Shown here piece after piece: positions 1 to 52,457 of a DNA stretch of 52,457 nucleotides (its first letter is position 1; each line of letters begins with the position of its first letter). The notes below the pieces were generated by a model. It saw nothing but the letters and a program-made list of their open reading frames with translations, was not told where the DNA came from and did not search any database. A program made the translations under genes and the position numbers. Location of the stretch: assembly GCA_016838885.1 (NCBI GenBank), contig JAEKNW010000215.1, forward strand, positions 1 through 52,457, in the 5' to 3' direction. The stretch comes from Candidatus Cloacimonadota bacterium (GTDB lineage: Bacteria > Cloacimonadota > Cloacimonadia > Cloacimonadales > JAFGVF01).

Positions 1-80
1 GATAGTTTTTGAAAAATAATATAGATTTTTAATATACAATTAATCAAATTGTAGTAGCTTAACGAAAAGCTACAGGAATC

Positions 81-126
81 CTACTGCATTATTTGGGTTA
101 AAGCTCTACTGCACCATTCGGGTTAA
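81..126 (-). repeat. Two tandem ends of the MITE-like repeat family
   Basis: Two back-to-back copies (81-101 and 106-126) read CTACTGCA, a few variable bases, then GGGTTAA. The first is the reverse complement of AACCCAAATAATGCAGTAG, which recurs at 39484, 48337 and 51854; the second matches 52035-52056. Only this end of the element is seen here, directly upstream of the first gene. Bases 1-80 hold nothing else that I recognise. Confidence 0.7.
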
Positions 127-159
127 AAAGATAGCAAATAATATGAACGGAGTCTTTTA

Positions 160-1239
160 ATGTTGAGTCAAATTGGATTAGCTATTTATGAAGTATATCT
201 GAGTATAGCTCCTTATCTTTTGATAGGGTTAACTTTCGCAGGATTACTACATATCTTTGTAGGGACAGATTTTATAACAAAATATTTAGGGAAAAAGGGT
301 TTTTGGTCTTCGGTCAAAGCTTCTTTATTAGGTGTGCCCATGCCTTTATGTTCGTGTGGAGTAATACCCACAGCTTTTCAACTTAAGAAAAGTGGTGCTT
401 CATCAGGAGCAACTGTATCTTTTCTAATCTCGACACCTCAAACGGGAGTCGATAACATTGTTCCTACTTATGCCATGTTAGGACCAATTTTCGCAATTTT
501 TAAACCTCTCTATGCCTTGTTTTCAGGGATTATTGGAGGAGTAGTAACAGATCTTCTCACTTCTTCACAGGATGAAATGTTACCTTTGGTAGGAGGGTCA
601 TCTTGCACAAGTGGTAGTTCATGTAACTGTCATGAAGATAGCCACAAAGGACATAATCATTCTGCGAAAAAAGCAGGAAAGTTAGCTGAGTTTTTTCATT
701 ATTCATATATTGAATTTCTGGATGATTTAGCACCTCAATTAGTAGTGGGGATAATTTTGGCAGGCTTTATTTCAATAATTCCTAATAATGTATTTGATTA
801 TGTAGCAGGGAACTATTTTCTGCAAATCTTAGTTGTTTTATTAATAGGAATTCCCCTCTATGTTTGCGATACAAGTTCGCTTCCCATAGCATTAGCTCTT
901 TTTGCAAAAGGACTTCTTCCCGGAGCTGTTTTTGTATTTTTGGTAGTTGGTCCTGCCACAAATGTTGCCACAATTACATTAATAGCTCGAAGCATGGGTA
1001 AAAAGATAATTTCTATCTATCTCAGTGTAATAGCGATAACTGGAGTCTTAGGAGGATTACTCATCAATTACATATATAGTTATTTAAATTTTCCAACTCC
1101 GCAAGCTTTAGATTCAGGCCTTGTCCATGAAGATACATCTCTTTGGATCATGGTTTTAACAGTTATTTTCTCAGGCTTTTTTTTACTTTCACTATTTAAA
1201 TATGTTAAATCCAAACTCACAAAACAAATAAAGAGGTAA
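160..1239 (+). CDS. SO_0444-type Cu/Zn efflux permease
   Basis: An inner-membrane permease of the DUF318/ArsP-like superfamily, most like the SO_0444 family of putative copper/zinc efflux transporters. Several hydrophobic segments are visible. The conserved PLCSCG motif (about residues 62-67) ends the first membrane block, and a second conserved CD/PLP stretch sits near residue 225. A Cys/His-rich loop with SCTSGSSCNCHED and KGHNHS (about 147-170) separates the two halves and probably binds metal. The length of 359 aa is normal. A small HMA-domain protein starts two bases after the stop, which supports metal efflux. The ATG start follows a GGAGT ribosome site. The family assignment is firm; the exact metal is inferred. 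Confidence 0.85.
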   Translation: MLSQIGLAIYEVYLSIAPYLLIGLTFAGLLHIFVGTDFITKYLGKKGFWSSVKASLLGVPMPLCSCGVIPTAFQLKKSGASSGATVSFLISTPQTGVDNIVPTYAMLGPIFAIFKPLYALFSGIIGGVVTDLLTSSQDEMLPLVGGSSCTSGSSCNCHEDSHKGHNHSAKKAGKLAEFFHYSYIEFLDDLAPQLVVGIILAGFISIIPNNVFDYVAGNYFLQILVVLLIGIPLYVCDTSSLPIALALFAKGLLPGAVFVFLVVGPATNVATITLIARSMGKKIISIYLSVIAITGVLGGLLINYIYSYLNFPTPQALDSGLVHEDTSLWIMVLTVIFSGFFLLSLFKYVKSKLTKQIKR

Positions 1240-1241
1240 AA

Positions 1242-1445
1242 ATGATGAAAACTAATACTTATAAGGTACTAAATATGAACTGTAATCACTGTGTTGCTAA
1301 TATTACTAAAGCTCTGAAAGGTCTTCCAGGAGTTGAAGATTTGGCCTTTAATCTTAAGGTTAAGGAAGTTGAAGTTCAGGGAGACATATCTTCAGAAGTC
1401 GTAATAAAAGCTATCGAGGATGCAGGATATGATGTAGAAGTATAG
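1242..1445 (+). CDS. CopZ-like heavy-metal-associated (HMA) protein
   Basis: A single HMA domain of 67 aa with the metal site MNCNHC (residues 12-17) and the usual ferredoxin-like pattern ending in EDAGYDVEV. It probably carries Cu(I) or Zn(II) to the permease encoded immediately upstream, which ends two bases before it; the two look co-transcribed. ATGATG at 1242 gives two possible starts one codon apart, both served by the AGAGG site just upstream. Known HMA chaperones have GMTCxxC; here the Thr position is Asn, a mild variant. Confidence 0.88.
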   Translation: MMKTNTYKVLNMNCNHCVANITKALKGLPGVEDLAFNLKVKEVEVQGDISSEVVIKAIEDAGYDVEV

Positions 1446-1450
1446 TCAGT

Positions 1451-1477
1451 TATGCCCGAATACTTCATTCGGGTATA
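1451..1477 (+). terminator. Hairpin after the efflux genes
   Basis: An 11-bp stem (1451-1461 with 1467-1477, one G-T pair) with a 5-nt loop lies six bases after the HMA stop. There is no clear T run, so it may be a weak terminator or an mRNA 3' end structure. Its CCGAAT/ATTCGGG arms resemble one end of the MITE-like repeat family, so it could also be a repeat remnant. The rest of the gap to 1660 shows nothing further. Confidence 0.4.
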
Positions 1478-1660
1478 ACCTGAAAAAACTAATTTATAAA
1501 AATATAATTTGACAGCACTCAAGAAGTTTCAGATAATGTAAAAATGAGAGAATAATTGATTAATACAGGTTTTTTAAGAAAAAAATTGTGTTAAATAAAA
1601 AAATCAAATTATATTGAATATTAGATAACAAAATTTCATAATCAATAAACGGGGTGAGCA

Positions 1661-4048
1661 GTGAGAAAAAAGATATTATATATTGATGTGCCCTTTTACG
1701 GAATTCATGGTGGAGACAAGAACAGATCAAATTTTTTATGGCGTATTTTAAAAGAGAATTTCACAGTAGATTTATTACTATTGAAGGATGCAAAATCAAC
1801 AAATTCGATAAATGATCACCATTGTGAGAATAATACCTATTTTTTAGAAGTACTTCCAGCAAAGTTAAGTAAGTCAGAAGCTATTTATGAGTTTTCTAAG
1901 AGTGAGTTAAGTGCCTTTGCTAATATTTTGAGGACTAATCAGTATGATATTATTTTTATGAGGTTTATTTCTCCCGGATTATTAGCTATTGAAGCAAGTA
2001 AAGTTAGCCCTGAAACACAGATAATAGTTGATGTTGATATGTTATTCTCTAGAATAGCAGCTATGAACTGGGCAGATAATCCCCGTTTTAGAAACAAATA
2101 CTTTTATTTTGAGAAGAAAAAGTTAGAGAAATTTGAATCAATTTTCTTCAACCATAATTTTACTTTCTTATTTACCAATGAATTTGAAAGAGATATGATC
2201 CTGAAAAAAATGAAATTGGACCATAGATCGCGATATTTCAAAGTATTACCAAATATGTTCAAGCAAGTAGAAGTTGATCTAGTGCCAAGTCTGGATGAAG
2301 GGAAATACATTCTAATCTTTGGGACAATGAACTCGGTCGCCAATCAAGACGGCTTCAAATTCTTTGTAACTGAGATTTATCCCTACATTCGCTCGGTCTT
2401 AGTAGATTTAGGCATTAAAGTGTTAGTAGTGGGAAAAAATCCTCTAGATTGGCAATATGAGTATCAAGATGATAGTCTTCGCATAGTTGGTCCGGTTGAT
2501 GATATTAACAGCTATATAAAAAACGCACTATTTATCTTCCTACCTCTAAGAATTGCCTCGGGAACAAGAACCAGAATCTTAGAAGCAGCTGCATTGAAAA
2601 AAACAATATTCACTTCCTCAATAGGAGCGGAGGGATTCAACTTTACGCGCCAAGAGATATTTATTGAGGATTCAGCTGAAGAGATTATCCCTAAGCTTAT
2701 TTATCTCTTAAAAAAACCTGACGAATATGCGGACATGGGAGAAAAACTATATACTAAATGTATGCAATTTTATGAAGAGAGCGTAGTAAAAGAACAAGTC
2801 CTAAGCTATGCTCAAGAAACATATAAATATGAAGTAAATGATCGTTCAGGAGAGAAAATGAAAGTTAATGCAGGAAAGAGGATTTGTATCGTTACCAATA
2901 GGTTCTATCCTGAAGTAGGTGGAGCAGAAACTAATATTTATTACCAGGCTAGAATGCTAGCTGAATCAAACGATGTTACTGTTATTTGTCCTCAGAGAAT
3001 AGATAAGCCATATTTAGAAGTGATGGACGGGATAACAGTTTATCGACTTAAAGATTTTTATAATAGAAAAAAAGTTTATCCAAATAAAGCAGCTAAAACT
3101 CTCTGTTTCGATGTTTTTGGTTTGATTTATTTCGGAAATTATGATGTTGTTCAAGTTTTCCCGGCTATTAATCCAAACAATATGATTGCTTTCTTTGCAG
3201 CCAAGCTTTCTAAGACTCCAATAATTTTAGCATCTTTTGATTATTTGGACTATGCCTCTATAATCAAAAAAGAGGGAACTATTAATCCTAATGTGCTGAG
3301 ATTCCATAAACCAAATGCTAAACATGTCTATTTCTTGAAGAGGTTTGACTATATCTTTGCAATTTCAAATAAGGAAATTGAGTTTTATAAAAAATATAAT
3401 AAAAATGTTGAATATTCACCTGTTCCTATTCTCTTGGATGAATATAAGGGTGATAAACCAAATCCGCGGCAAAAATATGGTATAGCTAATTCGGATTTTG
3501 TCTATTTAGTATTGGGCAGAATTTGTAATGTTAAAGGACAAGATATAGCATTAAGAGCATTTAATCAGGTAAGTAAAGAGATTCCTAAAGCAAAATTAGT
3601 ATTTGTTGGAAGATTCGATTACGAACCAGACTTTTATGATGAGATGCAGAAATATATGAGAAAGAATGATTTGTGCGAAAGGGTTGTATTCACTGGGATG
3701 GTTGAAAGAGAAGAGGTTTTAGGTTGGCTTAAATATGCTGATATTCATGTAATCCCTGTTAGATTTATGAATTCGGGAGCTGTTGTAGTTGAATCATGGA
3801 TTAGTGAGACACCGGTGATCCAGAGTGATGTAGTTGATCCGAACCTCGTTGTTGAAGGCGAGAATGGTTATCTCTTCCCACGTGAAGATTCGAAAACTTG
3901 TGCTGTTAAGATGATAAAAGCCTATAATGAAAGAGCTTTATTGGGGCAATTTGCTCAGAAAGGTAAAGAATTGGTTGAGAAAAAATATACATATCAATAC
4001 TTAACTAATCTATATCTTCGGGTATATGATAGTTTAAAAAAGAGATAG
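1661..4048 (+). CDS. Tandem two-domain glycosyltransferase
   Basis: First gene of the polysaccharide locus, 795 aa. It reads as two GT-B glycosyltransferases joined end to end. The first half (about 1-385) has the family-4-like C-terminal part with SGTRTRILEAAALKK. The second half (about 405-795) begins CIVTNRFYPEVGGAETNI, a typical GT4 N terminus, and has the donor-site region around VLGRICNVKGQDIALRAF and a C-terminal nucleotide-binding half. It probably adds two sugars from nucleotide-sugar donors at the inner face of the inner membrane. The GTG start at 1661 is preceded by a GGGGTGAG site. An in-frame ATG at 2858 near the junction could allow the second half to be made alone. Substrates cannot be read from the sequence. 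Confidence 0.85.
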   Translation: MRKKILYIDVPFYGIHGGDKNRSNFLWRILKENFTVDLLLLKDAKSTNSINDHHCENNTYFLEVLPAKLSKSEAIYEFSKSELSAFANILRTNQYDIIFMRFISPGLLAIEASKVSPETQIIVDVDMLFSRIAAMNWADNPRFRNKYFYFEKKKLEKFESIFFNHNFTFLFTNEFERDMILKKMKLDHRSRYFKVLPNMFKQVEVDLVPSLDEGKYILIFGTMNSVANQDGFKFFVTEIYPYIRSVLVDLGIKVLVVGKNPLDWQYEYQDDSLRIVGPVDDINSYIKNALFIFLPLRIASGTRTRILEAAALKKTIFTSSIGAEGFNFTRQEIFIEDSAEEIIPKLIYLLKKPDEYADMGEKLYTKCMQFYEESVVKEQVLSYAQETYKYEVNDRSGEKMKVNAGKRICIVTNRFYPEVGGAETNIYYQARMLAESNDVTVICPQRIDKPYLEVMDGITVYRLKDFYNRKKVYPNKAAKTLCFDVFGLIYFGNYDVVQVFPAINPNNMIAFFAAKLSKTPIILASFDYLDYASIIKKEGTINPNVLRFHKPNAKHVYFLKRFDYIFAISNKEIEFYKKYNKNVEYSPVPILLDEYKGDKPNPRQKYGIANSDFVYLVLGRICNVKGQDIALRAFNQVSKEIPKAKLVFVGRFDYEPDFYDEMQKYMRKNDLCERVVFTGMVEREEVLGWLKYADIHVIPVRFMNSGAVVVESWISETPVIQSDVVDPNLVVEGENGYLFPREDSKTCAVKMIKAYNERALLGQFAQKGKELVEKKYTYQYLTNLYLRVYDSLKKR

Positions 4049-4051
4049 TCA

Positions 4052-5224
4052 ATGAGAGCTTTAATCTACCACTCACTATACGGCTATGTTGGTGGGATAG
4101 AAAGATATATCCATAAAGTTGGTTCTTTATTCAAGAAAGAGGGATGGACTCTCTATGGCCTTTTTGAGTCCAGAGTCGATAATGTTGGAGATTTTGGTGA
4201 TATCTATAAAGATATTTATTTTGGGAATGAGAACAACTTAGATGATTTAATAAAGGAATTTTTTAGCTTAGAGATAGAGGTAGTTTTTATTCACAAAAGC
4301 AACAATATTAATATATTATCTGCTTTAAATAAGAATTTCTATACTATTAGCACAATTCACGACCATGATTATTATTGCTTTCGTAAGCATAAATACTTTC
4401 CCCTAAAAAGAATAAACTGCCCGCTACCAATGAACAGAATCTACTGTTCAATATGTTCCTTATTACTAAAAAGAGACAGTTCAAAGGCCTTAGGATTTTC
4501 TCTAATTAAGGCTCACGAAAAAATTGAATTGACTGAAGAGATTAAAGATGCCGATGCTACCATTGTATTATCTAAGTATATGATGAGAAATCTTGATCTC
4601 AATCGCTGGGATATGGATACGGTTTATAGAATTTATCCAATCCATCAAGTTACCCATACTGTTGATTATTTTCCACAAAAGACCTATCAGGCAAACTATC
4701 TTTTTGTCGGTCAACTAATCCGTGGAAAGGGGGTTGATATCCTAATTGAAGCCTGTCGGATCTTGAAACATGACTACTCTTTAAAGATCGTAGGAACCGG
4801 TAATGATTATGATTATATCAAAAAATTAATCGGCATGTATGGTCTGAATAGCAAAATTGAACTGGTTGGGTGGGTAGATGATGTAGAAAGATACTACTCA
4901 GAAGCAGACTTGGTAATAGTTCCCTCGCGTTGGCAAGAGCCTTTTGGCTTGATAGGAATAGAATCATTTAGTAGATGCGTACCTGTGGTCGGATTTGACG
5001 TGGGGGGAATATCAGAGTGGTTGCACCATGAAGAGAATGGTTATTTAGTAAGTAAAAAAAATAGCCAAGGTTTAGCAGAAGCTTTAGAATATCTGGACAA
5101 AAATTACCAACTCTTAGATAAATGGGGTAGAGCCGGTTATGACTATGTTAAAGAAAACTACTGTGAATCATGTTTCTTGCAATCCATTAAAAATATTCTA
5201 AACCAAGCAAAGGCTAAATTCTGA
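4052..5224 (+). CDS. GT4-family glycosyltransferase
   Basis: 390 aa, GT-B fold. The N terminus HSLYGYVGGIERYIHKVG matches the acceptor-side glycine-rich loop of GT4 enzymes. The C-terminal half has FVGQLIRGKGVDILIEA and the donor-site block PSRWQEPFGLIGIESF, containing the E-x7-E type motif, followed by GGISEWL. Four cysteines between residues about 125 and 140 (CPLP...CSIC) are unusual and could form a small metal site. Three bases separate it from the upstream gene and its TGA shares one base with the next ATG, so translation is probably coupled. Confidence 0.87.
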   Translation: MRALIYHSLYGYVGGIERYIHKVGSLFKKEGWTLYGLFESRVDNVGDFGDIYKDIYFGNENNLDDLIKEFFSLEIEVVFIHKSNNINILSALNKNFYTISTIHDHDYYCFRKHKYFPLKRINCPLPMNRIYCSICSLLLKRDSSKALGFSLIKAHEKIELTEEIKDADATIVLSKYMMRNLDLNRWDMDTVYRIYPIHQVTHTVDYFPQKTYQANYLFVGQLIRGKGVDILIEACRILKHDYSLKIVGTGNDYDYIKKLIGMYGLNSKIELVGWVDDVERYYSEADLVIVPSRWQEPFGLIGIESFSRCVPVVGFDVGGISEWLHHEENGYLVSKKNSQGLAEALEYLDKNYQLLDKWGRAGYDYVKENYCESCFLQSIKNILNQAKAKF

Positions 5225-6522
5225 TGACTGAACTAGAGTATAAAGAGATAATTCTCAATAAATTCAAAAAGCAAAAAGCAATAGTAAATTGGTTTAAGTT
5301 GGCTATTGGTAAATTTTTTCAGCTTATTTTTATTCTCCTGATTATGCTCCTTTTTACAATTCCCATTTTTCTTATTTTATGCTTTAGAAAGATGTTTTTA
5401 GGCATTCCTATGTTCTCCTCAAGCACTATTCTTGGCCATAACTCAAAAATCATAAAAATAACTACTTTTAACCTTAAAGGGCATCTTTTAAAGCACTTCT
5501 CCCTAATCTACCAACTTCTAATTGGTCAGATTCATTTTGTCGGGAATAGTTTTTTGTCTGATGAGCTAGAGTCAGATGAAAATATTTTACTCATAAGCAA
5601 ATTTGGTTATCCGGGGATATTTAATCTTTGGTTTATCAGAGAAAGCACTAAAATAGCTCATGAAGGACTCATAGTTACTGAACTGGAATATCTGGCGACT
5701 AAGAGCTTCAAACGGGATTTATCGCTAATTATCAAAACATTTCCAGCCCTCTTATTCAGAAGTTCTGAACAGTCTTACCAAGAAAAATTAGAAATATTTG
5801 ATCTGGAATTTGATAATATTTCGATGAAAGAGGGGCTGACCTTAATAGAAAATACTATTGATTCTGATAAAAAAAAGAAATTCTTTTTTGTCAATCCTGA
5901 TTGTATGAATAAATTATATAAAGATGACCAGTATTTTTCTATCTTAGAAAAAGCTGACTATATCTTCCCCGATGGAATAGGGATAAGTATTGCCTGCAAT
6001 ATTTTAAAGACTCCTCTTCTGGAGAATGTAAATGGGACTGATATGCTTCCCTTTCTGTGCGAAATGAGTGAGAAAAAGAATTATTCCTTATTTCTTTTTG
6101 GAGCAAAACCGGGAGTTGCAGAAAAAATGAAAAAAAAGCTTGAAGAAAAATATACTAATCTTAACATTGTAGGAATAAGAAGTGGCTACTTCGATTGGGA
6201 TCGTGACAGTTCCTCTATTGTTCAAGAAATTAATGATTCTCAAGCCACTATTCTCTTGGTTGCTTTCGGAGTTCCACTCCAAGAAAAATGGATAAGCGAA
6301 AATTTTGCTAAATTAAAGCCAAACGTGTTAATGGGAGTAGGAGGTTTATTTGATTTCTACTCCGGTCAAATGAAAAGAGCCCCTAAATGGATGAGAGAAA
6401 TTGGAATGGAGTGGTTCTTTAGATTAATTAAAGAACCAAAACGGATGTGGAAACGATATATTATAGGTAACCCACTCTTTATCTATCGCGTTTATAAATG
6501 GAAGAAGAAAAAAAATAGGTGA
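5224..6522 (+). CDS. WecG/TagA glycosyltransferase fused to a degenerate sugar-transferase domain
   Basis: The C-terminal part (about 195-432) is a WecG/TagA/CpsF enzyme (GT26), which transfers a sugar such as ManNAc to a lipid-linked acceptor. FFVNPDCMNKL, PDGIGISIA, NGTDMLP, FGVPLQEKW, GVGGLFDFYSG and APKWMREIGMEW are all family landmarks. The N-terminal 190 residues contain a membrane segment (about 27-52) and then track the phosphoglycosyl transferase encoded next door: LLIGQIHFVGNSFL stands where that protein has VLKGDMSLVGPRPP, and KFGYPGIFNLWFI where it has MPGITCLWQV. The catalytic Asp-Glu region is not kept, so this domain is probably inactive and may serve in membrane anchoring or complex formation. 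Confidence 0.87.
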   Translation: MTELEYKEIILNKFKKQKAIVNWFKLAIGKFFQLIFILLIMLLFTIPIFLILCFRKMFLGIPMFSSSTILGHNSKIIKITTFNLKGHLLKHFSLIYQLLIGQIHFVGNSFLSDELESDENILLISKFGYPGIFNLWFIRESTKIAHEGLIVTELEYLATKSFKRDLSLIIKTFPALLFRSSEQSYQEKLEIFDLEFDNISMKEGLTLIENTIDSDKKKKFFFVNPDCMNKLYKDDQYFSILEKADYIFPDGIGISIACNILKTPLLENVNGTDMLPFLCEMSEKKNYSLFLFGAKPGVAEKMKKKLEEKYTNLNIVGIRSGYFDWDRDSSSIVQEINDSQATILLVAFGVPLQEKWISENFAKLKPNVLMGVGGLFDFYSGQMKRAPKWMREIGMEWFFRLIKEPKRMWKRYIIGNPLFIYRVYKWKKKKNR

Positions 6523-6526
6523 TATC

Positions 6527-7240
6527 ATGGATAAAAGAATCAGAGACCAAAGAATAGAAAGATTGATGAAAATGACACAGAAGAAAAACAAGTCATCAAT
6601 CTCCTTTAAAATAGCCTTGTGGGACTACACTATTAAATCAGTTATTATGTTTAAGAAATTCTTAGATGTGATAGCTTCTTTAATCTTAATCATTTTACTA
6701 TCACCCCTCTTTGTAATTACTGCAATTTTAATCTATCTTGAAGACCCGGGACCTGTCTTTTATATTGCCCCAAGAGTAGGTAAAGATGGAAAGCATTTTG
6801 GCTTTATAAAATTTAGATCAATGGTGATGAATGCAGATAAAATTAAAGACCAGTTATTGGATCAAAATGAATCTAAAGCCGGGGTTATCTTCAAAATGAA
6901 AAGAGATCCAAGAGTAACTAAAACAGGTAGATTTATTAGAAGATTTAGTATTGATGAACTTCCACAGCTTTTCAATGTCCTTAAAGGAGATATGAGCTTG
7001 GTTGGCCCTAGACCTCCTCTACCCCGTGAAGTTGCAGAATATACTCTTTTGGATAGGAAAAGATTGCACGTAATGCCAGGCATAACATGTCTCTGGCAAG
7101 TAAAAGGTAGAAGTGATATTCCCTTTGATGAACAGGTGGAACTGGATATGCAGTACATCAAATCAAGTAGTTTTTGGAAAGATATAAAGATTTTGTTAAT
7201 GACTATTCCTGCTGTGATTAGTGGGAAAGGTGCTTATTAA
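6527..7240 (+). CDS. Polyprenyl-phosphate sugar-1-phosphate transferase (bac_transf family)
   Basis: 237 aa, the catalytic monotopic type of phosphoglycosyl transferase (WbaP/ExoY/PglC superfamily). It starts lipid-linked repeat-unit synthesis by moving a sugar phosphate to undecaprenyl phosphate at the inner membrane. One hydrophobic segment (about 44-70) precedes DPGPVFY, RVGKDGKHFGFIKFRSM, the Asp143-Glu144 dyad in SIDELPQL, the GDMSLVGPRPP block and PGITCLWQVKGRSDIPF. Everything needed for activity is present. It lacks the large N-terminal membrane domain of WbaP. It starts four bases after the WecG-like gene. It is the only intact copy of this domain in the window; two neighbours carry decayed versions. 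Confidence 0.93.
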   Translation: MDKRIRDQRIERLMKMTQKKNKSSISFKIALWDYTIKSVIMFKKFLDVIASLILIILLSPLFVITAILIYLEDPGPVFYIAPRVGKDGKHFGFIKFRSMVMNADKIKDQLLDQNESKAGVIFKMKRDPRVTKTGRFIRRFSIDELPQLFNVLKGDMSLVGPRPPLPREVAEYTLLDRKRLHVMPGITCLWQVKGRSDIPFDEQVELDMQYIKSSSFWKDIKILLMTIPAVISGKGAY

Positions 7241-7260
7241 ATAAATAAACTGGAGGAACA

Positions 7261-7599
7261 ATGGAGTTAAGTTTTGAACTGAGAGAAAATGTTGGTGTAC
7301 TTAAAGTTAGTGGTAGATTGGATGCATATAATTCGACTGAATTCAAAGAGAGTTTTACCAAATATACCGAGCAAACGGTTAATTTCGTGCTTGATTTAAG
7401 TAATTTAGACTTCTTAGATAGTACTGGTTTAGGTAGTTTAGTTGCCTGCTTAAAAGCAATATCAGAAAAAGATGGCGATATTAGAATTGCAAATATGTCT
7501 GAAAAGCCACGCATGGTCTTCGAAATAACTAGAGCTTATAAAATCTTCGAAATATTTGATGATGTAGATGTTGCTATAATGAGCTATGAGGCTGACTAA
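7261..7599 (+). CDS. STAS-domain anti-sigma-factor antagonist
   Basis: 112 aa, a single STAS domain of the SpoIIAA/RsbV type. The helix start LDFLDSTGLGSL carries the phosphorylatable serine (Ser54 in DSTG). In known systems an HPK-like kinase phosphorylates this Ser and a PP2C phosphatase releases it, setting which partner is bound. No such kinase or phosphatase is encoded in the window. Its position between polysaccharide genes, 20 bases after the sugar transferase with a GGAGG site, suggests that it regulates polysaccharide output or ties it to a partner-switching pathway; that is inference. Confidence 0.9.
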   Translation: MELSFELRENVGVLKVSGRLDAYNSTEFKESFTKYTEQTVNFVLDLSNLDFLDSTGLGSLVACLKAISEKDGDIRIANMSEKPRMVFEITRAYKIFEIFDDVDVAIMSYEAD

Positions 7600-7612
7600 C
7601 CCCGAGGTTTAA

Positions 7613-9001
7613 ATGAAATGCCTAATTTACACCCGCGTTGAAGATATGACATGGAAAGAGGAGTGTTTTCATAAGACAAACCCCTACCTCTTGAAAATAG
7701 TCAATAAGCCTCATTTAGAGTATTTTATTGACTTCTGTTCCACTTTGCAGATTAACGAGATTAGAATTGTTAGCAACAATGCAACTAATGATTTGAGTGA
7801 TTACTTCAAAGAAGGGAAAAAATGGGGTGTCGAAATTAGTTATAATATTGCTAGACCAGAAGATACTCTGAAAAGAGTTCTGCTCAAAAACTTCTCCTTC
7901 TGCAAGGATGATGATGTATTAATTATCTCTGATTACTTCTTTTTAGAACATGATATCAAACTTCTCAAAGAAAAAAGTGAGGAGATTATTCAATTCATTG
8001 CATCACATAAAAGTAAATATCTTCAAATTCTAACCAAAGGGGCATCTGTAAAAGAAATCGAAGAGGAAGAGGATTTTCCAGAGAACCCCTATATGTCTGT
8101 TAAACTAATCACTAGTGTTATGGATTATTACAATCTCTCGATGGATATTCTCAGTAATCGATGCTGTAACTATGTTCTACCCGGTTATAGCTCAGAACCA
8201 CGTACCTACCTCGGGATGAATGTCTCATATCCAAAATCAGCAACTATCGATACACCTGTTATGATTGGTAATAATGTGAGACTAGGGGAGATGGTCGGGA
8301 TTGGTAAAAATAGCATTATTGGCGATAATATTATCATCGAGTCTTTGACTAATATCTCCAATAGTATTATTTATAGTGACTCTTTTGTTGGGAGTGATCT
8401 CGAAATTGATAACAAAATTATCTATCATAACAAGTTGATTTCTGGGAAAACCGGGCAAGTAATAATTATGAGTGATGATTACCTAATCTCCAGCATCAGT
8501 AAAGAGAAAGAGATTGGAAAAGTTCAAAAAAGTATCCATTTCATCATAGCTTTTATCCAAATTATCATTCAAACTATTCCCTTCCTACTAGTTATACCAT
8601 TCCTGTATTTTATCCATAGGAAATATAACCTCACCCAAATTTACTACCTTGCTAAAGATAAGAAGATTAAAAGGATGTTTAGTGTTGATAATGCTCGAAA
8701 ACATCCATTTATTAAGTTAATCAAGAAATTCTCATTAGATAAATATCCCTATCTTTTCTATGTGATTAGCGGGAAAATGCTACTTGTGGGTAATAAACTT
8801 TTTACTATGACTCGCCGACATAAAGAGATAATTACCAATTTACCATGCTACCAGCCGGGAGTTTATAGCTATTGGGAAAGTTTAAATCAAGGGTTTAGTT
8901 CTGAAGAAGAGATTCATGAACTATACTATATTAATAACAACAATTTTTGGAGTAATCTCTATATCTACTGCAAAATCAACTTCTTAAGGTTATTCTGGTA
9001 A
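7613..9001 (+). CDS. Nucleotidyltransferase-like, beta-helix and degenerate sugar-transferase fusion
   Basis: 462 aa in three parts. Residues about 1-170 look like a nucleotide-sugar pyrophosphorylase fold, but the glycine-rich nucleotide loop is absent. Residues about 195-275 have hexapeptide-like turns (IGNNVRLGEMVGIGKNSIIG) of a left-handed beta-helix. After a membrane segment (about 305-327), the C-terminal 110 residues follow the phosphoglycosyl transferase pattern: FSLDKYPYLFYVISGKMLL against FSIDELPQLFNVLKGDMSL in the intact enzyme, then PGVYSYW against PGITCLW. The catalytic Glu is replaced by Lys and the GPRP block is lost. The protein is probably non-catalytic or altered, perhaps a scaffold. 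I know no standard name for this architecture. Confidence 0.75.
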   Translation: MKCLIYTRVEDMTWKEECFHKTNPYLLKIVNKPHLEYFIDFCSTLQINEIRIVSNNATNDLSDYFKEGKKWGVEISYNIARPEDTLKRVLLKNFSFCKDDDVLIISDYFFLEHDIKLLKEKSEEIIQFIASHKSKYLQILTKGASVKEIEEEEDFPENPYMSVKLITSVMDYYNLSMDILSNRCCNYVLPGYSSEPRTYLGMNVSYPKSATIDTPVMIGNNVRLGEMVGIGKNSIIGDNIIIESLTNISNSIIYSDSFVGSDLEIDNKIIYHNKLISGKTGQVIIMSDDYLISSISKEKEIGKVQKSIHFIIAFIQIIIQTIPFLLVIPFLYFIHRKYNLTQIYYLAKDKKIKRMFSVDNARKHPFIKLIKKFSLDKYPYLFYVISGKMLLVGNKLFTMTRRHKEIITNLPCYQPGVYSYWESLNQGFSSEEEIHELYYINNNNFWSNLYIYCKINFLRLFW

Positions 9002-9006
9002 AGCCT

Positions 9007-9615
9007 ATGCACCTAATTCTAATTGGCGGAGGAACTAGTTCAGGTAAGACTACGATTGCAAAGCAGATTACTAGTCAGTTGAACAATCAAAATGTCTATA
9101 CCTTCTCTCACGATAATTACTACTATGATTTAGCGAATTTATCTCCTAAGGAGATTAAAAAGATTAATTTTGATCATCCGGATGCTATAGACAGCTCAAG
9201 GCTAATCTCCGATGTGAAAGATATTTTGAATAAGCAAGAGATTTATATTCCTGATTATGACTTTATATCTCATCGTCGTATTCAAGGTGAGTTTATCCAT
9301 AATCGTTACGATGTCATTATCCTAGAAGGGATATTCGCACTGTACTTCCCTGAGTTGGTTAAACTAGCTTCACTTAAAGTTTTCGTGGATACTGACGCAG
9401 ACTTAAGGCTTGCTCGAAGAATTGACAGAGATATTAACGAAAGAGGATTTACTATCAATGAAGTGCTAACTCAATATATCGAAACTGTCAAACCGATGCA
9501 TGATATTTTTATCGAAGGGACTAAAAAACAAGCTGATATCATTATACCCGGAGAGAAAAAGTTTGATCGCGTTCTAATCATGATTAATGGCTACTTAAAG
9601 GAATTATTAGGATAA
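9007..9615 (+). CDS. udk: Uridine kinase-like P-loop kinase
   Basis: 202 aa, close to the usual 200-210 aa of uridine/cytidine kinases. The Walker A loop GGTSSGKT lies at residues 8-15, SHDNYYYD gives the substrate-binding Asp-Tyr region, FDHPDAID follows as in Udk, and RRIDRDINERG forms the lid. It would phosphorylate uridine or cytidine to the monophosphate in the cytosol. Placement inside a polysaccharide operon could support UDP-sugar supply, or the protein could have a specialised substrate. It starts five bases after the upstream stop. Confidence 0.85.
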   Translation: MHLILIGGGTSSGKTTIAKQITSQLNNQNVYTFSHDNYYYDLANLSPKEIKKINFDHPDAIDSSRLISDVKDILNKQEIYIPDYDFISHRRIQGEFIHNRYDVIILEGIFALYFPELVKLASLKVFVDTDADLRLARRIDRDINERGFTINEVLTQYIETVKPMHDIFIEGTKKQADIIIPGEKKFDRVLIMINGYLKELLG

Positions 9616-9618
9616 ATT

Positions 9619-10746
9619 ATGGGAAAATATACTCTTACCGGCTCACAAGAATTTGATAATATGATCGATGACCAACTTAAAATGGTAACTGAAGAGATTT
9701 TAAACCTTATTCCACCCGATGATATCGCAGCAATTCTCTTAGGTGGTGGTTATGGACGAGGTGAAGGTGGGGTATTAATAGAAAATAACAAAGAATTTCT
9801 CTATAATGATTATGACCTCTTTGTTATCCTAAAAAATGTTAATTTGTTGAAAAAAAGAGATTACCAAAATAGAATCCATCTTATTCATGAGAAGTTTACT
9901 CCCCTCGTTAAAATTGATGTCGATGTAGGTCCCCTCCAAACTGTCAATGCTATTTCAAAGGCTCCCCATTGGATGATGTGGTATGAACTAAAAAATGGTT
10001 TCAAACTTCTCTGGGGAAACCAATCAATTAGAAGCTATTTCCCTGATTACCCCCACGATAAAATGCCATTAATGGAAGCATATAGACTTCTTCTAAACAG
10101 AGGAGTTGGCTTGTTACTCTGTAAACAACACTTTGAAACTTATGAAGAGACAGAATCTCAAGAGTTTATTCTCAGAAATATTAGAAAGGCTCAATTGGCT
10201 ATGGGTGATGCTTACCTAATTAAAAAGAAAAGCTTCCATTACTCTTACAAAAAACGAGATGAAATTTTCTCTGAACTGGAAAATGATCAAGATATGATTA
10301 ACTTAAATATCTATAATCATTACAAAATAGCCTACCAATTTAAAGAAAAACCACATAAACCTAATTTAACTAAAGAAGAGTATTTATCAGAATATCACAA
10401 TCTTCTTACAATCTATGAATCACTCTATAACTGGATATTTACTAATGAGGTCTCTGATAAACTAAACTTGGAGACCTATCAGAAAATCTTGAATGAGATA
10501 TTTACAGAAAAGAGAAATCTACCAGATTTATTTAAAAACATTTGCAAAAGTATAAAAATCAACTATTCTAAATTCGATATTAATTTAATATCTAAACACC
10601 CACGTTATAGATTGTTTATGACCTTACCGTATTTTTTGTTTAATCAACAAAATATTAGTTGCCAAAAACTACTTAGCTGTAATAATTGTAGTAATGAAAA
10701 AGATTTACTAAAATTCTTCTTTAATTTGTGGGAAAAAAATAATTAG
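9619..10746 (+). CDS. Nucleotidyltransferase-fold protein of unknown role
   Basis: 375 aa, cytosolic, no signal peptide. GGGYGRGEG (residues 42-50) followed by NDYDLF (63-68) is the G-x-G...D-x-D pattern of the polymerase-beta nucleotidyltransferase fold, and DVDVG near residue 100 may give a third acidic position. The rest is mainly helical. A CNNCSNEK cluster lies close to the C terminus. It starts three bases after the uridine kinase gene, so the pair may act together on a nucleotide or sugar. No precise substrate can be assigned. Confidence 0.65.
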   Translation: MGKYTLTGSQEFDNMIDDQLKMVTEEILNLIPPDDIAAILLGGGYGRGEGGVLIENNKEFLYNDYDLFVILKNVNLLKKRDYQNRIHLIHEKFTPLVKIDVDVGPLQTVNAISKAPHWMMWYELKNGFKLLWGNQSIRSYFPDYPHDKMPLMEAYRLLLNRGVGLLLCKQHFETYEETESQEFILRNIRKAQLAMGDAYLIKKKSFHYSYKKRDEIFSELENDQDMINLNIYNHYKIAYQFKEKPHKPNLTKEEYLSEYHNLLTIYESLYNWIFTNEVSDKLNLETYQKILNEIFTEKRNLPDLFKNICKSIKINYSKFDINLISKHPRYRLFMTLPYFLFNQQNISCQKLLSCNNCSNEKDLLKFFFNLWEKNN

Positions 10747-10760
10747 GATAATAAAACATA

Positions 10761-12785
10761 ATGATAGATGAAAATAAAATTAGTGAGATTGAACAGCATA
10801 AAAAAGATGCTGAGCTAGAAGAGAAATCTCCTTTAGTTATAGATAAAAGAGTCTTATTGATCTCTTTTAGGTCTAAACTCAAGTGGATTATTCTTATTAC
10901 TCTCTCTTTCATGGTTCTTGTTTCTATCATTGTTTCAATTAAGGTTAAACCTGTTTGGCGAGCTAATTGTCGCGTCATTAGAATGCAGAAAAATATCTCT
11001 ACTCCTACTGATATGCCCTACCTCTATAATGCTTTTGATATTAACACAATTCTTGAAACTGCACGCTCACGTCCTATTATTCTTTCTATCATGAAAAAGT
11101 TGGATATGAAAGGTTATGAACCAGAAGACGTTGGAAGAATGATAGAAGTACAGAGAGGTAATCGTTCCAATGTGCTAAGTTTCAGCGTTACAGACAGTGA
11201 TCCTGAAAGAGCTGTTGAAATGGCCAATATTCTTGGAGAAACCTTCATTGAAACAAGCACCAGACTTCAAAACGCCAGTGCTGATAGCGTCTATAACTAC
11301 TATTACCAAGAAAGAGAAAAAAGTTTAGCTAATATCGCAAGACTGGAAAAAAGTATCTTAGAATTTCAAAAAGAAAATGATGTAATATCCATAGATTCTG
11401 AACGTGATCAATTATACGAAAAGTTAAAACTTGTTGAAGTTAGAAAAATCGAGTCTCTTATGAAAATCGATGAGATGAGAGTTAAAATTTCCGATTTAGA
11501 AAAGAAAATGGCTGAACTTCCTCAAGAAGTGATGATGACTTGGACATTCACTAATACAGACGAAAAGAAGCTGATTCTACTTAAAAAAGAGTTGGAACTT
11601 CTTATGACTCGTTATACTACTATTAATCCTAAGGTGCAGAATCTTCAAGCTGAGATAGATACCTTAGAATTAAAGATTGCTAATCCTGACAGAGCACCAG
11701 AACCGCCCGATAATACAAGTTGGGGACCAAATGGGTTGATTCAAACTTATGAAGTAGATAAGACTCGTTACGAAGGAGAATTAAAGGCTGCTAGAGCTAA
11801 TCTTATAGGTTATAATAACGAAATAAAGGGAATTAAAAATAACTTAATCCATTTTAATACCATCAATGATAATCATTTAGAACTTCAAAGACAGCTTGAG
11901 TTAAGCAAAGATGTTTTAAGAATTATTGAAGGAAGAATTGCAGAATCAAGGATGGCTCTTGATACTAATACTAATGATTTCCAATTGTTTGAACGTGCTG
12001 TTATGCCTAAATATCCTGTCAATATTAGTAAGAAAATTATTGTCTTAGGTTCTGGTATGTTTATGGGATTCATTCTCTTAGTATTCTTCATTGGTAAAGA
12101 ACTCTTTGATTTCAGAGTTAAATCAAAACTTGATTATGAGAAGTATATTGGGATTCCATTACTTGGTCAAATACCTTCTGAAGAGGGAGCTAATGCCAAT
12201 AAATTCTATGCTAACTTGCAATTCATGCTTGATAATCTGTTTGATGTCATTAAAGGGGTCCCAAAACCACCAATTATTACTATTGGTAGTGTTAATCCTG
12301 AAACAGGTAAGTCATTTCTTATGAATGAGTTTAGTAAGATGTTAGGCTCTACTTCTAAGGTGTTAATAATTGAGTGTGTCAAAGATTTATCCATTGAAAT
12401 AGAAGATTATGAAATCAATACTTATCTAGATGACGATAAACCTTTTGAAGTGAAAGAGATTTCAGCAAATATTAATAAATGTTATTTCTGGACTGGAGAA
12501 CAAATCTTCAAGAAGATGTATAAAACAAGCGACTTCCATAAACTTTATGGTCTTTTTATGGACTATGATTACATCCTTTGGGAATTATTCCCGTCAAATT
12601 ATAATATCCAACTCTACCATGCAGTTACTAAATCTGCAGATGCTAATTTGTTAGTTGGAAGATTTAGATATTCTCCAAAAACTGATTTATTTAATTTGGT
12701 TAATTATCTTCATGAAAAAGATGTTCAAAAAGTATATGGAATACTTAACAATATTCCTAAAGAGTATTACGTGGAAACTTTGTAG
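10761..12785 (+). CDS. Wzc-like polysaccharide co-polymerase with degenerate kinase domain
   Basis: 674 aa. A Wzz-type chain-length domain is bounded by membrane segments at about 36-57 and 416-440, with long coiled coils between them in the periplasm. The cytosolic part (about 455-674) has the outline of a bacterial tyrosine kinase. The Walker A-like GSVNPETGKS is kept. Where active enzymes read LIDADxR, this one reads VLIIECVKD, and the Walker B Asp is also absent (YDYILWEL). The C-terminal tail has only one YY pair rather than a tyrosine cluster. It probably controls chain length with the adjacent Wza-like exporter, without normal autophosphorylation. It starts 14 bases after the upstream gene. 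Confidence 0.85.
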   Translation: MIDENKISEIEQHKKDAELEEKSPLVIDKRVLLISFRSKLKWIILITLSFMVLVSIIVSIKVKPVWRANCRVIRMQKNISTPTDMPYLYNAFDINTILETARSRPIILSIMKKLDMKGYEPEDVGRMIEVQRGNRSNVLSFSVTDSDPERAVEMANILGETFIETSTRLQNASADSVYNYYYQEREKSLANIARLEKSILEFQKENDVISIDSERDQLYEKLKLVEVRKIESLMKIDEMRVKISDLEKKMAELPQEVMMTWTFTNTDEKKLILLKKELELLMTRYTTINPKVQNLQAEIDTLELKIANPDRAPEPPDNTSWGPNGLIQTYEVDKTRYEGELKAARANLIGYNNEIKGIKNNLIHFNTINDNHLELQRQLELSKDVLRIIEGRIAESRMALDTNTNDFQLFERAVMPKYPVNISKKIIVLGSGMFMGFILLVFFIGKELFDFRVKSKLDYEKYIGIPLLGQIPSEEGANANKFYANLQFMLDNLFDVIKGVPKPPIITIGSVNPETGKSFLMNEFSKMLGSTSKVLIIECVKDLSIEIEDYEINTYLDDDKPFEVKEISANINKCYFWTGEQIFKKMYKTSDFHKLYGLFMDYDYILWELFPSNYNIQLYHAVTKSADANLLVGRFRYSPKTDLFNLVNYLHEKDVQKVYGILNNIPKEYYVETL

Positions 12786-12791
12786 GTTAAT

Positions 12792-13838
12792 ATGAATAAA
12801 ATAAAAATTATCTTATTTCTGATCTTGGTTCTTGTTATTGTAAGTTGTAGTAAAGAGGCATATATTGAAGAGAATATTGATGTCCCGGGAGAATACTTAG
12901 AAGAATCTTCTGTATCTACCCAGGAGGATCAGCAAACTATTGATGAGCTAACAAAGCTGCAACAAGTAAAAATGCCAACATATTTGATTGGCCCTGATGA
13001 TAAGTTTCATGCTTATGTCTATAATGAAGAAGATTTAAACACTAAAGAGCTTATTGTTAAGCGTGATGGAACTCTTACATTTCCCTTGATAGGAGAAGTA
13101 CATGTCGAAGGTTTAGAGCTGGAAGAGGCTACTAAGCTTATTAAGCAAAAACTTGAAGCTTATATCACTCATCCTGAAGTTACTATTATCCCTTATGAAA
13201 TAAATAGTGGAACAGTAACTATCCTGGGGAAGGTAACTTATCCTCAACAATATCAAATCAAAGGCGAAATGAGAATATTGGATTTAATTGCTAATGCCGG
13301 TGGTTTAGCTTTAGGTTATTTTCAAAATAATTCTATTGAATTAGCAGATTTAGAAAGATCCTTCATAGTCCGTAATAACAAAGTTTTACCTATTGACTTC
13401 TATGCTCTTATTAAACAGGGAAATATGCTTAATAATATTCCTCTCATGGGAGGAGATTACATCTATCTTCCATCATCAATTAATAGGGAAGTTTATGTTG
13501 TTGGTGAAGTGTTAGAGCAAGGTCATTTTGCCTTCAAAGAGAATATGACACTAGGACAAGTTATAGCTTATGCTCAAGGGTTGAAACCTTCTGCAAAGAC
13601 TTCAACTGTTTATTTAGTGAGAGGAAACTTAAAACACCCAAGATTATTTAAGATTAATTTGGATGCTATCTATCAAGGCAAGATTATGGACTTTAGATTA
13701 AAGCCCAATGATATTGTTTATGTCCCTAAAACCCCTATTGCTAGCTGGAACTTAGTATTAGAACAGATACTTCCAAGTTTACAAGCTGTTCAAACAGGCT
13801 ATATACTGCAAAATATTATTGAAGATACTAACAATTAA
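12792..13838 (+). CDS. Wza-like polysaccharide export lipoprotein
   Basis: 348 aa with a lipoprotein signal ending VIVSC (Cys19). A poly-export domain follows from about residue 58 (YLIGPDDKFHAYVYNE, then RDGTLTFPLIGEV), and then SLBB-like domains (GTVTILGKVTYPQQYQI and REVYVVGEVLEQGHFAF). Such proteins form the outer-membrane channel for capsule or exopolysaccharide and dock to the Wzz/Wzc partner, here encoded six bases upstream. A C-terminal amphipathic stretch (about 320-345) could be the membrane helix. Function is known for the family; the polymer is unknown. Confidence 0.92.
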   Translation: MNKIKIILFLILVLVIVSCSKEAYIEENIDVPGEYLEESSVSTQEDQQTIDELTKLQQVKMPTYLIGPDDKFHAYVYNEEDLNTKELIVKRDGTLTFPLIGEVHVEGLELEEATKLIKQKLEAYITHPEVTIIPYEINSGTVTILGKVTYPQQYQIKGEMRILDLIANAGGLALGYFQNNSIELADLERSFIVRNNKVLPIDFYALIKQGNMLNNIPLMGGDYIYLPSSINREVYVVGEVLEQGHFAFKENMTLGQVIAYAQGLKPSAKTSTVYLVRGNLKHPRLFKINLDAIYQGKIMDFRLKPNDIVYVPKTPIASWNLVLEQILPSLQAVQTGYILQNIIEDTNN

Positions 13839-13843
13839 GTATC

Positions 13844-15196
13844 ATGACTGAAGCCTTAAGTGCCTTTAAGTATGTAATTTTCTTTGCTGTGATGCTGATT
13901 GGAGTGCCATTAGGCTATTCTTTTTCGCTTAAATATGATAAGGTAGAGAGGGCTATATTTTTCTTAATGGTGTTTTTTACTGTTAAGATGGAAGATATCA
14001 ATTTCGTTTCAAGAGAAACAGAGAGGTTAACTTCCAAGGGTTTTGAGATTGGGATGGTTGATATTTGTACAATGATTATCTTTCTTGTAGTTATGCACAA
14101 GAAAGGTATCAAAAACAGAATTCCCAAAGGGGCTCATTGGTATTTTGTTTATTTTGGCTTAAGTGTAATATCCATAATTAATGCTGATTTTGTTCTTTTT
14201 TCTATGTTTGAAGTATGGAAAATGATCAGAATGTACTTTTATTTTTGGACTATCTATAATTATATTGATACAGATAAGAAGTATTTTGATTTTCTCAAAG
14301 GTGTAGCTGCCATTACCGTTTTTGTATTTTATGAAGTGATTAAGCAGAAGTATTTAGATGGGAAGTTTCAAACTGCGGGTCCTTTCCCGCATCAGAATTC
14401 GCTTGTGATGTATATGATTATCTATGGTTCCATTGCCTTTTCTTATCTAATTAACAAAGCTGACTTAGCTATAGATAAATTAGTTGTCTGGTTGATGATT
14501 TTTGGGATGTCATCAGTATCAGTTATTTCCACCCTGTCTCGGGCAGGGTTAGCTTTATATGCTTTTGCCATTGTAATTGTTTTAGGTTTATCCTTTTTTA
14601 ATGGGTTTAATCCGAAGAAGATTGCAGTTACTTTTCTGTTGATTATTATGAGTTTAGCAGTTTTAGCAAAAGCTTGGGATTCAATCACGGAGCGCTTTAG
14701 CACAGCACCAGAAGAATCTGCCTTGGTGCGGGTTTCTTTAGCTCAAGCAGCAGTGAAGATGGCTGGCGATAAGAAGTTAGGTTATATGGGGGTGGGATTA
14801 AATAATTTTGGTAGAGCGATTAACCCTCCATATCCCTATAGTTCACATATTGAGATGCATGATGAAGAAGATGAAGAGGAGAGAAATGGTTTAGTAGAGA
14901 CCATTTATTTAATGATAGCTGCTGAATCCGGGTGGCACACATTAGTATTCTTCTTTGTATTTCTCTTTTATTATTACTTCTTGAACTTAGTAAATGTCTT
15001 TAGATATAAAGGGAGCAACCTGCAATTCCTGTCCATAGGATTAGTTGGAGGCTTGTTAGCAATTTATATTGAGTCTGGTTTAGAATGGGTGTTAAAGCAG
15101 ACGAATAACTTCTATCAATTGATGTTGATTTTTGCTTTAATTGCATCAATGGATAGGCTATATCATATAAAAGTTAGAAAGGGTGAATTGAAATGA
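13844..15196 (+). CDS. O-antigen ligase/polymerase-like membrane protein
   Basis: 450 aa with about ten hydrophobic segments and one large loop between about residues 290 and 355, the layout of the Wzy/WaaL (PF04932-like) family. STLSRAGLALYAF matches the conserved block before the loop and GVGLNNFG the one inside it. It would polymerise lipid-linked repeat units or ligate the polymer at the periplasmic face. Its acid-rich loop (HDEEDEEERNG) is distinctive. It starts five bases after the Wza gene and overlaps the next gene by four bases (ATGA). Confidence 0.85.
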   Translation: MTEALSAFKYVIFFAVMLIGVPLGYSFSLKYDKVERAIFFLMVFFTVKMEDINFVSRETERLTSKGFEIGMVDICTMIIFLVVMHKKGIKNRIPKGAHWYFVYFGLSVISIINADFVLFSMFEVWKMIRMYFYFWTIYNYIDTDKKYFDFLKGVAAITVFVFYEVIKQKYLDGKFQTAGPFPHQNSLVMYMIIYGSIAFSYLINKADLAIDKLVVWLMIFGMSSVSVISTLSRAGLALYAFAIVIVLGLSFFNGFNPKKIAVTFLLIIMSLAVLAKAWDSITERFSTAPEESALVRVSLAQAAVKMAGDKKLGYMGVGLNNFGRAINPPYPYSSHIEMHDEEDEEERNGLVETIYLMIAAESGWHTLVFFFVFLFYYYFLNLVNVFRYKGSNLQFLSIGLVGGLLAIYIESGLEWVLKQTNNFYQLMLIFALIASMDRLYHIKVRKGELK

Positions 15197-15600
15197 GGAC
15201 ACCACAAGAAGAACAAGAAAAGAATATTAAACAGATAGGAAGCGATAGATTTAGAGAGAACTTGAATATTGAACAGCGTAATCAGCTTAAATCTATGTTG
15301 AAAAAGATGTTACCTCCTGTTCCTTCCATTGGTATTATAGATATTAGGTTTTCTTTTTGGTTTTTTAGGCAATGGTATGTAGTTTTTATTTTTGGTAGAG
15401 ATACTCGAGAAGGGTTTAAGACTCTTGATAAAGGTGATGTTGATAGATCATTAAGTATTGTAGCGAAAGCAACAACGTATATAGTTATGATGATTACTAT
15501 TCTGATAATGTTGTTATTCTTACTTTATGCTTTAAAGAGTGTGATTGGAATAGATTTGTTTCCAGACAAGCATTTAAGTGATTTTTTGCCTTGGAAATAG
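15193..15600 (+). CDS. Small membrane protein, unknown
   Basis: 135 aa. The N-terminal 45 residues are charged, a semi-hydrophobic FSFWFFRQWYVVFIFG lies at about 54-69, and one strong membrane segment covers about 96-118. The ATGA overlap with the ligase/polymerase gene implies translational coupling. I do not recognise the family. Its position suggests an accessory role at the membrane assembly complex. Confidence 0.6.
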   Translation: MRTPQEEQEKNIKQIGSDRFRENLNIEQRNQLKSMLKKMLPPVPSIGIIDIRFSFWFFRQWYVVFIFGRDTREGFKTLDKGDVDRSLSIVAKATTYIVMMITILIMLLFLLYALKSVIGIDLFPDKHLSDFLPWK

Positions 15601-15618
15601 AGTGGAGATGGAGTATTA

Positions 15619-16575
15619 ATGAAATATAATAAAACAGTTGTTACAGCATGTGATAGTAATTATATTTGGGGTGCTTATATCTTAGTTGCCTCCCTATGTT
15701 ATTTTAATGTAAAGAGTTATAAAAAGGTTTTAGGAATTATATTAACTGAAGAGGAACAAGAATTGCTCAATCAATTTCCGGATACACAAGTAGTAAATAG
15801 TAATCGGGAGACAGATAAGAGTGTTTGTTTAATGAAGCCCCATGCTTTTTTCTCTGCTGAGACAGATTTGATAGCTTGGATGGATTCTGATTGTATTGTT
15901 ACCGGAGATGTTACGGATTTTATTGAAGTTGAGGATGATGAGCTTCAGATTAGGTTTAGGTCTTTTGAAGAGAATTCAGGAGTTTATCGTAATTATTATG
16001 GAAAGAATGACGAACCAGGCTTAATACCCCATAAAGTTCTTGATACATGGAGAGTAGATGTTAATGATTATGATGACCCTCAAATATCAACCGTATGTGA
16101 AACGAATTGTTTTGTTATCAGGAAAAAGAACCTAGACTTTATTCAACTATGGAAAACTCAGATGGAGAAGGTGATTATAGATAATAACTTACAGGTTTAT
16201 GATAAAAATAGTGTGGGTTATTTCATGACGGATGAATCTGTTTTAAATTCATTAATGGCTTACTCAAGCAAAGCTTTAAAGGTAAAAGAATATCAATTTG
16301 ATAAAGATAAAAGCAAATTATTAGTTCACTTTGGTTTAAATCCTAAACCTTGGATACATTGGACAAAGCGTGGATTGTTACATTATGATTTAACAATGGA
16401 GATTCTTGATTGGTGCAAAAGGCAGGGATATAAGTTACCTCCTTTTCCATCATCTTTTAGACCAAATAATAAATATAAAGAGCTCTTAATGGCTAATATC
16501 AGACATTATTTTAACTCTTTTAAATACCGAGTTTCTACTACTCTTCACAGTTTTCATAGAAAGGTAAGAAATTAA
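15619..16575 (+). CDS. GT-A fold glycosyltransferase
   Basis: 318 aa, cytosolic. The N terminus VVTACDSNYIWGAYILVASL and the metal-binding motif MDSDCIVTGD (about residues 91-100) are typical of GT-A enzymes related to GT8. TDESVLNSLM later in the chain fits the catalytic helix region. The C terminus is basic and may contact the membrane. It would use a nucleotide sugar and a divalent cation. The start is preceded by GGAG. Sugar specificity is unknown. Confidence 0.75.
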   Translation: MKYNKTVVTACDSNYIWGAYILVASLCYFNVKSYKKVLGIILTEEEQELLNQFPDTQVVNSNRETDKSVCLMKPHAFFSAETDLIAWMDSDCIVTGDVTDFIEVEDDELQIRFRSFEENSGVYRNYYGKNDEPGLIPHKVLDTWRVDVNDYDDPQISTVCETNCFVIRKKNLDFIQLWKTQMEKVIIDNNLQVYDKNSVGYFMTDESVLNSLMAYSSKALKVKEYQFDKDKSKLLVHFGLNPKPWIHWTKRGLLHYDLTMEILDWCKRQGYKLPPFPSSFRPNNKYKELLMANIRHYFNSFKYRVSTTLHSFHRKVRN

Positions 16576-16577
16576 CA

Positions 16578-17726
16578 ATGAAGATATTAATTATTTCCAA
16601 CTATTACCCACCTCATTTTAAGGGAGGATATGAATTATCCTGTTATGAAGTAACAACTTATTTATATGAACAGGGTGAGGATGTCTTGGTTTTATGTGGA
16701 GATTATCTAAAGAATGAGCCTGATAATCGTAGCAATTATAGAGTTGTTCGTAAGTTAAAATACATAGATTATTTGAGTGATGATTATTGGAACAAGAGTA
16801 AGGTTGAAAAAGATAATTATGAAATGACAACTAGAATTCTTGATGAATTTGAACCTGATTTTGTTTATTTCTGGAATCAACAATATCTCTCTCTAGCACC
16901 CTATTGGGCTGTTAAGAGAAGAAAGATAGCTCATGTATTTGATATTGGGGATGTATGGCCTTTAAAGTATTATAGAGAGGGTTTCAAGGCAAAGGTGAAG
17001 TCTTTTATCAAGAGATTGTTACCTAATTTCAGAGATGCCAAGATGGAGGTTAATCCTGTGATTATCTTATCTGAATGGATGCGACCATTGTTTGTTGAGA
17101 AATTTGGGTCTAAGGAAATCTATAATATTCCTAGAGGGGTAAAGCTCAAAGAAGATCTTCAAATAAACTCAAAAGCTGATGATATCAAGCTGATGTTTGC
17201 TGGAAGAATCGAGCCTCTCAAGGGACTTGAGCTGATTATCAATGTTCTCTCAGGCTTACAAGCTTATAAATGGACATTAGATGTTTATGGTGATGGAGAT
17301 GAAGATTATCTAGAGAGAATAAAATTACTTATTACAGAGAAGTCTTTAGGCCAAAGGGTAATTCTCAAAGGCAAGCTATATCCTTTAGATGAAGCTTACC
17401 AGACTCATGATGTTTTTCTCTTTCCTACTTTAGCAAAAGAGGGCTTTGGTCGGGTTGCTATTGAAGCAATGTCTTATGGTCTTCCTGTTCTTACGGTTAA
17501 TAAGTATGGTCCCAATGATATAGTAGAAGACGGATATAATGGATATAAGGCTTCTCCAAGTGATCTTTCTGCTTGGGCAAATAATTTAAAACAAATATTG
17601 TCAGATAAGGATTTATTGATTAAAATGTCTAATAATGCCCTAGAAACAGTCAAAAATAAATATGATATTGAACTTATCAACAAACAAAGATATGATATTA
17701 TAAAAGATATTTACTACTCAAAATGA
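16578..17726 (+). CDS. GT4-family glycosyltransferase
   Basis: 382 aa. The N terminus LIISNYYPPHFKGGYELSC has the typical GT4 acceptor loop, MFAGRIEPLKGLELIINVL the start of the donor domain, and FPTLAKEGFGRVAIEAMSYG the conserved E-x7-E donor site. DIVEDGYNGY closes the family pattern. It probably adds one sugar of the repeat unit at the inner membrane face. It starts two bases after the GT-A gene. Confidence 0.92.
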   Translation: MKILIISNYYPPHFKGGYELSCYEVTTYLYEQGEDVLVLCGDYLKNEPDNRSNYRVVRKLKYIDYLSDDYWNKSKVEKDNYEMTTRILDEFEPDFVYFWNQQYLSLAPYWAVKRRKIAHVFDIGDVWPLKYYREGFKAKVKSFIKRLLPNFRDAKMEVNPVIILSEWMRPLFVEKFGSKEIYNIPRGVKLKEDLQINSKADDIKLMFAGRIEPLKGLELIINVLSGLQAYKWTLDVYGDGDEDYLERIKLLITEKSLGQRVILKGKLYPLDEAYQTHDVFLFPTLAKEGFGRVAIEAMSYGLPVLTVNKYGPNDIVEDGYNGYKASPSDLSAWANNLKQILSDKDLLIKMSNNALETVKNKYDIELINKQRYDIIKDIYYSK

Positions 17727-17733
17727 GGTTTTT

Positions 17734-18543
17734 ATGATTAAAGCACTTAAGATAGTTAACTTGTTATTACTTTTTTCTTTTATTGCTGGATGTGCTCCTT
17801 ATCGGAAGTCAATCTACATTCCTAAGGGTGTATTTGAAGAGAAAATTCTTATTCGCTCTGAACCTACAGAGGCCATGGTTTATATTAATGGACGCCAAGT
17901 GGGGGAGACTCCCTTTCGGACATCTCTATTTTATGCTGAAGATAGGTTAATCAACATCAAAGCAGTTCCTATTTATCCTAATCAATTTACCCAGAATATC
18001 TTTGTCAGGGTTCCTCCTATACCTAAGACAATGACTATCTATATGAATGAGAAACCGAACTTTATTTTTGAGACAGAGGATGAGGAAGTTACTCCTCCTG
18101 ACAAGCGACCTCCTGTCGAGCTTGTGAGATATGACACTCTTTATGTAGATAGAATTTCATATTATACAACTCCTACTATTTATTTTGAGTTTGATAAGGT
18201 TGATATAAATAGAGATGATTCTGCTAAGTTAAGAAATCTGGTTCAATTTTTGAAAAAGAACCCGGAAATTTATGTTGATATTCTTGGTGCTGCTGATGTT
18301 AGAGGAGGAGATAGCTATAATATAACTCTTTCTCTGAATAGAAGTAAGGCTGTTGCAGATTTTCTTAATAAGTATGGTATCCCACAAGATAGGCTATATA
18401 CTAGGGGTGTAGGTAGAACAACAATTTATGATGAGTTAGGAAAAGCTATGTCTCATCAGGAGAGTAGGACTGTTATCTTTAATTTATATGTTAACAGGGA
18501 TGATTTTGAAAAAATGAAAAGAGAGTATGAGGATAAGGACTAA
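17734..18543 (+). CDS. PEGA-OmpA lipoprotein
   Basis: 269 aa. A lipoprotein signal ends IAGC (Cys20). A PEGA-like domain follows (ILIRSEPTEAMVYINGRQVG, about 40-95). The C-terminal half is an OmpA peptidoglycan-binding domain with YFEFDKVDINRDDSAKL and LSLNRSKAVADFLNKYGI. It should anchor in the outer membrane and hold peptidoglycan, perhaps stabilising the export machinery encoded around it. Linkage to polysaccharide export is inferred from position only. Confidence 0.9.
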   Translation: MIKALKIVNLLLLFSFIAGCAPYRKSIYIPKGVFEEKILIRSEPTEAMVYINGRQVGETPFRTSLFYAEDRLINIKAVPIYPNQFTQNIFVRVPPIPKTMTIYMNEKPNFIFETEDEEVTPPDKRPPVELVRYDTLYVDRISYYTTPTIYFEFDKVDINRDDSAKLRNLVQFLKKNPEIYVDILGAADVRGGDSYNITLSLNRSKAVADFLNKYGIPQDRLYTRGVGRTTIYDELGKAMSHQESRTVIFNLYVNRDDFEKMKREYEDKD

Positions 18544-18545
18544 TA

Positions 18546-20141
18546 ATGGCTGAGAATAACTTAAATCTAAGAAAAAGAATGATTGTGAATACTATGTCTA
18601 ACTATGGCAAGTTACTTATCGGGATGATGATAACAATCTTCTTAACTCGGGTTTTGTTCTTGGGGTTAAGTCGGGCTGATTATGGATTTTGGGCACTTTT
18701 ATGGTCAATTTTTGGTTATTCCTTGTTATTAGATTTTGGATTTGGTGCTTCTATTCAGAAATATACTTCAGAAAGTGTTGTAACTAAAGACTGGAATAAG
18801 TTCAATAAGATAGTAAGTACAGTCTTTTTCAATTACACCTTTGTCTCGGTTATTATCATGTTAGTTTCAGTGATTTTAGCTTACAATATCCAGCATATAT
18901 TCACCTTTGAATCAGATTCCATCGAATATTACAAGCGAGCTTTGCTAGTCTTTGGTATAGGTTCCTCAATCGTTTTCCCCATAGGCTTTTTTACAGAAAT
19001 CTTACGCGGTATGCAAGCTCTTCACCTTCGCAATATTGTGGAAATCATTGTAGCAATTCTCAATTTCACAGGAATGCTCTTGATAGTCTATTTCTTCAAA
19101 CTAGATAAACCCTTAATCTGGATGGCTATAGTTGCCATCGGCACTACTTTTATCTCAAGTATCCTAATGGGGATGATCTCACACAGACTTATCCCAGAGT
19201 TAAAAATTCGCTGGCGCTTTTATGATAGAAAGATGCTAAAATCAGTAATGGGTTTTTCTATGTATGCTTATTTAATAACCTTTACTAACCTTATTATCTT
19301 TAAAACGGACCAGCTTGTTATCTCAATCTTTGGTTCTGTTGCTTTAGTGGCTATTTATCAAATATCATCTAGGTTAGCTGAAACATTCAGAACTTTCTCA
19401 AAGCAATTTTTAGATAATCTTGGTCCGGTCTCAGCCACCCTTTTTGCTGCCGGTAATAAGAGTAAGATGGCAGAGATTATGATTCAATCAACCCGCTTAA
19501 TGGGCTTCATTTCAACTTTATTTCTAGTCCCTTTGTTAGTCTATGTCAGACCTCTACTCAAGATTTGGTTAGAATTAGAAGACATTACCGGAGTCATTGT
19601 CGCTGTAATTCTCTTACTCTCAATGTATGTATTACTCTTCTATCGATCAACATCTGTTTATATGCTTTTAATGGCTAATGAACAGAAGAAATTAACAAAA
19701 ATTGCCTTGATAGAATGTATAGCAAACCTTGTTCTTAGTGTTTTCTTAATCAAATATTTAGCTACCATAACAGCCTATTTTGGCTATTCCCTACCTGCTA
19801 ATGGAGAGATAATTGGAGTTGCTTTAGGCACTTTTATTCCTAATATTATTCTAGCTGTTACCTTCAATTTACCTATTGCTGTTAAATTCTGTGAAACTTC
19901 ACTCTGGACTTTCTTAAAGACATCTATTCTTAAAACGAAAGTTGCCGGATTGGTCTATATTACAGTAGCCATTGCTCTCTATAAACTTATAGAACCAAGC
20001 AATATCTGGGTAATTCTACTCAATTCAGGCCTTGCTGTAATTGTCTATATTGCTATATTCTACATGATTGGATTTGAAGGCTGGGAAAAAAAGCAACTTA
20101 AAGGATTTATAGCCACAAAGCTTAAATTAAGAAGAGTGTAA
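18546..20141 (+). CDS. Wzx-like lipid-linked oligosaccharide flippase
   Basis: 531 aa, MATE/MOP superfamily, with about 12-14 hydrophobic segments. The N-terminal block SRADYGFWALLWSIFGYSLL followed by DFGFGASIQKYTSE is characteristic of polysaccharide-biosynthesis flippases, and IFKTDQLVISIFG also fits. It would move undecaprenyl-linked repeat units to the periplasmic face, completing a Wzx/Wzy-type pathway with the ligase/polymerase, Wzc-like and Wza-like proteins upstream. It starts two bases after the OmpA lipoprotein gene and is the last clear polysaccharide gene. Confidence 0.92.
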   Translation: MAENNLNLRKRMIVNTMSNYGKLLIGMMITIFLTRVLFLGLSRADYGFWALLWSIFGYSLLLDFGFGASIQKYTSESVVTKDWNKFNKIVSTVFFNYTFVSVIIMLVSVILAYNIQHIFTFESDSIEYYKRALLVFGIGSSIVFPIGFFTEILRGMQALHLRNIVEIIVAILNFTGMLLIVYFFKLDKPLIWMAIVAIGTTFISSILMGMISHRLIPELKIRWRFYDRKMLKSVMGFSMYAYLITFTNLIIFKTDQLVISIFGSVALVAIYQISSRLAETFRTFSKQFLDNLGPVSATLFAAGNKSKMAEIMIQSTRLMGFISTLFLVPLLVYVRPLLKIWLELEDITGVIVAVILLLSMYVLLFYRSTSVYMLLMANEQKKLTKIALIECIANLVLSVFLIKYLATITAYFGYSLPANGEIIGVALGTFIPNIILAVTFNLPIAVKFCETSLWTFLKTSILKTKVAGLVYITVAIALYKLIEPSNIWVILLNSGLAVIVYIAIFYMIGFEGWEKKQLKGFIATKLKLRRV

Positions 20142-20183
20142 TAATTTTAGTCTAGAATAATTACTAACGTCGAAGGAAACAAT

Positions 20184-21095
20184 ATGAAAATCTTAAAACC
20201 GGAAATATTAGGGGTAATTGCCATCTCCATAGCTGCTATAGCATGGGGTTTAGATGGAATAGCCTTAACTCCAAAACTCTATAATTTAGATGTCCCTTTT
20301 GTAGTATTTATGCTACATGTAATCCCGGCTATCTTAATGACCCCATTCTTAGGCAAGTATTGGAAAAACCTGTTAAACTATAAATTTCAGGATGTGTTAA
20401 GTCTGTGGATTCTAGCTTTTTTTGGTGGTGCCTTAGGGACTATTTCTATTGTAAAAGCACTATTTTTAGTCAAATTTGATCATCTGTCAGTGATTGTCAT
20501 TTTACAGAAACTTCAACCTCTTTTTGCTATAATATTAGCTATGATTTTTCTAAAGGAAAGGCCAAACAAGCAGTTTTGGATATGGGCATTTATTGCTTTA
20601 TTAGGAGGATATTTTCTTACTTTTGAGTTTCATCTACCAAAAGTTTCTCAGCAAGCTAATCTTATTGAAGCTTCTTTGTATTCCTTATTGGCAGCCTTTT
20701 CATTTGGAGCCGGAACTGTATTTAGTAAGAGATCTTTATCTCGCCTAAACTTTAAGGAAGTTACCTATTTTAGATACTTCTTCACCTCCATAATTGTCGG
20801 CCTTTTTGTTTTCACAAGTGGGAAGATGGGTTATTTTCAGCTGGTAACAAAAGTAAATTGGTTTTATTTATTCTTGATATCCTTAACAGTCGGCATCGGG
20901 TCAATCTTTTTATATAATTATGGACTAAAGCGGGTAAAAGCAATAGTCTCTACCATCGCAGAACTACTTTTTCCTATATCATCAATCTTTTTCGATTATG
21001 TGATTAATGGTAACAAGCTCTCTCTAATCCAGATGATAAGTGCTGGGGTAATGGTCTTGGCGATAATTAGGATTAGCAAGCAATACTCCCATTAG
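20184..21095 (+). CDS. EamA/DMT-family transporter
   Basis: 303 aa with ten predicted membrane segments in two EamA repeats (about 5-142 and 158-300). ITVAW-like IAAIAWGLDGI at the start and KLQPLFAIILAMIFLKERP at the end of repeat one are typical drug/metabolite-transporter sequences. The substrate is unknown. The gap of 42 bases from the flippase gene, with a GAAGGA site, leaves open whether it belongs to the polysaccharide operon. Confidence 0.88.
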   Translation: MKILKPEILGVIAISIAAIAWGLDGIALTPKLYNLDVPFVVFMLHVIPAILMTPFLGKYWKNLLNYKFQDVLSLWILAFFGGALGTISIVKALFLVKFDHLSVIVILQKLQPLFAIILAMIFLKERPNKQFWIWAFIALLGGYFLTFEFHLPKVSQQANLIEASLYSLLAAFSFGAGTVFSKRSLSRLNFKEVTYFRYFFTSIIVGLFVFTSGKMGYFQLVTKVNWFYLFLISLTVGIGSIFLYNYGLKRVKAIVSTIAELLFPISSIFFDYVINGNKLSLIQMISAGVMVLAIIRISKQYSH

Positions 21096-21198
21096 GTTTG
21101 AGTTTTGTGATTAATATTGACTAAATAAATGTGGTTAAATAATTGGTATTGACTATTATTATAGAAGTAAAAAAAATAACCTATAAAATGGAGGAACG

Positions 21199-21429
21199 AT
21201 GTTAGATAAGAAAAGAGTACAAGAAGTTCTTGATATGGTAAGACCTTCTTTACAAGCTGATGGTGGTGATTGCGAATTAGTTAATGTTCGTGAAGATAAC
21301 GTGATAGAAGTTAGATTACAAGGTGCCTGTGGTTCATGTCCTATGGCTACATTAACCTTGAAAGCCGGTATTGAAAGAGTATTGAAAGATGAGATACCAG
21401 AAGTCAAAGAAGTAATTCAAGTAAGATAA
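21199..21429 (+). CDS. NifU C-terminal-like Fe-S scaffold (NFU)
   Basis: 76 aa, a stand-alone NifU C-terminal domain. [12 protein letters not shown] and the cluster-binding CGSCPM (CxxC) are diagnostic. It assembles or transfers [4Fe-4S] clusters in the cytosol. A strong GGAGG site precedes the ATG, and a rho-independent terminator follows 11 bases after the stop, so it is probably a short transcript of its own. The 100-base upstream gap is very AT-rich with TTGACT at 21149, but no convincing -10 at normal spacing. Confidence 0.93.
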
Positions 21430-21440
21430 ATTAGTTAGAT

Positions 21441-21485
21441 AAAGATGTTTTATTTTTGATTATCAAGAGTAAAACATCTTTTTTT
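21441..21485 (+). terminator. Rho-independent terminator after nfu
   Basis: A perfect 12-bp stem, AAAGATGTTTTA (21441-21452) with its complement (21470-21481), runs into a T tract. It sits between the NifU-like gene and nadE. It overlaps the TTG codon at 21456 that could formally open the nadE frame, which argues that the true nadE start is the downstream ATG at 21498. Confidence 0.85.
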
Positions 21486-21497
21486 CTTGGAGATAAT

Positions 21498-22271
21498 ATG
21501 AGAAATAGAGATTTGAATTTTGAGATTATCAGGATTGTCGATTTCATCAAAACTATGATTAAGAATTCTGGTTTACCCAAGCTAATTATTGGTTTATCCG
21601 GTGGGATAGACTCAGCACTTTCAGCAGCATTAGCGGTTGAAGCAATAGGTAAAGAGAATGTGATTGGTCTTATGCTTCCCTATAAGGATAGTTCTCAGGC
21701 TAGTTTCGATGATGCCAAAACAGTAGCTGATCATTTAGGAATAAAGTACCATAAGGTAGAGATAACTTCCATGGTTGATGCTTATTTTTCAGCTTATGAG
21801 CGTGATGCAGATGCTTTAAGAAGAGGTAATTGCATGGCAAGAATGAGAATGATTGTCTTATATGATTTCTCAGCCAAATACCGCGGTTTAGTAGTTGGAA
21901 CTGGAAACAAATCTGAGCTCCTAACAGGTTATTGCACCCAATATGGAGATTCTGCCTGTGCTTTCGAGCCAATCGGTCATCTTTATAAAACCGAAGTGTG
22001 GGAGATGGCGCGAATTCTTAATATCCCTGATGTGGTAATAAATAAAAAGCCTACAGCAGATTTATGGTCTAACCAGACTGATGAGCAGGAGATGGGTATC
22101 ACTTATGTGCAATTAGATGAAGTATTATATCTTAAATATGAGTTAGCTTTATCTAATGAGCAAATGTTGAAGGAAGGACTTACTTCTCAAGATTTGATGA
22201 TTGTTGAAAAGCTCTATAATAATTCAAAATTTAAAAGAGTTATGCCCCCAATGTTAGAGGAGATAGATTGA
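21498..22271 (+). CDS. nadE: NH3-dependent NAD synthetase
   Basis: 257 aa from the chosen ATG. It converts deamido-NAD to NAD with ammonia and ATP. The PP-loop IIGLSGGIDSALSAALA, the LPYKDSS region and VVGTGNKSELLTGYCTQYGD are diagnostic, and KKPTADLWSNQTDEQEMG closes the active site. There is no glutaminase domain, so it is the short form. The ATG at 21498 has a TTGGAG site; the longer frame from TTG 21456 runs through the terminator hairpin and is unlikely. The TGA overlaps the TTG start of the next gene. Confidence 0.95.
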   Translation: MRNRDLNFEIIRIVDFIKTMIKNSGLPKLIIGLSGGIDSALSAALAVEAIGKENVIGLMLPYKDSSQASFDDAKTVADHLGIKYHKVEITSMVDAYFSAYERDADALRRGNCMARMRMIVLYDFSAKYRGLVVGTGNKSELLTGYCTQYGDSACAFEPIGHLYKTEVWEMARILNIPDVVINKKPTADLWSNQTDEQEMGITYVQLDEVLYLKYELALSNEQMLKEGLTSQDLMIVEKLYNNSKFKRVMPPMLEEID

Positions 22272-23479
22272 GTTTATTTAAGAAAAACAGATGTAAGTTA
22301 TGTAAGGAAGAGAGAGGGGTAAGAGAATGTCCCAGAAGTGGTAAGACAATATGTTGGCACTGCTGTAATCAGATGAGAAGTGATATGCAATGCCCTGATC
22401 TTTGTTCATATCATCTTCCACCCCAGAAAAACTTAGAGTTCAATATAAAATCTGATTCATTACAAGAATCTAATGCTTTAGTCCTAAGGCTTTTTGATCT
22501 TTGGGGAATGAAGGTTCATCCGGAAATAGACGAGCTAGCACCTATTGAATTAGCCCAAACAGAAGAGGGACGAGAAAAATTAGAGACATATTTTTCTAAG
22601 ATAAAGTTTTTAAACACTCTCCCCATTAATAAAATAAGGCAGAAACTGCAACTCCCAGCTATAGATCTTCCTTCTGACAATGATTTTGAGAAGCATGCTA
22701 CAGAAATAATGACTATCTTAGCAGATCAAGATTGGGATGCTCTGATAAAATATTATTATCATCAAGAAGAACTTCAATCGCAAGAAAATAGGGACTTATT
22801 TATTAATAGAAATAAAAAGTTCAGAGTTTTTAAGAAAATTAAAGAATTCTCCCTAATCAGCTCTTCCTTGAATGATGAAGCAAAAGAAGCTCTTGTTCAT
22901 TTTGATGTTAATAAGAAAGCAGAACTTACCATCAATATGATTAAAATTGGTGGTGAATGGAAAATGAAGAGTAGAATAATCGGCCAACCTCAACTTTTTT
23001 ATGGGGAAGATACTGCTATTAAGCATATTGCCACCCTATTAAGTAAGAACGAAATGGACGAAGTTTTTACGCTATGCGAGCAATATCGTACCATCTATCC
23101 TGATTCAGCAGATATTGAATACTATTGGGGACTCTACCACTCGATTTCAGAAAATGTTAAAGAAGCCCGTAAGCACTTCGAAATCTCATATATATTAGAC
23201 CCAACTTTTGCTGAACCTCTCTACAATATCGGCTTTATCTATCAGGTTGAACATAAGAATGATAAAGCCCGTGAGATTTATTATCGTGTATTAGAGCTTG
23301 ATCCTAATGAAGTTAAGAGTATAAATAACTTAGCTATTTTACATATTGAAAAGAAAGAATGGAAAGAAGCTTTAACTTACCTGGAAAAATGTATAAAAAT
23401 AAATCCTGATTATGATATTGCCCAAAAGAATTATGATATTGTGAAAAGAAAGTTGCAAGGAGATGGTCTAGATATCTAA
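22268..23479 (+). CDS. Zinc-finger/TPR protein
   Basis: 403 aa from a TTG start overlapping the nadE stop. The first 45 residues hold a cysteine-rich zinc-ribbon-like cluster (CKLC, CWHCC, CPDLC). The middle (about 125-245) looks like a small alpha/beta domain with a charged loop, perhaps NTF2-like. The C-terminal 130 residues are TPR repeats (AEPLYNIGFIYQVEHKNDKA and SINNLAILHIEKKEWKEA). It is probably a cytosolic protein-interaction factor. I do not recognise a named family. Overlaps with both neighbours put it in a nadE-ribD operon. Confidence 0.75.
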   Translation: MSLFKKNRCKLCKEERGVRECPRSGKTICWHCCNQMRSDMQCPDLCSYHLPPQKNLEFNIKSDSLQESNALVLRLFDLWGMKVHPEIDELAPIELAQTEEGREKLETYFSKIKFLNTLPINKIRQKLQLPAIDLPSDNDFEKHATEIMTILADQDWDALIKYYYHQEELQSQENRDLFINRNKKFRVFKKIKEFSLISSSLNDEAKEALVHFDVNKKAELTINMIKIGGEWKMKSRIIGQPQLFYGEDTAIKHIATLLSKNEMDEVFTLCEQYRTIYPDSADIEYYWGLYHSISENVKEARKHFEISYILDPTFAEPLYNIGFIYQVEHKNDKAREIYYRVLELDPNEVKSINNLAILHIEKKEWKEALTYLEKCIKINPDYDIAQKNYDIVKRKLQGDGLDI

Positions 23480-24567
23480 TGAATTTAAAATATCTCAAAC
23501 AAGCTATTCAATTAGCAGAGAATGCTCGCGGAAAATGCTCTCCAAATCCCTTTGTGGGTTGCCTTATCATTAAAGATGATAAGCTGGTTGGACAAGGATT
23601 TACTCAGCCTTGGGGACAAGATCATGCAGAAGTTCAAGCCCTCAAAGAAGCAGGTCAACTTGCTCAAGGAGCAGATCTATATGTTACCCTCGAGCCATGT
23701 TCTCATTATGGAAAGACCCCTCCTTGTGCTACAGCAATTATTAAAGCCGGGATTAAACGCGTATTTATCGGGATTAAAGACCCAAATCCGCAAGTCTCAG
23801 GGCGGGGGATAGCTATGTTGGAAGAAGCTGGGATTGAAGTTACCTCTGGTCTTATGGTTGCTGAGATTACTCACCAGTTGGAATATTTTCTTACTTATAT
23901 TCAAAGAGACAGGCCTTTTGTCTTTATCAAAAGTGCTGTCTCAATAGATGGGAAAATAGCAGATGAGCTTGGTAATTCTAAATGGATAACTAATGCCAAA
24001 TCACGGGAACGTGTTCATCGCTTAAGAGCTGAAGCGGATGCCATTATTACCGGGGTTACCACAGTGAATCAAGATGATGCTATGTTCAATGTGCGATTAG
24101 ATAACTATGAGGGTAAGCAACCTCTTAGAATAGTCTTAGATTATGATTTAGAAATAAATCTAAATACTAAACTAGTCAAATCAGCTCATGAAATTAAGAC
24201 TATAATCTACACTTCCCAAGAAAATACATCTTCGCCTAAAGCAGATATTTTGAAAAAGAATAACATAGAAATTAGATGGTCTAAAAGTGTAGGCAATAAC
24301 TTCATCCTTAAGCATATTCTCAAGGATCTTAAATTAGAATATATCTCAGTAGTAATGGTTGAAGCAGGTCCACGTTTGGTCTCATCTTTTATCAGAGAAA
24401 ACCTTGTGGATAAACTCTATTATTTTATAGCACCAAGTCTTATCGGAGGAAGTAATTCTGCCTTTAAAGATGTTGGTGTGGCAAATATCTCTGACCAAAA
24501 AAAACTAAAACTATTCTCATCAGAAAATATTGACGGAGATATCTTGTTAATATATTATTTTGCTTAA
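23479..24567 (+). CDS. ribD: Bifunctional riboflavin deaminase/reductase
   Basis: 362 aa, normal for RibD. The N-terminal deaminase (about 1-145) has HAEVQAL and EPCSHYGKTPPC, the zinc site, with GIKDPNPQVSGRG. The C-terminal reductase (about 150-362) begins RPFVFIKSAVSIDGKIAD and contains VMVEAGPRLVSSFI. It carries out two steps of riboflavin synthesis from the GTP-derived pyrimidine. No other rib gene is in the window. The ATG overlaps the upstream TAA by one base, and the 3' end overlaps the convergent SpoIID-like gene by four bases. Confidence 0.95.
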   Translation: MNLKYLKQAIQLAENARGKCSPNPFVGCLIIKDDKLVGQGFTQPWGQDHAEVQALKEAGQLAQGADLYVTLEPCSHYGKTPPCATAIIKAGIKRVFIGIKDPNPQVSGRGIAMLEEAGIEVTSGLMVAEITHQLEYFLTYIQRDRPFVFIKSAVSIDGKIADELGNSKWITNAKSRERVHRLRAEADAIITGVTTVNQDDAMFNVRLDNYEGKQPLRIVLDYDLEINLNTKLVKSAHEIKTIIYTSQENTSSPKADILKKNNIEIRWSKSVGNNFILKHILKDLKLEYISVVMVEAGPRLVSSFIRENLVDKLYYFIAPSLIGGSNSAFKDVGVANISDQKKLKLFSSENIDGDILLIYYFA

Positions 24568-25817
24568 TCAAATAGCATTTCTAATTCATCCTTGCCGGTA
24601 GAATCAAAGAAATAGTCCGATGTTATCTCACACCCAGGGTAATAGTGTTTGATTATTCTGCTATAATCCCAGCCTGCATAAGATTTTAAATATCCCCCTG
24701 ATTGACAAAAACCTACTCCATGACCATAACCTTTTCCTTGGATAATGAAGTTATTGCCACTAACTTTAATAATAGCTAAAGTAGAAGGAATCCCTCCTAG
24801 AATAGCTCTTATCCTATCCTGAGATGTAATTGTTTCCTTACCCTGAGAAGTATTAAAAGTGATTTTGTTAATCCTTCCTGAATTATCACGAGAATCAACT
24901 TTAGCTGAATATACTTTGGAAAACTTACCCCTATTAGCAACAGTATTCATGGCTACAGTTCGTTTCCACTGATAGCTGTCTTTAATCCAATTAGGAAGTT
25001 TGGTGTAGTGAGGGTAAACTTTAGCCGGGTCCTTCTTGATCCAATCTTCCACATTTCGATAAGTGCTCATATCTTTCCCTTTCAGATAATCGATATCAGC
25101 TTTATCTTTCAAGTAAGGATAACCCTTCCCACCCCAAACTTGCTCTACATTAGCTAGATAACCACCTCCATAACTGTTAAAAGGAGTGAAGGCAACTTGG
25201 CCTTGATGAGTAACTAGCATGTAGGCTGTGGCATTTGAGGCATCAATCACGTTTTGAGGTACTTTCTTGCTTGTATTAAAGACTTGAGAATAGGTATCTG
25301 CCCGTAAATCCCATGGATAACGGTTGTTCTTCATGGATTCATAGATAGCGTAAGAGCGAGCAATAATGGCTTGAGATTTTAAAGCTTCAGCCGGAGCTCC
25401 TGAACCAATTTCACTCATTACCACGAACCTGGTGTAAGATTCTAAATTCATTAAATTCATTACAGCAATCTTGCCCTTATGCTCACGAATATGAATATCA
25501 CCGGAAAATTGTTGCTTATTATTACCTGCTAAGTAAAAGTTACCGGTTATCGAGATTTCTAGCTTATAGGCTTCATCTTTAAAAGTTTCTCTATCTAATT
25601 TTAAGGTAATCATGCCCTGAGATAAGTTATGGATTCTCAAACTTTTACTTTGATATTCACTACCATTTACAAATACTAAACCATCTGTGGTCAGGTTGAT
25701 ATCATTATCTAATTTTACCAGTATTTTTAAAAATACTTCATTCCCTATCGTCATATAGGCAGGTAATTTTGAAACTAGCAAAAGTAAAATTATAAAAAGA
25801 GTTCTTCTTTTATTCAT
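24564..25817 (-). CDS. SpoIID/LytB-domain secreted protein
   Basis: 417 aa with a signal peptide (about 1-20). The SpoIID domain (about 120-405) shows LKSQAIIARSYAIY, FNSYGGGYLANVEQVWGG and GYGHGVGFCQSGGY, which is close to the full family pattern including the conserved Gly-rich end. SpoIID of Bacillus is a lytic transglycosylase acting on denuded glycan; in non-sporulating bacteria such proteins act in cell-wall remodelling or as amidase modulators. The ATG has an AAGGA site and a good promoter upstream. It is convergent with ribD. Confidence 0.9.
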   Translation of the reverse strand: MNKRRTLFIILLLLVSKLPAYMTIGNEVFLKILVKLDNDINLTTDGLVFVNGSEYQSKSLRIHNLSQGMITLKLDRETFKDEAYKLEISITGNFYLAGNNKQQFSGDIHIREHKGKIAVMNLMNLESYTRFVVMSEIGSGAPAEALKSQAIIARSYAIYESMKNNRYPWDLRADTYSQVFNTSKKVPQNVIDASNATAYMLVTHQGQVAFTPFNSYGGGYLANVEQVWGGKGYPYLKDKADIDYLKGKDMSTYRNVEDWIKKDPAKVYPHYTKLPNWIKDSYQWKRTVAMNTVANRGKFSKVYSAKVDSRDNSGRINKITFNTSQGKETITSQDRIRAILGGIPSTLAIIKVSGNNFIIQGKGYGHGVGFCQSGGYLKSYAGWDYSRIIKHYYPGCEITSDYFFDSTGKDELEMLFD

Positions 25818-25847
25818 TAATGAATCCTTATTCTCATGATGTTTACC

Positions 25848-25876
25848 ACTTTACTCAATATGTAAATTGATGTCAA
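25848..25876 (-). promoter_or_regulatory. Sigma70-like promoter of the SpoIID gene
   Basis: On the minus strand TTGACA (25871-25876) and TAAAGT (25848-25853) are spaced by 17 bp, about 30 bp before the SpoIID-like ATG. The -35 is perfect and the -10 matches at four positions. Confidence 0.6.
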
Positions 25877-25915
25877 GTAATTGTGCTTTGGATTTACTTC
25901 GAGAGGGCTTATTAA

Positions 25916-26380
25916 CTGGGAGTACCACTGGGAACGCCACTGGGAGCGCCTTCATCCCTGAAGGCAAAAAGATGAATGCCGGCAAGATGCTCTTGTGGAG
26001 TGGAAGCGTCCCGCTTCCACAACCAAGCTTTATCAAACTTGGTTAAATCTGGCGGCAAGATGCCCCCAGTCCATATCCCCTCGTTTCAGCTAGCAGGAGA
26101 TTGACAGCTGAGATACATTCTGGCAACAAGTGGTATGGAGTGGAAGCACCCTTGCTTCCACAACCAAGCTTTTCAAAGCTTGGTGAAATCTGGCGGCAAG
26201 ATGCCCCCAGTCCATATTCCCTCGCTTCAGCTAGCAGGAGATTGATAGTTGGGATACATTCTGGCGACCAGTGGTATGGAGTGGAAGCGTTTCTGGGAGC
26301 ATCACTGGGAGCGCCTTCATCCATGAAGGCAAAAAGATGAATGCCAGCAAGATGCTGGCGCTCCCAGTGGCGCTCCCAGG
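25916..26380. repeat. Composite repeat array, left of the DGR
   Basis: Non-coding array. It starts with a tail module (25916-25994), followed by tandem copies of a roughly 140-bp unit (25995-26133 and 26134-26274) that each begin TGGAGTGGAAGC. The unit contains a CAAGCTT/AAGCTTGG hairpin and the sequence GGCGGCAAGATGCCCCCAGT. A third partial copy and a full tail module (26275-26380) close the array. The tail module is itself an inverted repeat of CTGGGAGCGCC and GGCGCTCCCAG flanking smaller hairpins. The same array lies at 32774-33268 and one short copy at 48515. ORFs on both strands here are translations of repeat and I reject them. Confidence 0.9.
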
Positions 26381-26415
26381 GTTTTCAAAAAGACTATATT
26401 GTTTTAAAATTTTAT

Positions 26416-26443
26416 TTGACAACTTTGCACTAAGATCAATAAT
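26416..26443 (+). promoter_or_regulatory. Sigma70-like promoter of the DGR target gene
   Basis: TTGACA (26416-26421) and AATAAT (26438-26443) spaced by 16 bp, 21 bp before the target ATG. The 5' leader would be only about 15 nt and would consist mainly of the GGAGG site. The promoter begins right after the repeat array ends. Confidence 0.6.
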
Positions 26444-26464
26444 TTGATCAAATGTGGAGGAATT

Positions 26465-27598
26465 ATGAAAAAAATATTTCTATTTATATTGTTTGGAGCT
26501 GTATCAGCTCTAATGGCAAACAATGTTCCTGTGGTATCTAATATTTCAGCTTCACAGCGAGGAGATGGAAGTTATATTGTAGATATTTACTATAATGTGC
26601 ATGATGCTGATGGAGACCCAATGACAATTACTTTACAAGTCTCTCCTGATAGTGGATTGACCTGGACTTTTAGCTGTACTCAAATCTCAGGTGATGTTGG
26701 AGCTAATATTTATTCCGGTAATAATAAGCATATTGTCTGGAATTTAGGCTCAGAACATCCCAATATTGCAGGTAATAGTTTTAAGTTTAGAATCAATGCT
26801 TATGATGGTATTGATGTTGACCCATTTGACTGGAGTTATGTAAGTGCCGGTACTTATACATGGGGACAAAATGACCAAATGCAAACTCTTGATTATGATT
26901 ATATGATAATGACCTATGAAGTAACAAATGCCCAATATAAGCAGTTTCTTGATGAAGCCCTAGGTATGGGAACAGCATGGATTTCGGGTAATTATGTTCA
27001 GGCTTATTATCCTGGTGATGAACATATCTCAGCAGGTAATCAAAATCTCTATGCTTTGGGTACACCATCTTCTTACAAATATGCTCAAATTTCATTTTAT
27101 GAAGGTGATTTTTATATTAATGAGCCAAGTGGTTATAACGATGGAGATTTTGACAACCATCCTGTAGTTTATGTAACATGGTTTGGTGCTTGGGCTTTTG
27201 CTCAGCATTATGATTTACGGCTTCCCACAGAACAAGAATGGGAAAAAGCGGCTAGAGCTTCTACAGGATATGAATATCCTTGGGGAAATTCATTAAGTGG
27301 TAATAGAGCTAACTATCGTGATTCAGGAGATCCCTGGGATAATGGAACAAGCCCGGTTGGTTATTATAATGGACAAAATGGGACTATAGACAGTCCTTCT
27401 CCTTATGGACTATATGATATGTGTGGCAATGTTCATGATTGGACTGATAGCTGGTATAATTCTGCCAATCGAGTCTTGCGTGGCGGTATTTGGGGCTACA
27501 GCTCTTACTACGACTATTTACGCTCGTGGTACCGCTACTACTACACTCCGACAAACAGCAGCTACAGCATCGGTTTTCGATGTGCCAGGACTCCATAA
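26465..27598 (+). CDS. DGR target: secreted FGE-sulfatase/C-type-lectin-fold protein
   Basis: 377 aa. The ATG at 26465 is chosen for its GGAGG site and because the signal peptide KKIFLFILFGAVSALMA then starts at residue 2; an upstream in-frame ATG (26444) has no ribosome site. Residues about 22-125 form an Ig/FN3-like domain (PVVSNISASQRGDGSYIVDI). Residues about 130-377 form an FGE-sulfatase domain: NAQYKQF, RLPTEQEWEKAAR, YPWGN, YGLYDMCGNVHDW, and VLRGG...GFRCAR. In this superfamily the last segment carries the binding face of the C-type-lectin fold, and here it is the DGR variable repeat. The catalytic cysteines of true FGE are not evident, so it is probably a ligand-binding surface protein. 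Avd and RT genes follow on the same strand. Confidence 0.93.
   Translation: MKKIFLFILFGAVSALMANNVPVVSNISASQRGDGSYIVDIYYNVHDADGDPMTITLQVSPDSGLTWTFSCTQISGDVGANIYSGNNKHIVWNLGSEHPNIAGNSFKFRINAYDGIDVDPFDWSYVSAGTYTWGQNDQMQTLDYDYMIMTYEVTNAQYKQFLDEALGMGTAWISGNYVQAYYPGDEHISAGNQNLYALGTPSSYKYAQISFYEGDFYINEPSGYNDGDFDNHPVVYVTWFGAWAFAQHYDLRLPTEQEWEKAARASTGYEYPWGNSLSGNRANYRDSGDPWDNGTSPVGYYNGQNGTIDSPSPYGLYDMCGNVHDWTDSWYNSANRVLRGGIWGYSSYYDYLRSWYRYYYTPTNSSYSIGFRCARTP
27463..27587 (+). other. DGR variable repeat (VR)
   Basis: 125 bp, aligned without gaps to the template repeat at 29135 (constant offset of 1672). 110 positions are identical and 15 differ; each differing site is A in the template. In the target frame the template has 14 AAY (Asn) codons. 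Thirteen of these are changed in the VR, giving eight Tyr, three Ser, one Gly and one Ile; a TCA to TCT change is silent. The changes are ten A-to-T and five A-to-G. The unvaried 3' part (ATCGGTTTTCGATGTGCC) probably acts as the initiation-of-homing region. The VR ends three codons before the stop. Confidence 0.97.
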
Positions 27599-27614
27599 TG
27601 GACCCTTGTGATTT

Positions 27615-27663
27615 GTACCTTGGTACTTGTAAATCGGGCAAAGCCCGATTTCGAATTTTTTTT
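27615..27663 (+). terminator. Hairpin pair downstream of VR: terminator and/or DGR homing structure
   Basis: Two inverted repeats follow the VR. GTACC/GGTAC (27615-27626) has a 2-nt loop. A perfect 9-bp stem, AAATCGGGC with GCCCGATTT (27631-27639 and 27643-27651), has an AAA loop, and eight T lie at 27656-27663. As RNA the second would be an intrinsic terminator separating the target gene from avd-RT. A hairpin or cruciform just downstream of VR is also known to promote retrohoming in the Bordetella phage DGR, so this may serve as that element. The sequence does not separate the two roles. Confidence 0.75.
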
Positions 27664-27677
27664 AGAGATTGAATTAT

Positions 27678-28028
27678 ATGAATAATACTAAAGAATTACC
27701 AATTATTCAAATGACTTATGATATAATTAAGTGGTTGATTCCAAATATTGATAAGTTACCTAGAACTCAAAAGTTTGTGTTGGGAGATAGAATAGAAATA
27801 GCATTTTTAGATTTTCTAAAATACATTTCTTTAGCTTCTAAAACGAAAGATAAATATGAGATTCTTACCATAGCAGATGCCAAGCTCATGGAAATAAAAT
27901 TGCTGTGTAGATTAATAGTAGATTTAAAATACATATCTATTAAGCAATTTGAGTATTTAAGTAAACAGTTATCTGAAATGGGAAAAATGTTAGGTGGTTG
28001 GATAAAATCAATTGAGTGCAGAAAATGA
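27678..28028 (+). CDS. avd: DGR accessory variability determinant (Avd)
   Basis: 116 aa from ATG 27678; a TTG at 27669 would add three residues but sits too close to the AGAG site. It is predicted all-helical, like the pentameric four-helix-bundle Avd (S23/bAvd-like family), with the family landmark LPRTQKFVLGDRIE near residues 24-37 and many Lys/Arg residues. In known DGRs Avd binds the RT and the template RNA and is needed for adenine-directed mutagenic cDNA synthesis. Its TGA overlaps the RT start in ATGA (28025-28028), so the two are translationally coupled. Confidence 0.93.
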   Translation: MNNTKELPIIQMTYDIIKWLIPNIDKLPRTQKFVLGDRIEIAFLDFLKYISLASKTKDKYEILTIADAKLMEIKLLCRLIVDLKYISIKQFEYLSKQLSEMGKMLGGWIKSIECRK

Positions 28029-29422
28029 AAACATTCAAAAATCTTTGGGAAAGCTTTGTAAGTTATGAAAATCTATTTATTGCTGCTATAAAAGCCTGTC
28101 AAAGGAAACGTTATAAACCAGCAGTCTTAGAGTTCAATAATAATCTTGGAGAAAATTTGCTGCAACTTCAAAAGGAATTACAGGATGGAGAATACATGCC
28201 TGGTAGTTACAAGTATTTCAAGATTACAGAACCAAAGGAAAGAGATGTTTATGCTGCACCATATAGAGATAGAATTGTTCATCACGCTTTGTTAAATGTG
28301 CTTGAACCAATCTGGGAAAAAAGATTTTATTATCATTCTTATGCCTGCAGAAAAGAAAAAGGAATGCATAGAGCAATCGATATTTGTCAAAAATACATAA
28401 GACAAAATAAATATATTCTCAAATGTGATATCAGAAAGTATTTTCAAAGCATTGATCATAAATTGTTGATGCATATAATCAAAAAAAGAATTGCTGATAA
28501 AAAACTCCTTGATTTGATATTCATGATTATAAATTTTTCTCCCCAAATGGACACACCCTATATTCTCTATTCAAATGATGATTTATTTACATATTTTGAA
28601 AGAAAAAAGGGTGTTCCTATTGGAAATCTAACCAGTCAATTTTTTGCAAATGTGTTTCTTAATGAATTAGATCACTGGGTTAAGCATAATAATAAAATTA
28701 AACATTATATAAGGTATATGGATGATTTCCTTTTATTTCATAATTCAAAAAGCTATTTAAGAAATGTAAGGCAACAAATGGAAGGTTTTCTTGACTCGAT
28801 GAGGTTAACTTTACATCCTCAAAAAACACAAATACTCCCTTCAAAAGATGGAGTGGCTTTTCTTGGGTTTCATATAAAATCAGATGTTAAAAGATTAAGA
28901 AAAGCTAATATTCAAAGATTTGTTAAAAGAATGAAAATTCAACAAAAATTATATTCTAATTACTCTATTGATTTAGCATATATAAAACAATCTATAAATG
29001 CTTGGATTGGACATGCCGGTCATGGCGATACATATAAATTGATCGCTAAACTGTTGTATAACTATCCATTGAAGAGGGGAAGAGATAGAAACTTAAATGA
29101 TGATTATAAGTACTTTGCGAATAGATCGAAAGATTTGCCAATCGAGTCTTGCGTGGCGGTAATTGGAACAACAACTCAAACAACGACAATTTACGCTCGT
29201 GGTACCGCAACAACAACACTCCGACAAACAGCAACAACAACATCGGTTTTCGATGTGCCAATACTTAAAAAAATATCTGACCAAGAGCTTTACGGAGCTT
29301 TTGGAGATTATGGAGTCCAGATCTATTCCAGCTGTAAAAGGCGAAAAGAAAAAAACACGAGGCAGTTAGTAGGTAACGAAAGCTGCCAAAGTCTTTTTAA
29401 TAGTAACACGTTAAAGGTTTAA
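28025..29422 (+). CDS. DGR reverse transcriptase with open frame running through the TR
   Basis: 465 aa from ATG 28025 (ATGA overlap with avd); GTG 28016 is possible but adds only three residues. The RT domain covers about residues 5-340: [29 protein letters not shown] (motif A region), [11 protein letters not shown] (199-205, the DGR hallmark in place of QGxxxSP), YMDD (231-234, catalytic), and [13 protein letters not shown] with VAFLGF. It copies the template RNA with errors at adenines. The frame does not stop after the catalytic part: it reads through the TR as a Thr-rich segment (about 371-412) and on for 53 residues. Most DGR RTs are about 300-400 aa, so the tail is unusual. The next gene starts ten bases later. 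Confidence 0.95.
29135..29259 (+). other. DGR template repeat (TR)
   Basis: 125 bp carrying about 40 adenines, with AAC clustered as AACAACAAC three times. Read in the target frame it encodes [16 protein letters not shown] and [12 protein letters not shown], the Asn-rich ancestral form of the VR. It lies inside the 3' part of the RT reading frame, shifted by one base relative to the target frame, so the RT reads AAC as Thr-rich ACA. Identity with the VR begins at 29135 and ends at 29259. Confidence 0.97.
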
Positions 29423-29432
29423 AGGAGAGTAA

Positions 29433-32400
29433 ATGAAAAAACTAATATTAATATTAATTATTTTACTAGGGATAGCATATTTATCTGCTGAAAGAGAATC
29501 TGCTTATGCAATTTCAGAAGTTGTGAGGTTAAACACAATTATTCCCTATCATGATGAAAGTTCATTTTCCTTATCAAGCAAATATAGATTGACTTCTTTG
29601 TTAGGAACCGGGTCTTTTGCAGTTTCTGAAAATGTTATATTAGAAACAGGAGGACAAAATTATTCAAGCTTGAGAGTTGTGCCTGTTGCCATGGCCCCCA
29701 ATCCTAGTACTATCCAGATACCAGAGTCTGGTTATGGCTATGCCTGGTTTGCTTTAGAAGGATTAATAGAGGGGAATTGGCTCCCAATTCATTCAAACAA
29801 TATAATTGCTCAAGATTCACAGGGACGAAGTTATAATTGTCAATCAGGCTCAGTATTGTATGGGTTTTTAACAGCTCCTTGGCAGATGCAGAATATAGGG
29901 ACTTTCTGTATTAAGATCGATGCAAACTTGATAGGAGATATAGGTTCAACAGAGAATTTTACTATAACAAGTGTAGATGGAAACTTGCTTTCATCAAGTC
30001 AAACTGTTAATGTAGAAGTTGTACCAATCGAATTTGTAGCAGGTTGGGAATATCGGTTGTGGTCGAGTATTGGAGTAAGCGCTAATGCTGGAATAGGTCC
30101 ATTAAGTATGGCTTCAGTTGGGGTTGGAATAGGTGGAGGATTAGGTTCTAATCTTGAAATTAAGTATGACTCATCTACGGACACATGGAATGAATTTGTT
30201 ATTAAGAGAACAGATGATCTTTTTTTGGAGGCAAATGCCCACGTTGGTGCTCCCAAATTCGGGGGTATACACCAAGGGGTTAGTGCAGAAGTGGAAGCAG
30301 GGATTAAATTTCCTTACACACAATCTTATGAATTTGATATAAATGACCTAGAGGGAGTTGAATCTCTTTTTGCATTCTATCTTATGTATGAACCTGCTAT
30401 TATTTACGCCGGTAGTCTTGCCAATAAGCAAACTGCAGTTTCATTGCTATCATGGTTGGCAGAGGGGATTATTGAAAACTCAGATGAATATAATTTAGGT
30501 ATTTCAAGAGTTTATGACCAATCAGGAATAGATATGTTTGCTGGTGCTGGAATTGATCTTGGTTGGGGGAATGAGAACTATCCGGTAGAATTTGGAGCAT
30601 CAGCAAGTTTTGGAGCAGAAGCCCATATTGGAATGAACTGGAGAAAATTTGTAAATAACAGGAGGGAGAGTGAACTATACACTTATGGTAACCTATCACT
30701 TTCTGCTCATGCAGGTTCAACCGGGAAAATCTGTGGAGTAAACTCTTCAAAATTCAAACTTGGGAAGACTTACGGAGGTTCATTAGGTGGAGGCTTTAGG
30801 TTCACTTCAGGTTCAGATCATAATGGATATTTAGATAAATTAAAATTAGAAATGTTTTATAATTCCGATGTAGCAGAGCTTAACATTGCAGGTATGAATG
30901 GAGAGCAATCTCAGTATAGTTTCTATCTGGAAGCAGAGCAAACTGATTTGATAAACTTGATGAATAATGCAGCCGATTTACCCTCCGAAATCTATAATAT
31001 TGGAGAATCTGCTTTTACTGCAGCAGTGGATAATAACTCTTTTAGTTCTGATATTTCCAATATCTTAGAAACTATCTACGAAGAACAAAACGATGATTAT
31101 CCGGTTTCTATAGCTTATGGTGTAGATGGTATGAGTAAAAGTTCTTCTGAGTATGAAATTGAGCTGGCGATTCCATTAGCTTCACCTTTACATCTTAATT
31201 TTGGAACCGGACTTTCCTTTGGTGATTATTATAAATATAATCTATATAATGGATATTGGGTAAGAGGCATGCCATATTTACAATCTGAAGTAGTTAATCC
31301 TCCTACAAAAAATCAAACTTTTACAGGGGTAATGAATGAACTCTGGGATAGGGTTACTAGTGGTGATACATGGAGTCAATTACGGGGTATTATTTTACGT
31401 CAATTACTAAAAACTGCAATAGGTTGGATTCCGGGCTTAAGGGATCAAGAACAAGCAATTGAAATTAATACAAATGGGTCTGAACTAATTATTCAAGAAT
31501 TTTCTATACCTACAAGTATTGATAGTGCCTTTGTAAGGTATTGGACTTGGAATGAAGAACCTCCACAAAGAAATATGAGCTATAATCAAAGGCAATCATT
31601 AAGCAACTTTAACAGAGCATTAAGAAGTGTAAGAGAAGAAGCTGTGGGAATGAAATATGGTATTGGGGGATTTTATTCTCTTGAACCTCACAATGAAAGT
31701 TTTGCTGATACAACTAAAATCAGAATTAAATACTCTGATGCAGAAATTACAGGTCTTGATGAATCAACACTCTCTGTTTATTGGGAAGATGAAGTAGGAG
31801 GATGGCATTATTTACCTTCCATTGTTGATACTGATTTAAACTATGTTGAAGCTCGAATTACTGACTTTAAAACTTATACTTTAGCCCCTGCTTTACCTCA
31901 AGGACAATTTGGAATGATGTCTAACCCTGATTCCTTAGAAGCAAATGGAGCTACAACTGCTATGATTACTTCTGACTTGATTACTAATAATAATGGTAGT
32001 CTTGTTGAAGATGGTACCGAGTTTACTATTCAAATCACAAACTCAATAATTATTACACCAGATGCAAATCTTCAGAAAGAAGGACATCAATTAATGTCTT
32101 CTAATGGGATTTTACAATATGAAATTCAATCAGGACAAGTTGCTCATCCAATTGAGATTGTTGTGGCTTCTATTAATGGATTTGCTTACTCAACCTTAAC
32201 AATAAACCAGTATGATTATTCTGCTCCTCAAGCACCAATCAATTTATCTGGTATACCTCTTCATAAATCCATATTGCTGAATTGGGAAGAAGCATCAGAT
32301 ATTGATTTAGCTGGATATGTTATTTCCTATGACACAGATCAAAGTGGAGAACCATATAACGGAACTGCAAATGTTAATGGAATAAATAGTCCTATTACTT

Positions 32401-32756
32401 TAGGATGCATAGATAGTTATCGTCTTTCTGGGTTAACAAATGATCAAACATATTACATTACAGTTCAAGCTTTTGATGTAGCAGGAAATGTTAGTGATTT
32501 TTCAAATGAAATAGTCCTTTTACCACAACTAAATGAAGTAAAGGATTTATCGATTCAAGCAAGTGTTAACGGTACAGTCTTAAATTGGTCTCCAGTTATA
32601 GGAGCAAACTCCTATAAAATTTATCGTAGTTCTTCACCTATAGAAAACTCTTCCAGAATAGAGTTGATAAAACAAACAACAGCTACTCATTATACTGATA
32701 TACAAGCATTGAATTCTGATAAATACTTCTATGTTGTGGTGGTGGTAGCTTATTAA
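29433..32756 (+). CDS. Large secreted FN3/Ig-like protein
   Basis: 1107 aa. A signal peptide (about 1-19) is followed by about 700 residues rich in Gly, Ser and Tyr that I cannot assign. Residues about 820-925 resemble an invasin/Big-type Ig domain (SNPDSLEANGATTAMITSD). Two FN3 domains follow (about 930-1032, and 1037 to the end with VLNWSPVIGANSYKIYRSSS). No membrane anchor or sorting domain follows the last FN3, so the anchoring mode is unclear. A perfect AGGAGAG site precedes the ATG, ten bases after the RT stop, so it may be co-transcribed with the DGR. It has no copy of the VR. It could be a surface adhesin or a partner of the DGR target; that is inference. Confidence 0.8.
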   Translation: MKKLILILIILLGIAYLSAERESAYAISEVVRLNTIIPYHDESSFSLSSKYRLTSLLGTGSFAVSENVILETGGQNYSSLRVVPVAMAPNPSTIQIPESGYGYAWFALEGLIEGNWLPIHSNNIIAQDSQGRSYNCQSGSVLYGFLTAPWQMQNIGTFCIKIDANLIGDIGSTENFTITSVDGNLLSSSQTVNVEVVPIEFVAGWEYRLWSSIGVSANAGIGPLSMASVGVGIGGGLGSNLEIKYDSSTDTWNEFVIKRTDDLFLEANAHVGAPKFGGIHQGVSAEVEAGIKFPYTQSYEFDINDLEGVESLFAFYLMYEPAIIYAGSLANKQTAVSLLSWLAEGIIENSDEYNLGISRVYDQSGIDMFAGAGIDLGWGNENYPVEFGASASFGAEAHIGMNWRKFVNNRRESELYTYGNLSLSAHAGSTGKICGVNSSKFKLGKTYGGSLGGGFRFTSGSDHNGYLDKLKLEMFYNSDVAELNIAGMNGEQSQYSFYLEAEQTDLINLMNNAADLPSEIYNIGESAFTAAVDNNSFSSDISNILETIYEEQNDDYPVSIAYGVDGMSKSSSEYEIELAIPLASPLHLNFGTGLSFGDYYKYNLYNGYWVRGMPYLQSEVVNPPTKNQTFTGVMNELWDRVTSGDTWSQLRGIILRQLLKTAIGWIPGLRDQEQAIEINTNGSELIIQEFSIPTSIDSAFVRYWTWNEEPPQRNMSYNQRQSLSNFNRALRSVREEAVGMKYGIGGFYSLEPHNESFADTTKIRIKYSDAEITGLDESTLSVYWEDEVGGWHYLPSIVDTDLNYVEARITDFKTYTLAPALPQGQFGMMSNPDSLEANGATTAMITSDLITNNNGSLVEDGTEFTIQITNSIIITPDANLQKEGHQLMSSNGILQYEIQSGQVAHPIEIVVASINGFAYSTLTINQYDYSAPQAPINLSGIPLHKSILLNWEEASDIDLAGYVISYDTDQSGEPYNGTANVNGINSPITLGCIDSYRLSGLTNDQTYYITVQAFDVAGNVSDFSNEIVLLPQLNEVKDLSIQASVNGTVLNWSPVIGANSYKIYRSSSPIENSSRIELIKQTTATHYTDIQALNSDKYFYVVVVVAY

Positions 32757-32773
32757 TTTTCTAGGAGATGAGG

Positions 32774-33268
32774 TATGGAGAGGAAGTGTTCTTTATGGAG
32801 TGGAAGCGTCCCGCTTCCACAACCAAGCTTTATCAAGCTTGGTTAAATCTGGCGGCAAGATGCCCCCAGTCCATATCCCCTCGCTTCAGCTAGCAGGAGA
32901 TTGACAGCTGGGTTAGATTCTGGCAACAAGTGGTATGGAGTGGAAGCGTCCCGCTTCCACAACCAAGCTTTTCAAAGCTTGGTGAAATCTGGCGACAAGA
33001 TGCCCTTATGGAGTGGAAGCGTCTCGCTTCCACAACCAAGCTTAATCAAGCTTGGTGAAATCTGGCGGCAAGATGCCCCCAGTCCATATCCGCTCACTTC
33101 AGCTAGCAGGAGATTGATAGCTGGGATACATTCTGGCGACAGGTGGTATGGAGTGGAAGCGTTACTGGGAGCCTCACTGGGAGCGCCTTCATCCCTGAAG
33201 GCAAAAAGAAGAATGCCAGCAAGATGCTGGCGCTCCCAGTGGCGCTCCCAGTGGTACTCCCTGTGGCG
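32774..33268. repeat. Composite repeat array, right of the DGR block
   Basis: Non-coding array of the same family and orientation as 25916-26380. Units start at 32794, 32934 (short, 73 bp) and 33007, with a partial one at 33147. A tail module (33160-33268) ends in an inverted copy of the 33 bp that open the left array (33229-33261 against 25918-25950, one mismatch). Frames open on both strands are rejected as repeat translations. The remaining 87 bases before coaBC contain a TTGACA at 33297 but no well-spaced -10. Confidence 0.9.
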
Positions 33269-33355
33269 TTCTCAAAAAAACACCACCACAATTATCTTGA
33301 CATATAATTAAAACACTAAAAAGCTATATCATATCAAACTAAAAGGTAAATAAAT

Positions 33356-34540
33356 ATGTTAACAGATAGAAAGATTCTCTTAGTAGTTACAGGTGGAATA
33401 GCAGCTTATAAGGCTATCGATTTAGCCAGCAGATTGAAAAAATTAGGGGCTAAGGTAAGGACAATTTTAACCAAGAGTGCCTTAGAATTTGTGGGTGAGA
33501 TTAATTTTCGAGCTATAACAGGTGAGCCGACTTATACTGATCAGTTTGACTTAGCTGAACCTATAGCTCATATTACTTTAGCTGATTGGGCTGATATAAT
33601 GGTAATAGCCCCTGCAACGGCAAATATCATAGGAAAGATGGCAAATGGGATTGGAGATGACTTAGCTACTTCAACCATTTTGGCTTTTCATAAACCTATC
33701 TTAGTAATACCTGCCATGAATGTAAATATGTATAATAACAAAGCTGTGCAAGATAACATTGAGAGACTGCAAATTCGGGGAATAAACCTGATGATTCCGG
33801 AAAAAGGTATGCTAGCTTGTGGTTATGAGGGACGGGGTAAATATCCACCAAATGAGGAGATTATCCCGGCAATACTTACTTATCTGCAATATGAACAAAC
33901 TATAAGCAGTAAGTATCTGATAACTTTTGGTGCCTCCCAAGAAGATCTTGATCCCATGCGGTTTATTACCAACCACTCTTCCGGAAAGATGGGAATAGCT
34001 TTAGCACGAGCTGCTTATTTAAGGGGGGGAGATGTTGATGTTATTCATAGCAGAATAAGTGAGACCCTACCTTATTACTTAGAGCAAATTTCTAAAACTC
34101 TTTCGGCAGAAGAGATGTTTAGTCAAGTCAAAGAAGACTTTACTAAGGCTAATGTAATTATCATGTGTGCAGCAGTAGCAGATTATACTCCTAAGATTAA
34201 AGAGGAACAGAAGATAAAGAAAAAAGAAGAGTTAAGTCTTGAGTTAAAGAGAACACAAGATATTCTTCATTACTTAGGAGAGAATAAGAGAGAAGGTCAG
34301 ATATTAGTGGGATTTGCTGCTGAATCTGAGAACCTAGTCGAGAATGCCGAGGCAAAGCTAAAGAAGAAGAATCTCGATTTGATCATTGCAAATAACATTT
34401 CTGTATCCCAAAGCGAAAGAAGCCTGGCTTACTTAATCACGCGAGATAAAGTAGAAGAGTTTCAAGGGACTAAGTTTGATTTAGCTCATAAGATTATTGA
34501 CATAATAGAAGCAATAAAAAAAGATGTTAATAAATATTAA
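33356..34540 (+). CDS. coaBC: Phosphopantothenoylcysteine decarboxylase/phosphopantothenate-cysteine ligase
   Basis: 394 aa bifunctional coenzyme A enzyme. The N-terminal CoaC flavoprotein (about 1-180) has VTGGIAAYKAIDLASRLKK, PAMNVNMY and the active-site GMLACGYEGRG. The C-terminal CoaB ligase (about 190-394) has NHSSGKMGIALARAAYLRGG. It turns phosphopantothenate and cysteine into phosphopantetheine in the cytosol. The length and motifs are standard. It heads a run of four co-directional genes ending with birA. Confidence 0.95.
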   Translation: MLTDRKILLVVTGGIAAYKAIDLASRLKKLGAKVRTILTKSALEFVGEINFRAITGEPTYTDQFDLAEPIAHITLADWADIMVIAPATANIIGKMANGIGDDLATSTILAFHKPILVIPAMNVNMYNNKAVQDNIERLQIRGINLMIPEKGMLACGYEGRGKYPPNEEIIPAILTYLQYEQTISSKYLITFGASQEDLDPMRFITNHSSGKMGIALARAAYLRGGDVDVIHSRISETLPYYLEQISKTLSAEEMFSQVKEDFTKANVIIMCAAVADYTPKIKEEQKIKKKEELSLELKRTQDILHYLGENKREGQILVGFAAESENLVENAEAKLKKKNLDLIIANNISVSQSERSLAYLITRDKVEEFQGTKFDLAHKIIDIIEAIKKDVNKY

Positions 34541-34564
34541 TAAGATAAAAATAAGGGTATAACT

Positions 34565-35317
34565 ATGGGAAATAAAGCAATTATAATAACCGGTGCTAAT
34601 GGTGCTATTGCTTCTGTCTTAACAGAAGAATATCTCCAAGAGGGGTATTTTGTTTTTGCTTTAATAAACAAAAATAGATTTAGATTAACAGATCTTGAAG
34701 AAAAATATTCTCATAGTTTATTTACTCAAGCTTGTAATCTAGAAGATTATAAGGCCTTAGAAGAAGCCATAAAAGAGTTGGAAACCAAACACGGCAATGT
34801 CCCGGATAAGTTGATTCACACAGCCGCTCTTAGGAGTAGTGACTTCTTACCTCTGACAGAAACCGATCCTGTTAAATGGTCATCAATAATTAATAGTAAC
34901 ATTATGGCTACTTATAATTTACTTCATATCCTTATTCCATATTATCAGAAGAATAAGATGGGAAGAATTGTTCTGCTAGGATCAAATATCAGCAGAACAG
35001 GACTTAAAAATGGTTCTGCTTATGCTGTTTCCAAAGGGGCATTAGGTAATCTAGTAAGGACTGTTACCCTAGAGTATGGCAAAGATAATATATTAATCAA
35101 TGTCCTTTCTCCGGGACCTGTTCAAGCAGACCAGTCTCATTTCCCTGAAGCTTATCGTAAGTTTCGCGAAGAGTATTTTGCCAAGGAGTTGCGAGGCACT
35201 CCTTTACAGAAATTAGTTGAGCCTCTCGATATCTTCAATGCTTGCGACTTTCTGCTTTCTGATCAGAATCGCTTAATTAGTGGAGAAGAAATATTTATAA
35301 CAGGTGGAAAATTATAG
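34565..35317 (+). CDS. Short-chain dehydrogenase/reductase
   Basis: 250 aa, Rossmann fold. TGANGAIAS near the N terminus binds NAD(P), SNISRTG supplies the catalytic Ser region, and YAVSKGAL holds the Tyr-x3-Lys pair; SPGPVQAD follows as in classical SDRs. The substrate is not readable: the family includes 3-oxoacyl-ACP reductases and sugar dehydrogenases. It lies 24 bases after coaBC and two bases before queA. Confidence 0.88.
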   Translation: MGNKAIIITGANGAIASVLTEEYLQEGYFVFALINKNRFRLTDLEEKYSHSLFTQACNLEDYKALEEAIKELETKHGNVPDKLIHTAALRSSDFLPLTETDPVKWSSIINSNIMATYNLLHILIPYYQKNKMGRIVLLGSNISRTGLKNGSAYAVSKGALGNLVRTVTLEYGKDNILINVLSPGPVQADQSHFPEAYRKFREEYFAKELRGTPLQKLVEPLDIFNACDFLLSDQNRLISGEEIFITGGKL

Positions 35318-35319
35318 TT

Positions 35320-36363
35320 ATGAAGGGTGAGATAGATTTGTTAAAAAAGAGTAGTTATCATTATGATTTACCTGAAGAGTTGATAGCTCAATATCCTTTG
35401 AGTAAGCGTAGTTCTTCCAGACTTTTAGTCTTAAATAAAGAAAAGGGGCAAGTTGAGCATAGCCACTTCACAAGTATTGTAGACTATTTACAGAAGGGAG
35501 ATGTTTTGGTAGTGAACTCTACTAAAGTTATTCCAGCCCGTTTGATAGGGACTAAAAAAACGGGTGCTAAGATTGAAGTATTTTTACTTAATCACGTAGT
35601 TAATGATACCTGGAGATGCTTGGTTAAGCCAGGCAGAAAATGTCCCGTAGGGACGATTATTAAAGTTAATGATAATTTCTCAGGGATTGTAATGGACATG
35701 GCGAGTGAGGGGAGTAGATTGGTTAAATTTAGCTATGAGGGTAACTTTTGGTCTGCCTTGAGTGAAGCCGGTCATATCCCACTACCTCCCTACATCAAAC
35801 GCGAAGCTGAAGAAGCAGATAGCTCAAACTACCAAACTATTTATGCTAAGATTAAAGGCTCTGTTGCTGCTCCAACAGCAGGATTGCACTTCACTGATGA
35901 GATTCTTAACAAAATCAGGAATAAAGGGGTGGAAATCACTGAAGTTCTTCTGCATGTTGGTTTAGGTACTTTTAGACCTGTTAAAGCTGAGAACATAGAA
36001 GATCATAAGATGCACTCAGAATATTGCAGTATCAGTAAAGAGAGTGCTGATCTAATAAATAAAGCTAAAGCAGAGGGAAGAAGAGTTATAGCTGTAGGTA
36101 CAACTTCAACAAGAACCTTAGAGAGTTTTGCCAAGAACAATAGAGTAGATAGTGGTGATTTGTGGACAAGTATTTTCATCTATCCGGGTAAAGAATTTCA
36201 AATTATTGATGCTATGATTACTAACTTTCACATGCCTGAATCTACCTTAATTATGATGATTTCAGCCTTTGCCGGTTATGAAAATATAATGAAAACTTAT
36301 CAAATAGCTGTTGAAGAGCGTTATAGATTCTTTAGTTATGGCGACGCTATGCTAATTATTTAG
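35320..36363 (+). CDS. queA: tRNA preQ1 S-adenosylmethionine ribosyltransferase-isomerase
   Basis: 347 aa, standard length. It transfers the ribosyl group of SAM to 7-aminomethyl-7-deazaguanine in tRNA during queuosine synthesis. YDLPEELIAQYPLSKRSSSR, STKVIPARLIG, VAAPTAGLHFTDE, LHVGLGTFRPV and FHMPESTL are all diagnostic. The ATG at 35320 is used; an in-frame TTG 18 bases later would give a nearly identical protein. No other queuosine gene is in the window. Confidence 0.95.
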   Translation: MKGEIDLLKKSSYHYDLPEELIAQYPLSKRSSSRLLVLNKEKGQVEHSHFTSIVDYLQKGDVLVVNSTKVIPARLIGTKKTGAKIEVFLLNHVVNDTWRCLVKPGRKCPVGTIIKVNDNFSGIVMDMASEGSRLVKFSYEGNFWSALSEAGHIPLPPYIKREAEEADSSNYQTIYAKIKGSVAAPTAGLHFTDEILNKIRNKGVEITEVLLHVGLGTFRPVKAENIEDHKMHSEYCSISKESADLINKAKAEGRRVIAVGTTSTRTLESFAKNNRVDSGDLWTSIFIYPGKEFQIIDAMITNFHMPESTLIMMISAFAGYENIMKTYQIAVEERYRFFSYGDAMLII

Positions 36364-36371
36364 GAGAAAAA

Positions 36372-37118
36372 TTGATTATTGATGAACACCCCTTGTTTGA
36401 TGAAATAATTCATAAGAATAAAATAAACAGCACCTCTAATCATGCTCTATCATTAATAAAAGAGAATTTGATTAAAGGTAATTTCTTAGTCATAGCTGAT
36501 GAACAGTCTGCCGGATCAGGTAGAAAAAAGAGTTTATGGCATTCTCCCCTAGGAGGACTATGGTTCAGTTTGGGACTCTATAATGTGGTTCAAGATAGTT
36601 CAATAACCCTTTTTATGGCAGTGCTTATTCACCAGACAATTATTGAAATCTATCCTTCCCTGCAAAGTGATTTAAAAATAAAATGGCCTAATGATATCAT
36701 GTTAGATCACAGAAAAGTGTGTGGGATTCTAACCTCATACCACTCTTGGGCTAAATATTTAATATGTGGTATTGGGATTGATACCAATATCTCCAAAATG
36801 CCTTTGGAACTTTCAAATATAGCAGTTTCTCTCAAAAACTATCTAAATATTGAAGTAAATAACTCCTTTCTCCTTAAAGCATTCCTTGATAAATTATACC
36901 AACAATTACCAGTTTTTTTAGAACATGGATTTGCTGAATACCAATACTATTTTAATCAATTTGATTATTTAAAAAATAGGATAGTAACCCTTGATACAGA
37001 GTTCCAGGTCTTCAAAGGGAAAGTTCTCAAAATCAACAAGAGCGGTGCTTTAATAATGGAGCTGGATGAGAATCTAATTCAACCTTTTTACTCAGGAAGT
37101 ATTGTAGAAATTGACTAG
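36372..37118 (+). CDS. birA: Biotin-protein ligase
   Basis: 248 aa from a TTG start with an AGGAG site. It is a class I ligase without the N-terminal DNA-binding domain, so it should biotinylate but not repress. DEQSAGSGRKKSLWHSP corresponds to the GRGRRGRxW biotinyl-AMP loop, with one Arg position changed to Ser/Gly. WFSLGL, KIKWPNDIML and KVCGIL are the usual active-site pieces. A small C-terminal SH3-like domain follows (about 200-248). It starts eight bases after queA. Confidence 0.9.
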   Translation: MIIDEHPLFDEIIHKNKINSTSNHALSLIKENLIKGNFLVIADEQSAGSGRKKSLWHSPLGGLWFSLGLYNVVQDSSITLFMAVLIHQTIIEIYPSLQSDLKIKWPNDIMLDHRKVCGILTSYHSWAKYLICGIGIDTNISKMPLELSNIAVSLKNYLNIEVNNSFLLKAFLDKLYQQLPVFLEHGFAEYQYYFNQFDYLKNRIVTLDTEFQVFKGKVLKINKSGALIMELDENLIQPFYSGSIVEID

Positions 37119-37200
37119 AAAGAAAAAAAATAAAGAAAAGTATTGACTTATAAGTGAATTTAAATTTTTTTTAAAAAAAGAATATTATCGTGGAGGATAT

Positions 37201-38865
37201 ATGAGAAAACTCATTGTACTAATATTGAGTGCATTTCTATTTGCCTGTAGTATGAATGTAAGTTCATTCGAAGAACAAGAAAAACCAGAAAAAGTCGATG
37301 GAGCGCTCAAAGTAGCTATACTTCCGCTCGAAAAATTAGATAATCAAAGTGGATATATCAAGAAAATCATGGAAGTTAGAGATCTTCAAATGTTGTTTGA
37401 TTTAACTGCTAACTATGTATTGATGGATATTGATCAAGTTGCCATGGTTTTAGATGATTATGGAGATGTTGCTATCGATGAACTAGAGAAAGAAGAAATT
37501 CTTGATATAGGAAAAGAATTGGGTGTTGATTTAGTTATAACCATGACTGTTGAAGAGATTAGAAATCCTCAATTTAGAGTAGCTTATACTCTCTTTTCCA
37601 TGAGAACCAGTGATGTTACAAGTGGCAGAACAACTGTACTTAAAAACAAAGAACAAAGATTAACTGCTCTAAGTGATGAATTTATGGGTACTGTTGATGA
37701 TTTCGTAAGTTCTGAAATGCTAAAACTTATTGATATTGCAAAACAAGCCTATAACACAAGACGTTATGATGTTTCTAGAGAATCATTCAATAATATTTTA
37801 CAAATAGATCCTTCACTTGATGAAGCTCGTTACTATCTAGGACTTATCAATCTTAAAGAAGAAAATTATGATGAAGCTCTCTCTTACTTCAATAACCTAG
37901 TTGAACAAGATACAACAGGGAACATTGATTATCTTGATATTCAGTATCAAGTATATTATGTTCAAGGTATGTTCAGAGAAGCTGCTGAACCCCTTAGAAA
38001 AATTGCTGAAATTAGAAACACTAAAGAAGACTGGCTCTTGTTAGCAGATTTATATACTAGAAATAGTGACTCAAGAAACGTCATAGATGCCGTTTCCAGG
38101 GCAATTGAACTAGATCCGGAAGATAGTGATGCAATTTATCGCTACGCTAATGTTCTATATGATACCCAAGATTATCAAAAAGCAATCCCTTATTTAGAAC
38201 AAGCTCTTGCCTTATTCCCTGAAGATGATATTGTGGTTACAAATCTAATCTCTGCTTACCAACAAACCGGTCAAATAGACCAAGCTATTAAAAATTACGA
38301 AGATATTGTTAAAAGAGATGGTAAAAATGTTAATGCTCGTCTTAATCTGGCAAATATGTACTTGTCAGCTGCCAAAGAAGCAGAAAAAGCGGGCAATACT
38401 AATACTGCTAGAACTTTTAAACAAAAAGCTACAAAAGCATATAACGATGTTGTGAAAATTGATGATACTAACGGAATCGTATATATACGTTTAGCTAATC
38501 TATACCTTGAAGAAAAAGATTATCAGAAAGCCACTACTAATGTTGAAAAAGCTATGATCTTTAGCCCTAATAATTATGCACCATTTATCATGTCTGCCCA
38601 AATTAAAAGAGTTCTAGGATTCGAGAAATATCAAGCTGCTGTTAAGCTCAATTCTGAAATCCCAAAAGCTGTTGGTTCAAAAGCTCAAACCTTAGCCAGT
38701 CAAAGAGACCAAGCAGTTGAAGAAGCTAGTAACTTCTACAGAGAAGCTGAAGAAAACTTAGAACAAGCTGCTAAAGTTACTGACAAAGCTCAAGTCCTCA
38801 ACATTGTGGAAAATAATTTAACAATGATTAGAGATTTAGAGGATAGATTAAGATCTAGCTTCTAA
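37201..38865 (+). CDS. TPR lipoprotein with CsgG-like N-terminal domain
   Basis: 554 aa. A lipoprotein signal ends FAC (Cys16). Residues about 40-175 resemble the CsgG/curli-assembly-like ATP-independent fold (KVAILPLEKLDNQSGYIKK, then DLVITMTVEEIRNP), though this is tentative. From about residue 185 to 500 there are at least six TPR motifs (ARYYLGLINLKEENYDEALS and SDAIYRYANVLYDTQDYQKA), then a coiled-coil end. It is probably periplasmic and outer-membrane anchored, acting in assembly of a surface complex. It has GGAGG before the ATG, and a terminator follows. Confidence 0.8.
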   Translation: MRKLIVLILSAFLFACSMNVSSFEEQEKPEKVDGALKVAILPLEKLDNQSGYIKKIMEVRDLQMLFDLTANYVLMDIDQVAMVLDDYGDVAIDELEKEEILDIGKELGVDLVITMTVEEIRNPQFRVAYTLFSMRTSDVTSGRTTVLKNKEQRLTALSDEFMGTVDDFVSSEMLKLIDIAKQAYNTRRYDVSRESFNNILQIDPSLDEARYYLGLINLKEENYDEALSYFNNLVEQDTTGNIDYLDIQYQVYYVQGMFREAAEPLRKIAEIRNTKEDWLLLADLYTRNSDSRNVIDAVSRAIELDPEDSDAIYRYANVLYDTQDYQKAIPYLEQALALFPEDDIVVTNLISAYQQTGQIDQAIKNYEDIVKRDGKNVNARLNLANMYLSAAKEAEKAGNTNTARTFKQKATKAYNDVVKIDDTNGIVYIRLANLYLEEKDYQKATTNVEKAMIFSPNNYAPFIMSAQIKRVLGFEKYQAAVKLNSEIPKAVGSKAQTLASQRDQAVEEASNFYREAEENLEQAAKVTDKAQVLNIVENNLTMIRDLEDRLRSSF

Positions 38866-38887
38866 AAAATATCCTTTAATGTTCTTT

Positions 38888-38909
38888 AAGCCCTGCTTGC
38901 AGGGCTTTT
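38888..38909 (+). terminator. Rho-independent terminator
   Basis: A 9-bp stem, AAGCCCTGC with GCAGGGCTT, with a 2-nt loop and a short TTTT run, 22 bp after the stop of the TPR lipoprotein gene. Confidence 0.8.
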
Positions 38910-38935
38910 CTATTGCTATAAAGGTGCACATCTCC

Positions 38936-39390
38936 TCCTAAACGCAGAGTTCCACAGAGGTCAAGAGGAGTTTCACAAAGTTTTAAGAAAGAAGATGAAG
39001 AGCTTTCACTCGAATTAACTCGAATTAAAACGAATAAACACGAATTATTTTTCGCTGATCGCGAAAAGACGGGGAGACGGGGAGAAAGGGAGACGGGGAG
39101 AATTCATCGTGTTAATTGGACACAGAGTATGAGCCCGTATGTCTTAAATCCCCTCTTCATTTGCTATAGCAAATGTTTCCAAGAGGGGTGGCATCGAAGA
39201 TGACGGGGCCTTTCTTCAATCCCCTCTTCATTTGCTCTAGCAAATGTTTCCAAGAGGGGTACATCATACGAAGCTTCCTACTTCGCTAAAGCTATGTAGG
39301 ATGTACTAGCGAAGTATGATGGCATCGAAGATGACGGGGCCTTTCTTCAATCCCCTCTTAATCCCAGAGGGATGAGTGAGAGGGGTGCCC
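38936..39390. repeat. Intergenic repeat cluster before ligA
   Basis: No gene is seen between 38866 and 39636. The cluster holds GA-rich near-tandem units of GACGGGGA around 39069-39101 and two near-identical palindromic units at 39150-39187 and 39221-39259: CCCCTCTT...AAGAGGGG arms around CATTTGCT and AGCAAATG. A 30-bp direct repeat starting GGCATCGAAGATGACGGGGC (39190-39219 and 39321-39350) links them. A third variant starts at 39352. It looks like degenerate dispersed repeats. Confidence 0.75.
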
Positions 39391-39483
39391 AAAGGGCGGG
39401 GAGAGTAAAGAAGAGCATTTTGACATGGACTATATATATATGAAGGATGATGAATGAGAGATCGAGAGATGTCTTGATTTAAG

Positions 39484-39573
39484 TTTAACCCAAAAATGCA
39501 GTAGACTTTTGTGTATAGCACTATATTCTTCTGCAATCTTCAATAAAATTCTACTGTATCAATGGGGTTTAAC
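39484..39573. mobile_element. MITE-like 90-bp element
   Basis: The left end TTTAACCCAAAAATGCAGTAG and the right end CTACTGTATCAATGGGGTTTAA are imperfect inverted repeats. The interior TAGCACTATATTCT matches the element at 51854. No ORF, so mobility would depend on another transposase. A TTGACA lies eight bases past its right edge, upstream of ligA. Confidence 0.65.
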
Positions 39574-39580
39574 ATAACTA

Positions 39581-39609
39581 TTGACAAATAATCCTACTAT
39601 TGAGAAAAT
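39581..39609 (+). promoter_or_regulatory. Possible ligA promoter
   Basis: TTGACA (39581-39586) is perfect. The best -10 at 17-bp spacing is GAAAAT (39604-39609), a weak match. ligA follows 27 bases later with an AGAAGGA site. Confidence 0.35.
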
Positions 39610-39630
39610 GCAAAAAAATATAAGGTTTAG

Positions 39631-43081
<3,451 letters not shown>

Positions 43082-43085
<4 letters not shown>

Positions 43086-44170
43086 GAATATTAGATAGAT
43101 ACTTAATTAAAGAGTTTATTAAAACTTTCATTGTGATATTTTTTGCCTCGTCAATTCTCTTTATCGTAATTGATATTATTGACCAACTTTCAAAAATGTT
43201 AAAATACGGGGCTACTCTTAATCAAGCCACTTTGTATTATATTCTTAGGTTACCCTACTTATTGACCTTAACCTCACCTGTAATTATGCTGATAACCGGA
43301 TTATTCCTAATGAATAATCTGGCTAAATATAATGAATCAATAGCAGTTAGAGCTGCAGGAATTAGCATCAAACGGATGTTATTTCCACTGATAATTATTG
43401 GTTTATTGGTCAGTATTATGATTGGTTGGTTCGGAGATTATGTGCTTCCAAAAGCTGAAGAGAAAAGACAAATCCTCTATCAGGTTGAAATAAAAAAAGG
43501 TGATGTGAGAGATAAATTACTAAGAACAAAGATATTCTTTCAAGAAGGAGATGAAACTCATAATTATGTGGCTTTCTTTAGTGGGCATAACAATGAGATG
43601 AGGGTCATTGATAAAACAATAGTTGCCCCTGATTTCTCATCAATTCTTACAAGAGCCGAAGCTACATCTGCTAAATGGGATAGCGATGAATGGCTTTATA
43701 AACAACTTTATCAACGTGATTTTAAAGCAGGAAGCCTTATAAAATATCAATATCAGGATGAGTTAAAAGATAATATCATGACTGTTACCCCAGAAGAATT
43801 TATTAGATCGGGCAAAGCTACTATGTCTATGAATTACCGTGAACTTAGTGCCTATATAGATAGACTAAAGAAACTAAATGATAATTACTCAAAAGAGTTA
43901 GTAGACCTCTATATGAAGATATCATTTCCTTTTGCTAATCTTATTATTCTCTTTTTCTCTTTTCCTATCGTCTCTAGTTCAACTAGAAGTAAAAATCGAG
44001 GTTATATTTTTATGATAGGTTTATCTGTTTGCTTCATCTTTCTAATCACATTTCAGATTACGAGGAGTCTTGGCTACAGTGAAGTACTTTCTCCTTTAGT
44101 AGCAGCTTGGGCACCTAATGTATTCTTTGCCATGGTTGGATTATATTTCTTACATAAAGCTGAGGTTTAA
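43082..44170 (+). CDS. lptG: LptF/LptG-family permease (second of pair)
   Basis: 362 aa, the standard length for LptG. ILDRYLIKEFIKTF opens the family domain; six membrane segments lie at about 12-110 and 272-360 around a periplasmic domain. With the previous gene (overlap of four bases) it forms the LptFG pair; LptB, LptC and LptA are not in the window. It supports an LPS-bearing outer membrane. The lysC start directly abuts its stop. Confidence 0.88.
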
Positions 44171-45322
44171 ATGAAAATAGTAGTTAAAAAATTTGGTGGG
44201 ACATCTGTTGGGAGCATTGAACGAATCCGCAATATTGCACGTAGATTACATCAAGAGATGGCATCTGATTGCAGATATGTAATTGTGGTTTCAGCAATGG
44301 GAGATACAACAGATGAATTAACAGATATGGCTTATCAACTAAGCAAAAAGCCCATAAAAAGAGAACTTGATATGCTTCTTACGGCCGGAGAGAGAATTAG
44401 TATGTCTCTGCTCTCTATTGCTTTACAGGAGTTTGGTATATTCTCAATTTCCTTTACCGGTTCTCAATCCGGGATTATAACAGACTCTAATCATGGTAAT
44501 GCCAGAATTATTGATGTTACAGCCTTTAGAATTAGAGAAGAGTTAGTAAAGCACAAAGTTGTGATCGTAGCGGGTTTTCAAGGTGTAAGCAGAGAGAAAG
44601 AGGTAACAACTTTAGGAAGAGGGGGATCTGATACTTCAGCTGTTGCCCTGGCAGCCTATCTTAATGCTGAGAAGTGTGAGATTTATACTGATGTAGATGG
44701 TATCTACAGTGCAGACCCACGGATAGTGCATGATTATGTAAAACTAGATGAGATAAACTACGACACTGTACTAGAGATGGCTTATGGTGGAGCAAAAGTT
44801 ATTCACCCGCGGGCTATTGAGTTTGCCAAAAAATACGATATACCTTTAGAAGTGAAATCTTCTTTTACCTTTAATACCGGAACTTTAATAAATAAGGAAT
44901 TACTTAATATGGAAGAAAAAAAAATAACTTCATTAGCCCAGAAAACAGGCTTGTTTAGATTCATAGTGGAAGCTGATTCACTCCACTTACTACAAGCTAT
45001 CAACAATGCTAACATTGATCTTTATGATTTTACTATCAATGGCAACAACACTATTATAGTTGAAAAAGAGAATTATGAAGAGACTTTAACTTCTTTAAAA
45101 CCCTTCCTCATCATTGAAGAGTGTGAGGTGCAGTCAATATCTATAATCGGACATAGGATTATTAATGATATTGACTTCTTAATGGCTTTAATCAAAGAAG
45201 TAAAATCATTAGATACTGAGATTAAAGATATTAAGAAGAACGCAGTGGGAATAAACTTAATAGTATCCACTCGCGATATTGATCAATTATTGAACAAATT
45301 ACATAAAAATTATATAAAATAA
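44171..45322 (+). CDS. lysC: Aspartate kinase
   Basis: 383 aa. It phosphorylates aspartate, the entry step to lysine, threonine and methionine. KKFGGTSVGSIERI is the catalytic N terminus, SQSGIITD and GFQGVSREKEVTTLGRGGSD form the aspartate and nucleotide sites, and YTDVDGIYSADPRIV is diagnostic. The C-terminal 140 residues fit tandem ACT regulatory domains with reduced length, so feedback control may differ. The ATG immediately follows the upstream TAA. Confidence 0.93.
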   Translation: MKIVVKKFGGTSVGSIERIRNIARRLHQEMASDCRYVIVVSAMGDTTDELTDMAYQLSKKPIKRELDMLLTAGERISMSLLSIALQEFGIFSISFTGSQSGIITDSNHGNARIIDVTAFRIREELVKHKVVIVAGFQGVSREKEVTTLGRGGSDTSAVALAAYLNAEKCEIYTDVDGIYSADPRIVHDYVKLDEINYDTVLEMAYGGAKVIHPRAIEFAKKYDIPLEVKSSFTFNTGTLINKELLNMEEKKITSLAQKTGLFRFIVEADSLHLLQAINNANIDLYDFTINGNNTIIVEKENYEETLTSLKPFLIIEECEVQSISIIGHRIINDIDFLMALIKEVKSLDTEIKDIKKNAVGINLIVSTRDIDQLLNKLHKNYIK

Positions 45323-45335
45323 TGGAGAATTATTA

Positions 45336-47366
45336 ATGAGTAAATATATAGTTACCAGTGCCTTACCCTATGCTAATGGTAAATTACACATTGGTCATGT
45401 GGCAGGTGCATATTTACCTGCAGATATATTTGTTAGATACTTAAGATTAAAAGAAGAAGATGTTATTTATATCTGTGGAACTGATGAACATGGAGCTCCT
45501 ATTTCTATCAAAGCAGAGAAAGAAGGTGTTTCACCCCAAGTTATTGTTGATAGATACCATCAATCTATAAAAGATAGTTTTGCCGGACTTCATATTGATT
45601 TTGATAACTTTTCCGGGACTTCTAGAAAACCTCATTATGACTTATCTCAGCAATTCTTTACGGAGTTACTGGAAAACGGTTATATTACCAGTAAAATAAC
45701 CCAGCAGTTCTATGATGAACAAGAGGCACGTTTTCTTCCTGACAGATATGTTGAAGGTACTTGTCCTCACTGTGGAGCTGATGGAGCAAGAGGTGATCAA
45801 TGTGATACTTGTGGGAAGTTGATAGATTCCATAACTTTAGTTAATCCTATTAGCAAAGTCTCGGGTTCTACTCCTGTTATTAGAGATACTAAGCAGTGGT
45901 ACTTAGACCTACCAAAATTCACTCCTCAGCTTAAAGAGTGGTTAGAAACAAAAACTTATTGGAAAGAAAATGTTCGAAACTTTATTCTTTCTTGGCTTAA
46001 TGAAGGACTAATCGAAAGAGCTATTACACGTGATATTAACTGGGGGGTTCCTGTTCCTTTAGAAGAAGCAGAGGGAAAAGTACTTTACGTCTGGTTTGAT
46101 GCTCCTATAGGCTATATTTCATCTACAATTGAGTGGGCACAAAAATTAGGTAAACCTGAGCTGTGGAAAGAATACTGGTTAGACCAAAATACTAAGCTAG
46201 TGCATTTTATAGGCAAGGATAACATACCCTTCCATACTATCATGTGGCCTTCTTTCGTGATGGGACAGAATGAGAATTATATTTTTCCTCATGATGTTCC
46301 TGCTAATGAATATCTTAATTTAGAAGGAGATAAGATTTCTACAAGCCGTAATTGGGCTATTTGGGTGGATGAGTTTATTAAATATTTTGATGGTGAATAT
46401 CTCCGTTACGTCCTAGCTGCTAATGCTCCTGAAAAGCAAGATAATGATTTCTTGTGGAAAGACTTTCAGAATAAAATCAATACTGAACTCAACAATGTTC
46501 TAGGAAACCTAGCTAACAGAGTATTTTCTTTTTCCAAGAAACACTTTGATGGCTTTGTTGAAAAACCTACTCAGCTAAATGAGTTATCATTATCTACTTT
46601 AAAGCAAGTAAAAGAGTTAACTAAAGAGATTGATTCTTGCTATAAAGAATATCAAGTAAGAAAAGCTGTAAAAACTATAATGGATATTGCACGTCTAGGA
46701 AATAGATACTTCGATGAAAGAGAACCATGGAAAGTTATCAAAACTGATAAAGAAGCTGTCCAAGAAACCATTTATACATCTTGTGAGATTCTAAGGGTTA
46801 TTTCAGTGGTAATGACACCTATTCTACCTAACTTTATGTTTGAACTACGCAAGATTATGGGCTTAACAACAAACGCAGTTTGGACAGAGTTAGATGCTAG
46901 TCCATATCCGATAAAGTTAGATAATATTGTTCAAATTTTCCATAAAGTTGAGGATAATCAGATTGAGGAGCAAATTAAACTCTTACAAGAAAACTCCAAA
47001 GCTAATCAAGAAGCTGAGAAAGCTAGTTTTCAAGACATTAAAGCAGAGATTGAATTTGATGATTTTCTTAAATTAGATATTAGAATTGCTGAAATTCTAA
47101 CTGCTACCAAGGTAAAAAAGACTGATAAGTTATTGCAAATCACTGCTGATATTGGAGGGAAAGAGATTGAACTCATTGCCGGACTTGCCAAAGCCTACAC
47201 TCCAGAAGAGATTATAGGGAAAAAGGTAGTTATGCTTCTTAATCTAAAACCAAGACAGATTAAAGGTATTCTCTCACAAGGCATGATTCTTGCCGCCGAT
47301 GATGGCGATACTCTCTCTATCTTAACAGCCCACAAAGATGTTAAAACCGGATCTGTGATCGGTTAA
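45336..47366 (+). CDS. metG: Methionyl-tRNA synthetase
   Basis: 676 aa. The class I signature is HIGH in KLHIGHVAGAYL (15-26), and KISTS (333-337) stands for KMSKS, with Thr and Ser in the usual MSK positions. The zinc knuckle is CPHCG...CDTCG (about 144-164). The C-terminal domain (about 565-676, LDIRIAEILTATKVKKTDKL) is the tRNA-binding EMAPII-like module. Charging of tRNA-Met is cytosolic. It has a GGAG site and lies 13 bases after lysC, possibly co-transcribed. Confidence 0.96.
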   Translation: MSKYIVTSALPYANGKLHIGHVAGAYLPADIFVRYLRLKEEDVIYICGTDEHGAPISIKAEKEGVSPQVIVDRYHQSIKDSFAGLHIDFDNFSGTSRKPHYDLSQQFFTELLENGYITSKITQQFYDEQEARFLPDRYVEGTCPHCGADGARGDQCDTCGKLIDSITLVNPISKVSGSTPVIRDTKQWYLDLPKFTPQLKEWLETKTYWKENVRNFILSWLNEGLIERAITRDINWGVPVPLEEAEGKVLYVWFDAPIGYISSTIEWAQKLGKPELWKEYWLDQNTKLVHFIGKDNIPFHTIMWPSFVMGQNENYIFPHDVPANEYLNLEGDKISTSRNWAIWVDEFIKYFDGEYLRYVLAANAPEKQDNDFLWKDFQNKINTELNNVLGNLANRVFSFSKKHFDGFVEKPTQLNELSLSTLKQVKELTKEIDSCYKEYQVRKAVKTIMDIARLGNRYFDEREPWKVIKTDKEAVQETIYTSCEILRVISVVMTPILPNFMFELRKIMGLTTNAVWTELDASPYPIKLDNIVQIFHKVEDNQIEEQIKLLQENSKANQEAEKASFQDIKAEIEFDDFLKLDIRIAEILTATKVKKTDKLLQITADIGGKEIELIAGLAKAYTPEEIIGKKVVMLLNLKPRQIKGILSQGMILAADDGDTLSILTAHKDVKTGSVIG

Positions 47367-47392
47367 GAAATAATCCTCCTATTACGATACTT

Positions 47393-47421
47393 TTGGCATT
47401 TTATAATTAATACAATATATT
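47393..47421 (+). promoter_or_regulatory. Sigma70-like promoter of msrBA
   Basis: TTGGCA (47393-47398) and TATATT (47416-47421) spaced by exactly 17 bp, 23 bases before the msr ATG and its GAGG site. Confidence 0.6.
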
Positions 47422-47444
47422 ATAAAATAAAAAGTGAGGTCAAT

Positions 47445-48341
47445 ATGAAAAGATTAATTTTGATATTACTCATCGTAATAGGAGGAATAATTATGTATAG
47501 TCAAGACCGTAAATTAAATGATTTAGAAAAATATGTTATAGAGAATAAAGGGACAGAAGCTCCTTTTACCGGAGAATATGTAGAACATTTTGAAGATGGG
47601 ACCTACCATTGTAAGAAGTGTGGAACAGAACTATTTGATGCTTCAGATAAGTTTCATTCAAGTTGTGGCTGGCCTAGTTTTGATGATGCTCTGCCCGGTA
47701 GAGTAAAAGAGGTCCCTGACAAAGATGGAATAAGAACAGAAATAGTTTGTGCTAATTGTGGCGGGCATCTTGGCCATGTATTCAGAGGTGAAGGGTATAC
47801 AGATAAAAACCTTCGTCATTGCGTCAATTCTGTCTCTATGAAGTTTGAAGAAAGAAGCAAAGAAGCAGAAGCTTATTTTGCGGGCGGATGCTTCTGGGGT
47901 GTTGAATACTACCTACAGAAGTTGGATGGTGTAATTTCGACAAGTGTTGGATTTATGGGGGGGCATGTAGTAAATCCCGGATACTATGAAGTTGTTCGAG
48001 GTGGAACAGGACATATTGAAACTACCAAAGTTGTCTATAACCCTAACAAGATTACCTATGAGGAACTTACTAAATATTTCTTTGAAATTCATGACCCTAC
48101 TCAACTTGACAGGCAAGGACCTGATATAGGCCAACAGTACAGATCAGTGATATTTTACTCTTCTGAGCAAGAGAAAAGAGTAGCAGCTACTTTAATTCAA
48201 ACTTTGAAAAATAAAGGATATGACGTTGTTACTAAGTTAGAAGCAGCCCAAGCTTTCTATAAAGCTGAAAATTATCATCAAGATTACTATCAAAACAAAG
48301 GTAGTCTTCCTTATTGCCACTCATATAAAAAGAAATTTTAA
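47445..48341 (+). CDS. Exported MsrB-MsrA methionine sulfoxide reductase
   Basis: 298 aa. A hydrophobic N terminus (about 3-18) ends near MYSQ and suggests export. The MsrB domain is at about 25-140 (CKKCGTELFDASDKFHSSCG, GWPSFDDALP, GGHLGHVFRGEGYT, and the reactive Cys in RHCVNSVS). The MsrA domain is at about 145-298, with the active-site GGCFWG and VGFMGGHVVNPGY. The two domains repair R- and S-methionine sulfoxide. The order B-A is opposite to the A-B of Neisseria PilB. The TAA stop lies inside a MITE-like repeat end. Confidence 0.93.
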   Translation: MKRLILILLIVIGGIIMYSQDRKLNDLEKYVIENKGTEAPFTGEYVEHFEDGTYHCKKCGTELFDASDKFHSSCGWPSFDDALPGRVKEVPDKDGIRTEIVCANCGGHLGHVFRGEGYTDKNLRHCVNSVSMKFEERSKEAEAYFAGGCFWGVEYYLQKLDGVISTSVGFMGGHVVNPGYYEVVRGGTGHIETTKVVYNPNKITYEELTKYFFEIHDPTQLDRQGPDIGQQYRSVIFYSSEQEKRVAATLIQTLKNKGYDVVTKLEAAQAFYKAENYHQDYYQNKGSLPYCHSYKKKF

Positions 48342-48377
48342 CCCAAATAATGCAGTAGATCTTTGAGAAAAGCACTC
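48337..48377 (+). repeat. MITE-like repeat end overlapping the msr stop
   Basis: TTTAACCCAAATAATGCAGTAG and the following TCTTTGAGAAAAGCACT match the left end of the element at 51854. The TTTAAC supplies the last TAA of the msr gene. No right end is seen; the next 130 bases hold other short hairpins: CGGGCTTCCAGCCCG and GACAACTCGTTGTC. Confidence 0.7.
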
Positions 48378-48514
48378 TGGGATTGCGGGCTTCCAGCCCG
48401 TATTAGAAACAGACAACTCGTTGTCGGTTCTCCTCTGGGGCTTAATGGCGGACAGGATGTCCACGCTGTGTAATAATTAATATAATGATAGCTTTCAGAT
48501 GGGGGCAAGGATTG

Positions 48515-48600
48515 TATGGAGTGGAAGCGTCCCGCTTCCACAGCCAAGCTTCCAGCTTGGTAAATCTGGCGGCAAGATGCCCCCAGTCCATATCCCCGCT
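48515..48600 (+). repeat. Single short copy of the composite repeat
   Basis: TATGGAGTGGAAGCGTCCCG with the CAAGCTT hairpin and GGCGGCAAGATGCCCCCAGT is the first half of the unit that forms the arrays at 25995 and 32794. It is shortened inside the hairpin. Frames open on either strand here are repeat translations. Confidence 0.85.
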
Positions 48601-48628
48601 TTTCCAACCACCAAAACAAATCAACTAA

Positions 48629-49435
48629 TTATTCTTGGTTTAAATCTACAAGTTTATTTCTATACTGAAGCACATATATTCCTGAACTCATTCCTTTGAG
48701 TTTCCCATCTTTATCAGCATCTTGAAGAATATCAATAACCCAAACAGCTAACTCACTATTACCCTCTAAATTCTTTAAAGATCCTCGTGTTCTACCATCT
48801 TTTATCTCAAAATAGATCTTGCATATCTGAGAAACTTTCTTGGTTGGATCAAATTCTTTGCCTGCGAACAAGGAGCGGATAAGAGAATCATCTCCTCCAT
48901 AATTAGTATCTTGAAAGAAATCACTTGTTCCAGTGAATGAGATAAAGATAGTATCTTGTTTAGTTTTACTATATTTTCGGGTATTAATCTTAATTGGATC
49001 ATTATCTCCCAAAGATTCATGAATATCATGCTTGTCATAGTTGATTATATGCGAATTAGGAGCAACAACTTCACGATTTCTGTCTGCATAAGTAGAAGCT
49101 GTGTGGGTTCGATCTTGGAACCTGTCATTATCTTTATCTTCAAACAAATTAAATGAGTAATCTTCATCAGCAGGTGCTTCTATCTCGCTCTCCACAGTCG
49201 GTTTCATGAATTGATCAATGGGAACAGAGCTTGCTTCTTTGGTTTCTTTTTGAGCAATTTTAGTTTGCTTAACAGGCTCAATCTCAATTTTTTCCTCATC
49301 AGGAATTTTTTCTACTTCAATTGCCAGTTCTTTTACTTCAGGAGCTATATATTCTGGAATATCAATACTATAAAGAAATAATAACCCGTGCAGAAAAATA
49401 GAGATAATTAAAGGAAGGGAAAAGCTTTTTTTCAT
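48629..49435 (-). CDS. TonB-like energy-transducer protein
   Basis: 268 aa. One N-terminal membrane anchor (about 7-25) is followed by an acidic and basic repeat region (EIEPVKQTKIAQKETKE) and a long variable linker. The C-terminal 90 residues have a mixed alpha/beta look (KVSQICKIYFEIKDGRTRGS), but no clear TonB YP motif. Position and anchor make it the third partner of the ExbB/ExbD pair two bases upstream in the same transcript. It could be a divergent TolA or TonB. Confidence 0.65.
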   Translation of the reverse strand: MKKSFSLPLIISIFLHGLLFLYSIDIPEYIAPEVKELAIEVEKIPDEEKIEIEPVKQTKIAQKETKEASSVPIDQFMKPTVESEIEAPADEDYSFNLFEDKDNDRFQDRTHTASTYADRNREVVAPNSHIINYDKHDIHESLGDNDPIKINTRKYSKTKQDTIFISFTGTSDFFQDTNYGGDDSLIRSLFAGKEFDPTKKVSQICKIYFEIKDGRTRGSLKNLEGNSELAVWVIDILQDADKDGKLKGMSSGIYVLQYRNKLVDLNQE

Positions 49436-49437
49436 GA

Positions 49438-49851
49438 TTAATCAACATTATAGCGTGTTGGGTAGGAGATTCTCTTAGCTCCTACTTCTGTTACAAGATC
49501 ATGGACAGGGACAATATTTTTCCATTGCACCTCTTCATCAACCCAAATTTCTACTTTTGAATCAGGTTCTTGAATTAATCTGGTTCGCATTTCATCAACA
49601 AAATTTGCTTGGCTATACTTCTTATCTTTATTATCGAGGCATAGATCATTATCTCTGGTAATGATAACTTTGATAATATTGCCTGTTGGGAGTTTGCTTG
49701 TACTTACCGATTGGGGTAAGGTAACTCCTATTGAATTAATATTTACAAAGTTAGATGAAAGGAGAAGGAATATGATTAAAAGAAAGACTACGTCTGTCAT
49801 CGAAATCAATACTGTAGAAGTAATTTTTCTCTTTTTAACATCTATTTTCAT
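49438..49851 (-). CDS. exbD: ExbD/TolR-family protein
   Basis: 137 aa. One membrane helix (about 14-36, ISMTDVVFLLIIFLLLSSNF) carries the conserved Asp20 that conducts protons with ExbB. A periplasmic domain follows with the expected SxLPTGN and IIVTRDND-like pattern. It works with ExbB and the TonB-like protein in energising the outer membrane. Between its neighbours the gaps are only two bases. Confidence 0.9.
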   Translation of the reverse strand: MKIDVKKRKITSTVLISMTDVVFLLIIFLLLSSNFVNINSIGVTLPQSVSTSKLPTGNIIKVIITRDNDLCLDNKDKKYSQANFVDEMRTRLIQEPDSKVEIWVDEEVQWKNIVPVHDLVTEVGAKRISYPTRYNVD

Positions 49852-49853
49852 TA

Positions 49854-50459
49854 TTAATTCCTATTGCTTTCTCGGTGTTTGAGTATTACATGGTGCCCAA
49901 TTTCTTCAATCTTTCCTGCCATACTTTCAATAGATGAGACAAAATAGTTGTTGAAAATTAGTGCTACAATACCTACTACTAAGCCTCCGATAGTTGTTAG
50001 CATGGCTTCCCAAATACCATTAGCCAGCATACTGATATCAACTCCACCTTTAGCTAAACCAATGTTCATAAAGACTTTTACCATGCCTGAAGCTGTCCCT
50101 AAGAACCCTATTAAGGGAGCTACTGCAGATAAAGTCGATAATACACCAATATGGTTCTCTAAGCTTTTAATCTCAACCTTGGCCTTGTTCTCCATCTCTT
50201 CAGTGGCATCCTTCTCTCCATAACTTAAAAATTCAATTCCTCTTTTTAAGGTGTTAGGAAGCGGTGATTCAATTATACTACTTTTAATATAATCTTCTAT
50301 GCCTGAGATATTATCAATAGTCTCTAGTTCATTTGCAAATTCTTCATCTCGCTTCTTAGCTTTGAAGATTACGATAAATCTCTCAATAATCACTGCTATT
50401 GTTATTATGGATGCTAATAACAATACATACATTAATATTCCGCCTCTGGCTATAAACAT
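49854..50459 (-). CDS. exbB: ExbB/TolQ/MotA-family proton channel
   Basis: 201 aa with three membrane segments (about 7-27, 104-130 and 148-173). LSTLSAVAPLIGFLGTASGM and ANGIWEAMLTTIGGLVVGIV are the two conserved helices. It forms the pore with ExbD and powers the TonB-like protein. The ATG has a GGAGG site. The adenosine deaminase gene upstream is 84 bases away on the same strand. Confidence 0.93.
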   Translation of the reverse strand: MFIARGGILMYVLLLASIITIAVIIERFIVIFKAKKRDEEFANELETIDNISGIEDYIKSSIIESPLPNTLKRGIEFLSYGEKDATEEMENKAKVEIKSLENHIGVLSTLSAVAPLIGFLGTASGMVKVFMNIGLAKGGVDISMLANGIWEAMLTTIGGLVVGIVALIFNNYFVSSIESMAGKIEEIGHHVILKHRESNRN

Positions 50460-50543
50460 GCAGGCTCCTCCGATTTTTATAGAATTTTATTTACTTTTTA
50501 TATTTATGCTCCCCTCGCTCTTTGTCTTGAGGGATAGAGGTTT

Positions 50544-51626
50544 TTATATCTGTTTTAAATTACCATCAACATCCTGGGGTTGATTAAAATGTTCTTCCTC
50601 TAATTTTTCCATTTCAGCCAAGGCTGAATTTAGCATAAGAACCCTCTCACTATAGGTAACAAAAGCAGATTTAAAACCATTAATAATTATATTTTTCACA
50701 TCCTTATAAGAGAGCTTTAACTTGTCAATAACAAACATAAACTCGTCTGTAACTGTAGTATTAGAAACTGTTCTGTTATCGGTATTTAAAGTAACTCTTA
50801 ATCCATAATCGAGGTAGAAGCCAAAGGGGTGAACATCGAGAGATGGAACTGCTTTAGTATGGTAGTTGCTCTTAAAACAAATCTCTAAAGGAATTCTGTG
50901 ATCATTAACATAATTTAGCAAATCACCATCCTCAATCAAACGAGTACCATGCCCGATTCTGTGGGTCCCACAATAATGTAAGGCTTGATGAATACTATCA
51001 GGACCGTAAGCTTCTCCTGCATGGATGGTTATATTTAGATTATTACTTAGGGCTAATCTAAAAGCTTCTTCATGATCTTTTGCCGGATAATTATATTCAG
51101 CTCCAGCTAGGTCAAATCCAATCACTCCCTTGTTTTTATAAGCTACAGCCAACTCAGCTAATCTTAGGGAAGTAGCAGGATTTATGTTTCTAATTCCACA
51201 GATAATTACAGCAGTTTTAATATTATACATCAATTCTGCTTTACGTAATCCCCTTAATACAGCATCATTAACTTCTGTAAGTTTTAGACCTTCATTTGTA
51301 TGCAGGATCGGAGAGTAACGAACTTCTATGTATCTAACATTCTCTTTGGCTGAATCTTCTGCTAGTTCAAAAGCTGCTCTCTCTAAACCTTCCTCATTTT
51401 GAAGCACTAAGTTGGTTATATGAAAACCTTGAAGATATTCATCTAAACTCTTACATTCATCTCCGCAGGAAATCATTGTTAACAGCTTGGCCTTATCCAT
51501 AGTTGGTAATTTTATTTTATTCTTCTTCGCTAAATCTAATATAGTGTCAGGACGTACTGAACCATCCAAATGAACGTGCAGGTCTGTCTTTGGCAATTTT
51601 TCAATAAATTCTCTATTTAACTTCAT
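50544..51626 (-). CDS. add: Adenosine deaminase
   Basis: 360 aa, metal-dependent amidohydrolase fold. KTDLHVHLDGSVRPD has the zinc His-x-His, TIHAGEAYGP the third His with Glu, HRIGHGTRL the catalytic His and LNTDNRTVSN the metal Asp region. The substrate is probably adenosine or deoxyadenosine; some family members are adenine or aminofutalosine deaminases, so specificity is not certain. It has a perfect promoter and an AGGAGG site. The ExbB gene follows in the same direction. Confidence 0.9.
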   Translation of the reverse strand: MKLNREFIEKLPKTDLHVHLDGSVRPDTILDLAKKNKIKLPTMDKAKLLTMISCGDECKSLDEYLQGFHITNLVLQNEEGLERAAFELAEDSAKENVRYIEVRYSPILHTNEGLKLTEVNDAVLRGLRKAELMYNIKTAVIICGIRNINPATSLRLAELAVAYKNKGVIGFDLAGAEYNYPAKDHEEAFRLALSNNLNITIHAGEAYGPDSIHQALHYCGTHRIGHGTRLIEDGDLLNYVNDHRIPLEICFKSNYHTKAVPSLDVHPFGFYLDYGLRVTLNTDNRTVSNTTVTDEFMFVIDKLKLSYKDVKNIIINGFKSAFVTYSERVLMLNSALAEMEKLEEEHFNQPQDVDGNLKQI

Positions 51627-51654
51627 TTTTCCTCCTAAAGTTATCTAATAAGTT

Positions 51655-51683
51655 ATTATAATTAACTATCCTTATTCTGTCAA
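51655..51683 (-). promoter_or_regulatory. Consensus sigma70 promoter of add
   Basis: On the minus strand TTGACA (51678-51683) and TATAAT (51655-51660) are separated by exactly 17 bp and lie 29 bases before the ATG. It is the best promoter in the window. Confidence 0.85.
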
Positions 51684-51719
51684 AGAAAAAAAATAATTAA
51701 ATTTTGTGTGAATGATAAA

Positions 51720-51845
51720 GTTAAACCCAAGTAATGCCTCTTAAATCCCGAAGGGATGCAGATATAGTAGGCAGGGTTCGAAGACCCTGTGTAAGAATCT
51801 CCCACAAACCTAAGCCCCGGAGGGGCGATAATCAATTAGATGTAA
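51720..51845. repeat. Short hairpin-rich repeat remnants
   Basis: GTTAAACCCAAGTAATGC is a damaged MITE-like end. It is followed by ATCCCGAAGGGAT, CAGGGTTCGAAGACCCTG and CCCCGGAGGGG palindromes. No gene or tRNA is supported. The stretch 51627-52457 holds only these repeats, the next two entries, a hairpin and the add promoter. Confidence 0.6.
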
Positions 51846-51853
51846 ATAGTGGG

Positions 51854-52056
51854 TTTAAACCCAAATAATGCAGTAGATCCTTGAGAATAGCACTATATTC
51901 TTTCTAGTGTTGGCGTAGCTTTAGCGAAGACTCATGCAAAAGTAACTTCCATAATTCTCCCGAATATATATATTATATGCCTTCAATTTCTGTAAGTTAT
52001 TTTGCTAAAAGAATCTGCACTCTTCTTTAAAGCTCTACTGCACCATTCGGGTTAAA
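51854..52056. mobile_element. MITE-like 203-bp element
   Basis: The left end AACCCAAATAATGCAGTAG is followed by TAGCACTATATTCT as in the 39484 element. The right end CTACTGCACCATTCGGGTTAA is an imperfect inverted copy and matches 106-126. It is non-coding. The pyruvate-kinase remnant stops at the right end. Confidence 0.65.
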
Positions 52057-52059
52057 GGA

Positions 52060-52205
52060 TAAAGTAGATTCTCCTTCATTATCCTCAATAATCATCTTCA
52101 TCCATTGAATAGCTTGTAGAGAGTATTTACCGATAGCGGTTTGTCAGATAGGGTAACTCCGGAAGCACCGTCAAAGACAGTATTAGCAACATCTGATATA
52201 TGGCA
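52060..52205 (-). pseudogene. Pyruvate kinase remnant
   Basis: On the minus strand 52199-52143 translates as ISDVANTVFDGASGVTLSD. After a one-base shift, 52139-52060 reads TAIGKYSLQAIQWMKMIIED and a few more residues. Joined, they match the pyruvate kinase segment around ADVANAVxDGxxxVMLSGETAxGKYPxEAV. One base is missing between SD and TA, where SGETA is expected. The rest of the gene is absent: the match breaks at a MITE-like end on one side and into unrelated AT-rich sequence on the other. Confidence 0.7.
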
Positions 52206-52399
52206 CTCTCTCAAGTAGAGTGGTAAGCAAATTATAGGACCCAAGAAAATAGAAAAAATTATTTTTATATTGTAAACAGTATTTTAAGAAAAGTTATCAA
52301 AAGTCAACTTTGCTCTTTATCTGCAAGCAGACTAGATTCTACATTTTTATAAGTGCCACAAATAGGCATTACAAAAGGGTTTGCCTAGTGATGCTTTAG

Positions 52400-52437
52400 A
52401 GTATCTCGATGAATCATCGGGATTTCATCGAGATACT
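52400..52437. terminator. Strong 14-bp hairpin
   Basis: AGTATCTCGATGAA pairs perfectly with TTCATCGAGATACT around a 10-nt loop. No T run follows on the plus strand. It may be a bidirectional terminator or a repeat; the neighbouring gene is outside the window. Confidence 0.45.
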
Positions 52438-52457
52438 TAAAGGAATGACTAAGGTTT

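Follow-up and report, generated by a model that had tools for sequence, protein, structure and literature searches.

Introduction

Why would a bacterium keep, beside one intact phosphoglycosyltransferase (PGT), two further PGT domains that lack the catalytic residues, each fused to another enzyme? The question is raised by a gene cluster in a 52,457-nucleotide stretch of Cloacimonadota DNA (the window, that is, the whole stretch analysed), and it touches on how Und-P-dependent glycan synthesis is controlled at its first step, which is poorly known. An initial annotation, made from the sequence alone, had taken the two domains for decayed copies that might serve as a membrane anchor or a hetero-oligomeric scaffold for the intact enzyme. 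The present analysis suggests that these dead domains, which are kept across the phylum beside a phospho-switch gene, belong to a built-in control hub for the start of surface polysaccharide synthesis.

The gene cluster

The window contains an exopolysaccharide operon in which the intact PGT (6527-7240) carries out the first lipid-linked step; all genes named here lie on the forward (+) strand. Upstream of the PGT lies a 432-residue fusion of a pseudo-PGT and a WecG domain (5224-6522), recognized by its reading frame, a Pfam profile and an AlphaFold model. Downstream follow a stand-alone STAS protein of 112 residues (7261-7599) and a 462-residue protein (7613-9001; the NT fusion), in which a left-handed beta-helix (LbH) separates two dead domains, a pseudo-nucleotidyltransferase (NT) and a second pseudo-PGT. 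The initial annotation gave correct coordinates and reading frames for the genes between 5224 and 9001; its gene set was incomplete, as the STAS gene between the intact PGT and the NT fusion had been missed.

The cluster continues with a uridine-kinase-like P-loop protein (9007-9615, Pfam profile), whose gene adjoins the NT fusion in some relatives but not in others, a conserved protein of unassigned family that recurs in the clusters of relatives (9619-10746), a Wzz-like copolymerase (10761-12785) that is conserved in relatives and scores below the cut-off at 19.3 bits, a Wza-like polysaccharide export protein (12792-13838, Pfam profile) and an O-antigen ligase/polymerase-like protein with a Wzy_C profile match (13844-15196). 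The gene at 18546-20141, which presumably encodes a flippase (Wzx), is conserved in the clusters of relatives. A PHROGs search with three of the cluster proteins returned weak matches only.

Two maintained pseudo-PGT domains

The intact PGT has 237 residues and is of the small type, carries the Asp143-Glu144 dyad and the GPRP motif, and scores 227 bits against the Bac_transf profile (PF02397); DELPQ, GPRP and KFRSM are kept in 22/22 intact PGTs. Against the same profile, the NT fusion scored 37.5 bits (E 2.3e-9, residues 353-454), above the cut-off of 27, and the WecG fusion 24.8 bits (E 1.8e-5, residues 95-177), just below it, or 27.8 bits, with its neighbours, in a whole-genome scan. Profile-profile comparison with hhalign connected the pseudo-PGT domain of the NT fusion (pPGTn, residues 294-462, 8492-8998) and that of the WecG fusion (pPGTw, residues 22-179, 5287-5760) with each other (probability 98.5, E 1.9e-15) and with the intact PGT (97.0, E 1.2e-10, and 97.2, E 2.9e-11, respectively). 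Chance resemblance was ruled out by 15 column-shuffled controls, every one of which gave a probability below 1. In addition, the AlphaFold model of residues 22-179 of the WecG fusion matched PglC (8e37) with a Z score of 10.3 and an rmsd of 3.0 over 153 residues. Both fusions thus carry real PGT domains, as had been read by eye: profile and profile-profile comparison agree for both, and structure for pPGTw.

The described loss of the dyad was also borne out. Asp-Glu has become Asp376-Lys377 in pPGTn and is lost together with the surrounding segment in pPGTw; both domains also lack the Pro-Arg-Pro motif. A preserved fold with lost catalysis is supported. In 23 full-length NT fusions (the window protein and 22 relatives), the catalytic Glu is never present and is replaced by Lys in 20, GN takes the place of GPRP in 22, and 19 retain the Asp of the dyad; all 23 have the Pro of the PG motif as well as E-x-x-Y. 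In the alignment, pPGTw lacks the entire segment that contains the dyad, and neither DE[LIF]P nor a GPRP-like motif was found in any of 15 examined stretches upstream of WecG (two of which, L062 and L063, are GT4 rather than pPGT). The retained Asp may allow some residual lipid or phosphosugar chemistry. Together with the invariant PG and E-x-x-Y residues, it would favour a decidedly unlikely reading, namely that the dead domains bind Und-P or Und-PP-sugar and pass substrate or product between the PGT and WecG, as would the analogous TagA pathway, in which the product of the PGT is the substrate of WecG-family enzymes. However, the Arg of GPRP is gone from both pseudo-domains, and the entire catalytic segment is missing from pPGTw.

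The term decayed did not hold. The dN/dS values in close pairs range from 0.09 to 0.18 (0.18 and 0.14 for pPGTn, 0.086 and 0.090 for pPGTw), and the domains occur across Cloacimonadota and in Victivallales, although the scan of genome contigs used a single peptide pattern and may have missed distant relatives. Judged by sequence comparison, the pseudo-domains are old and maintained. Sequencing errors or pseudogenes can be dismissed, as most relatives have open frames and the domains are under purifying selection; stop codons occur in a few single matches. The domains are not recent duplicates of the neighbouring PGT, since pPGTn and pPGTw form groups of their own (support 100/100 and 91/82), and no general habit of dead PGT domains was seen in these genomes, all seven other distinct PGTs inspected having Asp-Glu.

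Catalysis had been proposed to be lost twice. The tree, which contains long branches, separates the active PGTs from both pseudo-domains with a support of 80/95 and allows a single inactivation, while two are neither supported nor rejected; both domains may therefore descend from one ancestral dead PGT lineage.

A protein dead in two domains

Sugar-1-phosphate nucleotidyltransferases are defined by a G-x-G-T-R loop and a metal-binding Asp. The NT domain of the NT fusion (7613-8182) has the NT fold, with 23.5 bits against PF00483 (cut-off 21.2), but the loop (0/23) and the metal Asp (0/23) are lacking in the window protein and its 22 full-length relatives. The initial annotation had rightly identified a nucleotidyltransferase-like fusion and had overlooked that its NT half is itself dead. 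The alignments show that residues which define catalysis are missing from the NT as well as the PGT domain, which makes the protein a predicted double pseudoenzyme. The LbH domain (8183-8482), assigned by profile and by a model of low confidence (pLDDT about 60), could still be an acyltransferase. In structure searches with the model of the NT fusion, the NT domain filled the match lists and pPGTn had no match of its own; a search of a plasmid collection gave no match to the fusion.

The optional pseudo-PGT of WecG

The WecG/TagA/CpsF (GT26) domain (5770-6519) is apparently intact: it scores 219 bits against PF03808, its model matches TarA/TagA (Z 26.1, rmsd 1.6, 36% identity), and transferase activity is predicted. 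The two fusions had been treated alike, which is contradicted by their conservation. A WecG gene shares the contig with the NT fusion at 18 Cloacimonadota loci; 10 of these keep the pPGT on WecG, and the other 8 have plain WecG or GT4-WecG instead.

This optional occurrence would be expected if the dead PGT domains did no more than tether WecG and a soluble NT-LbH protein to the membrane and left the PGT unaffected, and both fusion models have kept one long hydrophobic N-terminal helix, which may or may not be re-entrant, as well as C-terminal helices. Nevertheless, anchoring requires neither the whole PGT core, which is under purifying selection, nor the conserved Lys in place of Glu, and the NT domain to be anchored is itself dead. 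Pure anchoring is unlikely, albeit worth keeping in mind.

A STAS gene and a kinase-phosphatase

The STAS gene lies directly upstream of the NT fusion on the same strand in 25/25 Cloacimonadota loci, with a gap of 9-80 bp in 24 and of 303 bp in one. A PGT is found upstream of the NT fusion in 22/25; two of the remaining three are contig ends, and in G019 the PGT is located elsewhere. The STAS protein consists of a single STAS domain (75.6 bits), and the phospho-serine motif is DSTGLG, as in the window, or DSSGLG in 20/20. The genome contains just one stand-alone STAS protein and a single HATPase_c_2 protein over the curated cut-off, a receiver/PP2C/HATPase protein (REC-PP2C-HATPase) whose gene adjoins two glycosyltransferases. 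The REC-SpoIIE-HATPase_c_2 architecture was seen in this genome and in Victivallaceae, and with phmmer in 8/8 loci of relatives examined.

The kinase-phosphatase is present in 22/22 genomes with the NT fusion versus 4/76 without it, and in 2/30 with a PGT-domain match but no NT fusion; within-genus shuffling gave 5 of 200,000 for this co-occurrence. In these counts, the kinase was scored as having the HATPase domain if the query end of the match was at least 495, so that shorter matches (G010, G020, G003, G012, G008, G013, G014, G039) counted as absent, as did NT-fusion matches weaker than E 1e-20 (G012, G058, G062). The kinase-phosphatase lies on the contig of the cluster in G009, G025, G027 and G041 (with the NT fusion) and in G031 and G043 (with PGT/WecG). 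On one Victivallaceae contig, STAS, REC-PP2C-HATPase, pPGT-WecG, PGT and NT-LbH-pPGT are all present, with STAS 8.4 kb away from the NT fusion. The NT-LbH-pPGT protein is thus tied to STAS and PGT by gene order and to the kinase-phosphatase by presence and absence, although the co-occurrence could instead reflect gain and loss of the whole polysaccharide cluster. We infer that the kinase-phosphatase acts on the STAS protein encoded beside the NT fusion.

Co-occurrence of the fusions in other genomes, which had been proposed as a check, was found repeatedly, and a non-catalytic role that is conserved beside the intact PGT is supported; the STAS gene and the kinase-phosphatase point to regulation rather than to anchoring alone. 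A role of the STAS protein in transcriptional control, as an ordinary anti-sigma-factor antagonist with an incidental place in the operon, is quite improbable. The excerpts of PMC10120452 present STAS and HATPase_c_2 proteins as classic regulators of sigma factors, and the motif is canonical. But STAS strictly adjoins the pseudoenzyme, the kinase-phosphatase gene lies beside glycosyltransferases in this genome and, in six relatives, on the contig of the cluster, and SypA, which has a comparable arrangement, is placed below the level of transcription in the same excerpts, even though a review words SypA as initiating transcription (PMC8256260).

A possible mechanism

We give an even chance to a reading in which the pseudoenzyme docks on the membrane and regulates the initiating PGT as its partner, under the control of a phospho-switch of the SypA/SypE kind; the WecG fusion would use its dead domain as an optional anchor. 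In this mechanism, pPGTn would dock the pseudoenzyme on the inner membrane, next to or hetero-oligomeric with the active PGT, and the pseudo-NT/LbH part would sense a nucleotide sugar or act as an oligomer platform, as GMPPA does for GMPPB. The kinase-phosphatase would phosphorylate and dephosphorylate the STAS protein, which would bind the pseudoenzyme/PGT assembly and switch initiation on or off; contact of the pseudoenzyme with PGT or STAS is accordingly a putative element. pPGTw would be an optional membrane or PGT anchor that brings the second glycosyltransferase close to the lipid-linked product. A more specific version, tentative and rather doubtful, is that the pseudoenzyme gates initiation, one end reading the nucleotide-sugar supply and the other holding the active PGT, while the phospho-switched STAS protein sets it.

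The conserved pseudo-PGT beside a STAS gene shows that a dead PGT fold is reusable as a protein module. O'Toole 2021 (PNAS) is said to treat monoPGT domain fusions and may contain an earlier mention; a literature search gave no pseudo-PGT or NT-LbH-PGT fusion among the matches listed.

Comparison with known systems

Both pseudo-domains and the intact PGT are related in sequence to PglC and WbaP, and pPGTw also in fold; unlike PglC and WbaP, the pseudo-domains lack the catalytic dyad and GPRP. The C-terminal domain of the WecG fusion resembles TagA/TarA/WecG (GT26), to which the fusion adds the N-terminal pseudo-PGT. The best NT-LbH match is tlr0611 (8x7s; Z 22.3 by structure, E 4.1e-15 by sequence), annotated as UTP-glucose-1-phosphate uridylyltransferase; unlike it, the NT fusion lacks the glycine loop and the metal Asp and has an extra pPGT. 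The eIF2B gamma and epsilon subunits and GlgD are NT-LbH regulators. The NT fusion shares with them and with GMPPA an NT-LbH fold with a dead NT, which in those proteins serves regulation or sensing (Z about 18 for the eIF2B subunits), and we know of no PGT domain on any of these proteins. A GMPPA-like regulator binds its active paralogue and a nucleotide sugar; the NT fusion shares the loss of catalytic residues, and such binding would be predicted for it. In the excerpts of PMC11228364, GMPPA is a dead NT-LbH protein that is regulatory for GMPPB.

A recent case of first-step control is that of Myxococcus xanthus, where the small switch protein EpsW is proposed, in the excerpts of PMC12802240, to act directly on EpsZ, the PGT that initiates a Wzx/Wzy pathway. 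The switch there is a receiver and the PGT is of the large type; the locus studied here instead combines a small PGT with a STAS protein and a pseudo-PGT and is thus not a case of the EpsW/EpsZ type.

A close parallel is SypA/SypE of Vibrio fischeri. SypA is encoded in a polysaccharide locus and is a stand-alone STAS protein that carries a phospho-serine, and SypE is a response regulator with both serine kinase and phosphatase activity (excerpts of PMC4517449 and PMC10120452). Likewise, the locus has a STAS protein with a predicted phospho-serine motif, and the genome encodes a response regulator that combines a kinase with a PP2C domain, but the domain order, REC-PP2C-HATPase, differs from that of SypE, and the STAS gene is fixed beside a PGT/NT pseudoenzyme, a feature not described for syp in those excerpts. 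The targets of SypA and HmpV are described as unknown in the excerpted sources; the conserved pseudo-PGT beside a STAS switch is a concrete candidate for the binding partner of a SypA-like STAS protein, and the question of what SypA or HmpV acts on becomes testable with a few named proteins. If initiation were indeed gated by the pseudoenzyme, SypA-class STAS proteins of other bacteria would act on the PGT machinery that starts synthesis.

The cluster and its dead domains

By protein matches, the 3.3-Mb draft genome that holds the window has its relatives among Candidatus Cloacimonadota. In the window, the genes from 1661 to 20141 all lie on one strand with short gaps and look like a Wzx/Wzy-type polysaccharide cluster, the Wzx assignment being presumed. 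They comprise GT4 glycosyltransferases, a fusion of a PGT (phosphoglycosyl-transferase)-like domain, pPGTw, to WecG (5224-6522), the intact PGT (6527-7240), a stand-alone STAS gene (7261-7599) missed by the initial annotation, a fusion of nucleotidyltransferase (NT), left-handed beta-helix (LbH) and PGT-like (pPGTn) domains (7613-9001), directly 3' of it a uridine-kinase-like P-loop gene (9007-9615), the gene for a conserved 375-aa protein with no assigned family (9619-10746), and then Wzz-, Wza- and Wzy-like genes and others. The uridine-kinase-like gene occurs in only some relatives (G001, G055, G100) and on a Victivallaceae contig (L102). The 375-aa protein, without match in Pfam, NCBIfam or PHROG, carries a GGG-x-GRGE ... 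DYDLF stretch that we take to recall a polymerase-beta-type nucleotidyltransferase. A small membrane-like protein (135 aa, 15193-15600) with no Pfam family is kept in most relatives' clusters.

That both fusions contain PGT domains, as initially proposed, is borne out by Pfam scores and profile-profile comparison, and for pPGTw also by structure. Against the Pfam PGT profile the NT fusion scores 37.5 bits, above the cut-off, and the WecG fusion 24.8 bits, narrowly below it; profile-profile comparison with the intact PGT family gave E values of 1.2e-10 (pPGTn) and 2.9e-11 (pPGTw), with 15 of 15 shuffled controls under 1% probability. The two domains resemble each other (E 1.9e-15) more than either resembles PGT. 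Modelled with AlphaFold (mean pLDDT 82), the WecG fusion can be superposed on PglC (Z 10.3) and on TagA/TarA (Z 26). When solved structures were searched with a joint pPGTn-pPGTw profile, WbaP and PglC were the only proteins retrieved (7/7 distinct sequences).

The claimed loss of the catalytic Asp-Glu dyad also holds: the Glu is present in none of the 23 full-length NT fusions (Lys in 20), of which 19 retain the Asp and 22 have GN in place of the substrate-Arg motif GPRP, and in the alignment pPGTw lacks the whole stretch around the dyad. The adjoining intact PGT retains DELPQ, GPRP and KFRSM in 22 of 22 cases, and each of seven further distinct PGTs read from these genomes has Asp-Glu. Close pairs of pPGTn gave dN/dS values of 0.18 and 0.14, those of pPGTw 0.086 and 0.090 (synonymous sites of pPGTw were saturated in one further pair), compared with 0.02-0.10 for the intact PGT. 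These low values and the conserved pattern of loss rule out decaying copies, as the domains had initially been described, and indicate conserved pseudoenzymes. In the tree, pPGTn (support 100/100) and pPGTw (91/82) each form one group, with the active PGTs separated from the two (80/95); this topology allows, but does not prove, descent from one ancestral dead PGT. A second PGT-like family, whose members are about 540 aa long or longer and have Asp-Glu but GVR instead of GPRP, was found in this genome and relatives (L087:2008-3633 and L135).

The first 190 residues of the NT fusion have a nucleotidyltransferase fold, with tlr0611 as the best structural match (Z 22.3) and eIF2B subunits next (Z about 18). 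The G-x-G-T-R loop and metal Asp, the signature of that family, are absent from 23 of 23 NT fusions. As judged from its residues, the NT fusion is dead in two domains, NT and PGT; the kept dyad Asp and the LbH domain leave room for some activity.

Distribution and gene linkage

The fusions recur in other genomes, the NT fusion in 25 of 124 genomes and 15 of 50 genera of the class searched. A wide scan with one peptide pattern (84,980 species, one genome each) yielded 21 loci in all. Besides Cloacimonadota, these include two from Victivallales (Lentisphaerota), two from MAGs that bear an Armatimonadota label and one from an archaeon, a weak match (E 2e-4) that lacks a pPGT hit; beyond Cloacimonadota, the full NT-LbH-pPGT protein was confined in this one-pattern scan to the two Victivallales records. 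The MAGs labelled Armatimonadota (L096, L099) carry the same cluster as the window and probably correspond to G082 and G041, which are placed in the window's order, so their labels look wrong.

In all 25 Cloacimonadota loci, the STAS gene immediately precedes the NT fusion and is read in the same direction, at a distance of 9-80 bp in 24 and 303 bp in one. PGT is upstream of STAS in 22; of the other three, two are contig ends and one (G019) has no PGT there. The window's STAS protein is the only stand-alone one in its genome, the second match over the cut-off lying inside a 557-aa frame. In contrast to this strict linkage, among the 18 Cloacimonadota loci that have a WecG gene on the contig of the NT fusion, only 10 have pPGT attached to WecG. 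GT4-WecG fusions with or without an intervening pPGT in relatives (L062, L063, L078, L079, L161) suggest that the WecG module is often rearranged; pPGT-WecG has an additional C-terminal stretch of about 130 residues at L080, L081 and L082.

On the Victivallaceae contig, which also has pPGT-WecG, PGT and NT-LbH-pPGT, the STAS gene is followed by one for a receiver-PP2C-HATPase_c_2 protein (kinase-phosphatase). The window's genome encodes one HATPase_c_2 protein above the cut-off, a receiver-PP2C-HATPase that adjoins two glycosyltransferases on another contig; a short HATPase (L171:1351-1857, 168 aa; 20 bits, under that cut-off) lies beside iron-sulphur protein genes. Among 98 genomes, with matches counted if they reached the HATPase domain, all 22 that have the NT fusion also have the kinase-phosphatase, versus 4 of the 76 that lack the fusion; for genomes in which a PGT-domain match occurs without the NT fusion, the count is 2 of 30. 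One of the four (G084) has pPGT-WecG and PGT genes. The plain Fisher value of 3e-18 ignores the relatedness of the genomes; a within-genus shuffle in the four genera of mixed presence reached the observed overlap five times in 200,000. The kinase-phosphatase shares a contig with the NT fusion or PGT/WecG in 6 of 22 genomes, and its co-inheritance with the NT fusion may follow the whole cluster.

A possible switch and its precedents

The analyses demonstrate that both PGT-like domains are dead yet conserved, that the NT domain is dead as well, that the STAS gene is strictly linked to the NT fusion and that the kinase-phosphatase is co-inherited with it. The NT-LbH-pPGT protein would most likely be a membrane-docked partner of the PGT, which the STAS protein would set, and the STAS protein would in turn be set by the kinase-phosphatase. 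For this inferred switch, SypA/SypE, HmpV and EpsW/EpsZ serve as precedents. In the excerpts drawn on here, PMC10120452 and PMC4517449 give the target of the STAS protein SypA as unknown, as PMC8256260 does for that of HmpV, and SypA is placed at transcription (PMC8256260) or below transcription (PMC10120452). EpsW reportedly activates the PGT EpsZ through direct interaction (PMC12802240). A glycosyltransferase of Anabaena, all4160, is described as bearing a STAS domain at its N-terminus (PMC8256260). The dead NT-LbH architecture is shared with GMPPA, which, in the portion of the source used, regulates its active paralogue GMPPB (PMC11228364).

What the first reader, a model, noticed from the sequence alone, without database searches (positions are those of the whole stretch)
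26416..29422. Complete diversity-generating retroelement with a secreted FGE/lectin-fold target
VR and TR align over 125 bp without gaps; all 15 differences fall on TR adenines, the hallmark of DGR mutagenesis. The order is target-VR, hairpin, avd, RT, TR. RT has IGNLTSQ and YMDD. The target has a signal peptide, so the variable surface is displayed outside the cytoplasm. The DGR type is established knowledge; this locus is apparently chromosomal, between housekeeping genes.
Basis: partly seen in the sequence, partly recalled or inferred. Interest (0 to 1): 0.92.

Follow-up and report, generated by a model that had tools for sequence, protein, structure and literature searches.

The report
Protein-diversifying retroelement with partner gene
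This stretch of a bacterial chromosome holds a complete diversity-generating retroelement, a known machine that rewrites one patch of an exported lectin-like protein; its RNA template is buried in the tail of its own enzyme gene, and it sits beside a large, otherwise unknown exported protein that keeps company with such variable proteins in related bacteria.

Summary
VR 27463-27587 and TR 29136-29260 align over 125 bp without gaps; all 15 differences fall on the 42 TR adenines. The locus has a signal-peptide FGE-fold target, an Avd, and a DGR-type reverse transcriptase ([12 protein letters not shown]), whose best solved relative is the BPP-1 phage enzyme. It is an ordinary DGR in kind.

Three things were missed. 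(1) The TR is not after the RT gene but wholly inside its ORF, which ends 160 nt further on. The same holds in two relatives. Synonymous-site conservation and frame changes show that this tail is kept as RNA, not as protein. (2) Just 3' of the TR lies a structured RNA with strong covariation that matches Rfam RT-14. In 125 genomes of the phylum RT-14 hits only at DGR TRs. It is best read as the DGR priming/spacer RNA. (3) A 1107-aa exported protein starts 11 nt after the RT. Of nine full-length family loci, eight with readable neighbours sit next to an FGE or variable lectin-like gene, three with complete DGRs of unrelated RT lineages.

Activity was not tested. Class known; details new.

The parts
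26416..26443 (+). promoter-like site TTGACA-16-AATAAT ahead of the target
   Evidence: 11 of 12 consensus matches, but such sites are no more frequent here than in shuffles; weak
26465..27598 (+). target gene, 377 aa: signal peptide (MKKIFLFILFGAVSALMA), Ig/cadherin-like N-domain, C-terminal FGE-sulfatase (C-type-lectin fold) domain
   Evidence: Pfam PF03781 E 3.9e-37; AlphaFold model pLDDT 76, Foldseek to formylglycine-generating enzyme E 1.4e-10; both FGE catalytic cysteines absent, their places taken by mutable codons
27463..27587 (+). variable repeat (VR), 3' end of target
   Evidence: 125 bp against TR, 15 of 15 mismatches at TR adenines
27568..27587 (+). IMH-like 3' end of VR: identical to TR, its adenines unchanged
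   Evidence: alignment; role inferred from BPP-1
27631..27651 (+). 9-bp stem hairpin with AAA loop, 43 nt after VR, followed by T-run: target-site hairpin and/or terminator of the target transcript
   Evidence: similar stems at +40/+41 in L060 and L028, absent in most relatives
27678..28028 (+). avd, accessory variability determinant, 116 aa
   Evidence: NCBIfam NF033474 DivGenRetAVD E 1.8e-32 (cut-off met), Pfam bAvd E 5e-19, PHROG Avd
28025..29422 (+). reverse transcriptase ORF, 465 aa; conserved RT to about 29129; ATGA overlap with avd; last ~98 codons are TR and spacer RNA
   Evidence: Pfam RVT_1 E 1.6e-27, PIGNLTSQ and YMDD, PDB 8ub7 bRT E 3.8e-46
29136..29260 (+). template repeat (TR), nested inside the RT ORF in a different frame from the target
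29264..29395 (+). structured spacer RNA 3' of TR (Rfam RT-14-like), likely primer/RT-Avd binding domain of the TR-RNA
   Evidence: RF02921 full length, 36.3 bits, below gathering score; covariation in relatives
29361..29387 (+). terminal stem of the spacer RNA with AGUA/GAA internal loop
   Evidence: 10 of 10 pairs with compensatory changes across 16 sequences
29433..32756 (+). p1107: 1107-aa exported protein, amphipathic beta-strand regions, C-terminal FN3 domains; proposed partner of the variable protein
   Evidence: full-length family at 9 loci, 8 of 8 with readable neighbours beside an FGE or VR-bearing gene; Pfam only fn3
25916..26379 (+). array of ~140-bp intergenic repeats on the left side
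   Evidence: genome-wide repeat, not DGR-specific
32772..33300 (+). array of the same repeats on the right side

Best explanation
This is a chromosomal, most probably functional diversity-generating retroelement. A transcript that carries the RT ORF, TR and a 3' structured spacer is copied by the RT-Avd complex; the spacer RNA folds and primes cDNA synthesis at the 3' end of the TR, adenines are miscopied, and the cDNA replaces the VR at the end of the target gene. The result is an exported FGE-fold protein with up to about 15 randomised residues on its lectin-fold face (13 now differ from the TR, mostly Tyr and Ser). The TR and spacer happen to be read through by the RT ORF, so one RNA serves as message for the enzyme tail and as template. 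The exported protein most likely works together with p1107, a large, probably outer-membrane or surface protein, as a variable binding surface. Shown: anatomy, adenine specificity, RT and Avd family, RNA covariation, gene association. Inferred: transcription, priming, present activity, surface display, partnership. The stated confidence is for the DGR itself; for the partnership with p1107 it is about 0.5.
For: Adenine-only TR/VR differences; across 19 TR/VR pairs from this and related loci, 334 of 728 A sites changed against 10 of 1445 non-A sites, the pairs having been found with an A-bias filter. Avd and RT families. RT tree. AAY-rich TR with no possible stop. Spacer RNA matches RT-14, hits only after TRs in 125 genomes, and its terminal stem covaries. 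Synonymous sites between L058 and L059 changed 157/203 in the RT core, 1/36 in TR, 3/24 after TR. p1107 beside FGE/variable genes at 8 of 8 loci with readable neighbours and beside DGRs of three RT lineages.
Against: One assembled VR only: no reads, so ongoing diversification is not shown. The RT-14 match in the window is below Rfam's gathering score, and my model R1 does not find the BPP-1 spacer. The hairpin is 43 nt from VR, outside the 4-34 bp range reported for phage DGRs (PMC3240598), its loop is not GRNA, and most relatives lack it. p1107 is absent from most DGR-bearing genomes of the order, so it is not needed for DGR function. Its structure model is poor (pLDDT 55).
Confidence: 0.93

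Rival explanations
1. A DGR that is now inactive: the cassette is intact in sequence but silent, and the VR is frozen.
For: Only one VR allele is available; a relative (G074, L122) keeps target and p1107 without avd/RT/TR, and its target has an in-frame stop, so cassettes do decay in this group.
Against: Avd, RT, TR, spacer stem and target ORFs are all intact here; 13 of 15 AAY codons differ from the TR yet non-A sites are identical, as expected if the copy is recent.
Confidence: 0.15
2. The RT tail over TR and spacer is a real protein domain (for example a nucleic-acid-binding extension), not just an open frame over RNA.
For: The long ORF is also present in L058 and L059 (436 and 433 aa), which share frame and stop position.
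Against: Synonymous sites there are almost frozen, as in non-coding RNA; after the TR the window is read in another frame than L058/L059; L028, in the same clade, stops before the TR.
Confidence: 0.1
3. p1107 is a passenger: an unrelated exported protein that happens to lie near FGE genes, which are common in these genomes.
For: The genome has about 17 other FGE-domain matches; most DGRs of the order lack p1107.
Against: 8 of 8 p1107 loci with readable neighbours adjoin an FGE or VR-bearing gene, in both orders, including a DGR with a different target type (G091, L067).
Confidence: 0.2

Closest known systems
Bordetella phage BPP-1 DGR (mtd, avd, brt)
   Same: VR at the 3' end of a lectin-fold target, Avd, RT with SQ and YMDD motifs, TR followed by a spacer that folds, adenine mutagenesis, hairpin after VR
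   Different: BPP-1 is a phage with order mtd-avd-TR-spacer-brt; here the TR and spacer lie at the 3' end of, and inside, the RT ORF, on a chromosome without phage genes; spacer homology to BPP-1 not detected
DGR structural group 3 of the DiGReF survey (TR overlapping the RT ORF; PMC3521204)
   Same: TR overlaps the 3' end of the RT ORF
   Different: here the whole TR and most of the spacer RNA lie within the ORF; the survey text gives no such detail
DGRs with FGE-sulfatase-superfamily targets in bacterial chromosomes (PMC3521204) and cellular DGRs in general (PMC8144416)
   Same: secreted or membrane FGE/C-type-lectin target, cellular DGR
   Different: linked p1107 gene, which I did not find described in the papers that I could read
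Rfam RF02921 RT-14 RNA
   Same: full-length match directly after the TR here and in relatives, two of them above the gathering score
   Different: filed as a candidate sRNA, by its name associated with RT genes; here assigned to the DGR template RNA. The source paper could not be read

Membership tests
Diversity-generating retroelement | TR/VR pair with differences confined to TR adenines | tested here: met
   15 of 15 mismatches at A, P about 1e-8
Diversity-generating retroelement | RT of the DGR clade with SQ motif | tested here: met
   [12 protein letters not shown] against PQGGVISP/YADD of the genome's group II RT; best PDB match BPP-1 bRT; tree
Diversity-generating retroelement | accessory protein Avd (or substitute) | tested here: met
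   NF033474 above cut-off, E 1.8e-32
Diversity-generating retroelement | VR within a target ORF, lectin-type fold | tested here: met
Diversity-generating retroelement | identical 3' IMH and downstream hairpin | tested here: inconclusive
   20 nt identical 3' end; hairpin at +43 with AAA loop, not the GRNA type, absent in most relatives
Diversity-generating retroelement | structured spacer RNA 3' of TR | tested here: met
Diversity-generating retroelement | adenine-specific mutagenic retrohoming takes place | not testable with these tools
   no reads, no experiment
Rfam RT-14 RNA (RF02921) | score at or above gathering score 48.1 | tested here: not met
   36.3 bits in the window; relatives G001 59.4 and G122 49.4 do meet it
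Group II intron reverse transcriptase | NCBIfam TIGR04416 cut-off 300 bits | tested here: not met
   176 bits; Pfam finds RVT_1 only
Formylglycine-generating enzyme | two copper-binding catalytic cysteines | tested here: not met
   aligned positions of CHESYC read GYSSYY
Prophage-borne DGR | phage structural genes around it | tested here: not met
   neighbours by reading of the ORF list are ribD-, spoIID-, coaBC-, queA-, ligA-like; no close phage match, best identity under 60%

The most novel reading that the evidence does not exclude
p1107 and the FGE-fold protein form a dedicated two-part surface receptor, which several unrelated DGRs have been recruited to diversify; and Rfam RT-14 (perhaps other RT-n RNAs) is the priming domain of DGR template RNAs, here compressed inside the RT coding sequence so that translation and template use compete on one RNA.
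Probability: 0.4. Interest if true: 0.6.

Novelty: new member of a known kind. Interest (0 to 1): 0.42.

Why it matters
The DGR itself adds one case to thousands. What could be useful is around it. An orphan Rfam family (RT-14) gets a concrete role that can be tested, as the 3' domain of DGR template RNAs. A covarying RNA within a coding sequence gives a natural case of one RNA used both as enzyme message and as mutagenic template. And p1107 offers a lead on what chromosomal DGR targets do, which the DiGReF survey (PMC3521204) calls unclear: a fixed partner gene means that the variable protein may act in a defined surface complex.

Tried and rejected
TR-in-ORF as a conserved protein domain: rejected on frame change and frozen synonymous sites. 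DGR as a mobile cassette bounded by the flanking repeats: rejected, the ~140-bp repeat matches at about 100 places in the assembly. Empty-site test by synteny of spoIID and coaBC: led nowhere, spoIID-like neighbours are not linked to coaBC in relatives. Remote VRs in the genome: none. A spacer remnant between target and p1107 in G074 (AAGTAGAGTCGAAAGG): one motif match, expected 0.014, but alignment is no better than shuffles and the arms do not pair; not claimed. Homology of the spacer to BPP-1: by eye similar (TCCTGCT, hairpins), not found by model R1. RNA for MIR5638 in the repeats: chance. Viral contigs with this RT: none. p1107 fold search: model too poor; FN3 and FadL-barrel matches have TM of about 0.1-0.3 and are only a hint.

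Full report
Observation. The 125-bp VR (27463-27587) and TR (29136-29260) align without gaps and differ at 15 positions, all of them adenines in the TR. Among 42 TR adenines 15 changed, among 83 other bases none. The TR in the target's frame has 15 AAY codons, 13 changed in the VR, mostly to Tyr and Ser, and no codon can mutate to a stop. The changes are A>T 10, A>G 5, A>C 0; over 19 TR/VR pairs A>C is also the rarest (162 G, 135 T, 37 C). Those pairs were found with a filter for A bias, so only the spectrum, not the A bias, is independent evidence. The last 20 nt of VR and TR are identical, adenines included, as at the IMH of BPP-1.

Proteins. The target (26465-27598, 377 aa) starts with a signal peptide by eye, has an Ig/cadherin-like stretch and ends in an FGE-sulfatase domain (E 3.9e-37). 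Its model (pLDDT 76; low confidence in the VR loops) matches formylglycine-generating enzymes (E 1.4e-10). In the sequence alignment the two cysteines of the FGE active site (CHESYC) lie opposite GYSSYY, in mutable codons, so it should not be an FGE enzyme. Avd is a clear family member. The RT carries PIGNLTSQ and YMDD, matches the BPP-1 bRT best among solved structures and groups with DGR RTs of relatives, away from the group II RT of the same genome (PQGGVISP). The genome holds one TR and one VR and 17 other FGE-domain matches besides this target and TR.

TR inside the RT gene. The RT ORF goes on through the TR and stops at 29420-29422. In two relatives, L058 (G088) and L059 (G082), the TR is also inside the RT ORF; in L028 (a Neomarinimicrobiota MAG), of the same clade (100/100), the RT stops 23 nt before the TR; in the other relatives the TR starts from 24 nt before to 58 nt after the RT stop, apart from the differently built L029 and L067. 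Between L058 and L059, 157 of 203 synonymous sites of the RT core differ, but only 1 of 36 in the TR and 3 of 24 after it, and after the TR the window uses another frame than they do. So the tail is kept for its RNA and the extra peptide is probably a by-product. TR overlap with an RT end is a recorded DGR arrangement (group 3 in PMC3521204).

Spacer RNA. Rfam RT-14 (RF02921) matches 29264-29395 over its full length, 36.3 bits against a gathering score of 48.1. Relatives give the same match directly after their TRs, two above the gathering score. In 125 genomes of the phylum there are seven matches at E <= 0.01, and each follows a DGR TR. On a sequence alignment of 16 such RNAs the terminal stem has compensatory changes in 10 of 10 pairs; the covariation score is 0.64 against at most 0.19 for slid partners and 0.22 for shuffles. 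The stem encloses a conserved AGUA/GAA internal loop, which looks like a loop E motif (own knowledge). A model of the 16 also finds the element in DGRs not used to build it (L106, L087, L088). In BPP-1 the spacer after the TR folds, recruits bRT-Avd and primes cDNA synthesis (PMC12875486). By position this RNA is its counterpart; sequence homology to BPP-1 was not detected.

Linked gene p1107. An ORF of 1107 aa with a signal peptide starts 11 nt after the RT stop. Pfam sees only FN3 near its end. Three regions (180-310, 350-480, 555-620) have strong alternating hydropathy, above shuffles, as in amphipathic strands, which with weak FadL-like matches of a poor model hints at an outer-membrane barrel. 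Full-length relatives are rare: nine loci, counting one partial, in eight of 125 genomes. At the eight with readable neighbours an FGE or VR-bearing gene is directly beside it or, as here, joined to it by the cassette: G074 (target 68% identical, no avd/RT/TR, target with an in-frame stop), G007 twice, G026, G027, G029 (with DGR), G091 (with a DGR of another RT lineage and another target type) and the window. By rough estimate from about 17 FGE genes per genome, a random gene has about a 1% chance of such a neighbour. Shared ancestry makes the eight not independent, but the order of genes, the target type and the RT lineage all vary.

Setting. The contig carries chromosomal genes and no phage genes (by reading). 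The order is probably Cloacimonadales: genome G001 is one contig of 2,246,820 bp, which I recall as Candidatus Cloacimonas acidaminovorans (inference, own knowledge). The DGR plus p1107 lies between two arrays of a ~140-bp repeat that is found all over the genome.

Verdict. The finding is right and the system is of a known kind. Its interest lies in the nested template RNA, the assignment of RT-14, and the p1107 association; none of these is tested at the bench.

Noticed in passing
25916-26379, 32772-33300, 48515-48597: A ~140-bp intergenic repeat with two palindromes (GTGGAAGCGTCCCGCTTCCAC, ACCAAGCTTTATCAAGCTTGGT), often in tandem, about 100 matches in the assembly, many at contig ends.
   Followed up: partly
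L122 (G074:C188): Target 68% identical to the window's lies 75 bp before p1107 with no avd, RT or TR between them, and has an in-frame TGA: possibly a locus that lost its DGR.
   Followed up: partly
L067 (G091:C118) 27-223 and 1024-1220: A second kind of DGR: 197-bp TR upstream of the RT, 26 of 26 differences at A, a target end (LPGGYR...WSSTE...SVRCVRD) unlike FGE, and p1107 overlapping the RT stop.
   Followed up: partly
L092 (G052:C47): The RNA after this DGR's TR matches both Rfam RT-14 (47.2 bits) and RT-17 (28.6 bits); other RT-n families may also be DGR spacers.
   Followed up: no
L060, L063, L069, L072 after VR: Where the hairpin is missing or besides it, a motif like TTTTTACCTTTTTRC recurs about 25-35 nt after the VR.
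   Followed up: no
L059 10569-10651 (-): Group II intron RNA match (RF00029, 52.5 bits) directly after the DGR spacer of G082.
   Followed up: no
L074 and L082: Two VRs for one TR in each of these relatives.
   Followed up: no
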